Below the pieces are notes generated by a model. That model was not told the origin of the DNA, searched no databases, and saw only the letters and a list, made by a program, of their open reading frames with translations. Below are positions 1-47,996 of a DNA stretch of 47,996 bases, in pieces. How positions within the stretch are numbered: position 1 is the stretch's first letter; the number at the start of each line of letters is the position of its first letter. Both the position numbers and the translations under genes were made by a program. The DNA comes from a virus, in IMG/VR virus record IMGVR_UViG_3300042559_000733, positions 1-47,996 of that record; one strand, 5' to 3'.

Positions 1-1167
1 ATTAGCTTGTTTATCTGACATCTTACGGCTTAGTGACATAACGAAGTCAGCAGTCATAATCTTACGATAACTATCTGAAATGTTATTTGCCTGAATGATA
101 TCTTCATCCATAGCTGCACGATTACTCTGTGAAGCACTCCAAATAGGAACTTGTAGTTCACCTGCTACACCACGTAATTCTTCATAAATACCACCAGCTT
201 CACTATAACTGTTACTATTACGTTCACTTTGTGATGGACGTAGAATATCAGCATAGTCAACAATGATCATATCAACCTTAGTACCAAGTGTTTGAATACG
301 TTCAGCATGTAATTTCAAACTATGAGCAGATACAGTCTTGATTGGAAAATACTTAATAATCAATTTACCAGGCACTTCTGCAATCTTTTTCTTAACAATA
401 TCAATGTTGTTACGAATGTTTTGGAAATCAATTCCAGTAAAACAAGCGTCATAACGAAGACCAACATAGTTTTCATTCAATTCCAAAGTATAATGTAATA
501 CATTTTTACCTTGACGCATTGCTTCTGCACCCATCTTGGCAAGAACCCAACTCTTACCACTACCTGCACAAGCAGTAATAATTCCAAGTTCACCACCTGC
601 AAGTCCACCATCCATAATACTGTCCACCTCAGTCCAATTAGTCTTGACAGTCTTACGAGCCATTTGACTCATACGTTTTTCAATATCAACCATGTATTCA
701 TGTCCAATATTGCGTTCCATACCAGCTTTCATCGCAATATCAACTACATGCTTGATCTTATCATATTGACCACTCTTCAAATGATCAACACTTTCCATAA
801 TAGCATTCTTGATCTTTTGATTCTTACAAAATTCAAGAAACTGTTCTTTGATATATTTCAAATCAGTATCACTGATCTTTTGATAAACCAAACGAAGTTG
901 TTCTACAACTGATTGTTTCAACAAATCATTTTCAATACCATCAACTTTAACCTTAAAGACTGCCAAGGTTGGCAGATCTTTGTATTGAAGAAAATAACTA
1001 ATCGTTTCTTTAACGATAAATTTATGAGCATCAGTCTCGAAACTATCTGGTTCCAAGATATCGCTGATTCGTTCAATGAATGTTTTATCCGACACCAAAC
1101 CACTAATACATTTGATTTGGAATTCAGATCCGAATTTTTTTAGGTTATCAATAATTTTTTCCGACAT
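1..1167 (-). CDS. Replicative DNA helicase, DnaB/gp41 type (3' part missing)
   Basis: This frame runs from ATG at 1165-1167 to the window edge without a stop, giving 389 residues that lack the C-terminus. The N-terminal 170 residues are helical, as in DnaB-type helicases. The RecA-like motor domain follows, with a P-loop ACAGSGKS at residues 199-206 (the usual first Gly is Ala), a catalytic-type Glu in TLEL near 229, a Walker B strand IIVDYADIL near 301-309 and a sensor segment SASQSNR near 344-350. Members of this family form a hexameric ring that unwinds DNA ahead of the phage polymerase with primase. Its position next to RNase H, UvsX and SSB fits the T4 gp41 role. Family assignment is firm; equating it with gp41 rather than another phage DnaB is inferred. 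Confidence 0.9.
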   Translation of the reverse strand, partial: MSEKIIDNLKKFGSEFQIKCISGLVSDKTFIERISDILEPDSFETDAHKFIVKETISYFLQYKDLPTLAVFKVKVDGIENDLLKQSVVEQLRLVYQKISDTDLKYIKEQFLEFCKNQKIKNAIMESVDHLKSGQYDKIKHVVDIAMKAGMERNIGHEYMVDIEKRMSQMARKTVKTNWTEVDSIMDGGLAGGELGIITACAGSGKSWVLAKMGAEAMRQGKNVLHYTLELNENYVGLRYDACFTGIDFQNIRNNIDIVKKKIAEVPGKLIIKYFPIKTVSAHSLKLHAERIQTLGTKVDMIIVDYADILRPSQSERNSNSYSEAGGIYEELRGVAGELQVPIWSASQSNRAAMDEDIIQANNISDSYRKIMTADFVMSLSRKMSDKQAN

Positions 1168-1226
1168 AATTTTATATAATTTATCTACACCAACTATACC
1201 ACACCATTTCTGTAAACCAAGATTAT

Positions 1227-2294
1227 TTACAGAACCATTGAGTTAATTTTTCCAAACACTTCATTTAACCATACCATACTATTTGGAAAATTATTTTGCA
1301 TACAGTCTTCCACCAACAATTTACTAAAACCAAACCTGTCAAGTTTAACGATTGGTTTTTCCATAATTTCATTGATTCTCAATTGCGAGAATGATTGAAT
1401 TTGTGTATCATGCAATTGCATTAAATCATAATTACGTTGCATGATGTCTTTATTTTCCAACACTGTATCATACAATTTCAACTTACCTTTATGAGTATCA
1501 CTGTAATTGTATAATTCTTGTAAGGAATATTGTTTATCTTCTGTAAGAATAGGATAACATTTGATAATAGTTTTTAACCCGGCACCTTTAATACCGTCAA
1601 TATTATCACTACTATCTCCTTCCATTACTCTATAGTTGATAAAGTTCTTACAACTAATACCATATTCCAATAGAATTTCTGCACAACCATACAATTTCTT
1701 TTTGGTTGGACTCCAAATTTTAATTCTATCACCGGCTAGTTGTAAGAAATCTTTATCGGCACTCATAATAGTAACATTACTATTCTTAAAGTACTCTTTA
1801 GCCAAATAAGCAATTGTGTCATCTGCTTCAATATGATCAATTGCCATAGTTGTAACAGGCAATTTATCCAAGTATTGTACAGTTCGTAACAATTGTTTCT
1901 TTAGATTTTTATCTTCTGTATCTGGAGTGGTAAGATCATCATAAGCTCTATTAAGCCTAATCTTAGTCTTTCTACCACTCTTGTATTCTGGATAAATCTT
2001 CCGTCTTTTCAGTGAACCCCCTTGGCCATCAGACACAATCACAATCTTTGTAGGATTGATTAATTTTGCTGCATAACCAATGCTTTTTAAGCACCCTGCA
2101 ATTCCACCAGTATGATTACCATTGGAATTGAGGGAGGGGGAGGCCATGAACGCTCTAATAAAAGTGTTCATGAAATCAACAATTAATACTTCAGAATCAG
2201 ATGATCTATTCAATCCGCCAACTCTGTCTTCTTGTTTTACATTATCGAATAACGAAAACAACCTCTTTTTTTCACTGTCAGATAGATTACTCAT
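1227..2294 (-). CDS. FEN-type 5'-3' exonuclease (T4 RNase H-like)
   Basis: Predicted 355-residue flap nuclease that would remove RNA primers and 5' flaps during lagging-strand synthesis. Metal-binding acidic residues of the family are visible: D40 in LIVDFMNTF, D89 in IVSDG, E156/D158/D159 in HIEADDT, D180 and D182 in MSADKDF, and D227/D230 in GDSSDN. The last group leads into a helix-hairpin-helix-like GIKGAGLKT. I chose the ATG at 2292-2294, which overlaps the end of the upstream uvsX-like gene by eight bases (ATGAGTAA); a longer in-frame extension to 2348 would lie entirely inside that gene and looks spurious. Length is close to T4 RNase H (about 305 residues) with an extra N-terminal 30. 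Function of the family is well established. Confidence 0.9.
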   Translation of the reverse strand: MSNLSDSEKKRLFSLFDNVKQEDRVGGLNRSSDSEVLIVDFMNTFIRAFMASPSLNSNGNHTGGIAGCLKSIGYAAKLINPTKIVIVSDGQGGSLKRRKIYPEYKSGRKTKIRLNRAYDDLTTPDTEDKNLKKQLLRTVQYLDKLPVTTMAIDHIEADDTIAYLAKEYFKNSNVTIMSADKDFLQLAGDRIKIWSPTKKKLYGCAEILLEYGISCKNFINYRVMEGDSSDNIDGIKGAGLKTIIKCYPILTEDKQYSLQELYNYSDTHKGKLKLYDTVLENKDIMQRNYDLMQLHDTQIQSFSQLRINEIMEKPIVKLDRFGFSKLLVEDCMQNNFPNSMVWLNEVFGKINSMVL

Positions 2295-3438
2295 TCTCAG
2301 ATGATACACCAGCATCTTCATCATTGTCAACAACTGCGTCATCAACAATAATACTATTTGGATCTTTATATTTCATGACTACAGCATCACAAATCTTTAA
2401 GTAAATTTCTTCACTCAAAATTTTATCCGTTTTCATTGATTCTACAAAGTCCTTGGTCTGGAATTTCCATTCACTTCCATCATCTTTCTTGTAGGTATAA
2501 TAAGCACCACCTTGTTTTACCAAGTTGTTTTCTTTCAATACTTTGATCCAACTGCCATAATCAGCAATTCCACTATCAAAGTAAATATCAAAAGCAGCTT
2601 GACGTTGTGGTGGACCCATACGGTTCTTGATAACAACTGCTTTACACTCATTACCAATAACTTCTTCACCCTTCTTTAGTTTGCCAGTGTTGTTCAAACG
2701 AACACGAACACTACAATGATAAGCAAGTGACTTACCACCACTTACTACCCACTTATCACCAAATGCCATAGCATTTAGATTCTGACGTAATTGATTGGTG
2801 AATACAGTAAGAACCTTTTGTTTACCAATCATATTAGTGATCTTACGCATTGCTTTACTGATAATAATAGATTTACCAGTAGCAAATCCATCCTTACCGT
2901 GATCACTTTCTAGTTCTGCCTTTGTGGAAGCAGCAGCAACAGAATCAACAATGATTGTAAGAATACGGTCTTTATTGGACTTACGAACAATTCCAATCAT
3001 ATGTTCCATCTTTTCAAAAATATCTTCAACGGTTTCACATTGAACATATAGAAGTTTAGATAGATCTACACCAAGACTTTTCCAGAATTCAGGAGCAGCT
3101 GCATTTTCAGTGTCAATTACTACTGCTACACCACCCTTCTTTTGTGTATCTGCAACAACATGTGCGGATACTAGACTCTTACCAGTTCCTTCCAAACCAT
3201 TGAATTCAACCATCTTTCCAACTGGCAATCCACCGTGAGGACGATTGCTAATAGCTAGATCAAGAATAGAAGAACCTGTACTAATCCAATCACTAATTTC
3301 TGCTGGATTTTCCTGTTCATCCAAGAAATAAGCAATTTTACCACCATCTTTATTTGCTTTATTTAACTCGTTTGCGAGTAATTCAACTAACTCATCTCTT
3401 TGAGGAGTATCTTGCGTAACTTGATTTTTCTTTTTCAT
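2287..3438 (-). CDS. uvsX: RecA/UvsX-like recombinase
   Basis: A 383-residue recombinase expected to coat single-stranded DNA and drive strand exchange for recombination-dependent replication and repair. Walker A is GLEGTGKS at 81-88, Walker B is LTIIVD at 160-165, and a sensor-type Gln sits in TNQLRQN near 214-220. The stretch around 178-190 resembles the DNA-binding L2 region, and the C-terminus is acidic (many D/E after residue 365). It lies between the SSB gene and RNase H, and its TAA overlaps the ATG of the latter, so the two are probably translationally coupled. T4 UvsX is 391 residues, so size matches. It could equally be called a phage RecA; the distinction is not decidable from motifs alone. 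Confidence 0.93.
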   Translation of the reverse strand: MKKKNQVTQDTPQRDELVELLANELNKANKDGGKIAYFLDEQENPAEISDWISTGSSILDLAISNRPHGGLPVGKMVEFNGLEGTGKSLVSAHVVADTQKKGGVAVVIDTENAAAPEFWKSLGVDLSKLLYVQCETVEDIFEKMEHMIGIVRKSNKDRILTIIVDSVAAASTKAELESDHGKDGFATGKSIIISKAMRKITNMIGKQKVLTVFTNQLRQNLNAMAFGDKWVVSGGKSLAYHCSVRVRLNNTGKLKKGEEVIGNECKAVVIKNRMGPPQRQAAFDIYFDSGIADYGSWIKVLKENNLVKQGGAYYTYKKDDGSEWKFQTKDFVESMKTDKILSEEIYLKICDAVVMKYKDPNSIIVDDAVVDNDEDAGVSSENE

Positions 3439-3458
3439 AATAATATAAAACTAAAATA

Positions 3459-3487
3459 GGGGTGGCAGTAATATATACTACCACCCC
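3459..3487 (-). terminator. Hairpin after the SSB gene
   Basis: A seven-base GC-rich arm (GGGGTGG at 3459-3465) pairs with CCACCCC at 3481-3487; the loop can extend the stem with AGTA/TACT. Read on the minus strand it lies 18 bases past the SSB stop and is followed by a T-rich stretch (TATTTTAGTTTTATATT), so it looks like a partial intrinsic terminator between the SSB and uvsX-like genes. It is the most GC-rich patch nearby. It might allow some read-through so that SSB is made in excess over UvsX; that is inference. Confidence 0.7.
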
Positions 3488-3504
3488 ATTACAAACAATT
3501 TATT

Positions 3505-4314
3505 TTAACTGTTAAACAAATTATCAAAAGCGGCTGCTACATCATCCGAATTTGATTTTGCTGCGGTAGCTGTTGGTGATTTATTTGTTGCTGCTGCTTT
3601 TGGAGCAGGAGTAGGAACATCATCTTCAACAATTGCGTTAACAGTTCCTTCAGAAGCAATTGAACCATCTGGATTCAACCAGGCATTCATTACTTCCTTT
3701 AGTTCGTCATAACTAAATTCAGGGAATAGATCCATGATGTTAGTCTGTTGTGCCAAGATATCCTTTTGAGAAGGATCGATTGCAACACTTGCATTTGGTT
3801 TGACACGAATTGTAGTTTCTGGGAATGACTTACCAGAATCTTCTGCGGTACGGAATTCTACAACAATGTCACGACCATTGACCAAATCAGTAATATCACC
3901 ATAATCAACATCACTGATGATACTTAGGATTTCTTGGTATACATTCTTACCAAATCCCCAAAAACGAACACCTTCATTTTCCTCACCACGAACGATGATT
4001 GGAGCATAGGTACGCATCTTTGGTTCAAACTTACGTCCCAAAATCCAGTCTTCCTTGTTACCAGTCTTCTTCATACGATTGGACCATTCAACGATTGGAT
4101 CAGGACGATTAAAACTATCGGGAGATAGATAAGTCTTGTTGTTGATGTTATAATGGAACTTTAGTTCGATAAAAGGATTATCGGTTTGATACTTGTAGGG
4201 AACGATACGAACTACTTGTTTACCAGGCTTTGGCTTCCAAATTAGATTGGTTTTGTTGCCTTGGTTTGTTAGAGAGCTCAAACGACTCTTCAATTTTGAT
4301 ATGTCTAATGCCAT
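3505..4314 (-). CDS. 32: Single-stranded DNA-binding protein, gp32-like
   Basis: A 269-residue protein with the layout of T4 gp32: a basic N-terminus (ALDISKLKSRLSSL, a likely cooperativity segment), a central aromatic and basic OB-type core (IWKPKPGKQVVRIVPYK near 25-41, then ILGRKFEPKMRTYAP and GVRFWGFGKNVYQEI), and an acidic Ala/Pro-rich tail ending DDVAAAFDNLFNS, the usual partner-docking tail of SSBs. I see no Cys/His zinc motif like that of T4 gp32. It would protect single-stranded DNA and recruit helicase loader, polymerase and UvsX. The ATG at 4312-4314 has no Shine-Dalgarno but follows an unusual repeated AT leader, described separately. Slightly shorter than T4 gp32 (301). Confidence 0.85.
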   Translation of the reverse strand: MALDISKLKSRLSSLTNQGNKTNLIWKPKPGKQVVRIVPYKYQTDNPFIELKFHYNINNKTYLSPDSFNRPDPIVEWSNRMKKTGNKEDWILGRKFEPKMRTYAPIIVRGEENEGVRFWGFGKNVYQEILSIISDVDYGDITDLVNGRDIVVEFRTAEDSGKSFPETTIRVKPNASVAIDPSQKDILAQQTNIMDLFPEFSYDELKEVMNAWLNPDGSIASEGTVNAIVEDDVPTPAPKAAATNKSPTATAAKSNSDDVAAAFDNLFNS

Positions 4315-4352
4315 AATTTTTAATTAGTTAATTTAGTTAATTAGTTAATTAG
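4315..4352 (-). promoter_or_regulatory. AT-repeat leader of the SSB gene, candidate autogenous operator
   Basis: Immediately upstream of the SSB start codon the minus strand carries about four imperfect copies of TTAACTAA within some 36 bases, containing almost no G and no Shine-Dalgarno. T4 gene 32 is known to be repressed by gp32 binding an unstructured, A/U-repeat leader that begins at an upstream structured element. Here a perfect 8-bp hairpin (4374-4396) lies on the 5' side. The similarity of layout is seen; regulation is inferred. Confidence 0.45.
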
Positions 4353-4373
4353 ATAACTCACACGAATTATTTA

Positions 4374-4396
4374 ATGACAACCAATTAAGTTGTCAT
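4374..4396 (-). terminator. 8-bp hairpin between the 130-residue unknown gene and the SSB gene
   Basis: ATGACAAC (4374-4381) pairs perfectly with GTTGTCAT (4389-4396) around a seven-base loop. On the minus strand it lies 27 bases after the stop of the preceding gene and is followed by TAAATAATT, so it may be a weak terminator. It also sits 5' of the repeated SSB leader and could be the structured part of an SSB operator. The two roles are not exclusive. Confidence 0.5.
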
Positions 4397-4422
4397 CAAT
4401 ATATATGAAACCCGAAAAGATT

Positions 4423-4815
4423 TCAACTTATTATATCAAAAATTTTGACGGAGACGATTTTGACAGATACTTCGCTCGTTAAAATAATTGAATTTCTGTA
4501 GAGATTCCAATCCAATTGGAACGTTTTATCAAAAACGCCATTGTTTTCCTCAGCAATCAACTTGTTCATCGCATTCAGAGTATATAGTGTGTTTGTGTCT
4601 TTTTTTCTATGAACGCTAATCGTATTTCGGAATTTCAGTGAATTTCCATCTGTTAAGTCAACATTGTATGTAGCATACAGTTCTTTTGGGTTGTTGACAT
4701 TGCAGAGTAAAAATATTTTACCATTAATAACACTATAGAAACTTTTTATTTCTTGAATAATGTCATTATATTCTTTGGAATTGGTAAATGTACACAATAG
4801 TTGTTTGTTCTTCAT
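4423..4815 (-). CDS. Conserved-looking protein of unknown function, 130 residues
   Basis: I do not recognise a family. The protein is soluble, without signal peptide or membrane segment, with alternating beta-like stretches (KQLLCTFTN at the start, GKIFLLCNV near 32-40, VKIVSVKIFDII at the end). Its ATG directly abuts the TAA of the gene upstream (4816-4818), so the two are almost certainly translated as a coupled pair. It is followed by the hairpin at 4374-4396, which makes it the last gene of the unit starting at 7235. Nothing in the sequence gives a function; position between a replication block and unknown proteins is the only hint. Confidence 0.75.
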   Translation of the reverse strand: MKNKQLLCTFTNSKEYNDIIQEIKSFYSVINGKIFLLCNVNNPKELYATYNVDLTDGNSLKFRNTISVHRKKDTNTLYTLNAMNKLIAEENNGVFDKTFQLDWNLYRNSIILTSEVSVKIVSVKIFDIIS

Positions 4816-5421
4816 TTATTTTATTATTAGTTGTTTACCGTCAACGTTCCACAATTTACCGACATAATTTCCAGAAGAATCAAACCAACTATTTCTTTTA
4901 TTATAAAATCCAAACTTTAAAGCTTCTTGTAAAGTATATTCAGTAGTCAATGCTTTCTCAATTGCTACCGCATCTTGTTCTTTTTCTTCAGGAGTTCTAT
5001 CATCACTCTTTGATTTTTGTGGTTCTGCTTGTTGAACAGGTTGGGTTTGTTGTGGTTCAAATTCAATTTGTTGACCACTTGGTTGTTCTGGTTGTTCATC
5101 TCCTGTAAACACATTGGCTTGTCCCTTTTTTGGATTTTCTTCAAAATGAGTACCTCTTTGAATAGCTTTTTGTTTGTATTCAGGAGTTGGAAATGTAACA
5201 AGAATACCATTTGTATTGTATGCTTGTCTTTCTGGATATTTACCTTCAAGCATTTTATTCAAATATTGATTTACAATGTTATGATCAATATTTGAATTCA
5301 ACAAATATTCTCTCAATACTTCAATATGTTCTTGTTTAGAAATATCAAATATACCGTTTTCAATTGAAATATCGGTACTTGCTTGTTCTAATGCTTCTAA
5401 AAATATTCGTTTGATGTTCAT
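4816..5421 (-). CDS. Unknown protein with CTS-like N-terminal helix and Q/P-rich linker
   Basis: A 201-residue protein of unknown function. Three parts can be seen: a short amphipathic helix at the N-terminus (MNIKRIFLEALEQAS); a conserved-looking core around 55-100 containing EGKYPERQAYN and VTFPTPEYKQKAI; and a Gln/Pro-rich linker (about 110-145) followed by a small C-terminal beta module (SWFDSSGNYVGKLWNV). The first 12 residues resemble capsid-targeting leaders (LxxE-type) of T4-like internal head proteins, which suggests possible packaging in the head; this is inference. I recall similar proteins in marine T4-like phages but cannot name a function. It lies two bases after the 603-residue gene and abuts the next start. 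Confidence 0.75.
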   Translation of the reverse strand: MNIKRIFLEALEQASTDISIENGIFDISKQEHIEVLREYLLNSNIDHNIVNQYLNKMLEGKYPERQAYNTNGILVTFPTPEYKQKAIQRGTHFEENPKKGQANVFTGDEQPEQPSGQQIEFEPQQTQPVQQAEPQKSKSDDRTPEEKEQDAVAIEKALTTEYTLQEALKFGFYNKRNSWFDSSGNYVGKLWNVDGKQLIIK

Positions 5422-5423
5422 AA

Positions 5424-7235
5424 TTAAAATACATCCTCTTCACTTAAATTGGAACGGTGAATTTCTGTTTTGAAAGAAAACTTACTTCCTCTTTCATTTC
5501 TCAATTCAATTGCAGAATAAAATGGTTTTACTTCTACTTTTCCATTTTCTTCTTCTTCTCGTATATCAAATATAATATATAAATATACAACGAAATATGT
5601 TCCATCTTTATTTTTACTTACTTCAAACTTACTTAATCTAAAATCTTTATTTTCACTTGCATCAATCAACTTTTTGCCACTTGAAAATTCAGACTTGGTT
5701 CCCATTCTGTTAATTGTCTTACCATTAAATACTACAAGCGGTAAACTATCATTGTTACCAAAGATTGCTTCAGCAGATATTTGACTTGCAAATTGAATAA
5801 ATTCTTTCTTGATTTGAGCTTCATTACCCACATTCATAAATCGTTCAATGAACTTTTCATAAAATGTAATTGCTGCAATGTTAGAATTAAAGATGTTCAT
5901 TGGTCTAAATGCACCTTTGTTCATCGGAACATCACCTTTAGTAGATGGATTAAAGTAATCGTTATAAACTTTAATAGAAGCATTCTTGACTTGTTTTACA
6001 TCTTCTGGTGTAGTACCAGTAAGTTGAACCATAAACAAATTCTTATTATCAATTAATCTTACTTTTTCGTTTATGGTACTAAATAAAGAATCTGGTTGAA
6101 TTCTATTAATTTGTTGAATAAAGATTGTGACATTTTTCTTTAATGAATCGGTCATTTTTACCAATACTTCATCCGCTTCTCTTGCTTCAGATAAAACCCC
6201 AATTTCTTTTTCAATAGCATCCCAACTATTAAACATATTAGAATATTGATTTCTAGCATAATTCATGTCTTCTTGACATTTTTGTTCAATATTACCAAAT
6301 ATTTTAACAACGGTATTTTTAACTTTTTGTATAAAATCGGACCATCCTTTTGTCAATTCCGCAGACAAATCTCCAATTTTGGATGAAATTCTATTGAGTG
6401 ATGACTTTAACGATGATATAAATTCAATTTCAGTTAGTAATGTTTTACCAATATAAATTTCTTCAAACACAGGAGCACCACCACTAAATACACTGCGTGG
6501 ATCTTTTTCAATTGATTTTCCATCTGGTTGTTGTGACTGTAACCATTGATAGTATTTTTCTCTTTCTGCGGGTGTACCTGAAAAACTTAATTTGTCCGGT
6601 AAAATATCAAAAGCACCTTTCATTCTACCAATTCGGTAACTATCCCCACCAGCTTTTAAAGAAACCATTGCGAATTTCTTTCCAGTACCAGTTATTTCAC
6701 ACAAACTTTCGTTGGTACCACTTACTTTTCTATCTTTTAAAGCAATTTGAATTTCTGATATACTACAATTATATAACAACACCGCATCAGCAGTGTTTTC
6801 TTTTTTCTTATCTTTACTGGCATAACCACTCTTATTGAATGATTCATAGAACTTTTTGATGTCTTGATGAATAAATCCGGTTGGTTTTGTAGTTGTTACA
6901 TTTGCTAATGTTACACTAGTACCAGATGCCAATTCAATTCTAGCCTTTATATCAGCATAATTTTGATATAATTTATTTTTACCAACCGCAGTAATTATTG
7001 CGGGATTATCTAATTGTTGTATGCTCTTTAATATCTTTTCTATTTCTTCAGATAATTTTAACCACTTTTTGATTGTGTCTTTTTCTTTCGGATAATAATC
7101 TCCATTTTCGCCGAATATCTTATATAAAGGAAAACTTTCTCTCAATTGTTGACTGAATGGCAATGGCATAACAGTCTCAACCTGTTGTAACTTAACTTGT
7201 AAGTCTTTTAATTTTACATCTTCATCTATATTCAT
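5424..7235 (-). CDS. Large protein of unknown function, 603 residues
   Basis: First gene of a three-gene unit with the 201- and 130-residue unknowns. No signal peptide or membrane span is visible. The N-terminal 100 residues are helical and charged. A central alpha/beta part has NTADAVLLY near 147-155 and KFAMVSLKAGGDSYRIG near 189-205; the D...(S)LK spacing is faintly like a PD-(D/E)xK nuclease core, but I see no convincing full motif. A helical stretch with coiled-coil character covers roughly 280-400. The C-terminus is beta-rich (FVVYLYIIFDIRE, then KFSFKTEIH). It could be an enzyme or an internal virion protein. The ATG at 7233-7235 has no Shine-Dalgarno. Confidence 0.8.
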   Translation of the reverse strand: MNIDEDVKLKDLQVKLQQVETVMPLPFSQQLRESFPLYKIFGENGDYYPKEKDTIKKWLKLSEEIEKILKSIQQLDNPAIITAVGKNKLYQNYADIKARIELASGTSVTLANVTTTKPTGFIHQDIKKFYESFNKSGYASKDKKKENTADAVLLYNCSISEIQIALKDRKVSGTNESLCEITGTGKKFAMVSLKAGGDSYRIGRMKGAFDILPDKLSFSGTPAEREKYYQWLQSQQPDGKSIEKDPRSVFSGGAPVFEEIYIGKTLLTEIEFISSLKSSLNRISSKIGDLSAELTKGWSDFIQKVKNTVVKIFGNIEQKCQEDMNYARNQYSNMFNSWDAIEKEIGVLSEAREADEVLVKMTDSLKKNVTIFIQQINRIQPDSLFSTINEKVRLIDNKNLFMVQLTGTTPEDVKQVKNASIKVYNDYFNPSTKGDVPMNKGAFRPMNIFNSNIAAITFYEKFIERFMNVGNEAQIKKEFIQFASQISAEAIFGNNDSLPLVVFNGKTINRMGTKSEFSSGKKLIDASENKDFRLSKFEVSKNKDGTYFVVYLYIIFDIREEEENGKVEVKPFYSAIELRNERGSKFSFKTEIHRSNLSEEDVF

Positions 7236-7279
7236 TCGTATATATAAATATTGATATATACACGAAAATCAAATTGTTT

Positions 7280-8632
7280 TTAAATATCTACCACCGTCAT
7301 ACTATCATAATTCTTACCAATGTAACACTTTACAGGAAATTGATTGTTTGACATCAACCGTTTCAATTCCACCAATGTTTCTTTTTTATCATTCTTATGA
7401 CAATCAAACGAAACACTGTCATAAGTATACAAAATAGCCTTGGTTTGTTTACCATTCAAGTATTCATTGACTCTTACCAATGATTGCATTCCAAATTCAG
7501 TTTCACTGGCTTGCAAGATATAATTGAACAATTTGTTTGGATTTGGTTCATTTATATGGTTTTTAGTGATTCTTCTTTTATAAATCGGCGTTTCTACATA
7601 TCCATTTTCACTAAAGAATTTCCATCTATGAGCAATATAATCACTCATTTTCTTAAAATATGGTATTTCCAATAATTCTTCGGGAATATTACCATACATA
7701 CACTGGAATGTTAGGTTCTTTGACGCTTTGATTTCATCATCTGATAACTTATCCTTACCATAGTATAGTTTACCAAGATATTCATAAGCGTTTGGAGGAA
7801 GATTATAATTGATTAACTTTGCAACTATGTGGGGGTGGTAGGCGCTATAATCAATCATAAACAACATACCATCATCACCATATCTGCTGATAAATGATGA
7901 TCTACAACCATTTTCTTTGTTCAATGCACTATAGTTAACGTTACCAAACCTATTACTTGGTCGTCCTGTTGCGGTATATAGGTTATATTGTGTATAAACA
8001 TAACCATCCTTATCTTTGATCGTTTTGTTTTCAAAATGCCTATTAAACAATTCTACATCCACTTTTAACCCATTGTGTTCAAGAATTCTAAGATTATCTG
8101 TAATGGTACTATTGATACTATAAAAACTATCATCGATCTTGACAGATTTAAGTCTAATTAACACCGCATCATACATACTTTCAAACTTTTCCAAATGTTT
8201 TACCATCGGAATTGCTTTATTCAATTCACCATATTTTTGAAACTTAGTTTTGATGACATTATGTGCAGTTGTATCAAACTCACTATAATCTTCAACTTTA
8301 CCGTCACTAATAAAGAAAATGATGTTAATATCAAACAGATTATTGATAGGAAATAGATGTAAACACTTTTTCTTATCAAAGACCCATTTCTTACCTTTAA
8401 GTCTGTTAAAATCACTGATTAATGTTTTTTTATTGATAAAGACATTACAATCTGGATGACTTAGATTGATAATATATGTGGTTTTGGATTTGAGTATATG
8501 AATTAATACCATACACAATTCATCTATACATGGATGTACTTTTTCATCTGATTGAATACATTCAAGAATAAAATCAGAGGAAATATGCGAATCTAAGAAT
8601 TTAGAATAGGATTGTTTATCCAGACACACCAT
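7280..8632 (-). CDS. Small, divergent family A DNA polymerase without visible proofreading domain
   Basis: A 450-residue polymerase-A-type protein. The palm and fingers are recognisable: TATGRPSNRFGNVN (220-233) matches the TxTGR...N motif, motif A is IDYSAYHPHIVAKL with catalytic D261, motif B is KASKNLTFQCMYG (302-314), and motif C is YTYDS with D405. The usual DYSQIELR is changed: the steric-gate Glu position reads His. The N-terminal 200 residues have no DxE exonuclease signature, though THISHPD-like and DKKK..H segments hint at a decayed exonuclease fold. It would synthesise DNA with the neighbouring helicase and SSB; T4 itself uses a family B enzyme. I used ATG at 8630-8632; a GTG two codons upstream (8636-8638) is possible. 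Confidence 0.85.
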   Translation of the reverse strand: MVCLDKQSYSKFLDSHISSDFILECIQSDEKVHPCIDELCMVLIHILKSKTTYIINLSHPDCNVFINKKTLISDFNRLKGKKWVFDKKKCLHLFPINNLFDINIIFFISDGKVEDYSEFDTTAHNVIKTKFQKYGELNKAIPMVKHLEKFESMYDAVLIRLKSVKIDDSFYSINSTITDNLRILEHNGLKVDVELFNRHFENKTIKDKDGYVYTQYNLYTATGRPSNRFGNVNYSALNKENGCRSSFISRYGDDGMLFMIDYSAYHPHIVAKLINYNLPPNAYEYLGKLYYGKDKLSDDEIKASKNLTFQCMYGNIPEELLEIPYFKKMSDYIAHRWKFFSENGYVETPIYKRRITKNHINEPNPNKLFNYILQASETEFGMQSLVRVNEYLNGKQTKAILYTYDSVSFDCHKNDKKETLVELKRLMSNNQFPVKCYIGKNYDSMTVVDI

Positions 8633-8667
8633 TGACACAATGTAACACTATAACAACTATAAGTCAA

Positions 8668-9048
8668 TTATTTACCACCCCAAAATTCAAGGGGATTATT
8701 TAAATAATTTTTTAATCTTTTCATTTTCTTATCATTTTCAACCAATGTTTGTATATTTTGTTCTTGAACACCTTTTCTTTCAAGTATTTTATTATTATAT
8801 TGATTGTTTTTTGGACCGGATATTATCCATTGTATAACCAATTTATTATAATAATTCTTAGAAATGCCATTATAATTTTCTTTATTTACTTCAGTAATTG
8901 TAAAATCATTTATTTTTTGAACAAGATAACGATTGATGTATCCCTTTGAATAATCGTTTTTAGTTACATTTGGTTTATAATAACTTGGAAATACAATATT
9001 TGATAAAATATCCCCACCTAAATTTTGATATTGATCTGGTGTAATCAT
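8668..9048 (-). CDS. Unknown small protein at the start of the tail block
   Basis: 126 residues, rich in Asn, Lys and Tyr, with no recognisable motif, signal or membrane segment. The middle (TITEVNKENYNGISKNYYNKLVI is a longer run; key part LVIQWIISGPKN near 71-82) looks like a beta strand pair, and the end is a charged helix (KKMKRLKNYLNN) finishing with EFWGGK. The start overlaps the stop of the hub-like gene by ATGA (9045-9048), so it is coupled to virion genes and is probably a minor baseplate or assembly factor. No function can be named. Confidence 0.7.
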   Translation of the reverse strand: MITPDQYQNLGGDILSNIVFPSYYKPNVTKNDYSKGYINRYLVQKINDFTITEVNKENYNGISKNYYNKLVIQWIISGPKNNQYNNKILERKGVQEQNIQTLVENDKKMKRLKNYLNNPLEFWGGK

Positions 9049-11951
9049 TTTATTATATTAATTGAATATTCAGTTGTACCATCGGTAGTAAATGAGATCG
9101 ATTGTCCTCTAATTGAACGAATACCAGCTTTTATCGTAGTAGTCCAATTACCACTTTCAACTTTGTGTGATATATCTACTATTTGACAAATTATTTCTCT
9201 TTCAGAGTATGGGCTTGGTAAATTTTTTAAACTAAATAATTGAAATGTTCTTAATCCAGATATACCCTGTAATGTCATTTCTACCGTAAATCCTGGTTGT
9301 TGTCCTCCATAAATATTAGTATTATTTGTAAAATCCATATCATTCATTAATGCGATCAACAAAGAATCATTTGGCAATACCAAATTAACTATATTCCATC
9401 CACTTTCGACACCTGATACTGTTGGATTTAATGGTGTAGTTACTCTTGGTCCCATTAATGTTGCTGCATCCGCTCTTGATGGCGGGGTAGGATTATTTGG
9501 ATTTAATGGTGTAGTTGTTCTTGGACCATTTAATGATGCAGCTGCAGCTCTTGATGGTAATGCAGGAGTATTTGGATTTAATGGAGTAGTTGTTCTTGGA
9601 CCTGATATTGCATTTGTTAAATCTGATCTTGAAAGATACGATTTAAAAGACATTATATAAGAACCTTTTGTTGCAGTCGATGATTGTGGACTGTTTTGTA
9701 ATTGTCTTATACTTTCTAAGTTTTCGTCTATTTTTCTCAATTGTAAAGGACCATCTTTATTAAATCTATCACCATATGGAAATGGAAGTATTTGATTTGA
9801 ATTTACTTCACCATTTGGAGAATTATTATCTGATCTTTTATTTGATGATGCAGATGAAATTACTTGGTTTGCTGCTACATTGGAAAGTTGTGCTGTAAAA
9901 TTAATATTTTTAATAAAATTATTTGATGCTCCCACATCAAATTGATAGATTTTCATTTTATTATATTGTACATATTTTTTATCTACTATTCTCAATTTTC
10001 CAGAATCTTCACTATCTTCTATTACAGCAAGTTCCCATATTTTGGCAGCAGCCGCATTTATTTTTCCCAACAATGAGTTATAAAATATCTCGACGGTTTC
10101 TGAGGATCTTGCACATTCAATTAGTATATTTTTATTTACATATAAATCTTTTAAATATCCCCAATAACCTGCTGGTTTTCCAGTTTCCGTGTCATTTGTC
10201 CATTGAGGAAACGATCTTGTTCCTTGTGCAGGACCGTTATCATATATAAATCTATTAATTATACCATCCAAATTATCTCTAAAAACATGGAGTAAAATAG
10301 GTTGTCTTGCTTTATCTTCTATGATTTGTGCATCACTTCGTTTACCGCTATATTTTGCAACCAAGCTATTTTCTATATTAAAATCATAAAATGATTGTAA
10401 TTGTGTTGATTCATAAGTAGGATTAAATGCTTGATATCCAGTTCTAAATATTCTAAATAAAGTATTATCATATAAAGAAGAAAATGGAGTATCTAACTTT
10501 TCAGAAAAGTACAAAGATAAATTTGCACCTTTTCCAAATTTTTGTTTTTGATAATCATTATTGGTAGGATCTACAGTTGGAAACATAGCTCCAAGATTAT
10601 ATTTGGGTGCTTTTTGATTTGGAATTAATAAAATACTGCCATCACATGAAATTAAATTTGGATGTGCTCCTATTTTTACATTATCAATATCAATTTCATA
10701 TAAATTATAATCTTTAGCATCTTTTAATTGGATATTAATTTGTTTGTTAAAAAATACATTTGCAAGCTCTACAACAAATCCCATAGTAACCCATATATCT
10801 TTTTGATCCTTTCTATCCCAATCATAATCTGCCATTCCTTCCATTCTTTCCGAATCACCAAATTCTAATCTTCTACCCATGAAAAATCTATCTTCAGGAC
10901 GTTTATTGTTATCCCAATCTATATATTTACCATCATCAAATTTATAAAAAGGAAAAGTGGATGATAAAAACGTTGAATTTTTTTCTGCTTTTGTTTCTTC
11001 ATCATCCAATGGGTCCATGAAATTTTTTTTCTGTAAAATACAATTTGGTATTTTAGTCAATCTTTTTTCTAAATATTCAGCAAAAGTAGATTGTACTGAA
11101 CTCTTGTTTTTTTCAGAAGAAACATTTGCTGCCGTATTAACTAATACACCTGAATAATTTGCATGTTTGGATAGTATTTCAGTCTTACATTCATATGTAA
11201 TTCCGTCTTGACTAGTAAAATCAAATCCACTAATTATTCCCATCGTAACATCATATAAACCAAAAGAGTTTCTAATATTTTGACTGTATAATAAAGATCC
11301 ACTATTAGTAAACAATTCTTTCAAATTATCCAAATTACTAGCTCTTAAATCAAGTAACGATGAAGGATTGAAATGATTCCATCCAAATTCAACAAATGCA
11401 CTAATTTTTGGAGATAGAAAATACGGAGTCATATACTCTAATTGAGCAAAACCATAACATCTCCAATTAACCGTAACTTTTCTGATTCTTTCTTTTTGTA
11501 TTACCGCATCAATAGATGTAATGCCAGGAACAGGCAAAAACTTTTGAACTGTTCTATTTTCATTTGATAACGAATTTGGAAATGAAACAAAATTACCATC
11601 ATTTGATAAATCTAATATGTGTTCAACACCTTCAGAATCATATCCCAATACATTTCTATTATTGACAGCACCATAACTTTTATCAAATCCATCACCTCCA
11701 TGCAAAATAAAACCATTTCTAATAGGAAAATTGCTTTTATCACTTACTCTACCAGTTCCATTCGAAAATACTCTTGCCCATGCAGTCATTGGACCTTTAT
11801 AGTTTTGCCAATTACCATTATCATCCCAATTAATACTTACGGGTACTGGATATTCAAAACCAATATCATTCTGTCTTCTTATAAATTCTTTAATCACCCA
11901 ACTTGGTATTGGATGTGGTGCCCACGGTCTATTGTCTGGTGTTGTTGCCAT
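9045..11951 (-). CDS. Large baseplate hub-like virion protein, 968 residues
   Basis: Probable central baseplate protein. Residues about 145-200 contain ITSIDAVIQKERIRKVTV, CYGFAQLEYMTPYFLSP and FVEFGWNHF. This pattern (a basic strand, then QLE...YFLxPG/S, then EFGW) is one I associate with gp27-type hub proteins of T4-like phages. It is much longer than T4 gp27 (391). A low-complexity segment at about 783-842 holds three 25-residue repeats (GPRTTTPLNPN...PSRAAAA type). The C-terminal 120 residues return to beta structure (GISGLRTFQLFSLKNLPSPYS). Neighbours are gp53-like, a large structural protein and the tape measure, which supports a baseplate role. The hub assignment is inference; virion protein is likely. 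Confidence 0.7.
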   Translation of the reverse strand: MATTPDNRPWAPHPIPSWVIKEFIRRQNDIGFEYPVPVSINWDDNGNWQNYKGPMTAWARVFSNGTGRVSDKSNFPIRNGFILHGGDGFDKSYGAVNNRNVLGYDSEGVEHILDLSNDGNFVSFPNSLSNENRTVQKFLPVPGITSIDAVIQKERIRKVTVNWRCYGFAQLEYMTPYFLSPKISAFVEFGWNHFNPSSLLDLRASNLDNLKELFTNSGSLLYSQNIRNSFGLYDVTMGIISGFDFTSQDGITYECKTEILSKHANYSGVLVNTAANVSSEKNKSSVQSTFAEYLEKRLTKIPNCILQKKNFMDPLDDEETKAEKNSTFLSSTFPFYKFDDGKYIDWDNNKRPEDRFFMGRRLEFGDSERMEGMADYDWDRKDQKDIWVTMGFVVELANVFFNKQINIQLKDAKDYNLYEIDIDNVKIGAHPNLISCDGSILLIPNQKAPKYNLGAMFPTVDPTNNDYQKQKFGKGANLSLYFSEKLDTPFSSLYDNTLFRIFRTGYQAFNPTYESTQLQSFYDFNIENSLVAKYSGKRSDAQIIEDKARQPILLHVFRDNLDGIINRFIYDNGPAQGTRSFPQWTNDTETGKPAGYWGYLKDLYVNKNILIECARSSETVEIFYNSLLGKINAAAAKIWELAVIEDSEDSGKLRIVDKKYVQYNKMKIYQFDVGASNNFIKNINFTAQLSNVAANQVISSASSNKRSDNNSPNGEVNSNQILPFPYGDRFNKDGPLQLRKIDENLESIRQLQNSPQSSTATKGSYIMSFKSYLSRSDLTNAISGPRTTTPLNPNTPALPSRAAAASLNGPRTTTPLNPNNPTPPSRADAATLMGPRVTTPLNPTVSGVESGWNIVNLVLPNDSLLIALMNDMDFTNNTNIYGGQQPGFTVEMTLQGISGLRTFQLFSLKNLPSPYSEREIICQIVDISHKVESGNWTTTIKAGIRSIRGQSISFTTDGTTEYSINIIK
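9424..9605. repeat. Three 75-bp direct repeats inside the hub-like gene
   Basis: GGATTTAATGG recurs at 9424, 9499 and 9574, exactly 75 bases apart, within longer repeated blocks; the third unit is partial. The repeat keeps frame and encodes a 25-residue Pro/Thr/Ala unit (core TTTPLNP). This suggests a flexible linker that can change in copy number. Confidence 0.9.
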
Positions 11952-11954
11952 AAC

Positions 11955-12251
11955 TTATGAATTTAATAACTTAAAATCTGCAATAATATTAGAAATATTT
12001 TGTGGTATTCTCAATTGAATACCTGCTAATACACTTAATTTTCCATTTCCTAATTTGTTTGCTTGTGCCAATATCCACCACAATGTTGGATCTTTGTAAT
12101 ATGTATTGGCAAGCGCATCAAACGTAGTTGTTTCATTTGTTATAATATACAAATCGTTCATTGCATACGGAATTTTAGGATACAACAAAGAAGTGTATAC
12201 TTTTTTTCCGTCCCATCTTTTATCTTGTTTTGCAAATGAATATCTATTCAT
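11955..12251 (-). CDS. 53: gp53-like baseplate wedge protein (LysM-like fold)
   Basis: A 98-residue protein with the features of short gp53-type proteins: DLYIITNETTTFDALANTYY near 33-52, LWWILAQANKL near 57-67 and LSVLAGIQLRIPQN near 72-85. The order (a residue strand, a helix with a tyrosine pair, WWxIAxxN, then GxxLxIP) is that of a LysM-like domain used by gp53 to close the wedge-hub interface at the baseplate. T4 gp53 is 196 residues; here only the domain itself is present. It lies three bases upstream of the hub-like gene start and just after the 864-residue structural gene. Confidence 0.8.
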   Translation of the reverse strand: MNRYSFAKQDKRWDGKKVYTSLLYPKIPYAMNDLYIITNETTTFDALANTYYKDPTLWWILAQANKLGNGKLSVLAGIQLRIPQNISNIIADFKLLNS

Positions 12252-12254
12252 AAA

Positions 12255-14849
12255 TTATAATCCTGTTCTATCCATTTCATATTCTGCATTTTGATAATCT
12301 TGTGTTGGTTGATTAGCAGTATTATTATACATCTCGTATATACTTTGTTGATTTGCGGCTTGTTGTTCTTGTTCAATCTTTAATTGATAATTGTATTGAG
12401 CTGCAGCATCTTGTATATCTTCAGCTTTTTGATTCCAAGAATTGACTTCTTGTTGTAGTGCTTCTGCCTGTGCATTATTTGCATTTTGCATTGCAATTTC
12501 ATTATTTTTAATTTGATCTATAGCTCTTTGAGTTGATAATACTACTCCGCCTGGGAAATTCATATATAAGTTTTTTGAAAATGAATCTACGGTGCCCTTT
12601 TCGTCCAATATTTCATTTTGATTTGTCATTCCGGACATTTGAATCGTTGGTCCCATACGAGTATCCACATAATAATCACCAAAATTAGCGCCTCCAACAA
12701 CTGGACGTTCTTTTTCTAGTAAATCCATACTCAAATTCAATTCACATTCTCTTGGAAATTGTGCAACTTTTCCAATACTGTCTTGCCATTGAATACGGCC
12801 ATTTAAATAACTCCAATCAAAAGTAGCAGAGGTTTCTTCACTAATCGTTTCCCATACACAATTGTCAGGTATATTTAGACCTATGCTTTTAATTACGCCT
12901 GGTTGATTCTTATATATATCACCTATTGTAAATTTAACCAATGGCGGTATAATAAATCTAGAATATGCATTAGAATTATTTTGTCCTCCTTGTGTATAAT
13001 TAGCCGGTTTAGTTAAACCTACTAAATAGTTAATTCTTTTCCACATTGGCAACAATTCTTTTACAGTATTAGCAACCACGTTAAATTTAAAACTCAAAGT
13101 TCTTGCAAAACCTTTGTAAGATTGCAATTTATCTGCTCTTCCAATATATTCAATACTAGTCCAATCAGCATTATAGTTTTCATTCAGTCCTGTAACTGTA
13201 GCTCTAAATGGTATGTACTTATTATTTACAATGTCATGGAAATAAAACTTGATGATATCATCATTATTACTGTTATATTTTTTATCCAATCCAAGATCTT
13301 CTTCATTTAAAACAGTTAATAAATTTATCTTGTCGGATGCCATTGATCCAGCTAATCCTTTTCCTTTTGGATCATCCAACAATTGTTTTCTTTTATTCAA
13401 TCCAAATTGAGCAAGATATCCTCCACGATAATTAAATGGACTTTCTTCTCTTTGTTGTGAATATGGATCTTTGGTTTGTTGTTTGATAAAATCATAACCT
13501 TTATATGATTCATTGGAAAATTGTTGAACTATTACATCAGTATTTGTTAATCCATTATATTTGTATCCTGCACTAATAATAGTATCCAATACTTTTTTCA
13601 AATTGTCTTCTACGTCTTTAACATTTTGAGATTGAGCATCGGTGAATTTAGTTGTATACTTTTGTTTTAAATCGGCATAATATGCCAAATTGATCAACAT
13701 TTCAGAATTTCTAAATTCTTGATCTGGTGTAATATTATTACCTACTGTTCTACCGTAAATTTCATAAGCATCCGCTCTTGGACTTAGACCAATTTCTTGA
13801 CCAAATAACGTAGGAAATTTTCCTAGTTTCGTACCATTCCAGGTACCTGTCTTTCCTATGATCAAATAAGTCCCGTCTGCTTGTCTTAAATATCTACCTC
13901 TTACACCTGTTGTTTGTTCGGTGTCACCTTTTCTTATAGTATCATCTGTTCCAGCATACCATTTTTGTATAACTTTTTTATCAAATGTATATTGTAAAGT
14001 TCCTGTTGGTTGTTCAAATACAGCCGTGGTGGATGCCATTACACCATATGTTGCTTCATCTGCTCTGTATAAAGGATTGTTTGGTTGTTTAGGATTTGTA
14101 AATGCGCCAAATAATGTGCTTGATTTAAAGAAATCAGCAATTCCGGAGGAAGATTGTTTTCCTACCCATTTTGTTTTTAATGATTTATCTCCCGCAGTTG
14201 CAGTTGGTGCTCTTAAAAATCCTTTGCCACCATCTAAACTTAATTTTGATAATGCAGCTTGATTACTGTTGCCAACAGTTCCTTTTGGCGGAGTAAGATT
14301 TTTTAAAGATCCTTTTAAACCAAGAGCAGCTAATGCACCAATACCATTTGGTTCAATAAATCTAGTTGGTCTTTCAATTAATCCCAATGAAGCAATACTA
14401 GTAGCAGCTAATATTGGCATTGCAGGATTATAAATCTTTGTTTCAGGAAACGGATTAAATCCTTGCAATAATGTTTGTGCAGTAGCAAAAATTACACCGT
14501 TTGCACTAATTGTAAACTTTGTTATTCTTAATATATCTTGTGGACCAGAACCAATTGGTGCAGCTCTGTTTTCATATTTTTTTAATGAATTTAATCCTTT
14601 TGTTCCTGTATTAGGAGTAAAACTAAAAAATGGTTGTTTTGGTCCAAATTTTAATAATGGATTGGTACTATCAGTTTGTAACTTATACTTGTTATAAATT
14701 GCATCACTGTTTTGAGCATATAATACACTCAATTCACCTGGTTGTCTTAAATCATTAAATCCAGATGGCAATGTATATCCAGCACCAATAATTTGTGTAT
14801 TGGTAGTAGATAATGGAGCGGGTGATTCTAAATTATTAAGATTTGCCAT
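12255..14849 (-). CDS. Large baseplate or tail structural protein, 864 residues
   Basis: Likely virion protein located between the tape measure and the gp53-like gene. The N-terminal part includes DILRITKFTISANGVIFAT, followed by a hydrophobic Ala/Leu-rich span around 145-180. The C-terminal half has YIPFRATVTGLNENYNADW, SFKFNVVANTVKELLPMW and PPLVKFTIGDIYKNQPG, a run of beta elements resembling tail-tube-type domains seen in baseplate proteins of T4-like phages. The last 80 residues are a Gln/Asn/Ala-rich helix, probably coiled coil. The family reminds me of uncharacterised structural proteins of marine phages; whether it caps the tube, like gp48/gp54, is inference. Spacing to the next gene is only three bases. 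Confidence 0.7.
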   Translation of the reverse strand: MANLNNLESPAPLSTTNTQIIGAGYTLPSGFNDLRQPGELSVLYAQNSDAIYNKYKLQTDSTNPLLKFGPKQPFFSFTPNTGTKGLNSLKKYENRAAPIGSGPQDILRITKFTISANGVIFATAQTLLQGFNPFPETKIYNPAMPILAATSIASLGLIERPTRFIEPNGIGALAALGLKGSLKNLTPPKGTVGNSNQAALSKLSLDGGKGFLRAPTATAGDKSLKTKWVGKQSSSGIADFFKSSTLFGAFTNPKQPNNPLYRADEATYGVMASTTAVFEQPTGTLQYTFDKKVIQKWYAGTDDTIRKGDTEQTTGVRGRYLRQADGTYLIIGKTGTWNGTKLGKFPTLFGQEIGLSPRADAYEIYGRTVGNNITPDQEFRNSEMLINLAYYADLKQKYTTKFTDAQSQNVKDVEDNLKKVLDTIISAGYKYNGLTNTDVIVQQFSNESYKGYDFIKQQTKDPYSQQREESPFNYRGGYLAQFGLNKRKQLLDDPKGKGLAGSMASDKINLLTVLNEEDLGLDKKYNSNNDDIIKFYFHDIVNNKYIPFRATVTGLNENYNADWTSIEYIGRADKLQSYKGFARTLSFKFNVVANTVKELLPMWKRINYLVGLTKPANYTQGGQNNSNAYSRFIIPPLVKFTIGDIYKNQPGVIKSIGLNIPDNCVWETISEETSATFDWSYLNGRIQWQDSIGKVAQFPRECELNLSMDLLEKERPVVGGANFGDYYVDTRMGPTIQMSGMTNQNEILDEKGTVDSFSKNLYMNFPGGVVLSTQRAIDQIKNNEIAMQNANNAQAEALQQEVNSWNQKAEDIQDAAAQYNYQLKIEQEQQAANQQSIYEMYNNTANQPTQDYQNAEYEMDRTGL

Positions 14850-14870
14850 ATTTTATAAATATCAAGTTAT

Positions 14871-17288
14871 TTAATATGCACCTCTAAATTTTGTAGCAAC
14901 TCCAACAGCAGTGCTAACTTTACTACCATCAATGTTTACTGCAATACCACCGTTTTTCATTAATACTATCAATTCATCCAATTTATTAACAAGTTCAGCG
15001 TTTCCACCACCAGCTCCAACTCTAATAGATTCTAGATTTTTTAACGCAGGTAAATTAGTAGCAACACCATTCAATTCAGTATTAAGTGCGCCTATAGCAT
15101 TTGCCATCGCATAAATACCAAGAATTAAACTAGCATCTTTAAATATTAACAACATATCATCCAAAGATGCAAGAGCCGACATATTTGCAGCTATATCTTT
15201 TATTCCAGTACCAATAGATTCAATTCCTTGTCCAAACATTTGCATAGCTTTACCAGCAGCCATTGCGGATATCGCAAATGGAATAAATGCAAGTCCCAAT
15301 AAAGCAATACCACCAGCAGCAGTTTCTAATACTCCAGTAGCCATTAATCCAGCAATTGTCAATCCAAGTGCAGCTAATATTACACCCATCTTACCTAGTG
15401 AACTCCAATCTACAGTATTAAATTGTTGTCCAGCTTTTGCTAAAATATACATTGCACCAGCAAACATAATTAATGCTGCACCTAATGATAATACTGTTGC
15501 AGGATTAATTCCTTTCATCGAATTCATAAATCTAGAAGGACTAGTAGCTGGTCCGCCTGTAGAAGCATCGCCAACAGCACCAACTGACATACCACCAGTT
15601 GATCTTGCAACAGTGCTTCCATATCCACCAAATCCACCAGGACCTAAACCTGTGGGTGTTGGTGTGGGTGTTGGAACAGAAATTGGTATTTTTTTAAAAA
15701 GGTTTAAATAACTCAACATATTTTGAATTAACTCTTTTTTTATGATATAACCTATAATAACAATCGAACCAATTATACCGCCTACCCATTTTCCTATTTC
15801 TGTATCCATTGAATTTACCAATGATTGAAATCCAGAAGCAATACTATTAATACCATTTCTAAATATTTCAGAATTTTTATACCATCCTTCTAACGAATCA
15901 TTAATTAATCTTATAGGAGTAAGAATAAATTTTACTAAAGCTGCACCAATTTTAATAACTGGAACCAGTATACCAACAAACAATTTAACAATAGGCAATA
16001 ATATTTCGCTTAATTCAACCATAATTTGTTGAATATCATTCATTATTTTTTGTTGTTGACTTGCGATTTGTCTTGATTGAATTTCTCTCTTGTATTTTTC
16101 TTCTAATGTTTCATTAGTTGTATTTAATACATCCAAATCTCTTTCATATTGTGCAGCTAAATCAGGATTTTTTCTTCTTAATTCATTCAATTCTTGTTGT
16201 TTAGCATTCATTTTTATCAATTGGTCTACGCTTAGTCCCATTGATTCTGCTAATGCTTTTGTTTGAAATGCATCAAGTTTTCTTAAATCGCCAATTTCTT
16301 TTAAGATTCTAGACTGTTCTTTTGCTAATCCAGCCAAATCACCAGCATAAGACAATTCTCTTGCTCTAGTAAAATTTATATCTTTTCCAAAAAGTACACT
16401 GGCTTCCATTTCACTATTTATACTAGTTTGAAAATCTAAAAATTTATCTGCTGCAGCCCCTACATCTTTAAGTTCTAGTCCTAGTCTTCTAGCTTCAATG
16501 GCACCTTTAACTAAAGCGTCAACACTTCCTCTTACTAATTTAAATACTTCTCCACCTGCGGTAGCAACATCTTTCATTGCTTTTGCAAATGGAACACCAG
16601 CTGCTTTTGATAAACTCGCAGCTGCTCCCGCAGTTTGATTGGCAATAGTTGAACTAATTTGTCCAATACCCATGAAATTTTGCATTACTGCAGTACTATC
16701 ATCAACAGAAACACCTAAGTTTTTTTCCATCAATGCGACATGACCAACTATTTCATCAGTAACTAGAGATACACTAGAAAATGTTTCTGCTATCTTTTGG
16801 GCTGCGGCATTTGCATTTTCAACATTTACTCCAAATGTTGCTAAATCTCTACTGGTTCTTCTTAACGTAATTTCTACATTTGATGTTTGATCGGCTAAAA
16901 ATCCAGTAGTTTCTCTAAAAGATTGTCCGGCTTTATCTAATTCTATAAATCTATCTACCGATAATTTCAACAATTCCAAAAATATTGTAGAAGGATTTTT
17001 TAAATTTAGTACAGTTTTATATAAATTTGAAGCACGGTCTGCCATGTCTCCGAATGAAATTACTGTGGATTTAAGTATTTCATTTTGAGATTCTTCTAAT
17101 TTTAATAGTTTAGATAAAGTGTTTGCTAAATCTTTTGTTTTAGATCTTTCTTCGTCGAGTGCAGAAAGTCTATCTGTAATAAATTGCAATCTCTGTTTTT
17201 CAATATCAGTAAGCGATTGTGCATTTTGCAGTTGTTCTCTTTCCAACCTTAATTGACTTTCAGTTAATGATTCTAAAGGGGTTGCCAT
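14871..17288 (-). CDS. Tail tape measure protein
   Basis: An 805-residue helical protein with classic tape-measure character: charged coiled coil at the N-terminus (1-75), long Ala/Ser-rich amphipathic helices to about 420, then hydrophobic spans near 425-460, 500-520, 593-620 and 631-681, some of them membrane-like, and a small C-terminal region. Tape measures set tail length at about 1.5 angstrom per residue, so a tail near 120 nm would be expected. Gene order supports it: the gp26/gp51-type chaperone genes lie just upstream and structural baseplate genes just downstream. The Gly/Pro-rich insert near 540-575 (PTPTPTGLGPGGFGGYG) is probably a flexible linker. Confidence 0.85.
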   Translation of the reverse strand: MATPLESLTESQLRLEREQLQNAQSLTDIEKQRLQFITDRLSALDEERSKTKDLANTLSKLLKLEESQNEILKSTVISFGDMADRASNLYKTVLNLKNPSTIFLELLKLSVDRFIELDKAGQSFRETTGFLADQTSNVEITLRRTSRDLATFGVNVENANAAAQKIAETFSSVSLVTDEIVGHVALMEKNLGVSVDDSTAVMQNFMGIGQISSTIANQTAGAAASLSKAAGVPFAKAMKDVATAGGEVFKLVRGSVDALVKGAIEARRLGLELKDVGAAADKFLDFQTSINSEMEASVLFGKDINFTRARELSYAGDLAGLAKEQSRILKEIGDLRKLDAFQTKALAESMGLSVDQLIKMNAKQQELNELRRKNPDLAAQYERDLDVLNTTNETLEEKYKREIQSRQIASQQQKIMNDIQQIMVELSEILLPIVKLFVGILVPVIKIGAALVKFILTPIRLINDSLEGWYKNSEIFRNGINSIASGFQSLVNSMDTEIGKWVGGIIGSIVIIGYIIKKELIQNMLSYLNLFKKIPISVPTPTPTPTGLGPGGFGGYGSTVARSTGGMSVGAVGDASTGGPATSPSRFMNSMKGINPATVLSLGAALIMFAGAMYILAKAGQQFNTVDWSSLGKMGVILAALGLTIAGLMATGVLETAAGGIALLGLAFIPFAISAMAAGKAMQMFGQGIESIGTGIKDIAANMSALASLDDMLLIFKDASLILGIYAMANAIGALNTELNGVATNLPALKNLESIRVGAGGGNAELVNKLDELIVLMKNGGIAVNIDGSKVSTAVGVATKFRGAY

Positions 17289-17300
17289 AAATTATATGTT

Positions 17301-17310
17301 TATAAATATA
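17301..17310 (-). promoter_or_regulatory. TATATTTATA motif upstream of the tape measure gene
   Basis: Minus-strand TATATTTATA, 12 bases before the tape measure start. The same element precedes several other virion genes. It may be a late promoter core or just an AT leader; see the findings. Confidence 0.3.
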
Positions 17311-17329
17311 TAATAAACAATACTTTTAA

Positions 17330-17560
17330 TCATTTTCCTCTAGGAATATTTGGTCTTGAAAGCGGTTTGCCTGAAGAATCCTGTGATTTTTCCATCGCTT
17401 CTTTTTCTTTTTCTTTAAACTCTATTAGTTTCTTTAAATAGAAAATTCTCAAAAACACAGGCAATTTATATGCAATATCCTGTGTAAATGCACCTTGAGA
17501 ATGATATGATAAACTAAATATTTGTTCGTGAATCAATAGTTTATCTGCCGGAGTCAGGCC
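17330..17560 (-). CDS. 51: gp51-like tail chaperone extension, probably made only by frameshift
   Basis: This 76-codon open frame (GLTPADKL, then LIHEQIF...PNIPRGK) has no ATG or GTG near its beginning; the first available start is a TTG at 17534-17536, without a Shine-Dalgarno. It overlaps the end of the gp26-like gene and is entered from it if ribosomes slip +1 (or -2) on a run of seven T. The sequence is helical, with an aromatic/basic core (LSYHSQGAF, KLPVFLRIFYLKKL) and a charged tail. T4-like phages carry small gp51 proteins next to gp26, and tail chaperones placed just before tape measures are often made as short and frameshifted long forms. The fused product would have 348 residues. 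Confidence 0.7.
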   Translation of the reverse strand, partial: GLTPADKLLIHEQIFSLSYHSQGAFTQDIAYKLPVFLRIFYLKKLIEFKEKEKEAMEKSQDSSGKPLSRPNIPRGK

Positions 17561-18377
17561 AAAAAAACTGTACCGTTAGCGGTACACCTATCCTTTCCTC
17601 ATGATTACATTGTTCACACTTGAAATCAAAATTAAGATCTACGTCGGGTGTAATTTCTTTAATAGTTTTTCTTAGTTCCAAACTATCTCTGGAAGTAAAT
17701 TCATTTTCAACAAATTTCTTAATTTCTGCTTTGTCAGTATTTCCGTTAATAGCTATAATTGTGTATCTTAATCTGGTGGTAACTTCTGAAGTATTACCAG
17801 TTTTAATTTTCTGTAACATCTTCAATTCATTATCAATTTGTTTTTCATCTCCAGATGTTAATAACTTACAAGTTACCGTTTTCTTACAATATGGCAAAAC
17901 AAAGTCAAATTGATTTGATCCTGGTGGATACTTTGATAGATCTACATCTTTATACTTTAATTCACCTAAATTGAATGTACATTCATTGTTTTCTCTACAT
18001 GATGGACATTTAATCTGAAGTGGTCCATAACTATCGCCATAAGCAAATCTTCGGGTAGCTACAAAGATAGCATTTTTATCTCCTAATAACAAATCATCAA
18101 GTTTTATATCTTTATCTACTATAAGTGACTCAATCAATTTATCCAATACAATACCTTTTTTGATATAATTTTGATTGGTAAGAATATCTTCTTCTTTGGC
18201 AGTCATTACCTTTAAATTAATAGTACCATTACTCAATGGACTTGAATGATCATAAAAATGACCTTGACTTGGCAAATCAACCACTTCGGATGGATATGTA
18301 GTTTCTTGTTTTTGTTGAGAAACATTTCCAGCAAATTGACTGGCTGGTTTTGTAATAGGAATTGTATAGTCGTCCAT
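17541..18377 (-). CDS. 26: gp26-like T4 baseplate/tail chaperone protein
   Basis: 278 residues matching what I know of the T4 gp26 family: VDLPSQGHFYD near 33-43, then VMTAKEEDILTN near 57-68, LLLGDKNAIFVATRRFAYG near 96-114. Two CxxC pairs, C124/C127 (CPSC) and C254/C257 (CEQC), could form a zinc ribbon. T4 gp26 takes part in hub assembly; the location directly upstream of the tape measure suggests a tape-measure chaperone. The end of the gene reads VQFFWPDSGR and contains a seven-T run that probably permits frameshifting into the gp51-like frame. ATG at 18375-18377, no Shine-Dalgarno. Confidence 0.85.
   Translation of the reverse strand: MDDYTIPITKPASQFAGNVSQQKQETTYPSEVVDLPSQGHFYDHSSPLSNGTINLKVMTAKEEDILTNQNYIKKGIVLDKLIESLIVDKDIKLDDLLLGDKNAIFVATRRFAYGDSYGPLQIKCPSCRENNECTFNLGELKYKDVDLSKYPPGSNQFDFVLPYCKKTVTCKLLTSGDEKQIDNELKMLQKIKTGNTSEVTTRLRYTIIAINGNTDKAEIKKFVENEFTSRDSLELRKTIKEITPDVDLNFDFKCEQCNHEERIGVPLTVQFFWPDSGR
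17561..17567 (-). other. Seven-T slippery run, candidate +1/-2 frameshift site
   Basis: On the coding strand CAG TTT TTT TGG ends the gp26-like gene seven codons before its stop. A Phe tRNA can re-pair on UUU after a +1 or -2 slip, which leads straight into the gp51-like frame (GGC CTG ACT). A -1 slip would hit TGA after two codons, so it cannot give the product. A stop in the +1 frame lies just upstream, limiting the window to this site. Confidence 0.65.
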
Positions 18378-18438
18378 AAATTATAACTTTCAGTATACCA
18401 ATATATAGTATAAAGTTATAATTTTTATTTTATTTAAT

Positions 18439-19284
18439 TTAAGACGATTGAACTTGTTTTTGAGCAGCTTTAACCAAATCATCTTTTGATTTTACTGCAT
18501 CTTTGGCTTTTGTTAATTCTTCCCCAGCTTTCTTTCTGTCTTCTGGTGATTTAGCCATTTTTTGTTTAGTAGTGGCTAATTTCAAATTATCTTGAGCGCC
18601 TCTTTTTTCAACTTGTCTTTGTTGATATAAAGCTAAATTGGTTTTTCTAGTAGCTTGTTTGATTTTAGCATCATCTTCATTCAAAATTTCATTGATAAGT
18701 CGTATAAGACATTCCTTAATCTTTTTCTTTGATGATGCCATTCCCTGTTTAACTGCATCAAATAATTCTTTTGCCAATTGAGGATTGTTTGGTACTGTAC
18801 CCTTGAATGATTCAAAGTCATTGTTTTTAACAAATTCTCTGGCCATACTGGCACTTACACCTTCTACTCCTTCTGCACCATCTTCCCTTTCACCACTACT
18901 TACGATGTTTAAAGTACCAAATCTTGGTGTTTTATCCATCCCATTCCATGTATTAAGCAATTTAGTAAATTCTGGTACTCTATCACTGCCACATACAAAT
19001 GTAGCGTCAGTATAACCATTTGCCTTTAATTTATCTGCTGCTTGCAAAACATTCTTGATTGTCATATCATACACAATCTTATCTTGTATACTAGGAAATA
19101 GTTTCTTTAAAAAATTTACCTTTGTTTGATAATCCAGTGGGTTTTTATCAGGATCTTGTGACTGACTTGTGAATATATAAAAATCACCACCTGCTGCAGC
19201 ATCTACTACAGTGTCAATTAATTTCTTATGTCCAATTGTAGGAGGATTAAATCTACCAAATGCAAATGCTACATGTTTTTTCAT
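18439..19284 (-). CDS. (T/H)xGH nucleotidyltransferase (NMNAT/cytidylyltransferase-like) with charged C-terminal tail
   Basis: 281 residues. The N-terminal domain (1-165) has the Rossmann nucleotidyltransferase signature: FGRFNPPTIGHKKL at 9-22, with the catalytic TxGH at 16-19, FVCGSDRVPEF near 97-106, and SASMAR at 144-149, the counterpart of the ISxTxIR motif. Such enzymes transfer NMP to a phosphate, as in NAD synthesis or CDP-activated precursors; substrate cannot be told. I recall close relatives in marine T4-like phages. Residues 188-205 form an amphipathic segment (IKECLIRLINEIL) and the rest is Lys/Ala-rich coiled coil, possibly a virion-targeting tail. Start: ATG at 19282-19284; a TTG two codons earlier is less likely. 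A strong terminator lies just upstream, so it needs its own promoter or read-through. Confidence 0.85.
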   Translation of the reverse strand: MKKHVAFAFGRFNPPTIGHKKLIDTVVDAAAGGDFYIFTSQSQDPDKNPLDYQTKVNFLKKLFPSIQDKIVYDMTIKNVLQAADKLKANGYTDATFVCGSDRVPEFTKLLNTWNGMDKTPRFGTLNIVSSGEREDGAEGVEGVSASMAREFVKNNDFESFKGTVPNNPQLAKELFDAVKQGMASSKKKIKECLIRLINEILNEDDAKIKQATRKTNLALYQQRQVEKRGAQDNLKLATTKQKMAKSPEDRKKAGEELTKAKDAVKSKDDLVKAAQKQVQSS

Positions 19285-19313
19285 ATACAATAAATATCCT
19301 TATATAAAATAAA

Positions 19314-19343
19314 AAATCCCAATTCTTTTTGGAATTGGGATTT
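19314..19343 (-). terminator. Strong intrinsic terminator after the tail tube gene
   Basis: A 12-bp perfect stem, AAATCCCAATTC (19314-19325) with GAATTGGGATTT (19332-19343), loop of six. On the minus strand the hairpin is followed by TTTTTTATTTT (partly shared with the stem), the classic intrinsic terminator. It sits 21 bases after the tail tube stop and would isolate this highly expressed gene from the nucleotidyltransferase gene. Confidence 0.9.
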
Positions 19344-19364
19344 AAAAGGAATGTTTTTAATAAA

Positions 19365-19856
19365 TCAATATTGTAAAATACAATAATCTACGCTCAAAGT
19401 TAAATTAATTGTCATAGCTTCACCACTGTCAGACCAATCCAATTCACCGAAATCTGCACTGGTGATAAATGCACCTTTAAGTGTCCATTCTTCTACTTTA
19501 TCACCAACAGGTCCAAGAACATTGACGGTTAAATCTTTCTTATAAAAATCACTATAACCATCACGACCAGTAACAGATTCATGTCCTAAACGAATCCATT
19601 CCATTACTGCTTGCGCACCAGAAGGTACAATTGGATCATATAGTTCAATTGATATATCATCCCATGTAGTCTTACCTTTATAGTATCTTTGAATATTAAT
19701 GTGGTCAAGAGTCTTTTTTTCGCTTTTTGGTGATGGTCTCTTGCACTTCTTAATTAAGAAACTTGGGATACCGTCACAATACAAAATGAATCTATTTTTA
19801 ACTTTAGGTTCAAATGTAGTAAAGAAGATCTCGTTGCTATTTAGTAGGTCTGCCAT
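19365..19856 (-). CDS. 19: Tail tube protein (gp19-like)
   Basis: 163 residues, the same length as T4 gp19. Features of the family: NRFILYCDGIPSFLIKK near 21-37, the loop PSPKSEKKTLDHIN, then TTWDDISIELYDPIVPSG near 63-80, EWIRLGHES and a C-terminal WTLKGAFITSADFGELDW segment ending in beta strands. It would polymerise in hexameric rings to form the inner tube of the contractile tail. It is one of the few genes in the window with a good Shine-Dalgarno, followed by the strongest terminator, both fitting high expression. Its promoter region (19857-19959) holds a TATATTTATA motif. Confidence 0.92.
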   Translation of the reverse strand: MADLLNSNEIFFTTFEPKVKNRFILYCDGIPSFLIKKCKRPSPKSEKKTLDHINIQRYYKGKTTWDDISIELYDPIVPSGAQAVMEWIRLGHESVTGRDGYSDFYKKDLTVNVLGPVGDKVEEWTLKGAFITSADFGELDWSDSGEAMTINLTLSVDYCILQY

Positions 19857-19866
19857 AATTGTTTAT

Positions 19867-19874
19867 TCCTTTAG
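19867..19874 (-). promoter_or_regulatory. Shine-Dalgarno of the tail tube gene
   Basis: CTAAAGGA on the minus strand, ending ten bases before the ATG. Notable because most genes in the window lack any such sequence. Confidence 0.7.
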
Positions 19875-19875
19875 T

Positions 19876-19885
19876 TATAAATATA
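19876..19885 (-). promoter_or_regulatory. TATATTTATA motif upstream of the tail tube gene
   Basis: Minus-strand TATATTTATA 19 bases before the start codon and one base upstream of the Shine-Dalgarno. The 103-base gap it lies in (19857-19959) must hold the promoter for the tube gene or a read-through path. Confidence 0.35.
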
Positions 19886-19959
19886 ATAATAAATTAAAAT
19901 ATGTTGACAATTTTTCAATTATTTGTATAATTTGCTTACGCATTGCGCTTGATGCGCTT

Positions 19960-20640
19960 TTAATTGTTTAAACTTTGGTTTTTATCGTACAGGTTTATAA
20001 TTTCCTGTTTTAGTTTTTCTATATAATTCCTGTTTCGCAAAATCTTAAATACTAAGTTCTCTGTGCTTAATTCTCCTGATTTATCTAAACCTGCTTGGCG
20101 CATATCATAAACATCTTTAACTATTGATTTAAGCTTATCAATATCTTGCGCTTTAAGCGCAGAGTTAATTTTTCTGACAAAATCATTATATTTTTCTTGA
20201 ATTTTTTCTTTATCAATTTGAATATTTTCTTTTTGCGGTTCACTAATCCATTTATCTTGCATTAATGAATACACACCTGTTGATCTATTTTCTTTGTTTA
20301 CATCTTGAATATAAACTTCAACATTGTGTCCTTTAAGATGAATATCATGTTCATCATTCCACTTTGATTTAAGCGCATTGACTAATTTTTCAACAAGCTC
20401 TACATTTTCATCAACATCTTTGAAATCTATTACAACGTGAACATCAAAGTCACTTGTATCTGACCAATTATAATTTGCTAAGCTACCCACAAACAATATA
20501 TCTTTCAAAGGCGCATCAGTTTCTGTATCCGCATAAAAATCTTTGCCTATTTGCAATAGTTTTTCTTTAATTTCCGGTTTTAATTCTAAATTGTCCCAGA
20601 TATTAGGATTTAGTGTATCGTTATAGATTCTTACTTTCAT
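19960..20640 (-). CDS. Pol-beta superfamily nucleotidyltransferase (MNT type)
   Basis: 226 residues. The active-site signature is clear: VGSLANYNWSDTSDFDVHVV at 51-70, the GS...DxD pattern with D64 and D66 as metal ligands; E108 in HNVEVYIQ is in the place of the third acidic ligand. A helical C-terminal domain (140-226) follows with LDKSGELSTENLVFKILR. Such proteins transfer NMPs to protein, RNA or small molecules; MNT-type members are known in toxin-antitoxin systems and in phages. Substrate unknown. ATG overlaps the upstream HAD phosphatase stop (ATGA at 20637-20640), so the two are translated together and perhaps act in one pathway. Confidence 0.85.
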   Translation of the reverse strand: MKVRIYNDTLNPNIWDNLELKPEIKEKLLQIGKDFYADTETDAPLKDILFVGSLANYNWSDTSDFDVHVVIDFKDVDENVELVEKLVNALKSKWNDEHDIHLKGHNVEVYIQDVNKENRSTGVYSLMQDKWISEPQKENIQIDKEKIQEKYNDFVRKINSALKAQDIDKLKSIVKDVYDMRQAGLDKSGELSTENLVFKILRNRNYIEKLKQEIINLYDKNQSLNN

Positions 20641-21239
20641 ATTTTTATTTTAGCCTTTAGTTCATCTATGGCTTGATGTGCGTCTGTGAAAATGATACCA
20701 TTACCTCCAGAAGCAATAAACGCTTCAATATTAGGAGATAAATCGTCTATTAGAATACTACTTGGAGTTGCGTACTTGGCTTTGCTTTTACCAGAATCGC
20801 TGAATATTATAGAAATTGGACCTGACCAATGTGTTCTTAACCACGTTCTTTTACCTGATTCTATATTTTTAATATAATCTACAGCTTCTTGACGAGGATA
20901 ATTTCTCAATATTTGAGCTGCGCTTGTACTGGTCAAAAACTTCAATTTGAATCTACCATCTGATGCAATAGTAGTTAATTCTGTTTTAAAATAATCAAAT
21001 TCTGGCATTGTATCCATTGTTGACCAGAATTTTTCACCATCTTTTAAAATTACATTCCAAAATTCTTTTGTTCCATTGGATGCTTCAAATTCTTTTGGTG
21101 ATTTATTTGTTAGTTTTTCAAATTGTTTATCAAAGTCACATAGTACCCCGTCCATGTCGCAATATATTGTTATTTCAACATTATTTTCTAATAAATTTGC
21201 GTCAAAAAGTTCTTTTACTATAGACTTTAATTTTATCAT
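20637..21239 (-). CDS. HAD-superfamily phosphatase (deoxynucleotidase-like)
   Basis: 200 residues with all four HAD motifs: DMDGVLCDFD (D28 nucleophile, D30), TSTS near 103-106, a Lys in SGKSKAKYA near 149-157, and LIDDLSPN with D165/D166. The small size and fast cap-like insert suggest a 5'(3')-nucleotidase or a polynucleotide-kinase-type 3' phosphatase; I cannot separate these. The first 13 residues (MIKLKSIVKELFD) form an amphipathic helix before the fold begins and look like leaders found on many proteins of T4-like marine phages. Coupled by ATGA to the nucleotidyltransferase gene. Confidence 0.85.
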   Translation of the reverse strand: MIKLKSIVKELFDANLLENNVEITIYCDMDGVLCDFDKQFEKLTNKSPKEFEASNGTKEFWNVILKDGEKFWSTMDTMPEFDYFKTELTTIASDGRFKLKFLTSTSAAQILRNYPRQEAVDYIKNIESGKRTWLRTHWSGPISIIFSDSGKSKAKYATPSSILIDDLSPNIEAFIASGGNGIIFTDAHQAIDELKAKIKI

Positions 21240-21267
21240 ATGATATAATAAATAGTAACAAAAAATA

Positions 21268-21933
21268 CTATAATCCGTACCTTTTTCTTGTAATATTATA
21301 GTTTAACAATATTTCTGATGCGCTCAATGTTCGATTGTAATGTCTAACGACTGAGATACTTCCATTATATCCTGATCCTATAAGTGTATTTCCTGACGGA
21401 GTATTTGGATTTGTAGTTGTATTTGCACTAACGGGTATTCCATTTATATATAATAAATTTGATGTACTTGGTGAGGTTGTTCTTGTATATACAGCTTGAT
21501 ACCAAGTATTTGTCACCAATCCACCATAAGATACGACATTACAACTAATACCTCCAAAAAAAACATATAATGTAGTAGCTATTGCTCCACATGCTCCAAA
21601 CTGAAACCCATATCCACTGCTTCCACCATTTCCGTTATAAAATAATCCTCTATCTCCAGGAAGAGTAGTAGCTTTAAACCAAACTTCTACTGTAATATTA
21701 TTTGCATTTGATGATACTAAATTACAAGTAACAACATCATCGACACCATCATATACAATACTGCCACCATTTGCACTATTGAAAGTTGGTCCATTAGTTA
21801 ATGTTCCATCATTACTATTTTGACTTAAATCAAACCAAGTAGTTCCTGTTCTTGGATAACTTTTATTATTAGCCGCATCCAAATATAATATTAATCCGTT
21901 TGATACAATTTTTGGTCCTCTGGATAATGACAT
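21268..21933 (-). CDS. Short LamG-domain adhesin, paralogue A
   Basis: 221 residues forming one concanavalin/LamG jelly roll. The opening LILYLDAANNKSYPRTGTTW, GTLTNGPTFNS and VYDGVDDVVT, the middle ITVEVWFKAT and YINGIPVS, and the ending LNYNITRKRYGL follow a pattern shared with two other genes here (21943-22614 and 25394-26116). LamG domains bind carbohydrates or proteins, so this is probably a receptor-binding tip or decoration exposed on a fibre. No trimerisation stalk or attachment segment is visible, so it may bind another fibre protein. It is the last gene of the adhesin locus on the left side. Confidence 0.8.
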   Translation of the reverse strand: MSLSRGPKIVSNGLILYLDAANNKSYPRTGTTWFDLSQNSNDGTLTNGPTFNSANGGSIVYDGVDDVVTCNLVSSNANNITVEVWFKATTLPGDRGLFYNGNGGSSGYGFQFGACGAIATTLYVFFGGISCNVVSYGGLVTNTWYQAVYTRTTSPSTSNLLYINGIPVSANTTTNPNTPSGNTLIGSGYNGSISVVRHYNRTLSASEILLNYNITRKRYGL

Positions 21934-21942
21934 ATCTTATAA

Positions 21943-22614
21943 TTATAACCCAAATCTACTTTTAGTAGCATTATAGTTTTGTAATATTTCTGTTGCGGTT
22001 AATTCTCTATTGTATATTTGTAAATTTGAAATATTTCCTTTAAATGGTGCAACTACACTTGCGTCTTCATCGCCAATTACTCCATTGAATGTTGATGACA
22101 CGATGCTACTTACTGATGTAGTAGGACTTCCTACTTGATATCCGTTTTTATATAGTATTATTGTGGATGTAACGGTTGAATATGTTACACAAATTTGAAC
22201 CCAATTATTTGTTGAAATTCCAGCGGATACTTCTGCTGTAGTTCCTGTTGTATGAAAATATGTTAGATTTCCAGGTGAAGTTCTATTAATAGTAAACACC
22301 CATCCATCTGTTGTATTTCTTATTCCACATATACCTGCTCTACTAGTAGTTGTGGGATAAATAAATGCACAAATTGTTTTTGAACCCACACCTGATATTT
22401 GTGTAGGAAAAGAACTAATATAATCATTGGTACCATCAAATACTATAGCACCCATATTTGTTGAGTTAAATGTAGGACCATTGGTTAATGTGCCATTGTT
22501 ACTATTACCGCTTAAATCTGTCCATGTTGTACCTGACCCAGGATAACTATTTCTATTAGCAGCATCTAAATACAATACCAAACCATTTGTTGTTATTTTT
22601 GGTCCGTAAAACAT
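21943..22614 (-). CDS. Short LamG-domain adhesin, paralogue B
   Basis: 223 residues, clearly a paralogue of the next gene downstream: VLYLDAANRNSYPGSGTTW, DLSGNSNNGTLTNGPTF, VFDGTNDYIS and the ending LQNYNATKSRFGL. The receptor-facing loops between about 90 and 180 differ strongly between copies, while both ends are conserved, as expected for diversified binding domains on a common scaffold. Spacing of nine bases to paralogue A and three to the gene upstream indicates one transcript. Ligand unknown. Confidence 0.8.
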   Translation of the reverse strand: MFYGPKITTNGLVLYLDAANRNSYPGSGTTWTDLSGNSNNGTLTNGPTFNSTNMGAIVFDGTNDYISSFPTQISGVGSKTICAFIYPTTTSRAGICGIRNTTDGWVFTINRTSPGNLTYFHTTGTTAEVSAGISTNNWVQICVTYSTVTSTIILYKNGYQVGSPTTSVSSIVSSTFNGVIGDEDASVVAPFKGNISNLQIYNRELTATEILQNYNATKSRFGL

Positions 22615-22617
22615 AAA

Positions 22618-22956
22618 TTATTTATTCACTGATAAAACCCAAGATTTTGTTGATTCGTCCCAAGTATACAATTTTCCGTCGTTTGGATATGGAACAGGAG
22701 CTTCCCATTTACATGTTTCTTCATTTAAAAACCAACTTGGATATGGTTTTGGAGAAATAAATGCATCTAAAGTTACATCATATTTAAATCCAATGCCTGC
22801 ATAGTTTTTTCTTATTGTACCGTTATAACTTGTTTGTTTCCAAATTCCGCCAAATAAACTACGACACCAGTTTTCACCATTGGATTCAAACTCGTCAGGT
22901 ATTACTAAAACTCGTATTACTGTATTATCAAATCCTAATTCTGCAAAATGAGCCAT
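22618..22956 (-). CDS. Small conserved fibre-locus protein (cyanophage-type)
   Basis: 112 residues. The pattern AHFAELGFDNTVIRVLVI, then WKQTSYNGTIRKNYAGIG, DAFISPKPYPSW and KWEAPVPYPNDGK is one I recall as a widespread uncharacterised family in T4-like cyanophages and other marine phages, usually beside tail-fibre genes. It is Trp/Tyr/Pro-rich and probably a compact beta protein that decorates or caps a fibre. It has a weak Shine-Dalgarno-like AGGA nine bases from the ATG. Function is not known. Confidence 0.75.
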   Translation of the reverse strand: MAHFAELGFDNTVIRVLVIPDEFESNGENWCRSLFGGIWKQTSYNGTIRKNYAGIGFKYDVTLDAFISPKPYPSWFLNEETCKWEAPVPYPNDGKLYTWDESTKSWVLSVNK

Positions 22957-22961
22957 AATTT

Positions 22962-23801
22962 TTATCCTGTATATGTAAATGTTCCACTTGATGTAAATTT
23001 ATGAATGGTATATCCATTCGCATTTGATATTGTACCACCAGATGCTTTTACAGTTAAACCATAATATCTAATTATTACAATTCCTGAACCACCATTTCCT
23101 GCTGAAGCTGCACCACCTCCACCTCCACCTCCACCAGTATTTACTGTTGCTGAACCCGCATTGCCATTTGCACCTCCTCCTTCTCCGCCAACACCGTAAT
23201 ATGTACCGCTATCGCTTGAAGCGCCACCTCCGCCAGCATAATAACGAGCGGTACCATCTATATCAATTAATCTCCCAATACCACCATATCCAATAGTCGA
23301 TGATGCAGCAGTCCATCCACTTGATGCTCCATTTCCACCACTTGCACCAGCACCTCCTCCACCAGATGCTCCTGAATAATTATTTATATTAGATGTATTA
23401 TTTGCACCTTGTCCACCTGCGTTTCCTTGACCAGATGTTCCTGCTGCAGTTGTTGATGTGTTACTTGTAGTTCCTCCACCAGAACCACCAGCTGCGCCTG
23501 ATATACCACTCCAACTTCCACCGCCTCCTCCTCCTATTGCGACATTATTAAACGCCGAAGAATTACTTCCATTAGATGCGACTGCATTCGTAGATGCTCC
23601 ATTGCCACCTCCTCCTACAGTTATAGTATAACTCGCTGCTGTTATAGGATAATTGGTAACATAAATTAAACCACCTGCACCACCACCGCCACCAACATCA
23701 TATCCACCACCACCGCCACCAGCAACAACCAAAAAATCTACAGTATTAGCTGCAGCATTAGATGCGTTAATTCTAGAGTTGCTTAATGTTTTAATATTCA
23801 T
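22962..23801 (-). CDS. Glycine-rich adhesin tip
   Basis: 279 residues, about a third glycine. It begins with a short Ala/Asn leader, then VDFLVVAGGGGGG, the hallmark start of the phage glycine-rich domain, followed by many poly-Gly runs separated by short Ser/Thr/Asn loops, and ends in a beta module (VIIRYYGLTVKASGG, YTIHKFTSSGTFTYTG). Poly-Gly sandwiches of this kind form receptor-binding tips in T-even gp38-type adhesins, where the loops between Gly runs set specificity. A second, similar domain is embedded in the 1444-residue fibre at 33160-37494. Loops are short and variable; receptor unknown. Confidence 0.8.
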   Translation of the reverse strand: MNIKTLSNSRINASNAAANTVDFLVVAGGGGGGYDVGGGGGAGGLIYVTNYPITAASYTITVGGGGNGASTNAVASNGSNSSAFNNVAIGGGGGGSWSGISGAAGGSGGGTTSNTSTTAAGTSGQGNAGGQGANNTSNINNYSGASGGGGAGASGGNGASSGWTAASSTIGYGGIGRLIDIDGTARYYAGGGGASSDSGTYYGVGGEGGGANGNAGSATVNTGGGGGGGGAASAGNGGSGIVIIRYYGLTVKASGGTISNANGYTIHKFTSSGTFTYTG

Positions 23802-23802
23802 A

Positions 23803-24132
23803 TTAACTTATTTCTGTGCCGAATAGGTTAAATGATTGGCTAATGGATGATGCGTAAACTTGAACTTTATCATATTGTCCAAGCGTCATACCGATTGTTA
23901 ATGCGATACTATCGTTTGCTGGTACAACAGTATCATATGCCAAATAACTTTTAGCTTGAAGTGATGAACCTGATGATAACACTGCGATTCTGAATGTACC
24001 ATTTGTTGCGGATAAATTGGCTATATTTAGTGTTGAACATACTGCGGATGTTGCAGCAGGTACTGTATATAAATCGGTACTGGATGTTAAAGCAGGATTT
24101 GATTGTCCTAAAATTTTATATGTTGTTGCCAT
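23803..24132 (-). CDS. Small beta-sandwich fibre-associated protein
   Basis: 109 residues. ATTYKILGQSNPALTSSTDLYTVPA, then STLNIANLSATNGTFRIAVL, YDTVVPANDSIAL and VYASSISQSFNLFGTEIS follow the pattern of a small family I recall from marine T4-like phages next to fibre genes. It is all beta, with no signal peptide or membrane segment. It is likely a virion decoration or fibre connector protein. It lies one base from the glycine-rich gene. Function unproven. Confidence 0.7.
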   Translation of the reverse strand: MATTYKILGQSNPALTSSTDLYTVPAATSAVCSTLNIANLSATNGTFRIAVLSSGSSLQAKSYLAYDTVVPANDSIALTIGMTLGQYDKVQVYASSISQSFNLFGTEIS

Positions 24133-24159
24133 ATTCTATATATATTTTTAAATTTTGAT

Positions 24160-25374
24160 TTACCCCAACAAAAATGGATGAAATGATTCTCCAGAAGGAA
24201 CATTTATAACACAACTAGCTGTTAATGCATAACTACTAGTTACCATTACATTCGTATAATCAAGAACATTTACATACACTCTGTCTACAGATGCGCTTAA
24301 TTGTCCTGAACCACTTAATGGTTGTCCACTAGCAGTCATCTTTCTTATTTTTAATGAAGAATTCGATAACTTTTCAACGCCATAATCAACATTACTATCA
24401 TTTAAACCTCCTACTAATCCAATATATTTTGTTTCATATTGGGGTATCGTTCCTTGTGTATCCGGAAATGCAGAATCTGGTACTGTAAAACTACTTGTAT
24501 ACCTAGCTACACCTTTTGTTATTCTTAATTCATCTATATATCCGTTCCAATATTGCGGAATAGCTGATGATCCTATTGCTAAATTGCTAGCAGTTAGTGT
24601 GCCTGACACATTTCCTGTACTAGCATCTTGTACACCATTTATATAAAAACGCATAGTTGAACCAGATCTTACCAATGCTACATGGTTCCATGCACCGGTA
24701 GTGATAGCAAGTGTAGAAACTACATAACCCGAAATCCCCCAATTTCCGGCCTCTAGGTTTCCAGTAGTATTTACTAAATATATTGGTGAAAAAACGCCAG
24801 TGCCTGACCGATTAGAAATTATACCTGCATATTGTACAAATGATGATCCACCGGACCAATATACCCATGTTTCTATTGTAAAATCGCCAGTAAATGTAAT
24901 TGTCGAAGGTAATGTTAAATAATCATTTGTACCATCAAAAAATCCACTTGTACCTCCAAATTTACTAATAGATGATGTGATTTTGGCACCATTATTTGAT
25001 GTAATTGTAAGATTATTGGGACCACTATCTGTAAAAGTCGTACTGCCATCAGATCCACTAAAATGCATTAACAAACTACAACTTGGATAAAAAATGTCAC
25101 CAGGAACGGAACCACTATTCCATTCTTCAATTACAGTTACACCCCATTTATTGCTTGAAAGATTTAATCCAGAAATGATATTATCTTGTGAAGTTGTAAC
25201 ATTGTATAAAACTGTTTGATTTGCAATGCTACCTGTTTGAACTGCACCACCGCTTCCACCAGAACCACCATTCATTGCGTATGATGCGGTTATTGCATAA
25301 CTTGATGTACCTTGAAAGGTTGAACCTGTTGAAATTAAACTGGGTGATACTTTTGTTTTTCCTAGTGTAGGCAT
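24160..25374 (-). CDS. LamG tail fibre, single long cassette
   Basis: 404 residues. Order: leader with SSYAITASYAMN (24-35), Gly/Ser hinge (36-44), a beta segment QTVLYN...KWGVTVIEEWNSGS, SCSLLMHF near 98-105, a LamG domain with FFDGTNDYLTL and TIETWVYW up to about 300, and a closing unit KYIGLVGGLNDSNVDYGVEK, LKIRKM, SASVDRVYVNVLDY. The last residues are FHPFLLG, similar to the end of the 1127-residue fibre. The same cassette occurs four more times in this locus. Likely a trimeric receptor-binding fibre; the short length suggests a side fibre or tip. Confidence 0.82.
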   Translation of the reverse strand: MPTLGKTKVSPSLISTGSTFQGTSSYAITASYAMNGGSGGSGGAVQTGSIANQTVLYNVTTSQDNIISGLNLSSNKWGVTVIEEWNSGSVPGDIFYPSCSLLMHFSGSDGSTTFTDSGPNNLTITSNNGAKITSSISKFGGTSGFFDGTNDYLTLPSTITFTGDFTIETWVYWSGGSSFVQYAGIISNRSGTGVFSPIYLVNTTGNLEAGNWGISGYVVSTLAITTGAWNHVALVRSGSTMRFYINGVQDASTGNVSGTLTASNLAIGSSAIPQYWNGYIDELRITKGVARYTSSFTVPDSAFPDTQGTIPQYETKYIGLVGGLNDSNVDYGVEKLSNSSLKIRKMTASGQPLSGSGQLSASVDRVYVNVLDYTNVMVTSSYALTASCVINVPSGESFHPFLLG

Positions 25375-25393
25375 ATTCTATAAATATAAAATT

Positions 25394-26116
25394 TTATAAT
25401 CCAAATCTAGTTCTTGTTGCGTTGAAATTTTGTAGTACTTCGGATGCAGTTAATGCTCTATTATATACTTGAGCAATAGCAACATTGCCAGGAAAAAATT
25501 GACCGGGAGAACCTAAAGAACCACCCATTCCTACCATTAAAGATTGTGCATCGGTTGACCATTTAATAGTAAAGGTTGAGACAGCAACACCATTTATATA
25601 AAATATTGCATTATTAGACGGCGTACCAGTGTTAGTTGTAAAAGTCATTGTTAGATATTTCCATTGCCCATCAGCAATAGATACGCCCGAATTTCTAAGA
25701 ACTCCATTACCCCAATCATAAGTAGCTAAATTACCGCCGTAAACAAATAAACCATAGTTTGATTGTTTAACTAAAATGCCGTAGTAATTTACAGTCGTAA
25801 TTGTGGTTTTAGCCCAAGCTGATATTGATCCTTGGGTTATTTGTAAATTTGAAGAATTATTACAATTAACATAATCATTGGTGCCGTCAAATACTATACT
25901 ACCTTTATATGTATTATCAAAAGTGGGTCCATTTGTTAATGTACCGTTATTTCCATAACCACTTAAATCTGTCCATGTTGTACCAGTACCAGAATAACTA
26001 GAAAGATCGCCAGCGTCTAGATATAAAATTGATCCTGAAGTGATAGTAACTACAGTATTTGTACTATTAAATCTAGAACCTGTTAATTTTCTTTGTGATG
26101 TTGTTTTTAAACTCAT
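25394..26116 (-). CDS. Short LamG-domain adhesin, paralogue C
   Basis: 240 residues from the ATG at 26114-26116, which lies four bases after the stop of the long fibre upstream; a longer reading to 26173 overlaps that gene and begins with unrelated residues, so I rejected it. One LamG domain: ILYLDAGDLSSYSGTGTTW, LSGYGNNGTLTNGPTF, VFDGTNDYVN, then ISAWAKTTI and the ending LQNFNATRTRFGL. It is the third copy of the short type (with 21268-21933 and 21943-22614) but stands apart from them, so the copies have been shuffled. Ligand unknown. Confidence 0.8.
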   Translation of the reverse strand: MSLKTTSQRKLTGSRFNSTNTVVTITSGSILYLDAGDLSSYSGTGTTWTDLSGYGNNGTLTNGPTFDNTYKGSIVFDGTNDYVNCNNSSNLQITQGSISAWAKTTITTVNYYGILVKQSNYGLFVYGGNLATYDWGNGVLRNSGVSIADGQWKYLTMTFTTNTGTPSNNAIFYINGVAVSTFTIKWSTDAQSLMVGMGGSLGSPGQFFPGNVAIAQVYNRALTASEVLQNFNATRTRFGL

Positions 26117-26120
26117 AACT

Positions 26121-29100
26121 TTACATTCCCGCCAATAAAAATGGACTAATAATATCAACTGTAGAACCACCACTTGAATTTAAAGCATAACTAGCAGTAA
26201 CAGCATAACTACTTGTAACTGCATTAGTTATACTTCCAGATATCGAAATATTATCATAACTCAATACATTTACATATACCCTATCAACACTAGAACTTAA
26301 AAATGAACCACTTGGTTGTTGTGTATCGGTTAATTTCTTAATCTTTAATGATGTATCCGATAACTTTTCAATTCCATAATCAACATTACTATCATTTAAT
26401 CCACCAACCAAACCAATGTATTTAGTAGCAATTTGTGTTGCACTATTTGGAAATGCTGATGTTGGTACAGAAAAACTTGCAGTGTATCTACAAAATCCTA
26501 CTGTTACTCTCATATCATCTATATAACCAGATGCATATGAATTATCATTTGGGTTGTATGCGATTGTACTACCAGTTGTAATTCCACTACCAAAATTAAA
26601 GCTTGTGGGTAATGTATGTGTTGTTGATAATGTGCCATCCATAAACAACCTTAATGTTGTTCCTGTACGACTAGCAGCAATATGATGCCATAATCCATCA
26701 TTTGGATTTACTGATGTATTAACATCGACGAATCCAGAATTATAATACGCAAATGAAAGGATATCACTTGTGAATCTATTTTTTAATCCCCAAGCATTAT
26801 TAGTTCCACTTGGGAATTTACCAATAAGCATTGATTGATTTCCACTTGTACCTTCTGATTTCCACCAACATTCAATTGTCCAATCAACTGTTCCAAGATT
26901 ACCAACACTTGTATTTAATACCAAATAATCTCCTGTACCATCAAAATAAGCACTAGCTCCACCAAATTTATATTGTGATACACTCAATTTTGCATTACCA
27001 CTTGATGTGATTGCAAAATTATTTCTACTATTATCAATAAAATTACCGAATGAATTTACACTATCAAAATGACATAATAAACTGCAACTTGGATAATAAA
27101 TATCACCGGAACCACTATTCCATTCCTCTACAACAGTTACTCCCCATTTGTTTCCTGTCAAATTTAATCCAGTCAATGTTGATTCTTGACTGCTACTGAA
27201 ATTATAAAGAATGGTTTGATTTGCAATACTACCTGTTTGTAGTGTAGTGTTACCGTTCAAGAATCTTACATCAATTTCATCACCGTCACTATATGGTTGA
27301 TAAAAATTAAGTGTTGATCCTGTAACAGTATAACTTGAACTATAATTTTGAACAACGCCGTTAACTGATACCAAAAGATGTGCGGGATTGCTTACACTTT
27401 GTGTTAATGTATATTGTGTAGTACCACTTCCACTTACAACAATATATTGTCCAACAACAGGCGAACCGGTAATATAACTTATACTACCACCTCCACCGGA
27501 AGCATTCAATGCATATGATGCGGTTGTTGCATTGTTGCTCCAACTGCTTGTAATTGGATAAGTACTACCTGTTGTTAATGTTGTTCCACCACCTCCACCA
27601 TTTAATGAAAATGAAGCCGTCAACGCATATGAACTACTAATACTATTTAAATTATAACTGGATGTAACAGCAAAACTTGAACTGATTGAATTTAGATTGT
27701 AACTCGCAGTTGATGCAAATGAAGCAGTCAATGTATTAGTAGCCCAACTAGATGTACCAAAAACACTGCCGGTAAAACTGCTACCACTAATATTTCCATT
27801 CACCTGTAATTTAGCAATAGGATTATTTGTACCAATTCCAACTCTACTACCTGTAACAACTAATGCGTTTGAATTATATGTACCCACCACCAACCTATCA
27901 TCACTAAATACTTCCAATATTGGTAAACCACTAACATCATTTACACTCATCAATGACCCACTCAAATTGTCATCTACACTGAATAATGAACCTTGTGTTC
28001 CTTCTACGCTAAATACAACTGATCCTGAAACTAATGAACCACTACTATTGATATTTAATTTGCTATTTGGAATTGTTGTACCAATACCAATATTACTACC
28101 AGTTTCATATATAACACTGTTTCCTATAGAAGTACCTGATGTAAATTTAGATATATAATTGGTTGAACCAGTTACTGTTCCACTACCACCTCCACCACTA
28201 GCAGCATTTAACGCATATGAAGCAGTTAAAGCATTAGATGCATATGAAGCAGTAATTGCATTTGAAGTGTTTAAAGAAAATGATGATGTACCTAAAAATC
28301 CAACACCACTACTTACACTTGATGTAAAACTACTAGCACTAATATTACCACTTACTTGTAATTTAGCCACCGGAACAGATGTACCAATTCCAACTCTACT
28401 ACCTGTAACAACTAATGCGTTTGAATTATATGTTCCAACTACAAGTCTGTCGTCACTAAATACCTCCAATATTGGTAAACCACTAACATCATTTACACTC
28501 ATTAAGGAACCACTAAGATTATCATCTACACTGAATAATGAACCTTGTGTTCCTTCTACACTAAATACGACGGAACCAGATATAAGTGAACCGCTGCTAT
28601 TGATGTTTAGTTTACTATTTGGAACCGTAGTACCAATACCAATATTGCTTCCACTTTCATAAATTACGCTATTGCCTACTGCGGTTCCGGATGTAAATTT
28701 AGAAATATAATTTGCAGAACCAGTTATTGTTCCACTACCACCTCCAGAATTATTTAATGCAAATGAAGCGGTTAAAGCATAAGATGCGCTTGTTGCACTA
28801 TTGGCACTAGTTGCAGTTGATGCGAAATTTGAATAACTACTAGATATTGCATTATTTGACCAACTGCTTGTTATAGGATATGTACTGCCTGTTGTTAATG
28901 TTGTTCCACCTGCACTATTTAATGTGAATGAAGCTGTCAGCGCATACGAACTACTAATACTATTTAAATTATAACTGGATGTAGTAGCAAAACTGCTACT
29001 AACTGAAATTGTTGCATAACTTGCACTTAAACTAGCAGTAATCCCTATAATTTCGATTTGACCAGACGCAGTATTTAATGTTACTACTGGACTTTCATTC

Positions 29101-29504
29101 GCAAATAACGTTGATCCAGATGTACTTAATACTGTTTCTCCGATGTAAATACTACCTGTACTTACATACAAATCTTTCCATTTATTCGTTGGTGAACCTA
29201 GACTATATATAGACCCAGTGGATGGTATTAAACTTTGTGATATTGGGTCTAAATAACTAGCAGTGGATGAATTTCTTGAATAACTTGCACTAGTTGATGT
29301 ATTACTATAACTGGAAGTGGTTGAATTTAAACTATAACTGCTTGAAATTGAATTATTTGACCAACTACTTGTAATTGGATATAAACTACCTGTAATTAAA
29401 GTGGTTCCACCGCTTCCTGCGCTTGAACTAATTGCATATGAAGCGGTAATTGGGTAAATTGACCCAGTTTCTAATTGGTCATATTTTAATTGATTGAGTG
29501 CCAT
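26121..29504 (-). CDS. Long tail fibre with SSYALTASY repeats, internal duplication and LamG tip
   Basis: 1127 residues. The first 220 are low-complexity Ser/Thr/Tyr/Ala repeats (SISSSYALTASF type) and a segment with KWKDLYVSTGSIYIG shared with the 1186-residue fibre. Two near-identical blocks of about 140 residues follow (GTVTGSTNYISKFTSG to GTNNPIAKLQVNG), then more repeats, a beta unit (YTLTQSVSNPAHLLVSVNG), a LamG cassette near 760-1080 and the end SPFLLAGM. It is probably an extended trimeric shaft with a carbohydrate-binding tip. The duplicated block lengthens the shaft. Spacing to its neighbours is tight; no chaperone domain is visible. Confidence 0.82.
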   Translation of the reverse strand: MALNQLKYDQLETGSIYPITASYAISSSAGSGGTTLITGSLYPITSSWSNNSISSSYSLNSTTSSYSNTSTSASYSRNSSTASYLDPISQSLIPSTGSIYSLGSPTNKWKDLYVSTGSIYIGETVLSTSGSTLFANESPVVTLNTASGQIEIIGITASLSASYATISVSSSFATTSSYNLNSISSSYALTASFTLNSAGGTTLTTGSTYPITSSWSNNAISSSYSNFASTATSANSATSASYALTASFALNNSGGGSGTITGSANYISKFTSGTAVGNSVIYESGSNIGIGTTVPNSKLNINSSGSLISGSVVFSVEGTQGSLFSVDDNLSGSLMSVNDVSGLPILEVFSDDRLVVGTYNSNALVVTGSRVGIGTSVPVAKLQVSGNISASSFTSSVSSGVGFLGTSSFSLNTSNAITASYASNALTASYALNAASGGGGSGTVTGSTNYISKFTSGTSIGNSVIYETGSNIGIGTTIPNSKLNINSSGSLVSGSVVFSVEGTQGSLFSVDDNLSGSLMSVNDVSGLPILEVFSDDRLVVGTYNSNALVVTGSRVGIGTNNPIAKLQVNGNISGSSFTGSVFGTSSWATNTLTASFASTASYNLNSISSSFAVTSSYNLNSISSSYALTASFSLNGGGGGTTLTTGSTYPITSSWSNNATTASYALNASGGGGSISYITGSPVVGQYIVVSGSGTTQYTLTQSVSNPAHLLVSVNGVVQNYSSSYTVTGSTLNFYQPYSDGDEIDVRFLNGNTTLQTGSIANQTILYNFSSSQESTLTGLNLTGNKWGVTVVEEWNSGSGDIYYPSCSLLCHFDSVNSFGNFIDNSRNNFAITSSGNAKLSVSQYKFGGASAYFDGTGDYLVLNTSVGNLGTVDWTIECWWKSEGTSGNQSMLIGKFPSGTNNAWGLKNRFTSDILSFAYYNSGFVDVNTSVNPNDGLWHHIAASRTGTTLRLFMDGTLSTTHTLPTSFNFGSGITTGSTIAYNPNDNSYASGYIDDMRVTVGFCRYTASFSVPTSAFPNSATQIATKYIGLVGGLNDSNVDYGIEKLSDTSLKIKKLTDTQQPSGSFLSSSVDRVYVNVLSYDNISISGSITNAVTSSYAVTASYALNSSGGSTVDIISPFLLAGM
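27781..28196. repeat. Direct repeat, copy 1 (inside long fibre gene)
   Basis: Matches 28333-28748 at a constant offset of 552 bases with scattered, mostly silent differences. Because the offset is a multiple of three the frame is kept. Confidence 0.88.
28333..28748. repeat. Direct repeat, copy 2 (inside long fibre gene)
   Basis: Second copy of the block at 27781-28196. The protein copies are nearly identical while the DNA differs at many third positions, so the protein is under selection after duplication. Confidence 0.88.
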
Positions 29505-29547
29505 CTATATTAAATATCATGAATTTAATATATCCGGCCAAACATTT

Positions 29548-29841
29548 TTAATTTGGTTTTGGATACTTTTGTTTTATTGGATCTATTATATTAATTTTCC
29601 ACGCATCAATTCCGTTATGATAGATATAATCCATTTGTTCACTAATAGAGGGATATTCTTTTTTTCTGTTTTCTTGACACAATCTCAATGCAAAACTAGG
29701 TATTTGATTGACATTTGTTTCATTACCCACACAATCATTTAATATAATACGAGAATGTCCTGGTCCAGGTTCCGCATCACCTGTTCCTTCTACCACTTTA
29801 AGTGTAATATCACCTGTAATATCATTATATAATACTATCAT
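29548..29841 (-). CDS. Small fibre-locus protein with YPSISEQMDYIYHNG motif
   Basis: 97 residues. The C-terminal half EYPSISEQMDYIYHNGIDAWK...KYPKPN is a widespread phage signature (YPs...QLDxxYHxGxdxWK) which I associate with small proteins beside tail-fibre genes, sometimes called XkdW-like. It may help fibre assembly. The N-terminal half (IVLYNDITGDITLKVVEGTG) is a beta hairpin. It lies between two long fibre genes, four bases after the 993-residue one. Role inferred from context only. Confidence 0.75.
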   Translation of the reverse strand: MIVLYNDITGDITLKVVEGTGDAEPGPGHSRIILNDCVGNETNVNQIPSFALRLCQENRKKEYPSISEQMDYIYHNGIDAWKINIIDPIKQKYPKPN

Positions 29842-29845
29842 AAAA

Positions 29846-32827
29846 TTATGTTCCTACTGTTGTTCCACTAGGTCTTACTATTAAACCACCTACAGCCGTT
29901 GAATAAGTTGTTACCGCTGTTAATCCTGTATTTTGTACTTGTATAATTCCTCCATATGCTAAATATGCTATATTTGAATTTGTTCCTTGAGAATTTGTGT
30001 CAGCTGTAATGATTCCGTTATATACCGAAACTATATATCTATCCATAGAAGTAAAATAAGAATTTCTTACCCAAATTGCTGCTCTACCTTGTGCTAATAC
30101 ACCATTGCCCGAACCGACAGTAGTCGATATCGGATAATTTGTAAACGAACAATAATTTACTATTGCATTGGTATTTTCTACAGCTAAACCGTTTTGATAT
30201 GTACTTGTATTGACTGCAAACCTTAAATAATTTACTTCGGTATATGTAGAATTGGTTCCAATAAAAATTGGTGCAGATCCACTTAGTGTTACATTTTTAG
30301 ATGCTGCTACAGTATTATTTGAAGAATTTCCGTATATAAAAAGATTTCCATTTGAAAAACTACCAAATTGTAAACCTGTAGATAAATTATAATTACCATC
30401 TGCAAATTGAAATGTTAATGTTTTACCACCTAAATTTCTTGGTTGCGCATCAATCAATGCTTGCATTTGAGCAGTGGTAAATGAACTACTAAATGCAACA
30501 GTTCTGTTGGATGTTAATATTTGACTTCCATCTGTCAAATAAGATGAAGTAATTGCATAACTAGATGATACGGCATAACTAGCAGATTGTGCAGTAGTTT
30601 GTACTTCTTTATAATTTAATACATTTACATACACTCTGTCTACAGAAGCACTAATAAATGGAGAACCACTAACAGGTGTACCACTTACAGACATTTTTCT
30701 AATTTTTAGTGAACTGTCACTCAATTTTTGAACACCATAATCTGATCCTGTGTCATTAAATCCGCCAACCAATCCTACATATTTTGTTTCATATTGTGGT
30801 AATTGATTTGGAAATTCAACAGATTGTGGTGTAAAACTGCCAGTATATCTAGCTACACCTTTTGTTATTCTAAACTCATCAATGTAACCATTCCACAAAT
30901 ATGATGTACTATAATATCCACCAATTGCTAAATAAGTTCCTGTATAATTTGTTGTATCTGTTATTGCACCTGATGAACCAATATCTGTAACTAAATTTCC
31001 ATTGAAATAAAATTTTGTTACTCCACTGCTTCTTACCAACGCATAATGATACCAAGTATTCACACTACCACTTATTGCAGTGGATATATAATATGTAGTA
31101 TTTGCATATATACCGACTCGTCCATTGACATTGGTATTGATAGATAAATTTGGTGATGTATAACTTTGCAATCCACCTGCCGTAGCAGATAATTGTAAAA
31201 TACCATTATCTCCACCTGAAATTCTATAAGCCCAACATTCAATTGTAAAATCACCTGTACCTAACGCATAATCACTTACACTTGGACTAGTTAAATAATC
31301 TCCGGTACCGTCCAAATAAAGACTTGAACTACCAAATTTACTTTGTGCAGTACTTATTTGTGCATTTCCATTAACAGTAAATGATTTTGGCGTAGGACTA
31401 TTGTCTATAAATGTAGTACTACCATTGCTGCCACTAAAATGCATCAACAAACTACAGCTTGGATAATAAATGTCACCTGAACCACTGTTCCATTCTTCTA
31501 TAACACTAACATCCCATTTATTTCCTGATAAATCTAAACCTGTTATTGTATTTTCTTGACTGGTAGTTACATTATATAATATTGTTTGATTGGAAATACT
31601 ACCAGTTTGAATTCCTCCCAATACATAACTAGCTGTTAACGCATAACTACTAGTTACCATTACATTTGTGTAATCTAATATATTTACATATACTCTATCA
31701 ACTGAAGCACTTAAAGCACCAGAACCACTAAGCGGTTGACCACTTGCAGTCATCTTTCTTATCTTTAAAGAACTATCACTTAACTTTTCAACACCATAAT
31801 CTACGCTTGAATCGTTCAAACCACCAACCAATCCAATATACTTAGTTGCATACTGGTCAACACTTGCATTATTATAAAATTCCGCAGATTGTGTAACAAA
31901 ACTGCCTGTGTATCTAGCTATACCTTTTGTTATACGAATTTCATCCATATAACCATTAAAATATTCTGCACCAGGACTGACAGAAAAATAATCCCATACA
32001 CCTATTCTCAAGGTTTGTGAACTGGCCGCTGGTGTATTTAATGAATTAACTGTACCTGCTAATGTTCCATCTATATAAACTGTACCAGTTGTTCCTGATT
32101 TTACCATTGCAAAATGATGCCATATATTATTAGATGGAGTAGTAACATCTACATATTGTTCATTTGCATTTGTAGTTGCATAAAAATAAAATCTTATTGA
32201 TGCACCGATCCCTCTAATTGAAAATGATAGTCCTGACCAATTTGTATTATTATAATAACCTCTATGTAAATAACCACCACCTCCGAAATTTGAACTATAT
32301 GCCCAAAATTCAATTGTATAATTTCCAGTCAAATCAAATACTGAGTTACTTGCTATAGTAAGATAATCATTTGTACCATCAAAAAATCCACTTGTACCTC
32401 CAAATTTACTAATAGACGATGTAATTTTAGCACCATTACTTGATGTAATTGTAAGATTATTGGGGCTATTGTCAATAAATGTTGTACTATCATTACTACC
32501 ACTAAAATGCATTAATAAACTACAACTATTATAATAAACGTCACCAGGTATAGAACCACTATTCCATTCTTCAACTACTGTTACTCCCCATTTATTGCTT
32601 GAAAGATTTAGACCTGATATGACATTATCTTGTGAAGTTGTAACATTATATAATATGGTTTGGTTTGCAATGCTGCCTGTTTGAACTGCACCACCTCCAC
32701 CACCAGAACCACCATTCAATGCATATGACGCAGTTGTTGCATAACTAGCAGTACCATTTAATGATCCTGTTAGTGGATAATTAGATGGAATACTAATTAA
32801 CTGTGATGTAATTCTGGTTAGTGGCAT
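29846..32827 (-). CDS. Tail fibre with two LamG cassettes
   Basis: 993 residues. A short leader (SLNGTASYATTASYALN) and Gly hinge lead to cassette 1 (about 50-395: NQTILYN, SCSLLMHF, FFDGTNDYLTI, a LamG fold, DRVYVNILDY). Cassette 2 runs from about 410 to 745 (NQTILYN, SCSLLMHF, YLDGTGDYLTS, DRVYVNVLNY). The remaining 240 residues are a different tip: ARG-type beta repeats (ILTSNRTVAFSSSFT, FIYGNSSNNTVAASKNVTLSG, NYLRFAVNTSTYQNGLAVEN) that look like a right-handed parallel beta-helix. It may therefore both bind and perhaps act on a surface glycan; no catalytic residues can be assigned. Confidence 0.82.
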   Translation of the reverse strand: MPLTRITSQLISIPSNYPLTGSLNGTASYATTASYALNGGSGGGGGAVQTGSIANQTILYNVTTSQDNVISGLNLSSNKWGVTVVEEWNSGSIPGDVYYNSCSLLMHFSGSNDSTTFIDNSPNNLTITSSNGAKITSSISKFGGTSGFFDGTNDYLTIASNSVFDLTGNYTIEFWAYSSNFGGGGYLHRGYYNNTNWSGLSFSIRGIGASIRFYFYATTNANEQYVDVTTPSNNIWHHFAMVKSGTTGTVYIDGTLAGTVNSLNTPAASSQTLRIGVWDYFSVSPGAEYFNGYMDEIRITKGIARYTGSFVTQSAEFYNNASVDQYATKYIGLVGGLNDSSVDYGVEKLSDSSLKIRKMTASGQPLSGSGALSASVDRVYVNILDYTNVMVTSSYALTASYVLGGIQTGSISNQTILYNVTTSQENTITGLDLSGNKWDVSVIEEWNSGSGDIYYPSCSLLMHFSGSNGSTTFIDNSPTPKSFTVNGNAQISTAQSKFGSSSLYLDGTGDYLTSPSVSDYALGTGDFTIECWAYRISGGDNGILQLSATAGGLQSYTSPNLSINTNVNGRVGIYANTTYYISTAISGSVNTWYHYALVRSSGVTKFYFNGNLVTDIGSSGAITDTTNYTGTYLAIGGYYSTSYLWNGYIDEFRITKGVARYTGSFTPQSVEFPNQLPQYETKYVGLVGGFNDTGSDYGVQKLSDSSLKIRKMSVSGTPVSGSPFISASVDRVYVNVLNYKEVQTTAQSASYAVSSSYAITSSYLTDGSQILTSNRTVAFSSSFTTAQMQALIDAQPRNLGGKTLTFQFADGNYNLSTGLQFGSFSNGNLFIYGNSSNNTVAASKNVTLSGSAPIFIGTNSTYTEVNYLRFAVNTSTYQNGLAVENTNAIVNYCSFTNYPISTTVGSGNGVLAQGRAAIWVRNSYFTSMDRYIVSVYNGIITADTNSQGTNSNIAYLAYGGIIQVQNTGLTAVTTYSTAVGGLIVRPSGTTVGT

Positions 32828-32843
32828 ATTTTATATAAATATA

Positions 32844-33116
32844 TCAAAATGGTGGATTAGGGTCAGTCCATTCTGGTGTGGCTAATATAGTTAATATTTC
32901 TGTATAAGTATATGGTCCTTCTTTTGTTGTCATACTGTTGAAGAAATCAGGTGTTGGTCCATCCCATTTACAAAATGTTTTGGTGCCGTCAACACTTTTT
33001 CTTACAGTGTCAATTGAAGTTTCGTGTACTTTAGTGAAATCTACAAGATTCAATTCGCTTACATTGAATATCATAAATTCTCTATCCTCATATATCGTTA
33101 CATTTGTTTCACTCAT
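32844..33116 (-). CDS. Small conserved protein, GPYTYTEIL family
   Basis: 90 residues. The motif order TFCKWDGPTPDF, TTKEGPYTYTEIL and TPEWTDPNPPF is one I recall from many marine T4-like phages near structural genes, always as an uncharacterised protein. No signal, membrane segment or catalytic motif. The N-terminal half (NVTIYEDREFMIFNVSEL) looks like a beta hairpin. The 43-base gap upstream (33117-33159) is pure AT. Function unknown. Confidence 0.72.
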   Translation of the reverse strand: MSETNVTIYEDREFMIFNVSELNLVDFTKVHETSIDTVRKSVDGTKTFCKWDGPTPDFFNSMTTKEGPYTYTEILTILATPEWTDPNPPF

Positions 33117-33159
33117 AATTTTAATTGATTTAGTATTACTTATATTAAATATTGTTATG

Positions 33160-36100
33160 TTATTTATTTTCTAATTGTGATATTCTATTTTCTAATATTT
33201 CAATTTTTTCAAGTAAATGTTTAATTACTTTACTGTGATATGGAGTTACTTGTTCATAATTCATAACAAACTGAGCATCTTTTGGATTAATAAATCCATC
33301 CGATTCAATTATTTCTTCCATTCCTTCTTTTTTAACTATCCCGACTAAATGATCAAACCCAGATTTATATACTTGTTGTGCGGAATAACCAGTCTTTGTT
33401 CCAGCATCTACACCATCTTTCCACTTATATTTGATTGATATTACTTTATTAACAAAGTCAACTGCTTCATTTAATGGTATTTCACCATCAATATTCTTCA
33501 ATCTTTCATCGGATGGCGCATCAAACTCTTGTGCCATGATTCTGCTATCACATGTAAGACTATATGGATTTGGAGATGTACCTGTAGTGGTACCGGCGCC
33601 ACTACTAATCAAATAACCATATGGTTGTGTAATTGCTGCACTAACACTACCTACAATCGTTACAAATCCTTTTTGTATACTAGTGCCAATACACATACCA
33701 CCAGTAGATCCACTTTGTCCATTTACAACAAACATACCAGAACCAGAACAGTTTAACCAAAGATTTGTGCCAGGACTTGTACTATGTAAATGAACATTGC
33801 CATCGTCAAAGAGCAAACCATGATTACCAACTTTTAATCCTGCACCTGTATTTCTTAATTGTGTGACATTTGCAGATTGTGCAGTTGGCAATTGTAATGA
33901 ACCACTGTCAGTTAGTGTAAATATATTTGTACCATAATTGCTATTAATTATTTCTAAGTTGCCAGTATCATTTAAACGGAAATATTTATTTGGATTTAGG
34001 ACACTTGCACTTGTATTGCTTACATATAAGAAATCATGATATGCACTACCACCTTTGGTATTTTGTCCTGTAATTGTTAATGTTCCATTAGTTGATGTAC
34101 CTGTACTACCAGAACTATTTATATTTAAAGTTGTTACTGTATAATTGTTTGTTGTCGTCAAATTACTTGCGGTAAATGAATTAGTAGACCAACTAGATGT
34201 AAATGCATAACTAGCAGTTGCTGATGTATATGACGATGATATTACAGTCAAATCAATTGGCCAAACCAATCCTGTACCATAAACATTAATAACTTTGCTG
34301 GAACTAAATTCCAATCTATATGTTAAACTAGCAGTATTCTGTGATGTTAAATTTATATCATTACTGTAAATAAACTTACCAGTTTCATACGAACCTCTTT
34401 TAATCAAACTAGCAGTAGTATAAGAAATACCACCGTTATTTGATAAATAAAACTTTAAATCTTGATTTATTACCCAAGGATCATCATCGTTGTTTTCAGC
34501 AAATATTAACGCTCTTACTACAGAAGGATATACAACAGAACTACTAATTGTTCTAATTGGATATGAAGTTAAACTGTTAACACCCCCCACATTATTATAA
34601 TATGACTTATTTATAGAATCCCAAGATGCACTTACAACCGTTGCTAATGTATTATATACATAATAATTGTCAACAAATCCATCTTCTATGTTTGGATCAA
34701 CCGCAGTAGTTGTTGTTAAACTTGACGATTCAAATGATGCAGTAACAGATGCAACAGATACATTTGCTACAGTATATTTCAATAATTGATTTCCCAAACC
34801 ACCTGCACCACCCGCACCACCAGTACCATATAAACTACCCACACCACCTGAACTAGAAGTACCACCCGCAATACTAAAAGTTCCAACCGAATTTACATAA
34901 TTGGATTTTACTAACACTGCACCACCTGCACCCGCACCACCGCCACCACCACCGTCATCTGATGAAGTACCGTTTACACCTCTACTTCCTGTAGATTGTA
35001 TTATTGATGCGTTGTTAAAATTATTCGCATAAATTAATACTATGCCGCCGCCAGAACCACCAATTCCACCAGATCCATTAACAGCTCTACCGCCGCCACC
35101 ACCGCCACCACCAAACATTAATAGTGTAGTACTAGTATTATATGCAGTACCACCAGAACCGCCTAAATTTACACTGTATGATGAATTTGAACCAGCTGAT
35201 CCATTTGTTCTATTTGCACCACCACCGCCACCACCACCGCTTCTGTTATTTGCGGTATCACCAGAGTTATTACCACCACCGCCACCGCCGCCTCCACCAA
35301 TACTTGTGGTTGCGGATCTACCTAATCTTGAACAAAATGCAACACTGTTTACTCCTTGATATGATTCTGCTCTGTCACCTGCAGGAGATGGAGTTGGAGA
35401 CTGTGTACAACCAGCTCCACTATCATTAATACCACCCACGCCAAATCTAAAACCTTTACCATTTGTATTAATTGAACCACTATTAATTAATGTGTCACAT
35501 TTAAATGCTACTATACCACCTAAAGATCCGCTCCAATTATTTGCAGTTAATGAACCAGCAGACGTAATTGTTACGGTCGAATAATTCGGAACTCTTTGTA
35601 ATGTGATTTTTTGATTTCCTAATACAGAATTGCCAGATTGACCGTATGATCTAGAAACTGGAGAATTAAAAGAAATTACATTGGTCGATATACCAGACAC
35701 TCTCAGAAATTCATAATTGCCAACATTACTATAATATGTTGTGTCTCCTTGTACATTTATCAACAACATTTCATCTCCAACTGCAACACCTGTTACAGAA
35801 GAACCAGATACAGTAATATTTGATGTTGATGATGATGATGTAATTGCAGTGACTAAATAAGCAACACCATCTGCTACGGTTCTACCAGAGGCAAGTGTAT
35901 CTGTAGATATGTTTTTTGCTGTTGATATAGTTATAAGACCATCTGCTTGTGTACCATAATCATTTGATACAATTGAAATTAATTGTTCTGGTTTTCTTTC
36001 ATATGTTAACAGAACGTTATCGTATAGATTGTTTAATAATACATCGTAAACAATTATAGTTGAGCCTGTACCACCGCCGCCTCCATTAAGTGCATATGAT

Positions 36101-37494
36101 GATGTTAATGCGTAACTTGCACTATTAACATTTGGGGTAGTTAAGAATCTGATATCAACCAAAGATCCCGATGGAATATTTTCTGTAAAATTAATGGTTG
36201 AACTAGTAACCGTATAAGCATTGTTGAAAGCTTGTACTGCGCCATCAACTGCGACAACAATTTCATATGAATTTACAACACTTCTTGATAATGCGTAGCT
36301 GGATGTACTTCCTACTGCGGTAAATGCTTGACCCAATAATGGTGAACCTGCACTTATATTATTATAATTCAATACATTAACATACACTCTATCTACTGAT
36401 GAACTTAAAAACGAACCACTTGGTTGTTGTGTATCTGTTAATTTTTTGATTTTTAATGAACTATCACTTAGTTTTTCAATGCCGTAATCAACATTAGTAT
36501 CGTTTAACCCTCCAACCAATCCAATATACTTTGTAGCAGTTTGCGTTGCACTATTTGGAAATGCTGTTGTCGGAACAGAAAAACTTGCAGTATATCTTGA
36601 TATACCTTTAGTAATTCTAAATTCATCTATATAACCATTAAATGATCCGCTAGTACTATCAAATGTTCCAATTCTTGACCGTGGAAATCCACCATTGGCC
36701 GTAATTGATCCACTATAACTTGCACTATTATTTAATGTACCGTTTATAAATAATCTAAGTATATTGCTTTGTCTTGTTACTGCGATATGATTCCAATTTC
36801 CATTTGCAACAGAAACACTTCCTGAAAAAATTCTATTTGTATCATACAAACCTATACTACCATTTGATGATTCAAGAAATATTTGAAAATTGCCGGCCGC
36901 TCCTGCTGCCGGTCCATCTGTCATATATATTCTCCTTATAAATCCACCTTGAGTTGAAAAAACTGTTGTAGCAACCCATGTTTCTATAGTAAAATCGCCA
37001 GTACCAAAAGCAAACGCAGAACTAGCACTGATATCTAAATAATCACCGGTTCCATCAAAATACGCACTTGCATCACCGAATTTGTAATTTGCAAAGCTTG
37101 GGGAAATAGTACCAGATGAAGTTATTATATGATTATTTCTGCTATCGTCGATAAATCTGCCTGCAGAATTTAAACTATCAAAATGCATTAATAAACTACA
37201 GCTTGAATAGTAAATGTCACCAGAACCACTGTTCCATTCTTCTACAACATTGATTCCCCAGTTATTATTTGTGAGCGTCAAACCTGTAATTGTAGCTTCT
37301 TGACTGCTGCTAAAATTATAAAGAATCGTTTGGTTATTTAAACTCGCTACACTTACAACAGGTGTACCTCCACCACCACTGCCACCATTCATTGCATATG
37401 ATGATGTAACAGCATAACTAGCAGTTCCTAATAAAGAACCTGTTATAGATCCATTTGGTTGAATTAATGATTGTCGTAATCTTGTAAATGGCAT
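33160..37494 (-). CDS. Giant tail fibre with LamG, glycine-rich domain and S74 self-cleaving chaperone
   Basis: 1444 residues. Order: leader SSYAMN and Gly hinge; a LamG cassette (about 50-390); a beta unit; a glycine-rich domain about 721-901 with GGGGGGGG runs; further beta regions; SSYTSATASYAF repeats; and an intramolecular chaperone domain at the C-terminus. The last begins with SDERLKN, the Ser-Lys dyad of the peptidase S74 family (S1328 and K1333), and ends in a coiled coil (IEILENRISQLENK). In this family the chaperone trimerises the fibre and then cuts itself off before the Ser. Cleavage would leave about 1327 residues on the virion. Confidence 0.88.
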   Translation of the reverse strand: MPFTRLRQSLIQPNGSITGSLLGTASYAVTSSYAMNGGSGGGGTPVVSVASLNNQTILYNFSSSQEATITGLTLTNNNWGINVVEEWNSGSGDIYYSSCSLLMHFDSLNSAGRFIDDSRNNHIITSSGTISPSFANYKFGDASAYFDGTGDYLDISASSAFAFGTGDFTIETWVATTVFSTQGGFIRRIYMTDGPAAGAAGNFQIFLESSNGSIGLYDTNRIFSGSVSVANGNWNHIAVTRQSNILRLFINGTLNNSASYSGSITANGGFPRSRIGTFDSTSGSFNGYIDEFRITKGISRYTASFSVPTTAFPNSATQTATKYIGLVGGLNDTNVDYGIEKLSDSSLKIKKLTDTQQPSGSFLSSSVDRVYVNVLNYNNISAGSPLLGQAFTAVGSTSSYALSRSVVNSYEIVVAVDGAVQAFNNAYTVTSSTINFTENIPSGSLVDIRFLTTPNVNSASYALTSSYALNGGGGGTGSTIIVYDVLLNNLYDNVLLTYERKPEQLISIVSNDYGTQADGLITISTAKNISTDTLASGRTVADGVAYLVTAITSSSSTSNITVSGSSVTGVAVGDEMLLINVQGDTTYYSNVGNYEFLRVSGISTNVISFNSPVSRSYGQSGNSVLGNQKITLQRVPNYSTVTITSAGSLTANNWSGSLGGIVAFKCDTLINSGSINTNGKGFRFGVGGINDSGAGCTQSPTPSPAGDRAESYQGVNSVAFCSRLGRSATTSIGGGGGGGGGNNSGDTANNRSGGGGGGGANRTNGSAGSNSSYSVNLGGSGGTAYNTSTTLLMFGGGGGGGGRAVNGSGGIGGSGGGIVLIYANNFNNASIIQSTGSRGVNGTSSDDGGGGGGAGAGGAVLVKSNYVNSVGTFSIAGGTSSSGGVGSLYGTGGAGGAGGLGNQLLKYTVANVSVASVTASFESSSLTTTTAVDPNIEDGFVDNYYVYNTLATVVSASWDSINKSYYNNVGGVNSLTSYPIRTISSSVVYPSVVRALIFAENNDDDPWVINQDLKFYLSNNGGISYTTASLIKRGSYETGKFIYSNDINLTSQNTASLTYRLEFSSSKVINVYGTGLVWPIDLTVISSSYTSATASYAFTSSWSTNSFTASNLTTTNNYTVTTLNINSSGSTGTSTNGTLTITGQNTKGGSAYHDFLYVSNTSASVLNPNKYFRLNDTGNLEIINSNYGTNIFTLTDSGSLQLPTAQSANVTQLRNTGAGLKVGNHGLLFDDGNVHLHSTSPGTNLWLNCSGSGMFVVNGQSGSTGGMCIGTSIQKGFVTIVGSVSAAITQPYGYLISSGAGTTTGTSPNPYSLTCDSRIMAQEFDAPSDERLKNIDGEIPLNEAVDFVNKVISIKYKWKDGVDAGTKTGYSAQQVYKSGFDHLVGIVKKEGMEEIIESDGFINPKDAQFVMNYEQVTPYHSKVIKHLLEKIEILENRISQLENK

Positions 37495-37507
37495 ATTATT
37501 ATATATA

Positions 37508-40500
37508 TTATGGAGTCATATAAACCATACTAAATGAAGTTGCAGATGATGATGCGCTATTTGTAATAGCAGCACTTGTATTTGAATAAAACTGTATATA
37601 ATCGGTTGTTCCATTAAAATAAACTAAAAATGATATTGATCCTTGGACAAATCCTACACCACCATTGCTTACAATTCTATTGCCGTTTTTAAAAAGTCCT
37701 AAATATCCTTCCGAACTTGAAGACCCACCATAAACTCTTGCTGATCCACAAACCATATACCAGCCAGCTACATTTGGTGTAAATCTACCATTCGAATTAT
37801 CATACCAACTAGTTGAATCGCTTACTGCCGTATCGTATTTTATAATTGTATCGGCATAACCACCGGGATTTACAATACTTGTTGTACCATATCTATAAAT
37901 AGCTGTTCTAGGAGCACTTGTTGTAGAAAAGCTAGATGTTAAAGCATAACTGCTACTAACAGTCGATCCTCCACTTGATGCACCTCCTAAAAATCTTACA
38001 TCAATATTTGAACCAGAATCTGCATTTTCTGTTAAAGTTAAAGTTGAACCTGAAACAGTATAACTGCCTGTTCTGGATTGAACCAGTCCGTCTAATATTA
38101 CTAAAATTTGATCATTGTCACTTACACTTTGTGTTAATGATAATTGACTTATAGAAGCAGATGGTACAAATGTTTGTCCAATTATACTAGATGTTGACGA
38201 TGAACCCCCACCCCCAGCAAAAAGCGCATATGAAGCTGTTAACGAATACGAACTACTAATTGAATTTATAACATAACTTGCAGTGGTTGCAAAACTAGAA
38301 CTGGTAGAATTGACTGTACTAGCAACATAACTACTGCTTATACTATTATTGCTCCAACTTGCAGTTATTGGATACGTTGATCCAGTTGTTAATAATGTAC
38401 CGGCATTTGATGCAAATGATGCGGTTAAAGCATAACTTGCACTGGTTGCTGCATTAGCACTATTTGCAGTATTTGCTGAAGTAGCGGTTACTGCTGCATT
38501 GGCAACAAATGCATAACTGGAAGTCAATGCGTAACTTGCACTGGTTGCACTATTTGCAGTTACTGCCGTTGTTGCGTTTCTTGCATAACTAGAAGAAAAA
38601 GAATAACTGGAACTTATTGCATTTAAAGCAATACTAGATGTATTAGCAAAACTTGAACTCAACGATGATGTGATCCCTGCAACTTCAATTAACCCAGATG
38701 ATGTATTGAATGTTACAACAGGCATAACATCGGAATATAATGTAGAACCGGATGTACTTAATACAATATTACCAATGTAAATACTGCCGGTACTTACATA
38801 CAAATCTTTCCATTTATTGGTTGGTGATCCTAAACTATATACTGAATTACTAATTGGAGTCAAATCTTGAGCAACAGGACTCAAATTACTAGCAGTTCTT
38901 GCATAACTACTACTAATAGATACACTACTAAAACTACTAGTCACAGCATTACTTGCCAAACTACTTGTTCCTAATAAACTACCAGTAATTGATGTAGCAT
39001 TTATAATTGCAGCAGTAATACTATTAGTTGCATTTAAACTACCAGATAAAATATAAGACCCCACTAATGTTTTGCTATTTACCCACTGTGTACCATTTCC
39101 ATAAGTTAATAAATCACCTTGACTTACACCAGAAATAGCAACGTCACTCAAACTATCAAGATTTGTTGCGGATGGTGATGTTCCTCCATTTCCTATACCA
39201 CCAACACTTCTAAACAATCCGGCTTGAACTATTGTAGATTTGCCAGCGGTAATTAAATCGGTACAATCACCTTCAGCAATCACATATGCAGTCAATATCG
39301 CATTTAATGCAGTATTAGGCGCTTCTGTAAATGCTTCTGTATTTACACCATTTTGTGCATCAAGCAATGTACCATATACTAAATTGCCATAATACACCAA
39401 AAATGCGTTAGTAGGACTATTTGGTATCCAAAATACTCTTTGAATAGTGAACTGATTAGCACCACTACCACTTAAAGCAGTTAAAGTTCCATTATTGTTA
39501 TATTTGGTAATATCTAATGTAGGATATCCAGCATTGCCAACACCTGTATCAATTACAGCAGTGCTTCCACTCATGTAGTACCGAAATATTTTGCTACTGG
39601 TTATTGCATTTTCGGTAACCGAACTTGGATGATTTGGATTTATGTTATAATTTGCACCTTCACGAAATGATACACCACCTGTTTTTGTAATTCCTAATGT
39701 ACTTCCACTTGCTTGTATTGTATGTCCGCTGATTTTAAGTGAACCAAATGCTCTAACAAAATCATCAGTCTTTTGTGGATATCCATAACTGATTTGTGGA
39801 CTATTAAATACGCCTGTGCTAACACTTCCACTCAAATGTAAAACCACACCAAGATGTATTTCAGTATCCCACTGGTCAATATCATTACTACCCCAAGCAT
39901 TTGTTTGTTGTACTATTTGACCAGTACTATCTATACCAATATAAGTAATTTGTGCACTAGCACTATAAATCAATGGTATATTAGTATAATTCCCCCAATC
40001 AATTTCTCTAATAGTAGGATTTGGATCACTACCAGTGGTAGCATTCATTGAAACGATTAGTCCACTGCCACTTGCAATATTAAATGTTGTTGAACCGGGA
40101 GTACTAGTAAGTGTTCCGCCAAATAATATGCCGGTGTACATATTGCTGTCCAACCAACTTAGTCTGGTTGTGCTAGTATGTATTCCGTTATAGTGTCTGA
40201 AATAAAGATCATTTGTACTATCATTTGTAAAAATATAACTTGCAGTAACATTTGATGGTATTGAACTACTTGTTATAGGAAACAATTGAATATATGCATT
40301 ACTACCACTAAGATGTATTGGTCCGCTACTGGTAATATTATTGAATGATGTATTGGTACTTGAAATACTATTTGCACTAATATTACCACTTGCACTTATA
40401 TTACTTGAAGTAACATTTGTTGCATTTACTGTTCCTCCTGACAAATTGGTTGCGGTTGAACTATTTGCAGTATAACTTGAACTTATACTATAGCTACTTG

Positions 40501-41068
40501 ATATTGAATTATTACTCCAACTACTTGTTATAGGATATGTTGATCCTGTTGTCAGTGATGAACCCGCATTTAGAGAATATGATGATGTAAAGCTATAACT
40601 ACTTGAAATTGAATTGTTTGCCCAACTTGATGTTATAGGATATGTTGAACCGGTAACTAATATTGATCCTTCAAATCTTCTTATTTCAATAGAGCTGCCT
40701 GATGATGGAATTCCACTAAATATTAAAGTTGAAGAGGACAGTGTATAATTTGTAGTAGGAATTTGTTCAAGACCATTAATAAATACAAAAATATCATTTG
40801 ATGATTCTGTACCATTCGTAGTAATTGTATATGACGAAGATATTCCATTTGCGGTAATCTTTTGACTGGAAATATTAATACTACTCAAAGTACCATATCC
40901 ACCACCGCCTCCTCCGCCACCCAATACACCACTTGATGAAAAGAAATTACTAACTGTTATTTGTTTACTTGAACCGGATATAAAATCAGTAGTATCACCC
41001 GTATTAACAACATATAATATGTCATTAAGTGACGCTGTATACAAAATTGGTAGATCCGTGATTCTCAT
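37508..41068 (-). CDS. Long tail fibre with C1q-like head
   Basis: 1186 residues. The N-terminus (RITDLPILYTASLNDILYVVN) is a common fibre attachment segment, followed by SSYALTASF-type repeats. A middle domain (about 380-640: HLGVVLHLSGSV, FGSLKISGHTIQ, KTGGVSFREGANY, FTIQRVFWIP, TEAPNTALNAI) is a beta domain I recall from fibres of many phages. After more repeats and a beta unit (ISQLSLTQSVSDNDQILVILDG) it ends in a C1q/TNF-like jelly roll of about 135 residues (RFTPNVAGWYMVCGSARV, LGLFKNGNRI, FSMVYMTP), a trimeric receptor-binding head. The fibre lies next to the baseplate-proximal proteins, so it may be the main long fibre. Confidence 0.84.
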   Translation of the reverse strand: MRITDLPILYTASLNDILYVVNTGDTTDFISGSSKQITVSNFFSSSGVLGGGGGGGGYGTLSSINISSQKITANGISSSYTITTNGTESSNDIFVFINGLEQIPTTNYTLSSSTLIFSGIPSSGSSIEIRRFEGSILVTGSTYPITSSWANNSISSSYSFTSSYSLNAGSSLTTGSTYPITSSWSNNSISSSYSISSSYTANSSTATNLSGGTVNATNVTSSNISASGNISANSISSTNTSFNNITSSGPIHLSGSNAYIQLFPITSSSIPSNVTASYIFTNDSTNDLYFRHYNGIHTSTTRLSWLDSNMYTGILFGGTLTSTPGSTTFNIASGSGLIVSMNATTGSDPNPTIREIDWGNYTNIPLIYSASAQITYIGIDSTGQIVQQTNAWGSNDIDQWDTEIHLGVVLHLSGSVSTGVFNSPQISYGYPQKTDDFVRAFGSLKISGHTIQASGSTLGITKTGGVSFREGANYNINPNHPSSVTENAITSSKIFRYYMSGSTAVIDTGVGNAGYPTLDITKYNNNGTLTALSGSGANQFTIQRVFWIPNSPTNAFLVYYGNLVYGTLLDAQNGVNTEAFTEAPNTALNAILTAYVIAEGDCTDLITAGKSTIVQAGLFRSVGGIGNGGTSPSATNLDSLSDVAISGVSQGDLLTYGNGTQWVNSKTLVGSYILSGSLNATNSITAAIINATSITGSLLGTSSLASNAVTSSFSSVSISSSYARTASNLSPVAQDLTPISNSVYSLGSPTNKWKDLYVSTGSIYIGNIVLSTSGSTLYSDVMPVVTFNTSSGLIEVAGITSSLSSSFANTSSIALNAISSSYSFSSSYARNATTAVTANSATSASYALTSSYAFVANAAVTATSANTANSANAATSASYALTASFASNAGTLLTTGSTYPITASWSNNSISSSYVASTVNSTSSSFATTASYVINSISSSYSLTASYALFAGGGGSSSTSSIIGQTFVPSASISQLSLTQSVSDNDQILVILDGLVQSRTGSYTVSGSTLTLTENADSGSNIDVRFLGGASSGGSTVSSSYALTSSFSTTSAPRTAIYRYGTTSIVNPGGYADTIIKYDTAVSDSTSWYDNSNGRFTPNVAGWYMVCGSARVYGGSSSSEGYLGLFKNGNRIVSNGGVGFVQGSISFLVYFNGTTDYIQFYSNTSAAITNSASSSATSFSMVYMTP

Positions 41069-41085
41069 TATTAATAATTATACAT

Positions 41086-41095
41086 TATAAATATA
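41086..41095 (-). promoter_or_regulatory. TATATTTATA motif upstream of the C1q fibre gene
   Basis: Minus-strand TATATTTATA 17 bases before the start codon, in a 35-base AT-only gap. Confidence 0.35.
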
Positions 41096-41103
41096 AAGTT
41101 TTA

Positions 41104-43524
41104 TTATATATCTATCGCAAAACCGTATTGATCTGTAAATACATCAGTACCATTTTGAAAAGAAGCAGTTACCCAAATGTCACTAGATGAATATATATCA
41201 TCTGTTGAAGCATTCAATATTACTGGTAAATACCAATAACTGCTTGTATTATATTGATAATGTGGCCAATTTTTTATTGAAAAACTAGCTTTATATGGTA
41301 TATTGTAGTCTAGATTATCTTTATAAGTAGTTGTTGAACCCTTTCCGATTATAATTATTTCTATATCATCTTGATAATCTATCCTACTTGATGTCAATTG
41401 ACTACCAGACATGTAGAATATTTCATTTATTTGACGTACATAGTGTCTTAATGATGAACCATTGAATGTTAAATTCGAAGAACTATCATACGGAACAAAT
41501 GATATCTTTGATGCGGTTGCTTGATCGGATGTAATAGAATATAAGTCTGTCCCCACCAAACTTTGAGATATTAAAGATTTTTCTTGACTTGAGATGATAT
41601 CAACTGACAATCCTATAGCTTCATTTACGGTTTCATTTGATAGATTATATGTTAAATCACTTAAGTTTGAACGGTTATTAGTCGATTGTTTAAATATTGT
41701 ATAATCAACATTTGAACTTATATTGAATATAATATTTTCCGATGAAAATACATAATCCAAAGACGGAACAATATTGAAATTTAAAATTTCCGGGGAATAT
41801 ACATAATTTAAAGATGTAGATATTCTATTGTCATTTATATCTAATAAACTATATGAATAGTTTAATGAAGACTTTATGTTAGAATTTATTGATTCTTTAT
41901 ACTGTTCATAACTCAGATTATTAAATGAAATGTTATTAGTTGATTTTTCTTGTGATAATTCGTGTAATAAATCATTTAAATTAAAATCAAATGTCGATAA
42001 TTCTTTTGATAATTCGTATTTTATATCATTTAAATTTGACGTTAATATAATAGGAGTCGAATTTTGTAGATATGATAAATTGTTTAAATCGGATGTTAAT
42101 GTGACGGGAGTTGAATTTTGTAGATATGATAATTCATTGATTTTATTTCTAAAAGTTGTAGGAAATGAATCATATTTTATTAAAATGTCATTTATCTTAT
42201 TTGAAAAATTAAATTTATCTGATAATACCAATTCGTGTAATATTCGTCCTGTTTTATTTGATAGATTTGATTGATCGAAAACAGTCAATTCAGACGAAAT
42301 ATTATTTATTTTTATATTAAAATCGTTTTGGTCTATATGAACCATAGAATTTAATATCTCATTCAATTTCGAATTAGTAGTGGATGTAACCAATAATTTG
42401 GATTCAAATGTAGAAAGATTATTTAATGTTAAATTATTATTTCCAAAATCTACTGCGATAGATAAATTGTGAACTATTTCATTCGAAGATAATATATTTT
42501 TATTTACATCATAGTTTGGAAGAACAAAAGATGCACCAACGATATTATTATAAAATAAACTATTATCAATAACGCTTGGTTTATATTCAATCTCGTTTAT
42601 ATTAAATGTATACTGTGATGAATCTATTAAAGCAAGTTTTTTTTCAATTACATTTAATGTTTCATAATTTGTTGAATTATCAATTAATTGTTTATTATAT
42701 TCCGTTTTATTTGGACCAATTGTATTGTTTATTTTATCGATTAAAGTAAAATATAAATCAATATTATTTAATTTTAAATTTTGATTATGAGTATCTAACG
42801 TAACATTATAAAGATTTATTCCGACTAATGAATTTTTAATGTTTGATAAATCTAATATTGAAGGATTTGTTTCCAACTTATTTAGATTTAGATTATTATT
42901 GTTTCGATCCAACGTGGTTATTAGATTTGAATCAATATTATTCAAAACATTTTTATTAGACGTTGAATTTATGTTTACATAATCAATATTTATATTTTTT
43001 GACGATAGTAAATTCTGTGTACTATTTAAATTGAGAATATCATAATTTAATTTATTATATCCTAATAAATTTTGAACTGTTTCATTAGAAGAAGAATCAT
43101 ATAAATTATTTCTTAATCCAAAAGATTCTTGTATATTTGCAATTGGAGTTAATGTATAGTTGTTATTTCTTAATCCAAATGATTCTTGTACATTTGTCGG
43201 TGGAGTCAATTCATAACTAATATCTTTTAATTTGGATGATATTGTTGATTTGTCACTAACAAACTGTAAATAATCAACATTGTTTAAAACCAAATTATTA
43301 ACAGACTTTTCAGAAAGATAAAATTGACTGATATTAGGTGAACCAAGATAAAAATTACTTTTTTCTATGAAATTGTCTGGTAAAAGTTTTGCATTATTTA
43401 GATTTAATGATTCACTTACACTAGACGAAAGTGCTTCTGAGATAATTAATTCTCTTCCTCTTTTATAGTAAGAAAGAGGAAGAGATTTAAATCTTTTATA
43501 AAATATGTTATGAAATAATCTCAC
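41104..43524 (-). CDS. Asn-rich protein built of about 18-residue repeats, candidate fibre shaft
   Basis: 806 residues of unknown family. From about residue 60 to 660 the chain is a repeat of 17-20 residues with a consensus near (N/L)xLxYxLSxxxSxxxxxL; tight examples are NELSYLQNSTPVTLTSDL, NNLSYLQNSTPIILTSNL and NDIKYELSKELSTFDFNL. Asn, Ser, Leu and Ile dominate and Gly and Pro are rare. The N-terminus is basic (MRLFHNIFYKRFKSL), and the end is a beta domain (IEIIIIGKGSTTTYK, IWVTASFQNGTDVF). It starts with GTG (43522-43524) overlapping the stop of the 71-residue gene by GTGA. Location between fibre genes suggests a virion shaft. No enzyme motif is visible. Confidence 0.75.
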   Translation of the reverse strand: MRLFHNIFYKRFKSLPLSYYKRGRELIISEALSSSVSESLNLNNAKLLPDNFIEKSNFYLGSPNISQFYLSEKSVNNLVLNNVDYLQFVSDKSTISSKLKDISYELTPPTNVQESFGLRNNNYTLTPIANIQESFGLRNNLYDSSSNETVQNLLGYNKLNYDILNLNSTQNLLSSKNINIDYVNINSTSNKNVLNNIDSNLITTLDRNNNNLNLNKLETNPSILDLSNIKNSLVGINLYNVTLDTHNQNLKLNNIDLYFTLIDKINNTIGPNKTEYNKQLIDNSTNYETLNVIEKKLALIDSSQYTFNINEIEYKPSVIDNSLFYNNIVGASFVLPNYDVNKNILSSNEIVHNLSIAVDFGNNNLTLNNLSTFESKLLVTSTTNSKLNEILNSMVHIDQNDFNIKINNISSELTVFDQSNLSNKTGRILHELVLSDKFNFSNKINDILIKYDSFPTTFRNKINELSYLQNSTPVTLTSDLNNLSYLQNSTPIILTSNLNDIKYELSKELSTFDFNLNDLLHELSQEKSTNNISFNNLSYEQYKESINSNIKSSLNYSYSLLDINDNRISTSLNYVYSPEILNFNIVPSLDYVFSSENIIFNISSNVDYTIFKQSTNNRSNLSDLTYNLSNETVNEAIGLSVDIISSQEKSLISQSLVGTDLYSITSDQATASKISFVPYDSSSNLTFNGSSLRHYVRQINEIFYMSGSQLTSSRIDYQDDIEIIIIGKGSTTTYKDNLDYNIPYKASFSIKNWPHYQYNTSSYWYLPVILNASTDDIYSSSDIWVTASFQNGTDVFTDQYGFAIDI

Positions 43525-43736
43525 ACATTATAAATAGGAAGTTTGTAATTTGTTCCATTTATTTTTATAATGATATAACCAACTGAAACACCCGCACCAC
43601 CAGTGGGAGTTTGATCAAAATTCAAACTTCCTGATAATATTAAAAAATTATCATTTATTTTAGCAAATGATGTACGCAATGAATCTGCACTATCAGAATT
43701 TGCAATTGAACCTGAATTAACTAATTGATATGCCAT
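43521..43736 (-). CDS. Small fibre-base protein with SLRTSFAKINDNF motif
   Basis: 71 residues. SIANSDSADSLRTSFAKINDNFLIL is the widespread start of many T4-like tail-fibre and baseplate proteins (GDSLRTAFxKINxNF), here as a free-standing small protein with a short Gly-rich joint and a last beta strand. It could cap or join the Asn-rich protein, whose GTG start overlaps its stop. Because the motif normally opens longer fibres, this gene may be the detached N-terminal attachment domain of the downstream protein. No Shine-Dalgarno. Confidence 0.75.
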   Translation of the reverse strand: MAYQLVNSGSIANSDSADSLRTSFAKINDNFLILSGSLNFDQTPTGGAGVSVGYIIIKINGTNYKLPIYNV

Positions 43737-43751
43737 AACATTTAATGTTAA

Positions 43752-45755
43752 TTAAGCTCTGGCCCAACTGTATCTAAATACAACTTTCAATGAATAATCC
43801 TTATCTTTGGTTTGATTATTTTCTAGTACATAAACATATCCATTGTATTTAGCAGCATCTGTCATTGTACTAGGATTTATATTCAAACTTGTAGGTCCAA
43901 TTCCAATTGTTCTCCAAGAAGGAGCAGAACCAGTGGCCCAATAAGTAGCAGGAATATCAATATTATTAGCAACTTGGTTACTAAATATAGCATATTTATC
44001 TCTGAAATAACTGCCGGTATTGTACGGTACTATAGTTAAAGGCAATTCAAATGAATAAACCTTTGAGCCAGTATTACTAGATCTATCTAAAGATGAACTA
44101 AATAGTGTTGCAGAGCCAGTATGTGTAGATAAGAATACGCTTGCACCACGAACCCAATAATTTGATAGTTGATTTATTGGTGATGGCAACCCACTGGTTT
44201 GAGAGAATGGATTCCAATCATCCCAATACGGATATGATGCGGGAACTTTTCTATTTCTCACAACAGGAGCAGAACCAGTACCATCCTGAGAAGTTCTGCC
44301 AAGAAAACTTGAAGAATCAGGTTCGTATGCAGAAGCAGTAGTATTATTGCCAGGTCCAGCTAATCCACCAGGATACAATGGATATGATAAACCACCACTA
44401 GTTTGTAAAGATACGTCATAAAAATAGTTATTGATTAAATTACTATTATTAATTGATCCTGCTAATATAGCGGTTGATCCAGATCTAGAAGTATATGTGC
44501 TTAATTTACAATAAGGTGTCCACAAATTGTCCAGATATATGAATACTGAATTCGTAACATACAGTGCAGTATTAACTGGAGTATATCCGATATTTGGATC
44601 AAATGATATAGAATTATATCTTCCTGTAGAAATGTTGCTATTGCCAAATTTTGATGATGTGTTACTAGCATAAACTCCAGTATAAACATTATACAATGAA
44701 GAATATATGAAATCGGTTGTAAAATAATTTCTTGGTAAATAACTTGATGTATGTGGAACACAGAAACTTCCACTATATCTACCATCTGCAAGAGTGGTAC
44801 TAGCACTAATACCAGCATCAAGAATTTGATAAATATTACCATATCCTGCGTCGAATTCTTGCAATGGTCCAACAGCTTTAAATGGATTTGTTTCATACGA
44901 TGCGGATGCTGATCCTGTTGCAGAACCAGATACACTGTTGTAAGGATAATAATTTACATTTGTACCATTATAATATCTATTTACGAATCCATATGCTGGT
45001 CCGAAACTTAATTGGCCTGGAGCAAATGGTTCGTTACAAAATCCACCTTCGTCAATTGGAATTGCCAAACCACTTCCACTATCAATACCACACAAACCTA
45101 CTTTTTGAATTGCTTCTTTATCTAATGAACCTGTTGTCCATCCAGTAAATGAAGGAAATGGATTTGGTGTTACACCACCATCACTGCCAGTTGCAGGATT
45201 CAAAGTTACACGTAATTCATATGAAACACGCATAAATTGTCCAGCATGCAAACTCATTGTAGGATCGAAACGAATTTTACTAAACAATGTTGTTGCGGCT
45301 GGTGTTTCTTTAAATCCTACTTCAGTATAAGTTACATTGTCATTTTCTTTATAAAAATCAAATGTTCTGAATAATCTTACTGTGCTTCCAGATATTACGT
45401 GTCCACAATTACCTTGACCAGGCAAATAAAATGCATGAATTTTCTTTGGACTTTTTAACATTGTTTCATCATATGATGCAGTTGCTGGATCTGCGCCGGT
45501 ATATGGATAATCACCAATCAAACAAAATTGAAATGTTTGTGCCCATGGCATATAAGCAATTTTGTCCAATCCACTATTTAAAATTGTGTTTGGTTTCCAA
45601 CCAGTTGAAAATGCTTCGTTAATATTGCCTGTCGCATCAGGTTCCATCACAGATGCTTTATAGAACCCTTTTACAGTTCTATGTACATTAATAACCTGTG
45701 TTTTTTCCTCGGTTGTTTTTTGACCTGGTCTTACAATAAATTGATCCATGTTCAT
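43752..45755 (-). CDS. Virion structural protein, 667 residues
   Basis: A mostly beta protein, Tyr/Ser/Gly-rich, with no membrane span. The N-terminus TVKGFYKASVMEP, then WKPNTILNSGLDKIAYMPW and TYTEVGFKETPAA, LFSKIRFDPTMSLHAGQFMRVSYELRVTL is a pattern I recall from structural proteins of marine phages that sit at the fibre base. The middle is a set of Ser/Tyr-rich loops with GSATGSAS. The C-terminus ends YKYVYVLENNQTKDKDYSLKVVFRYSW-like strands. It is likely a baseplate or fibre-connector protein and the first large gene of the adhesin transcript. Its 132-base upstream gap holds a motif and a terminator. Confidence 0.7.
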   Translation of the reverse strand: MNMDQFIVRPGQKTTEEKTQVINVHRTVKGFYKASVMEPDATGNINEAFSTGWKPNTILNSGLDKIAYMPWAQTFQFCLIGDYPYTGADPATASYDETMLKSPKKIHAFYLPGQGNCGHVISGSTVRLFRTFDFYKENDNVTYTEVGFKETPAATTLFSKIRFDPTMSLHAGQFMRVSYELRVTLNPATGSDGGVTPNPFPSFTGWTTGSLDKEAIQKVGLCGIDSGSGLAIPIDEGGFCNEPFAPGQLSFGPAYGFVNRYYNGTNVNYYPYNSVSGSATGSASASYETNPFKAVGPLQEFDAGYGNIYQILDAGISASTTLADGRYSGSFCVPHTSSYLPRNYFTTDFIYSSLYNVYTGVYASNTSSKFGNSNISTGRYNSISFDPNIGYTPVNTALYVTNSVFIYLDNLWTPYCKLSTYTSRSGSTAILAGSINNSNLINNYFYDVSLQTSGGLSYPLYPGGLAGPGNNTTASAYEPDSSSFLGRTSQDGTGSAPVVRNRKVPASYPYWDDWNPFSQTSGLPSPINQLSNYWVRGASVFLSTHTGSATLFSSSLDRSSNTGSKVYSFELPLTIVPYNTGSYFRDKYAIFSNQVANNIDIPATYWATGSAPSWRTIGIGPTSLNINPSTMTDAAKYNGYVYVLENNQTKDKDYSLKVVFRYSWARA

Positions 45756-45775
45756 ATGAAAATATCGTTGCTAGA

Positions 45776-45785
45776 TATAAATATA
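45776..45785 (-). promoter_or_regulatory. TATATTTATA motif upstream of the 667-residue structural gene
   Basis: Minus-strand TATATTTATA 20 bases before the ATG, downstream of the terminator at 45838-45865, so a promoter is expected here for the long adhesin transcript. Confidence 0.4.
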
Positions 45786-45837
45786 AAATTTATTGATATT
45801 ATATCCTAAAATGTTTAATTATATATATACAATAAAA

Positions 45838-45865
45838 AACCCACACAAAATTAATTATGTGGGTT
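45838..45865 (-). terminator. Intrinsic terminator after the 92-residue gene
   Basis: AACCCACA (45838-45845) pairs with TGTGGGTT (45858-45865), loop of twelve. On the minus strand it is followed by TTTTATTG. It ends the unit of the two small genes at 45888-46382 and separates it from the adhesin genes. Confidence 0.8.
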
Positions 45866-45887
45866 GTTTTGAATTTTGTTTGTTGTA

Positions 45888-46166
45888 TTACTTTTTGGCT
45901 GGAATAAATGTACCGTCTTTCAACGATAATGATCCTTCACCATACTTTGTAGTGATACCATTTAACCAAGTTTCTTCTTCTTTTTGAATTTCCAAGAAGT
46001 TGTTTTTCAAACTTGATTCTGCTTCTGTTAGTTGTTTGAATTTTTCATCCAAAGATAGTTTATCTAGATATAACTGTCCAAATCGGAAAGTATTTTCTTG
46101 ATATTTGGATTGAATTTTACCCAAACCATCTAATTCTTCTTGTGTAAATTTGATTGGGTCAGACAT
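45888..46166 (-). CDS. Small coiled-coil protein, unknown
   Basis: 92 residues, largely one long charged helix (EELDGLGKIQSKYQENTFRFGQLYLDKLSL, then EESSLKNNFLEIQKEEETWL-like) ending in a short beta hairpin (GSLSLKDGTFIPAKK). I recall similar small proteins from marine T4-like phages, position conserved near structural genes, with no known role; a scaffold or assembly role is possible. It is coupled to the 70-residue gene upstream and followed by a terminator. Confidence 0.72.
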   Translation of the reverse strand: MSDPIKFTQEELDGLGKIQSKYQENTFRFGQLYLDKLSLDEKFKQLTEAESSLKNNFLEIQKEEETWLNGITTKYGEGSLSLKDGTFIPAKK

Positions 46167-46169
46167 ACA

Positions 46170-46382
46170 TTAAGCATCAGGAGCACCTGAGAAATCAGCA
46201 GAAGTTACTGTTGGTTGACTTCCATCTGCATTTACTACTCCACCTTGTTGAGGTTGTAGTCTGTTTCGTAGTTCTTGATTTAGAATACGAATATTGGCCT
46301 GTGCTTGTTCGGCTTTTGCCAATTCATCATAAACCAATGCCTTTAGTTCTGTAACACTGAATTTTGCTAGTTGATTTTCCAT
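46170..46382 (-). CDS. Small helical protein, unknown
   Basis: 70 residues: a charged helix (SVTELKALVYDELAKAEQAQANIRILNQEL is the span; coiled-coil-like) followed by a flexible tail rich in Gln, Gly and Ala. No family is recognised beyond resemblance to small phage assembly proteins. It has one of the best Shine-Dalgarno sequences in the window (AGAAAGGA, nine bases before ATG) and is divergently arranged with the glycosyltransferase gene, so its promoter must lie in 46383-46453. It forms a two-gene unit with the 92-residue gene. Confidence 0.72.
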   Translation of the reverse strand: MENQLAKFSVTELKALVYDELAKAEQAQANIRILNQELRNRLQPQQGGVVNADGSQPTVTSADFSGAPDA

Positions 46383-46391
46383 ATTATAATA

Positions 46392-46399
46392 TCCTTTCT
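46392..46399 (-). promoter_or_regulatory. Shine-Dalgarno of the 70-residue gene
   Basis: AGAAAGGA on the minus strand, ending nine bases before the ATG, in the 71-base divergent region 46383-46453, which must also hold promoters for both directions. Confidence 0.65.
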
Positions 46400-46453
46400 A
46401 ACTTGTAACAAAGATATATATGTATAATTGTACAATTTTAGTTATTATATTTT

Positions 46454-47113
46454 ATGAAAATCTTGTTTTGTTTACCAGGCAGAGAATTTAGTGGACAATT
46501 TTTACAATGTTGGAGCAATTTACTTGGATACTGTTATAGACAAGGACATAGTATTATTTATTCCCAAAAGTATAGTTGCAACATTTATTACGCTCGTAAT
46601 ATGTGTTTGGGTGGAAACATATTAGCCGGAGAAAATCAAAAGCCATATGGTGGTAAATTAGACTATGATTATATGATGTGGATAGACAGTGACATTATCT
46701 TTACTCCACAACAATTTCAACGATTATTGGATCATAACCAAGATATTGTCAGTGGATTATATCTAATGGATGGTGGTAATGCATATGCAACCGTCAAAGA
46801 TTGGAATGAAGATTATTTTCAACAAAATGGAAATTTTCAATTTATGACCCCCGATCAAATAATATCATTTCAAAAAAATGGTAAATTGTTTCCTGCGGTT
46901 TATACAGGATTTGGATTTATATTGATTAAACGAGGTGTATTTGAAAGCATGAAATATCCTTGGTTCAAACCTGAATTTGTTAATATTAGAGGTTCAACTG
47001 ACTTTACCATGGAAGATGTTGCTTGGTGTAGAGAAATAACAAAATTGGGATACAAAGTAATGATTGATCCCAATATCATTGTTGGACATGAAAAAACCAA
47101 GATTTATATTTAA
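46454..47113 (+). CDS. Glycosyltransferase, GT-A type (only plus-strand gene)
   Basis: 219 residues. A nucleotide-binding start (MKILFCLPGREFSGQF), the metal-binding DxD as DSD at 78-80 (MMWIDSDIIF), an acceptor-side GFGFILIKRGVF segment near 153-164, and EDVAWCRE near 187-194 form a GT2-like GT-A fold that I have seen in phages and giant viruses. It would transfer a sugar from a nucleotide-sugar to a protein or glycan. Placed amid fibre genes on the other strand, it may glycosylate virion fibres or alter the host surface; substrate is unknown. It converges on the fibre assembly gene, and the two stop codons share TTAA. Confidence 0.85.
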   Translation: MKILFCLPGREFSGQFLQCWSNLLGYCYRQGHSIIYSQKYSCNIYYARNMCLGGNILAGENQKPYGGKLDYDYMMWIDSDIIFTPQQFQRLLDHNQDIVSGLYLMDGGNAYATVKDWNEDYFQQNGNFQFMTPDQIISFQKNGKLFPAVYTGFGFILIKRGVFESMKYPWFKPEFVNIRGSTDFTMEDVAWCREITKLGYKVMIDPNIIVGHEKTKIYI

Positions 47114-47562
47114 ATCATAGGAATTGACGGCCAAAAAACATTATCCAAATGATCTGAAAAATCTTGGGGAACATCTCTAAGTTTTTGACGATACAATGAT
47201 AATGATGCTTTCTTTTCATCTGTATAAGTATCCCATCTATCTGACATGACATATACATCTGACTTTGCCAATAATGCATTTCTTTTTTCTCTAACTTCAA
47301 TTAAACATTCTGCATTATATTCTTCTTTGGTTTTATCTACCACTTCAACAATATAAACTTTATTGTTTATAAGTGTTGGTGTTATTGATTTCAATTTTTG
47401 TTTCTTGACATCATATGATAAACTATCTACAACTTCATATAAATTATGAAATTCCATGAATGGTTGTGGAACTGTTCCGTCAGGTGGAAATGCGGTATCT
47501 GGGAACATTTGTGTGTGTTCGTCAACAAATATCTGATTATTTATTACTTTTGCTATTTTCAT
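47110..47562 (-). CDS. Tail fibre assembly protein
   Basis: 150 residues. The C-terminal half has the standard chaperone signature: EVREKRNALLAKSDVYV, LSLYRQKLRDVPQDFSD and VFWPSIP, typical of phage tail-fibre assembly proteins (the RxxRNxLLxxsD...YRqaLRDvP...WP pattern). The N-terminal half is a beta region (NNQIFVDEHTQMF) with a linker. Such proteins help the adjacent distal fibre protein fold and trimerise. Here the adjacent upstream gene (47573 onward) is a fibre protein. It is the only member of this family in the window, though it may serve several fibres. Confidence 0.85.
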   Translation of the reverse strand: MKIAKVINNQIFVDEHTQMFPDTAFPPDGTVPQPFMEFHNLYEVVDSLSYDVKKQKLKSITPTLINNKVYIVEVVDKTKEEYNAECLIEVREKRNALLAKSDVYVMSDRWDTYTDEKKASLSLYRQKLRDVPQDFSDHLDNVFWPSIPMI

Positions 47563-47572
47563 ATTTTATAAA

Positions 47573-47996
47573 TTAAGATGTATATCCTCTGGCCAATACA
47601 CCAGCATAAGATGTATTACCACCAAATAAACCAGGTGTACTTGGTATACTGTATAAATAACATCCAGTAGAAGAAAGTACAGGAGTTAATGAACTAGGTG
47701 GAACTGCATTATAAGCAGTAATAGAATTAGCATAATAATCGTTCCAATAAAATCCACCACTAAATGTTGCGATTACAATATTAAATGTTGCACCTGCAGC
47801 AAATTGATGTGCTACTGTTACATAGCTAAATGCAAATGCAGACCCAGCAGCAACAGTCAATGCATATGACCCCAATTGTGCTCCTGATGAATTTAATATA
47901 TAAACAGTAACATTGTATGATGCACCATTAGCGGCTTGATATGGAACTCCAACTTGTGTTAAATTGAAGTAATTATAAGAACCGTTATTGAGTAAC
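47573..47996 (-). CDS. C-terminal part of a fibre or virion protein (5' end outside the window)
   Basis: The frame is open from the stop at 47573 to the window edge, so this is a truncated gene of at least 140 residues; a TTG at 47873-47875 is not a real start. The visible part is a beta-rich, Ala/Ser/Gly/Tyr-rich sequence (NVTVYILNSSGAQLGSYALTV, FNIVIATFSGGFYWNDYY, ending VLARGYTS), consistent with a virion adhesin end. Because its gene directly precedes the fibre assembly gene, it is the likely client of that chaperone. Confidence 0.7.
   Translation of the reverse strand, partial: LLNNGSYNYFNLTQVGVPYQAANGASYNVTVYILNSSGAQLGSYALTVAAGSAFAFSYVTVAHQFAAGATFNIVIATFSGGFYWNDYYANSITAYNAVPPSSLTPVLSSTGCYLYSIPSTPGLFGGNTSYAGVLARGYTS

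Follow-up and report, generated by a model that had tools for sequence, protein, structure and literature searches.

The stretch of viral DNA analysed here (47,996 nucleotides, hereafter the window) carries four neighbouring fibre genes, A to D, in which a cassette of about 335 amino acids occurs five times, always on the minus strand. Every copy consists of a LamG domain of about 220 aa between two conserved parts, of about 45 aa on the N side and about 70 aa on the C side; the two conserved parts are referred to below as the N and C halves of a carrier. The genes sit in the tail module of a tailed phage, adjoined by the tail tube, baseplate hub and tape measure. The features are as follows.

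2287..3438, minus strand: UvsX-like recombinase, a candidate for homologous exchange
23803..24132, minus strand: conserved gene of 109 aa that follows the cassettes, anchor of the gene A slot
24160..25374, minus strand: gene A (404 aa), the slot adjoining gene 23803-24132, with head MPTLGKTKVSPSL, one cassette and a constant tail ending ESFHPFLLG
24244-25239, minus strand: cassette A
25060..25239, minus strand: cassette A N flank, the carrier N half and first LamG residues
24433..25059, minus strand: cassette A variable LamG (Pfam Laminin_G_3)
24247..24432, minus strand: cassette A C flank, the carrier C half
26121..29504, minus strand: gene B (1127 aa), with head MALNQLK, a long SSYALTASY shaft and one C-terminal cassette
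26244..27239, minus strand: cassette B (N flank 27066-27239, LamG 26427-27065, C flank 26247-26426)
29846..32827, minus strand: gene C (993 aa), with a head, two tandem cassettes and then a C-terminal region
31658..32683, minus strand: cassette C1 (N flank 32504-32683, LamG 31847-32503, C flank 31661-31846)
30599..31609, minus strand: cassette C2 (carrier 31478-31609 and 30599-30808, LamG 30809-31477; boundaries taken from structure comparison)
33160..37494, minus strand: gene D (1444 aa), with a cassette near the N terminus, a glycine-rich region and Peptidase_S74 near the C terminus
36352..37350, minus strand: cassette D (N flank 37180-37350, LamG 36535-37179, C flank 36355-36534)

When gene A was used as a query against the window's own record, exactly five places were matched, each at E 8e-83 or better, which excludes chance, and HMMs of the flanks, built from the same five window copies that they match, recovered every copy at E of about 1e-36 to 1e-40. 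The five copies in four neighbouring fibre genes reported by the first-pass annotation are therefore all real. Its description of conserved ends around a different middle also held: in the 10 pairwise comparisons of window copies, amino acid identity was 52-88% in the N flank and 57-94% in the C flank vs 26-44% in the core. Core entropy was 2.3 bits, compared with 0.65-0.75 bits in the flanks. Divergence across the cassette was thus markedly unequal. What varies is the interior of the LamG; its two ends are also conserved (SCSLLxHF...FDGT.DYL at one and GYIDELRITKGVARYT at the other). Two motifs quoted as common to all copies were less uniform than proposed. EEWNSGSGD is found unaltered in B, C2 and D and takes the form EEWNSGS(V/I)PGD in A and C1; these last two are in turn the sole copies with an unaltered FDGTNDYL, which carries substitutions elsewhere.

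The cassette is C-terminal in genes A and B and lies directly behind the N-terminal head in genes C and D, so the proposal of one scaffold with different tips fits C and D only. The S74 tip is present as Peptidase_S74 in gene D; the tail of gene C, described as a beta-helix, gave no Pfam or PHROGs match at E 0.01. The cassette holds no run of glycine-rich motifs, and a ten-motif polyglycine sandwich of the gp38 type was not found in it.

All four genes matched the PF13385 profile at 60.1-122.8 bits, against a curated cut-off of 27.6, with two stretches in gene C. A structural model of cassette C2 (mean pLDDT 86.3, pTM 0.73) placed carrier strands at residues 4-40 and 275-332, flanking a LamG that spans residues 45-267 according to fold comparisons, which covered only those residues. 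The predicted LamG is a jelly-roll, with residues 48-264 aligning to AbnA domain 4 (Z 21.4, rmsd 2.3, 189 aligned). The model fits a LamG inserted between the two halves of what would be one folded carrier domain, and the LamG is the variable, probably glycan-binding part of the cassette. Its variability peaked at model residues 131-180 and 231-240, and no difference was seen between strand and coil within the LamG (entropy 1.94 vs 1.89 bits). An earlier model of the full gene A, made with 27 sequences, was poor (pLDDT 58.8) and was set aside for claims about the carrier. Many toxin-domain entries appeared among the matches; no inference was drawn from them because the jelly-roll fold is common.

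The carrier was then sought outside the window. Relatives, all of them metagenome contigs, supplied 22 further distinct cassettes, making 27 with those of the window, and 11 more distant ones had the same order. In the resulting 38 distinct carrier pairs a LamG lay between the halves in 38 of 38, and neither an empty carrier nor another insert was found; the scans were seeded with carrier peptides, so that empty forms were findable while divergent ones could be missed. Among 50,697 isolate phage records the C half alone had no match and the N half alone had two, at E 0.5. Gene A matched 381 of these records, and the best 40 of the 381 fell within its residues 72-330, essentially the LamG part.

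Comparison of the relatives, identified below by L numbers, provided evidence of core exchange. The second cassettes of L010 and L029 shared a core at 98% nucleotide identity between N flanks at 62% and C flanks at 67%, with abrupt edges. Conversely, cassette 2 of L010 and cassette 1 of L011 had flanks 98% and 95% identical around cores at 51%, and cassette 3 of L006 and cassette 2 of L011 had flanks 96% and 96% identical around cores at 45%. Both arrangements to be expected of a swapped cassette, the same core with different ends and the same ends with different cores, therefore occur in relatives. In the quartet pairing L010 cassette 2 and L011 cassette 1 against the second and first cassettes of L029, informative sites divided 51:0 in each of the two flanks and 0:54 in the core; read from the alignment, this is a clean double crossover. 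Quartets with L028 were less clean (core 7:12:36 and 11:34:6).

In the gene A slot, which was traced through the anchor gene (90-100% identical at the same place in 9 relatives), core identity between strains was bimodal, at least 0.99 in 6 of 55 pairs and at most 0.71 in 49, and strain pairs with 98% identical neighbouring genes were among those that carried different LamGs. Among nine near-identical contigs, eight (L018-L020 and L022-L026) had an identical cassette and L021 differed at 1 of 1008 positions, so no exchange was seen at such closeness. Nearest-partner painting assigned different partners to N flank and core in 22 of 27 cassettes, a weak result because most core partners were only about 45% identical in nucleotides, which is noise; limited to the 11 cassettes with a core partner of at least 65% identity, 8 differed and 3 agreed.

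The carrier tree grouped the genome labels, with 16 changes, a number as low in 1 of 300 shuffles; the core tree did not, with 19 changes, a number as low in 116 of 300. In AU tests the carrier alignment rejected two core groupings (p 5.5e-77 and 2.9e-4). With the core alignment, two of three tests failed to reject carrier groupings (p 0.31 and 0.67; the third gave p 0.043) and one constrained tree outscored the free tree, which marks the core tree as unreliable.

Since the same core occurs in unlike carriers and like carriers surround unlike cores, the carrier acts as a socket through which, to judge from the sequences of the relatives, recombination replaces LamG tips. The idea of a swap-ready scaffold is supported by this exchange, which was seen in relatives and not for the window's own cores. 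Neither an even divergence along the cassette nor a lack of recombination signatures among relatives, the two outcomes named beforehand as speaking against that idea, was observed. That the cassette was spread by duplication held in part: slot genes carry 1, 2 or 3 cassettes, differing between strains, and tandem copies and within-genome clustering of carriers agree with duplication, but dS in the flanks, computed for three window pairs, ranges from about 0.5 to over 2 and indicates that the window copies are not recent duplicates. A fused gene in L015 joins the head and shaft of B, a C2-like N flank, a different core, and the C flank and tail of A. No close donor for cores A and D of the window was found in viral_contigs (11 loci for A; 80 loci kept of 191 for D), the top matches listed reaching 37-43% amino acid identity at best. 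When the 27 cores were compared with 162 LamG loci lacking the carrier, the same core was not found, and the best match, 70% nucleotide identity over 364 nt in L043, gives no sign in that sample of a recent transfer into the carrier group from proteins without the carrier.

Other explanations were weighed against exchange. If no exchange took place, LamG loops would evolve very fast in place by diversifying selection while the carrier stayed constrained. The high core entropy agrees with this, as does dN/dS in related core pairs, 0.57 and 0.61 in the core vs 0.00-0.07 in the flanks. Such evolution cannot yield a core 98% identical between flanks at 62-67%, nor the bimodal distribution of core identity among strains, nor informative sites that divide 0:54 in the core and 51:0 beside it. 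An account without exchange is thus very unlikely; as the sole process it is refuted by the L010/L029 core and the quartet, and in-place evolution may act in addition. It is also rather unlikely that the mosaics are chimeras produced by metagenome assemblers jumping between similar flanks. Every contig is a metagenome assembly and the flanks are in places alike enough to mislead an assembler, but the arrangements recur in separately named assemblies, which may belong to one project (L009/L010; L016/L029 and L017/L030; L006/L007), the core shared by L010 and L029 is 98% identical, short of 100%, and its left edge is abrupt, with no long stretch of exact identity outside it.

Variation driven by a diversity-generating retroelement (DGR) or a site-specific invertase is scarcely credible: lectin domains varied by DGRs do occur in receptor-binding proteins of phages (PMC10743442), but the cores here differ by many indels and whole-domain replacement and not by scattered changes, and a PHROGs scan of 20 proteins of the window, itself a fragment, revealed neither a reverse transcriptase nor an invertase. 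Greater weight attaches to a reading of the cassettes as commonplace multi-domain fibre repeats, old duplicates subject to ordinary mosaicism, with no special role for the carrier. Domain shuffling in tail fibres is common (PMC10684548), the dS of the window copies marks them as old, and recombination edges also lie inside the LamG's own conserved ends. Against it, the carrier was never seen without a LamG in the 38 pairs, genome-specific sequence is retained in carriers and not in cores, and it is through cassettes that genes fuse and copy numbers change. Ordinary mosaicism was accordingly considered unlikely, though not negligible.

What was observed is how the cassettes are built in sequence, core replacement between phages, a varying number of copies and fused genes; these are probably best explained by a nested two-domain adhesin unit whose LamG is replaced by homologous recombination. 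A small carrier domain, made of the N and C halves, would hold a lectin-like LamG inserted between them; purifying selection would keep the carrier constant, and the carrier would link the unit to fibre shafts and neighbouring cassettes, leaving the LamG as the varying, putatively glycan-binding part. In favour of this, one pair of related cores had a dN/dS of 0.57 in the core and 0.02-0.07 in the flanks. Homologous recombination is possible because the carriers and both LamG ends share sequence. Between co-infecting phages, or between copies within one genome, it would replace the LamG, alter the number of tandem copies and fuse neighbouring fibre genes, with the phage's own UvsX-like recombinase as a candidate driver. 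It is plausible that core exchange would alter host range, or what the virus sticks to. A further reading is held only tentatively, and is somewhat doubtful: that the carrier is a dedicated socket whose sole purpose in this phage group is to hold an exchangeable LamG. A virion would then display several different lectins at once, drawn from a shared pool of cartridges that homologous recombination moves among slots, genes and phages, and cassette number itself would be under selection.

The cassettes provide a concrete case, readable from sequence, of a natural phage group renewing its adhesins: whole lectin-like domains are swapped within a holder that stays the same, at several slots, in phages whose neighbouring genes remain 98% identical. 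Should the LamGs bind host glycans, host range could be predicted from the cassettes on a contig, and lectin domains could be tried singly in laboratory strains with the carrier as their natural holder. The carrier sequence is also a marker of a phage group that has no isolate among the phage records searched. Mosaicism of phage fibres is well known; the nested carrier is a new form of it, and among the titles listed in searches of open-licence papers none described this carrier or LamG replacement in phage fibres.

Several known systems resemble the cassette in part. PF13385 LamG/concanavalin A-like domains occur in phage structural proteins, for example of Synechococcus phage S-SKS1, and the cassette's insert belongs to the same family, but the 40 best isolate matches of gene A lie essentially in the LamG part and the carrier halves have no convincing match in the 50,697 isolate records. 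In gp38 adhesins of T-even-like phages, glycine-rich motifs alternate with hypervariable segments, and reshuffling gives chimeric adhesins of different specificity (PMC6630733, PMC6851490). The alternation of conserved and variable segments is shared with the cassette; the variable parts of gp38 are short polyglycine-sandwich loops at the fibre tip, whereas those of the cassette are whole LamGs within another domain and, unlike gp38, cassettes occur as several tandem copies and in several genes. Receptor-binding proteins undergo recent domain exchange between phages, a likeness to the present case, as described in PMC10684548, a general survey in whose main text the terms lectin, concanavalin and tandem do not appear. 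The tail-fibre gene of EfV12-phi1 contains in-frame tandem copies of a segment in varying number, like the cassette genes, and domain duplications of the T4 adhesin are cited there as a related case (PMC6365445); its authors state that these duplications generated no sequence diversity, whereas each cassette copy here is a different LamG. Tentaclins and other DGR-varied adhesins share with the cassette a lectin-type variable domain in a phage adhesin, but tentaclins combine a C-type lectin fold with retroelement mutagenesis (PMC10743442), and the cassette appears to combine a LamG with recombination.

All five copies of the LamG cassette that the first-pass annotation had assigned to four neighboring fibre genes were located, and every window copy matched Laminin_G_3 in Pfam. 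Each cassette comprises an N flank, a variable LamG core and a C flank, the two flanks being the halves of what is termed here the carrier. The cassette genes, the gene marking the slot occupied by gene A, and three stand-alone LamG genes were as follows.

23803-24132, 109-aa gene adjoining gene A, marker of one slot
24160-25374, minus strand, gene A, cassette A at the C-terminus
26121-29504, minus strand, gene B, cassette B at the C-terminus
29846-32827, minus strand, gene C, cassettes C1 and C2 behind a short N-terminal head
33160-37494, minus strand, gene D, cassette D behind a short N-terminal head
21268-21933, stand-alone LamG gene of another type, without carrier
21943-22614, stand-alone LamG gene of another type, without carrier
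25394-26116, stand-alone LamG gene of another type, without carrier

The stand-alone genes start with NGLVLYLDAAN or similar, end with LQNYNATKSRFGL or similar, have a common DNA start that repeats at 71-75% (repeat family D7), and differ in number among relatives. The shaft of gene B holds a 300-base direct repeat (27763-28062 and 28315-28614, 85% identical, spacing 552 bases). As read from translations, three fibre genes (26121-29504, 33160-37494 and 37508-41068) share another repeated module, roughly 60 aa long and resembling VNGVVQ...YTVTGSTLNF...IDVRFL, which the last of them contains twice.

Across the 10 pairs of window copies, the flanks shared 52-88% (N) and 57-94% (C) of their amino acids, against 26-44% for the core; the contrast was clearest in the most similar pair, A/C1, with 88% (N flank), 41% (core) and 94% (C flank). 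Silent sites between window copies were strongly diverged (dS of about 0.5 to over 2 in three pairs), so the resemblance of their flanks is due to constraint rather more than to late duplication. L006 cassette 2 and the L012 slot cassette, both on metagenome contigs of relatives, form a pair with related cores; dN/dS between them was 0.57 for the core, compared with 0.02 and 0.07 for the N and C flanks. Window core ratios near or above 1 (A-C1, 1.07; C1-C2, 1.48) came from unreliable core alignments and carry no weight.

A structure model of C2 built from 38 aligned sequences (mean pLDDT 86.3, pTM 0.73) predicted carrier strands at residues 4-14, 19-23 and 32-40 in the N half and 275-279, 281-283, 291-297, 300-305 and 323-332 in the C half, with LamG assigned by structure comparison to residues 45-267. 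The model is compatible with LamG inserted into a single carrier domain and suggests, as read from model confidence and strands, that the two halves pack against each other. The best structural match of the C2 LamG was the arabinanase AbnA (Z 21.4), and the cyanophage Pan3 tailspike also matched (Z 17.2).

Flank scans found carriers on 23 virus contigs, to which the N-flank scan added none; a wider C-flank alignment yielded 8 additional contigs and the genome collection 1. Excluding L122 and L013, both cut by a contig end, there were 27 distinct complete cassettes after duplicate removal (the five window copies included), with 205-222 aa between flanks, and 11 more distant cassettes, all 11 in N-LamG-C order, the most distant with weak N-half matches (E 1e-6 to 3e-4). 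The carrier was present in 7 of 80 loci recruited by one LamG core, all on contigs already known, and in 2 of 91 recruited by cores A and D, again an already known pair. LamG without a carrier being so common, the carrier is narrowly distributed and LamG broadly.

The core was more similar than the flanks in 6 of 351 cassette pairs, most clearly between the second cassettes of L010 and L029 (L010c2/L029c2), with DNA identity of 98% in the core, 62% in the N flank and 67% in the C flank. The identity shift takes no more than a few codons at the left edge, at SLLLHFSGSNGS, and no more than about 20 codons at the right edge, after GYIDELRITKGVARYT. The reverse was seen in L010c2/L011c1 (flanks 98% and 95%, core 51%) and in L006 cassette 3/L011 cassette 2 (flanks 96% and 96%, core 45%). 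For the quartet L010c2, L011c1, L029c2 and L029c1, site counts were 51:0 in the N flank, 0:54 in the core and 51:0 in the C flank; the favored grouping also switched in the core, less cleanly, in two quartets with L028, and a fourth with three window copies gave no clear core grouping (16:15:23). Genome labels clustered in the carrier tree (equally low in 1 of 300 shuffles) and did not cluster in the core tree (116 of 300 as low). AU tests rejected core groupings on the carrier alignment and were mostly not decisive on the core alignment.

Eleven contigs carrying gene 23803-24132 gave 55 slot pairs, 19 of which include L013 or L122, whose cut cores allowed comparison of only about 150-165 nt. 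Core identity was bimodal: 6 pairs reached 0.99 or more, and the other 49 did not exceed 0.71. Neighboring genes of L006, L007 and L013 were 98.3-98.7% identical to those of L122 with a core identity of 0.62 (partial core); L011 against L009 and L014 gave 98.1-98.2% (two genes) and 0.58 (full core), and the window against L012 gave 92.8% and 0.53. Slot cores were identical where neighbors were 99.3-99.7% identical, and no core exchange was seen among the near-identical contigs L018-L026. LamG replacement is thus visible from 1-2% divergence upward and not below. Upstream of its cassette gene, L021 (1000-4600) diverges from its L018-L026 sisters at 1468 of 3601 positions, a position-by-position count for which an indel may account. 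The 109-aa product of 23803-24132 keeps 90-100% identity beside the most variable slot; as a guess, it might cap the fibre or act as an adaptor or chaperone.

Copy number also varied. The slot gene of the window and that of L012 have a single cassette each, whereas L011 has two and L009 three; L006 has at least three and L008 at least two. The slot gene ended in ESFHPFLLG in all 11 contigs read; its head was of the gene A type in L012 and L011 and of the gene B type in L009 and L015, the remaining contigs ending before the head. The L015 DNA follows window gene B from 29495 to 27480, continues with a C2-like N flank and a core without match, and then matches window positions 24552 to 23704, with the C flank and tail of A plus the gene that follows. 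Such an arrangement would arise by recombination between cassettes of adjacent genes.

The 47,996-base IMG/VR virus record, probably a genome fragment, has the gene set of a tailed phage: a DnaB-like helicase, UvsX-like recombinase, single-strand binding protein and DNA polymerase, with tape measure, baseplate hub and tail tube genes. A Bacteroidota host is plausible, because the tail tube resembles those of Microcystis phage Mel-JY01 (65% identity) and Flavobacterium phages immuto (57%) and L142, a contig belonging to a Flavobacteriales MAG, bears a distant carrier. Contig L143 is 97% identical to the window in the tail tube, 40% in the tape measure and 52% in the structural protein of 12255-14849, which amounts to a mosaic break within the tail module. 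Four further genes were recorded.

18439-19290, enzyme-like gene inside the tail module
19960-20640, enzyme-like gene inside the tail module
20637-21239, enzyme-like gene inside the tail module
46454-47113, plus strand, gene amid minus-strand genes

The first three show putative nucleotidyltransferase-like and phosphatase-like patterns, and the fourth encodes a putative glycosyltransferase.

Among 50,697 isolate phage records, the carrier C half had no match and the N half only two weak ones (E 0.5). Reshuffling of gp38 adhesins in phages is established (PMC6630733, PMC6851490), tandem duplications in phage fibres are already known (PMC6365445), and domain mosaicism is common in receptor-binding proteins (PMC10684548). 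The general process is therefore known, and the carrier-held cassette is a new version within phage adhesin reshuffling.

Follow-up and report, generated by a model that had tools for sequence, protein, structure and literature searches.

What does a long Asn-, Ser- and Leu-rich protein, built largely of short repeats, do in the fibre locus of a virus, and what kind of structure could its repeats form? This question is raised by a gene in a 48-kb virus record, which was analysed over its whole length of 47,996 nucleotides (the window). The initial annotation had described an unrecognised protein with scarce Gly and Pro and more than 30 repeats of about 18 residues extending for some 600 residues, possibly representing a new type of fibre shaft. 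The gene, whose boundaries had been called exactly, and its parts are as follows:

41104-43524, minus strand: repeat-protein gene, a GTG-start ORF of 806 aa
43288..43524, minus strand: N-terminal non-repeat segment, residues 1-79 (MRLFHNIFYKRFKSLPLSYYKRG...), slightly basic
41560..43287, minus strand: repeat array, residues 80-655 (~576 residues), defined by autocorrelation, segmentation, ungapped column tests and whole-unit indels relative to its homologue in contig L001
41104..41559, minus strand: C-terminal non-repeat domain, residues 656-806, the most conserved part

The composition of the 806-aa protein (N 15.3, S 13.9, L 12.0, I 9.6, P 2.4 and G 2.2%; Gly+Pro 4.6%, no Cys) agrees with the initial description, and self-comparison confirmed a real periodic array. 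Lag identity across residues 80-660 was highest at lag 19 (z 8.5), followed by 18 (5.4), 38 (4.9) and 57 (3.0), whereas no lag in any of 1000 shuffles exceeded 4.5. The dominant unit is 19 residues long in the N-terminal and middle parts, and 18-residue units occur only from around residue 444; the period of 18 is therefore correct for the two examples first given, which come from this region, but not for most of the array. Iterative segmentation gave a consensus of about L-N-N-I/L-D/S-Y-x-L-x-x-I-D-x-S-N-F-x-x-N. Automatic segmentation placed 26 units before residue 655 and four more, probably spurious, inside the C-terminal domain; filling weak gaps by eye brings the count for the array to ~31. 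The units share just ~28% identity with one another. In ungapped sets of 13 units from the window protein and 17 from the L001 homologue, column hydrophobicity exceeded all 2000 cyclic-shift controls in both proteins and correlated between them (r 0.83). An aliphatic residue at position 1, Asn at 2-3, Tyr at 6, Asp at 12 and Ser at 14 recur at fixed places in the unit.

Homologue searches indicated that the protein is indeed unrecognised. No match was found in Pfam, PHROGs, NCBIfam or PDB, including any homology to a recognised fibre family or to a known non-virion family, and none was found in 50,697 phage records, in two scans of GTDB genomes or by tblastn against INPHARED with the low-complexity filter on. 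Two weak library matches, PSF3_N (0.012) and RPE2 (0.048), were below the cut-off and located within the repeats. IMG/VR was scanned with the whole protein, both of its ends, the sequences of two neighbours and a degenerate three-unit DNA pattern, and among the contigs scanned the only other member was the L001 protein, which at 1088 aa is 282 residues longer. Eight other matches to the DNA pattern contained in-frame stops or had no continuing repeat array. The two proteins are ~60% identical over aligned positions and best conserved at their ends, with 70% identity over the first 61 residues and 87% over the last 152. Comparison of the two genes gave an overall dN/dS of ~0.38 and, for the C-terminal part, a dN of 0.09, a dS of 0.54 and a dN/dS of 0.17, which shows that the gene is under purifying selection at the protein level. 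A read-through artefact or non-coding frame is ruled out by the overall ratio together with the conserved start and gene order described below.

The L001 array is clearer than that of the window protein (lag-19 z 15.1). Its residues 251-573 form 17 consecutive units of exactly 19 residues each, without a gap; position 1 is aliphatic and position 12 is Asp in every one of the 17. The length difference between the two proteins largely consists of whole units, and their alignment shows one large block together with gaps of 17, 18 and 19 columns. In the DNA of the window, two tandem duplications of single units are still visible:

42029..42132, minus strand: tandem duplication of one 54-bp (18-residue) unit, INELSYLQNSTPVTLTSD / LNNLSYLQNSTPIILTSN (TRF period 54, 84% matches, 0% indels)
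43107..43231, minus strand: tandem duplication of one 57-bp (19-residue) unit, LKDISYELTPPTNVQESFG / LRNNNYTLTPIANIQESFG (TRF period 57, 77% matches, 0% indels)

Tandem duplications of 54, 57 and 114 bp are also present in the L001 DNA, the clearest of them without indels. The array therefore grows by DNA-level tandem duplication of units. Collectively, the selection data, the comparison with L001, the unit-wise indels and the duplications show that this is a real gene, selected at the protein level, that alters its length by whole units. Fixed ends combined with a variable number of uniform units are characteristic of a spacer or shaft.

The genes around the array place it in a fibre locus, as initially proposed, in the company of a tail fibre chaperone, an S74 fibre and laminin-G-like adhesins:

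43521..43736, minus strand: 71-aa protein directly upstream of the repeat gene, translationally overlapping it
43752..45755, minus strand: p667, a 667-aa neighbour, probably a structural or fibre-locus protein (73% identity in L001; also in L005 and L006)
37508..41068, minus strand: next gene, a 1186-aa fibre protein with a conserved N-terminus and divergent remainder
45838..45865, minus strand: weak terminator-like hairpin between a 92-aa gene and the 667-aa gene (hairpin count not above shuffles)
47110-47562: tail fibre assembly chaperone
33160-37494: S74 chaperone fibre
21268-26173: several laminin-G-like (concanavalin A fold) paralogues resembling structural proteins of Flavobacterium phage immuto
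14871-17288: separate tape measure gene (phrog_167, E 2.9e-07)

The last two bases of the repeat gene's GTG start, read together with the A that follows, are the TGA stop codon ending the 71-aa ORF, and the same GTGA overlap is present in L001. In the repeat frame, a stop lies two codons ahead of the GTG (TAA-TGT-GTG), so coupled re-initiation is a simpler explanation than a frameshift fusion of the two ORFs. The first 34 residues of the 71-aa protein, which is 86% identical in L001, are similar to the N-terminal end of proteins in a baseplate wedge / tail fibre connector family (phrog_677, E 8.9e-05). The order p667, 71-aa protein, repeat protein, fibre protein is kept in L001, and the hairpin at 45838..45865 may mark the start of an operon that includes the repeat gene. 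The first 48 residues of the 1186-aa fibre protein are 77% identical to its L001 counterpart and approximately the first 131 align at 57%, with short weak matches only elsewhere; a weak C1q-like match (E 0.042) was also detected in this protein. The fibre locus additionally holds small proteins common to relatives and is followed by the tail tube, baseplate hub and tape measure genes. The separate tape measure gene argues against the repeat protein being a tail tape measure. When array length was to be compared with tape measure length, no match to this gene was found in the L001 record, which is a fragment. Homologues of the tail tube, baseplate hub, tape measure and a further tail protein occur in collinear order in Microcystis phage Mel-JY01 and immuto, UvsX shares 49% identity with its Mel-JY01 counterpart, and a related contig carrying p667 encodes a T4-type capsid protein that is 53% identical to that of immuto. 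Judged by these sequences, the phage is T4-like and related to both.

In this setting, we consider it somewhat probable that the protein is a virion fibre or spacer in which two ends are held apart by an oligomeric, beta-rich shaft of ~31 units. A fibre locus can carry other genes, and a non-virion product, such as a secreted or host-surface directed protein, would be compatible with the lack of a homologue and with a non-structural glycosyltransferase-like gene (46454-47113) already lying inside the locus; we infer virion placement, as we do the oligomeric state, the beta fold, the outward end and docking to the 1186-aa protein. However, the translational overlap with the baseplate/fibre-connector-like 71-aa gene, the fibre-gene strand and the identical arrangement in both viruses make a non-virion role very unlikely, and no signal peptide is evident by eye. 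The glycosyltransferase-like gene itself is on the plus strand, in the opposite orientation within the locus, matches phrog_1574 (E 4.8e-61) and the glycosyltransferase family phrog_34859 (E 1.4e-06), and is retained in L001 and L005.

The signatures of known fibrous folds were compared with both arrays. As in the triple beta-spiral shafts of adenovirus fibre and reovirus sigma1, short tandem units set the length by their number, and the alternating hydrophobic pattern is shared in part. However, the triple beta-spiral consensus, 15 residues (a-o) with hydrophobic residues at c, e, g, k and m and Pro or Gly at j (PMC3150272), did not appear at any phase in either protein (best hydrophobic mean 0.55, P/G 0.0 at j); the P/G fraction per unit column is at most 0.24-0.31. 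Orsay virus delta is likewise a viral beta-repeat shaft with Asp/Asn in its loops and a length that varies between relatives, but its beta-bracelet has an eight-residue period of five-residue strands and three-residue loops (PMC7565637), and lag 8 is depleted relative to chance in our array (z -3.1), whose unit is 18-19 residues. A Gly at every third residue, as in collagen, is absent at 2.2% Gly, [LIV] at every sixth residue, as in left-handed beta-helices, is not seen (best three-position mean 0.54-0.55), and the 3.5-residue hydrophobic period of coiled coils is likewise missing, with a power of 0.1 for the window array and 0.6 for L001. The initial view that the array is unlike collagen or triple beta-spiral shafts is thus upheld.

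A solenoid or beta-helix had also been suggested from the period and hydrophobic alternation. In a single-chain beta-solenoid, each 18-19-residue unit would form one coil of a rod roughly 15 nm long, with Asn 2 and Tyr 6 stacking from coil to coil. As in parallel beta-helix and beta-solenoid rods generally, unit length is near-constant, here across 17 units, hydrophobic positions recur, and Asn and Tyr, together with the aliphatic, Asp and Ser positions, are fixed. AlphaFold2 (AF2) gave no usable model for or against such a fold: the full-length protein with a two-sequence alignment gave a pLDDT of 27, and a segment of four units, modelled from a five-row unit alignment, gave no solenoid but two strands at unit positions 6-12 and 4-10, which at a pLDDT of 37 are suggestive only. 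For perfect repeats, AF2 tends to over-predict confident beta-solenoids (PMC11795689), and the lack of one here counts mildly against a single-chain solenoid, tempered by units that are only 28% identical and by shallow alignments. In addition, position 7 is hydrophobic too in L001 (0.71), so alternation is not strict, Asp 12 in every coil would require an outward or turn position, and the hexapeptide pattern of left-handed helices is absent. The regularity behind the original suggestion stands, and we regard a single-chain solenoid as a possible but unlikely fold.

The low confidence of both AF2 runs and an Asn+Ser content of 29% would also suit a flexible, mostly disordered virion linker, such as a whisker or tether, with one short hydrophobic sticker per unit, and a tail protein of a relative, phage LR756508, has a disordered-looking spacer of charged repeats. 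This alternative appears improbable, given that strand-forming residues make up 43-46% of the arrays of the window protein and L001, the protein falls on the folded side of a charge-hydropathy plot, the hydrophobic columns and unit length are fixed, and indels are strictly whole-unit.

Returning to the oligomeric beta-rich shaft, hydrophobic residues at positions 4, 6, 8 and 11 followed by Asp-x-Ser-Asn suggest that each unit would contribute one strand at positions 4-11 (IxYxLxxI) and one polar Asn/Ser/Asp turn or loop at positions 12-19. The shaft would probably be an oligomer, with a trimer proposed by analogy with other tail fibres, and would keep the short N-terminal segment and the conserved C-terminal domain apart, its length changing in evolution as entire units are duplicated or lost between two ends that remain constant. 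Conservation peaks in the C-terminal domain, which is therefore likelier to be a connector or registration element than a host-specific tip, and could register the oligomer or dock another fibre component, for example the conserved N-terminus of the 1186-aa protein. Counting against a fibre or spacer are a family of two members, neither with a homologue of known function, the lack of a confident model, and an N-terminus that lacks the attachment motif seen at the start of the neighbouring fibre gene. That the 18-19-residue unit represents a new type of virus fibre shaft, tuned in length by whole-unit duplication, is a tentative proposal that we would not yet favour; such a fold could possibly differ from triple beta-spiral, triple beta-helix, beta-bracelet and collagen shafts.

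Under this reading, the repeat protein would act as a functional analogue of a proximal half-fibre, comparable to the proximal long tail fibre (gp34 type) of T4-like phages. The proposed likeness is one of role, with a long shaft between conserved ends, a T4-like fibre locus and fibre-gene neighbours; unlike gp34-type proteins, the repeat protein has no sequence match in PHROGs, Pfam or PDB, and its docking is conjectural. Within the same operon, the fibre proteins encoded at 37508-41068 and 26121-29504 carry low-complexity SSSYALTASY-type repeats, which differ visibly in being Ser/Thr/Ala-rich with a shorter unit. To our knowledge, few types of viral fibre shaft have a known structure, and a highly regular array outside the published signatures tested, with a relative that differs by whole units, is well suited to testing how shafts fold and how fibre length evolves. 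It would also name one structural gene in a clade of environmental T4-like phages.

Further observations concern the organisation of the tail genes. The homologue of the 92-aa gene in Mel-JY01 and immuto leads directly into the tail sheath and tube genes, while ~26 kb of mostly fibre genes separate this gene from the tube in the window (45888-46166 and 19365-19856). No tail sheath was found by homology within the window, and the possibility that p667 is a diverged sheath was tested and unsupported. The window tail protein encoded at 12255-14849 (864 aa) appears to correspond to the C-terminal part of a protein of LR756508.1, a 484-kb uncultured phage (L033:9855-14600), whose N-terminal array comprises ~50 charged repeats of 16-17 residues (VPxEDExFxHxxxNES, lag-17 z 12.5). 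The Mel-JY01 homologue of the same tail protein (L008:20572-27339, 2255 aa) features a very long Asn-rich N-terminal extension. Finally, a fibre-locus ORF at L001:14378-15262 contains a three-fold repeat of ~45 residues (IYFLSYENPELGxxTDNNSINRNEIxQLSVNDTLF).
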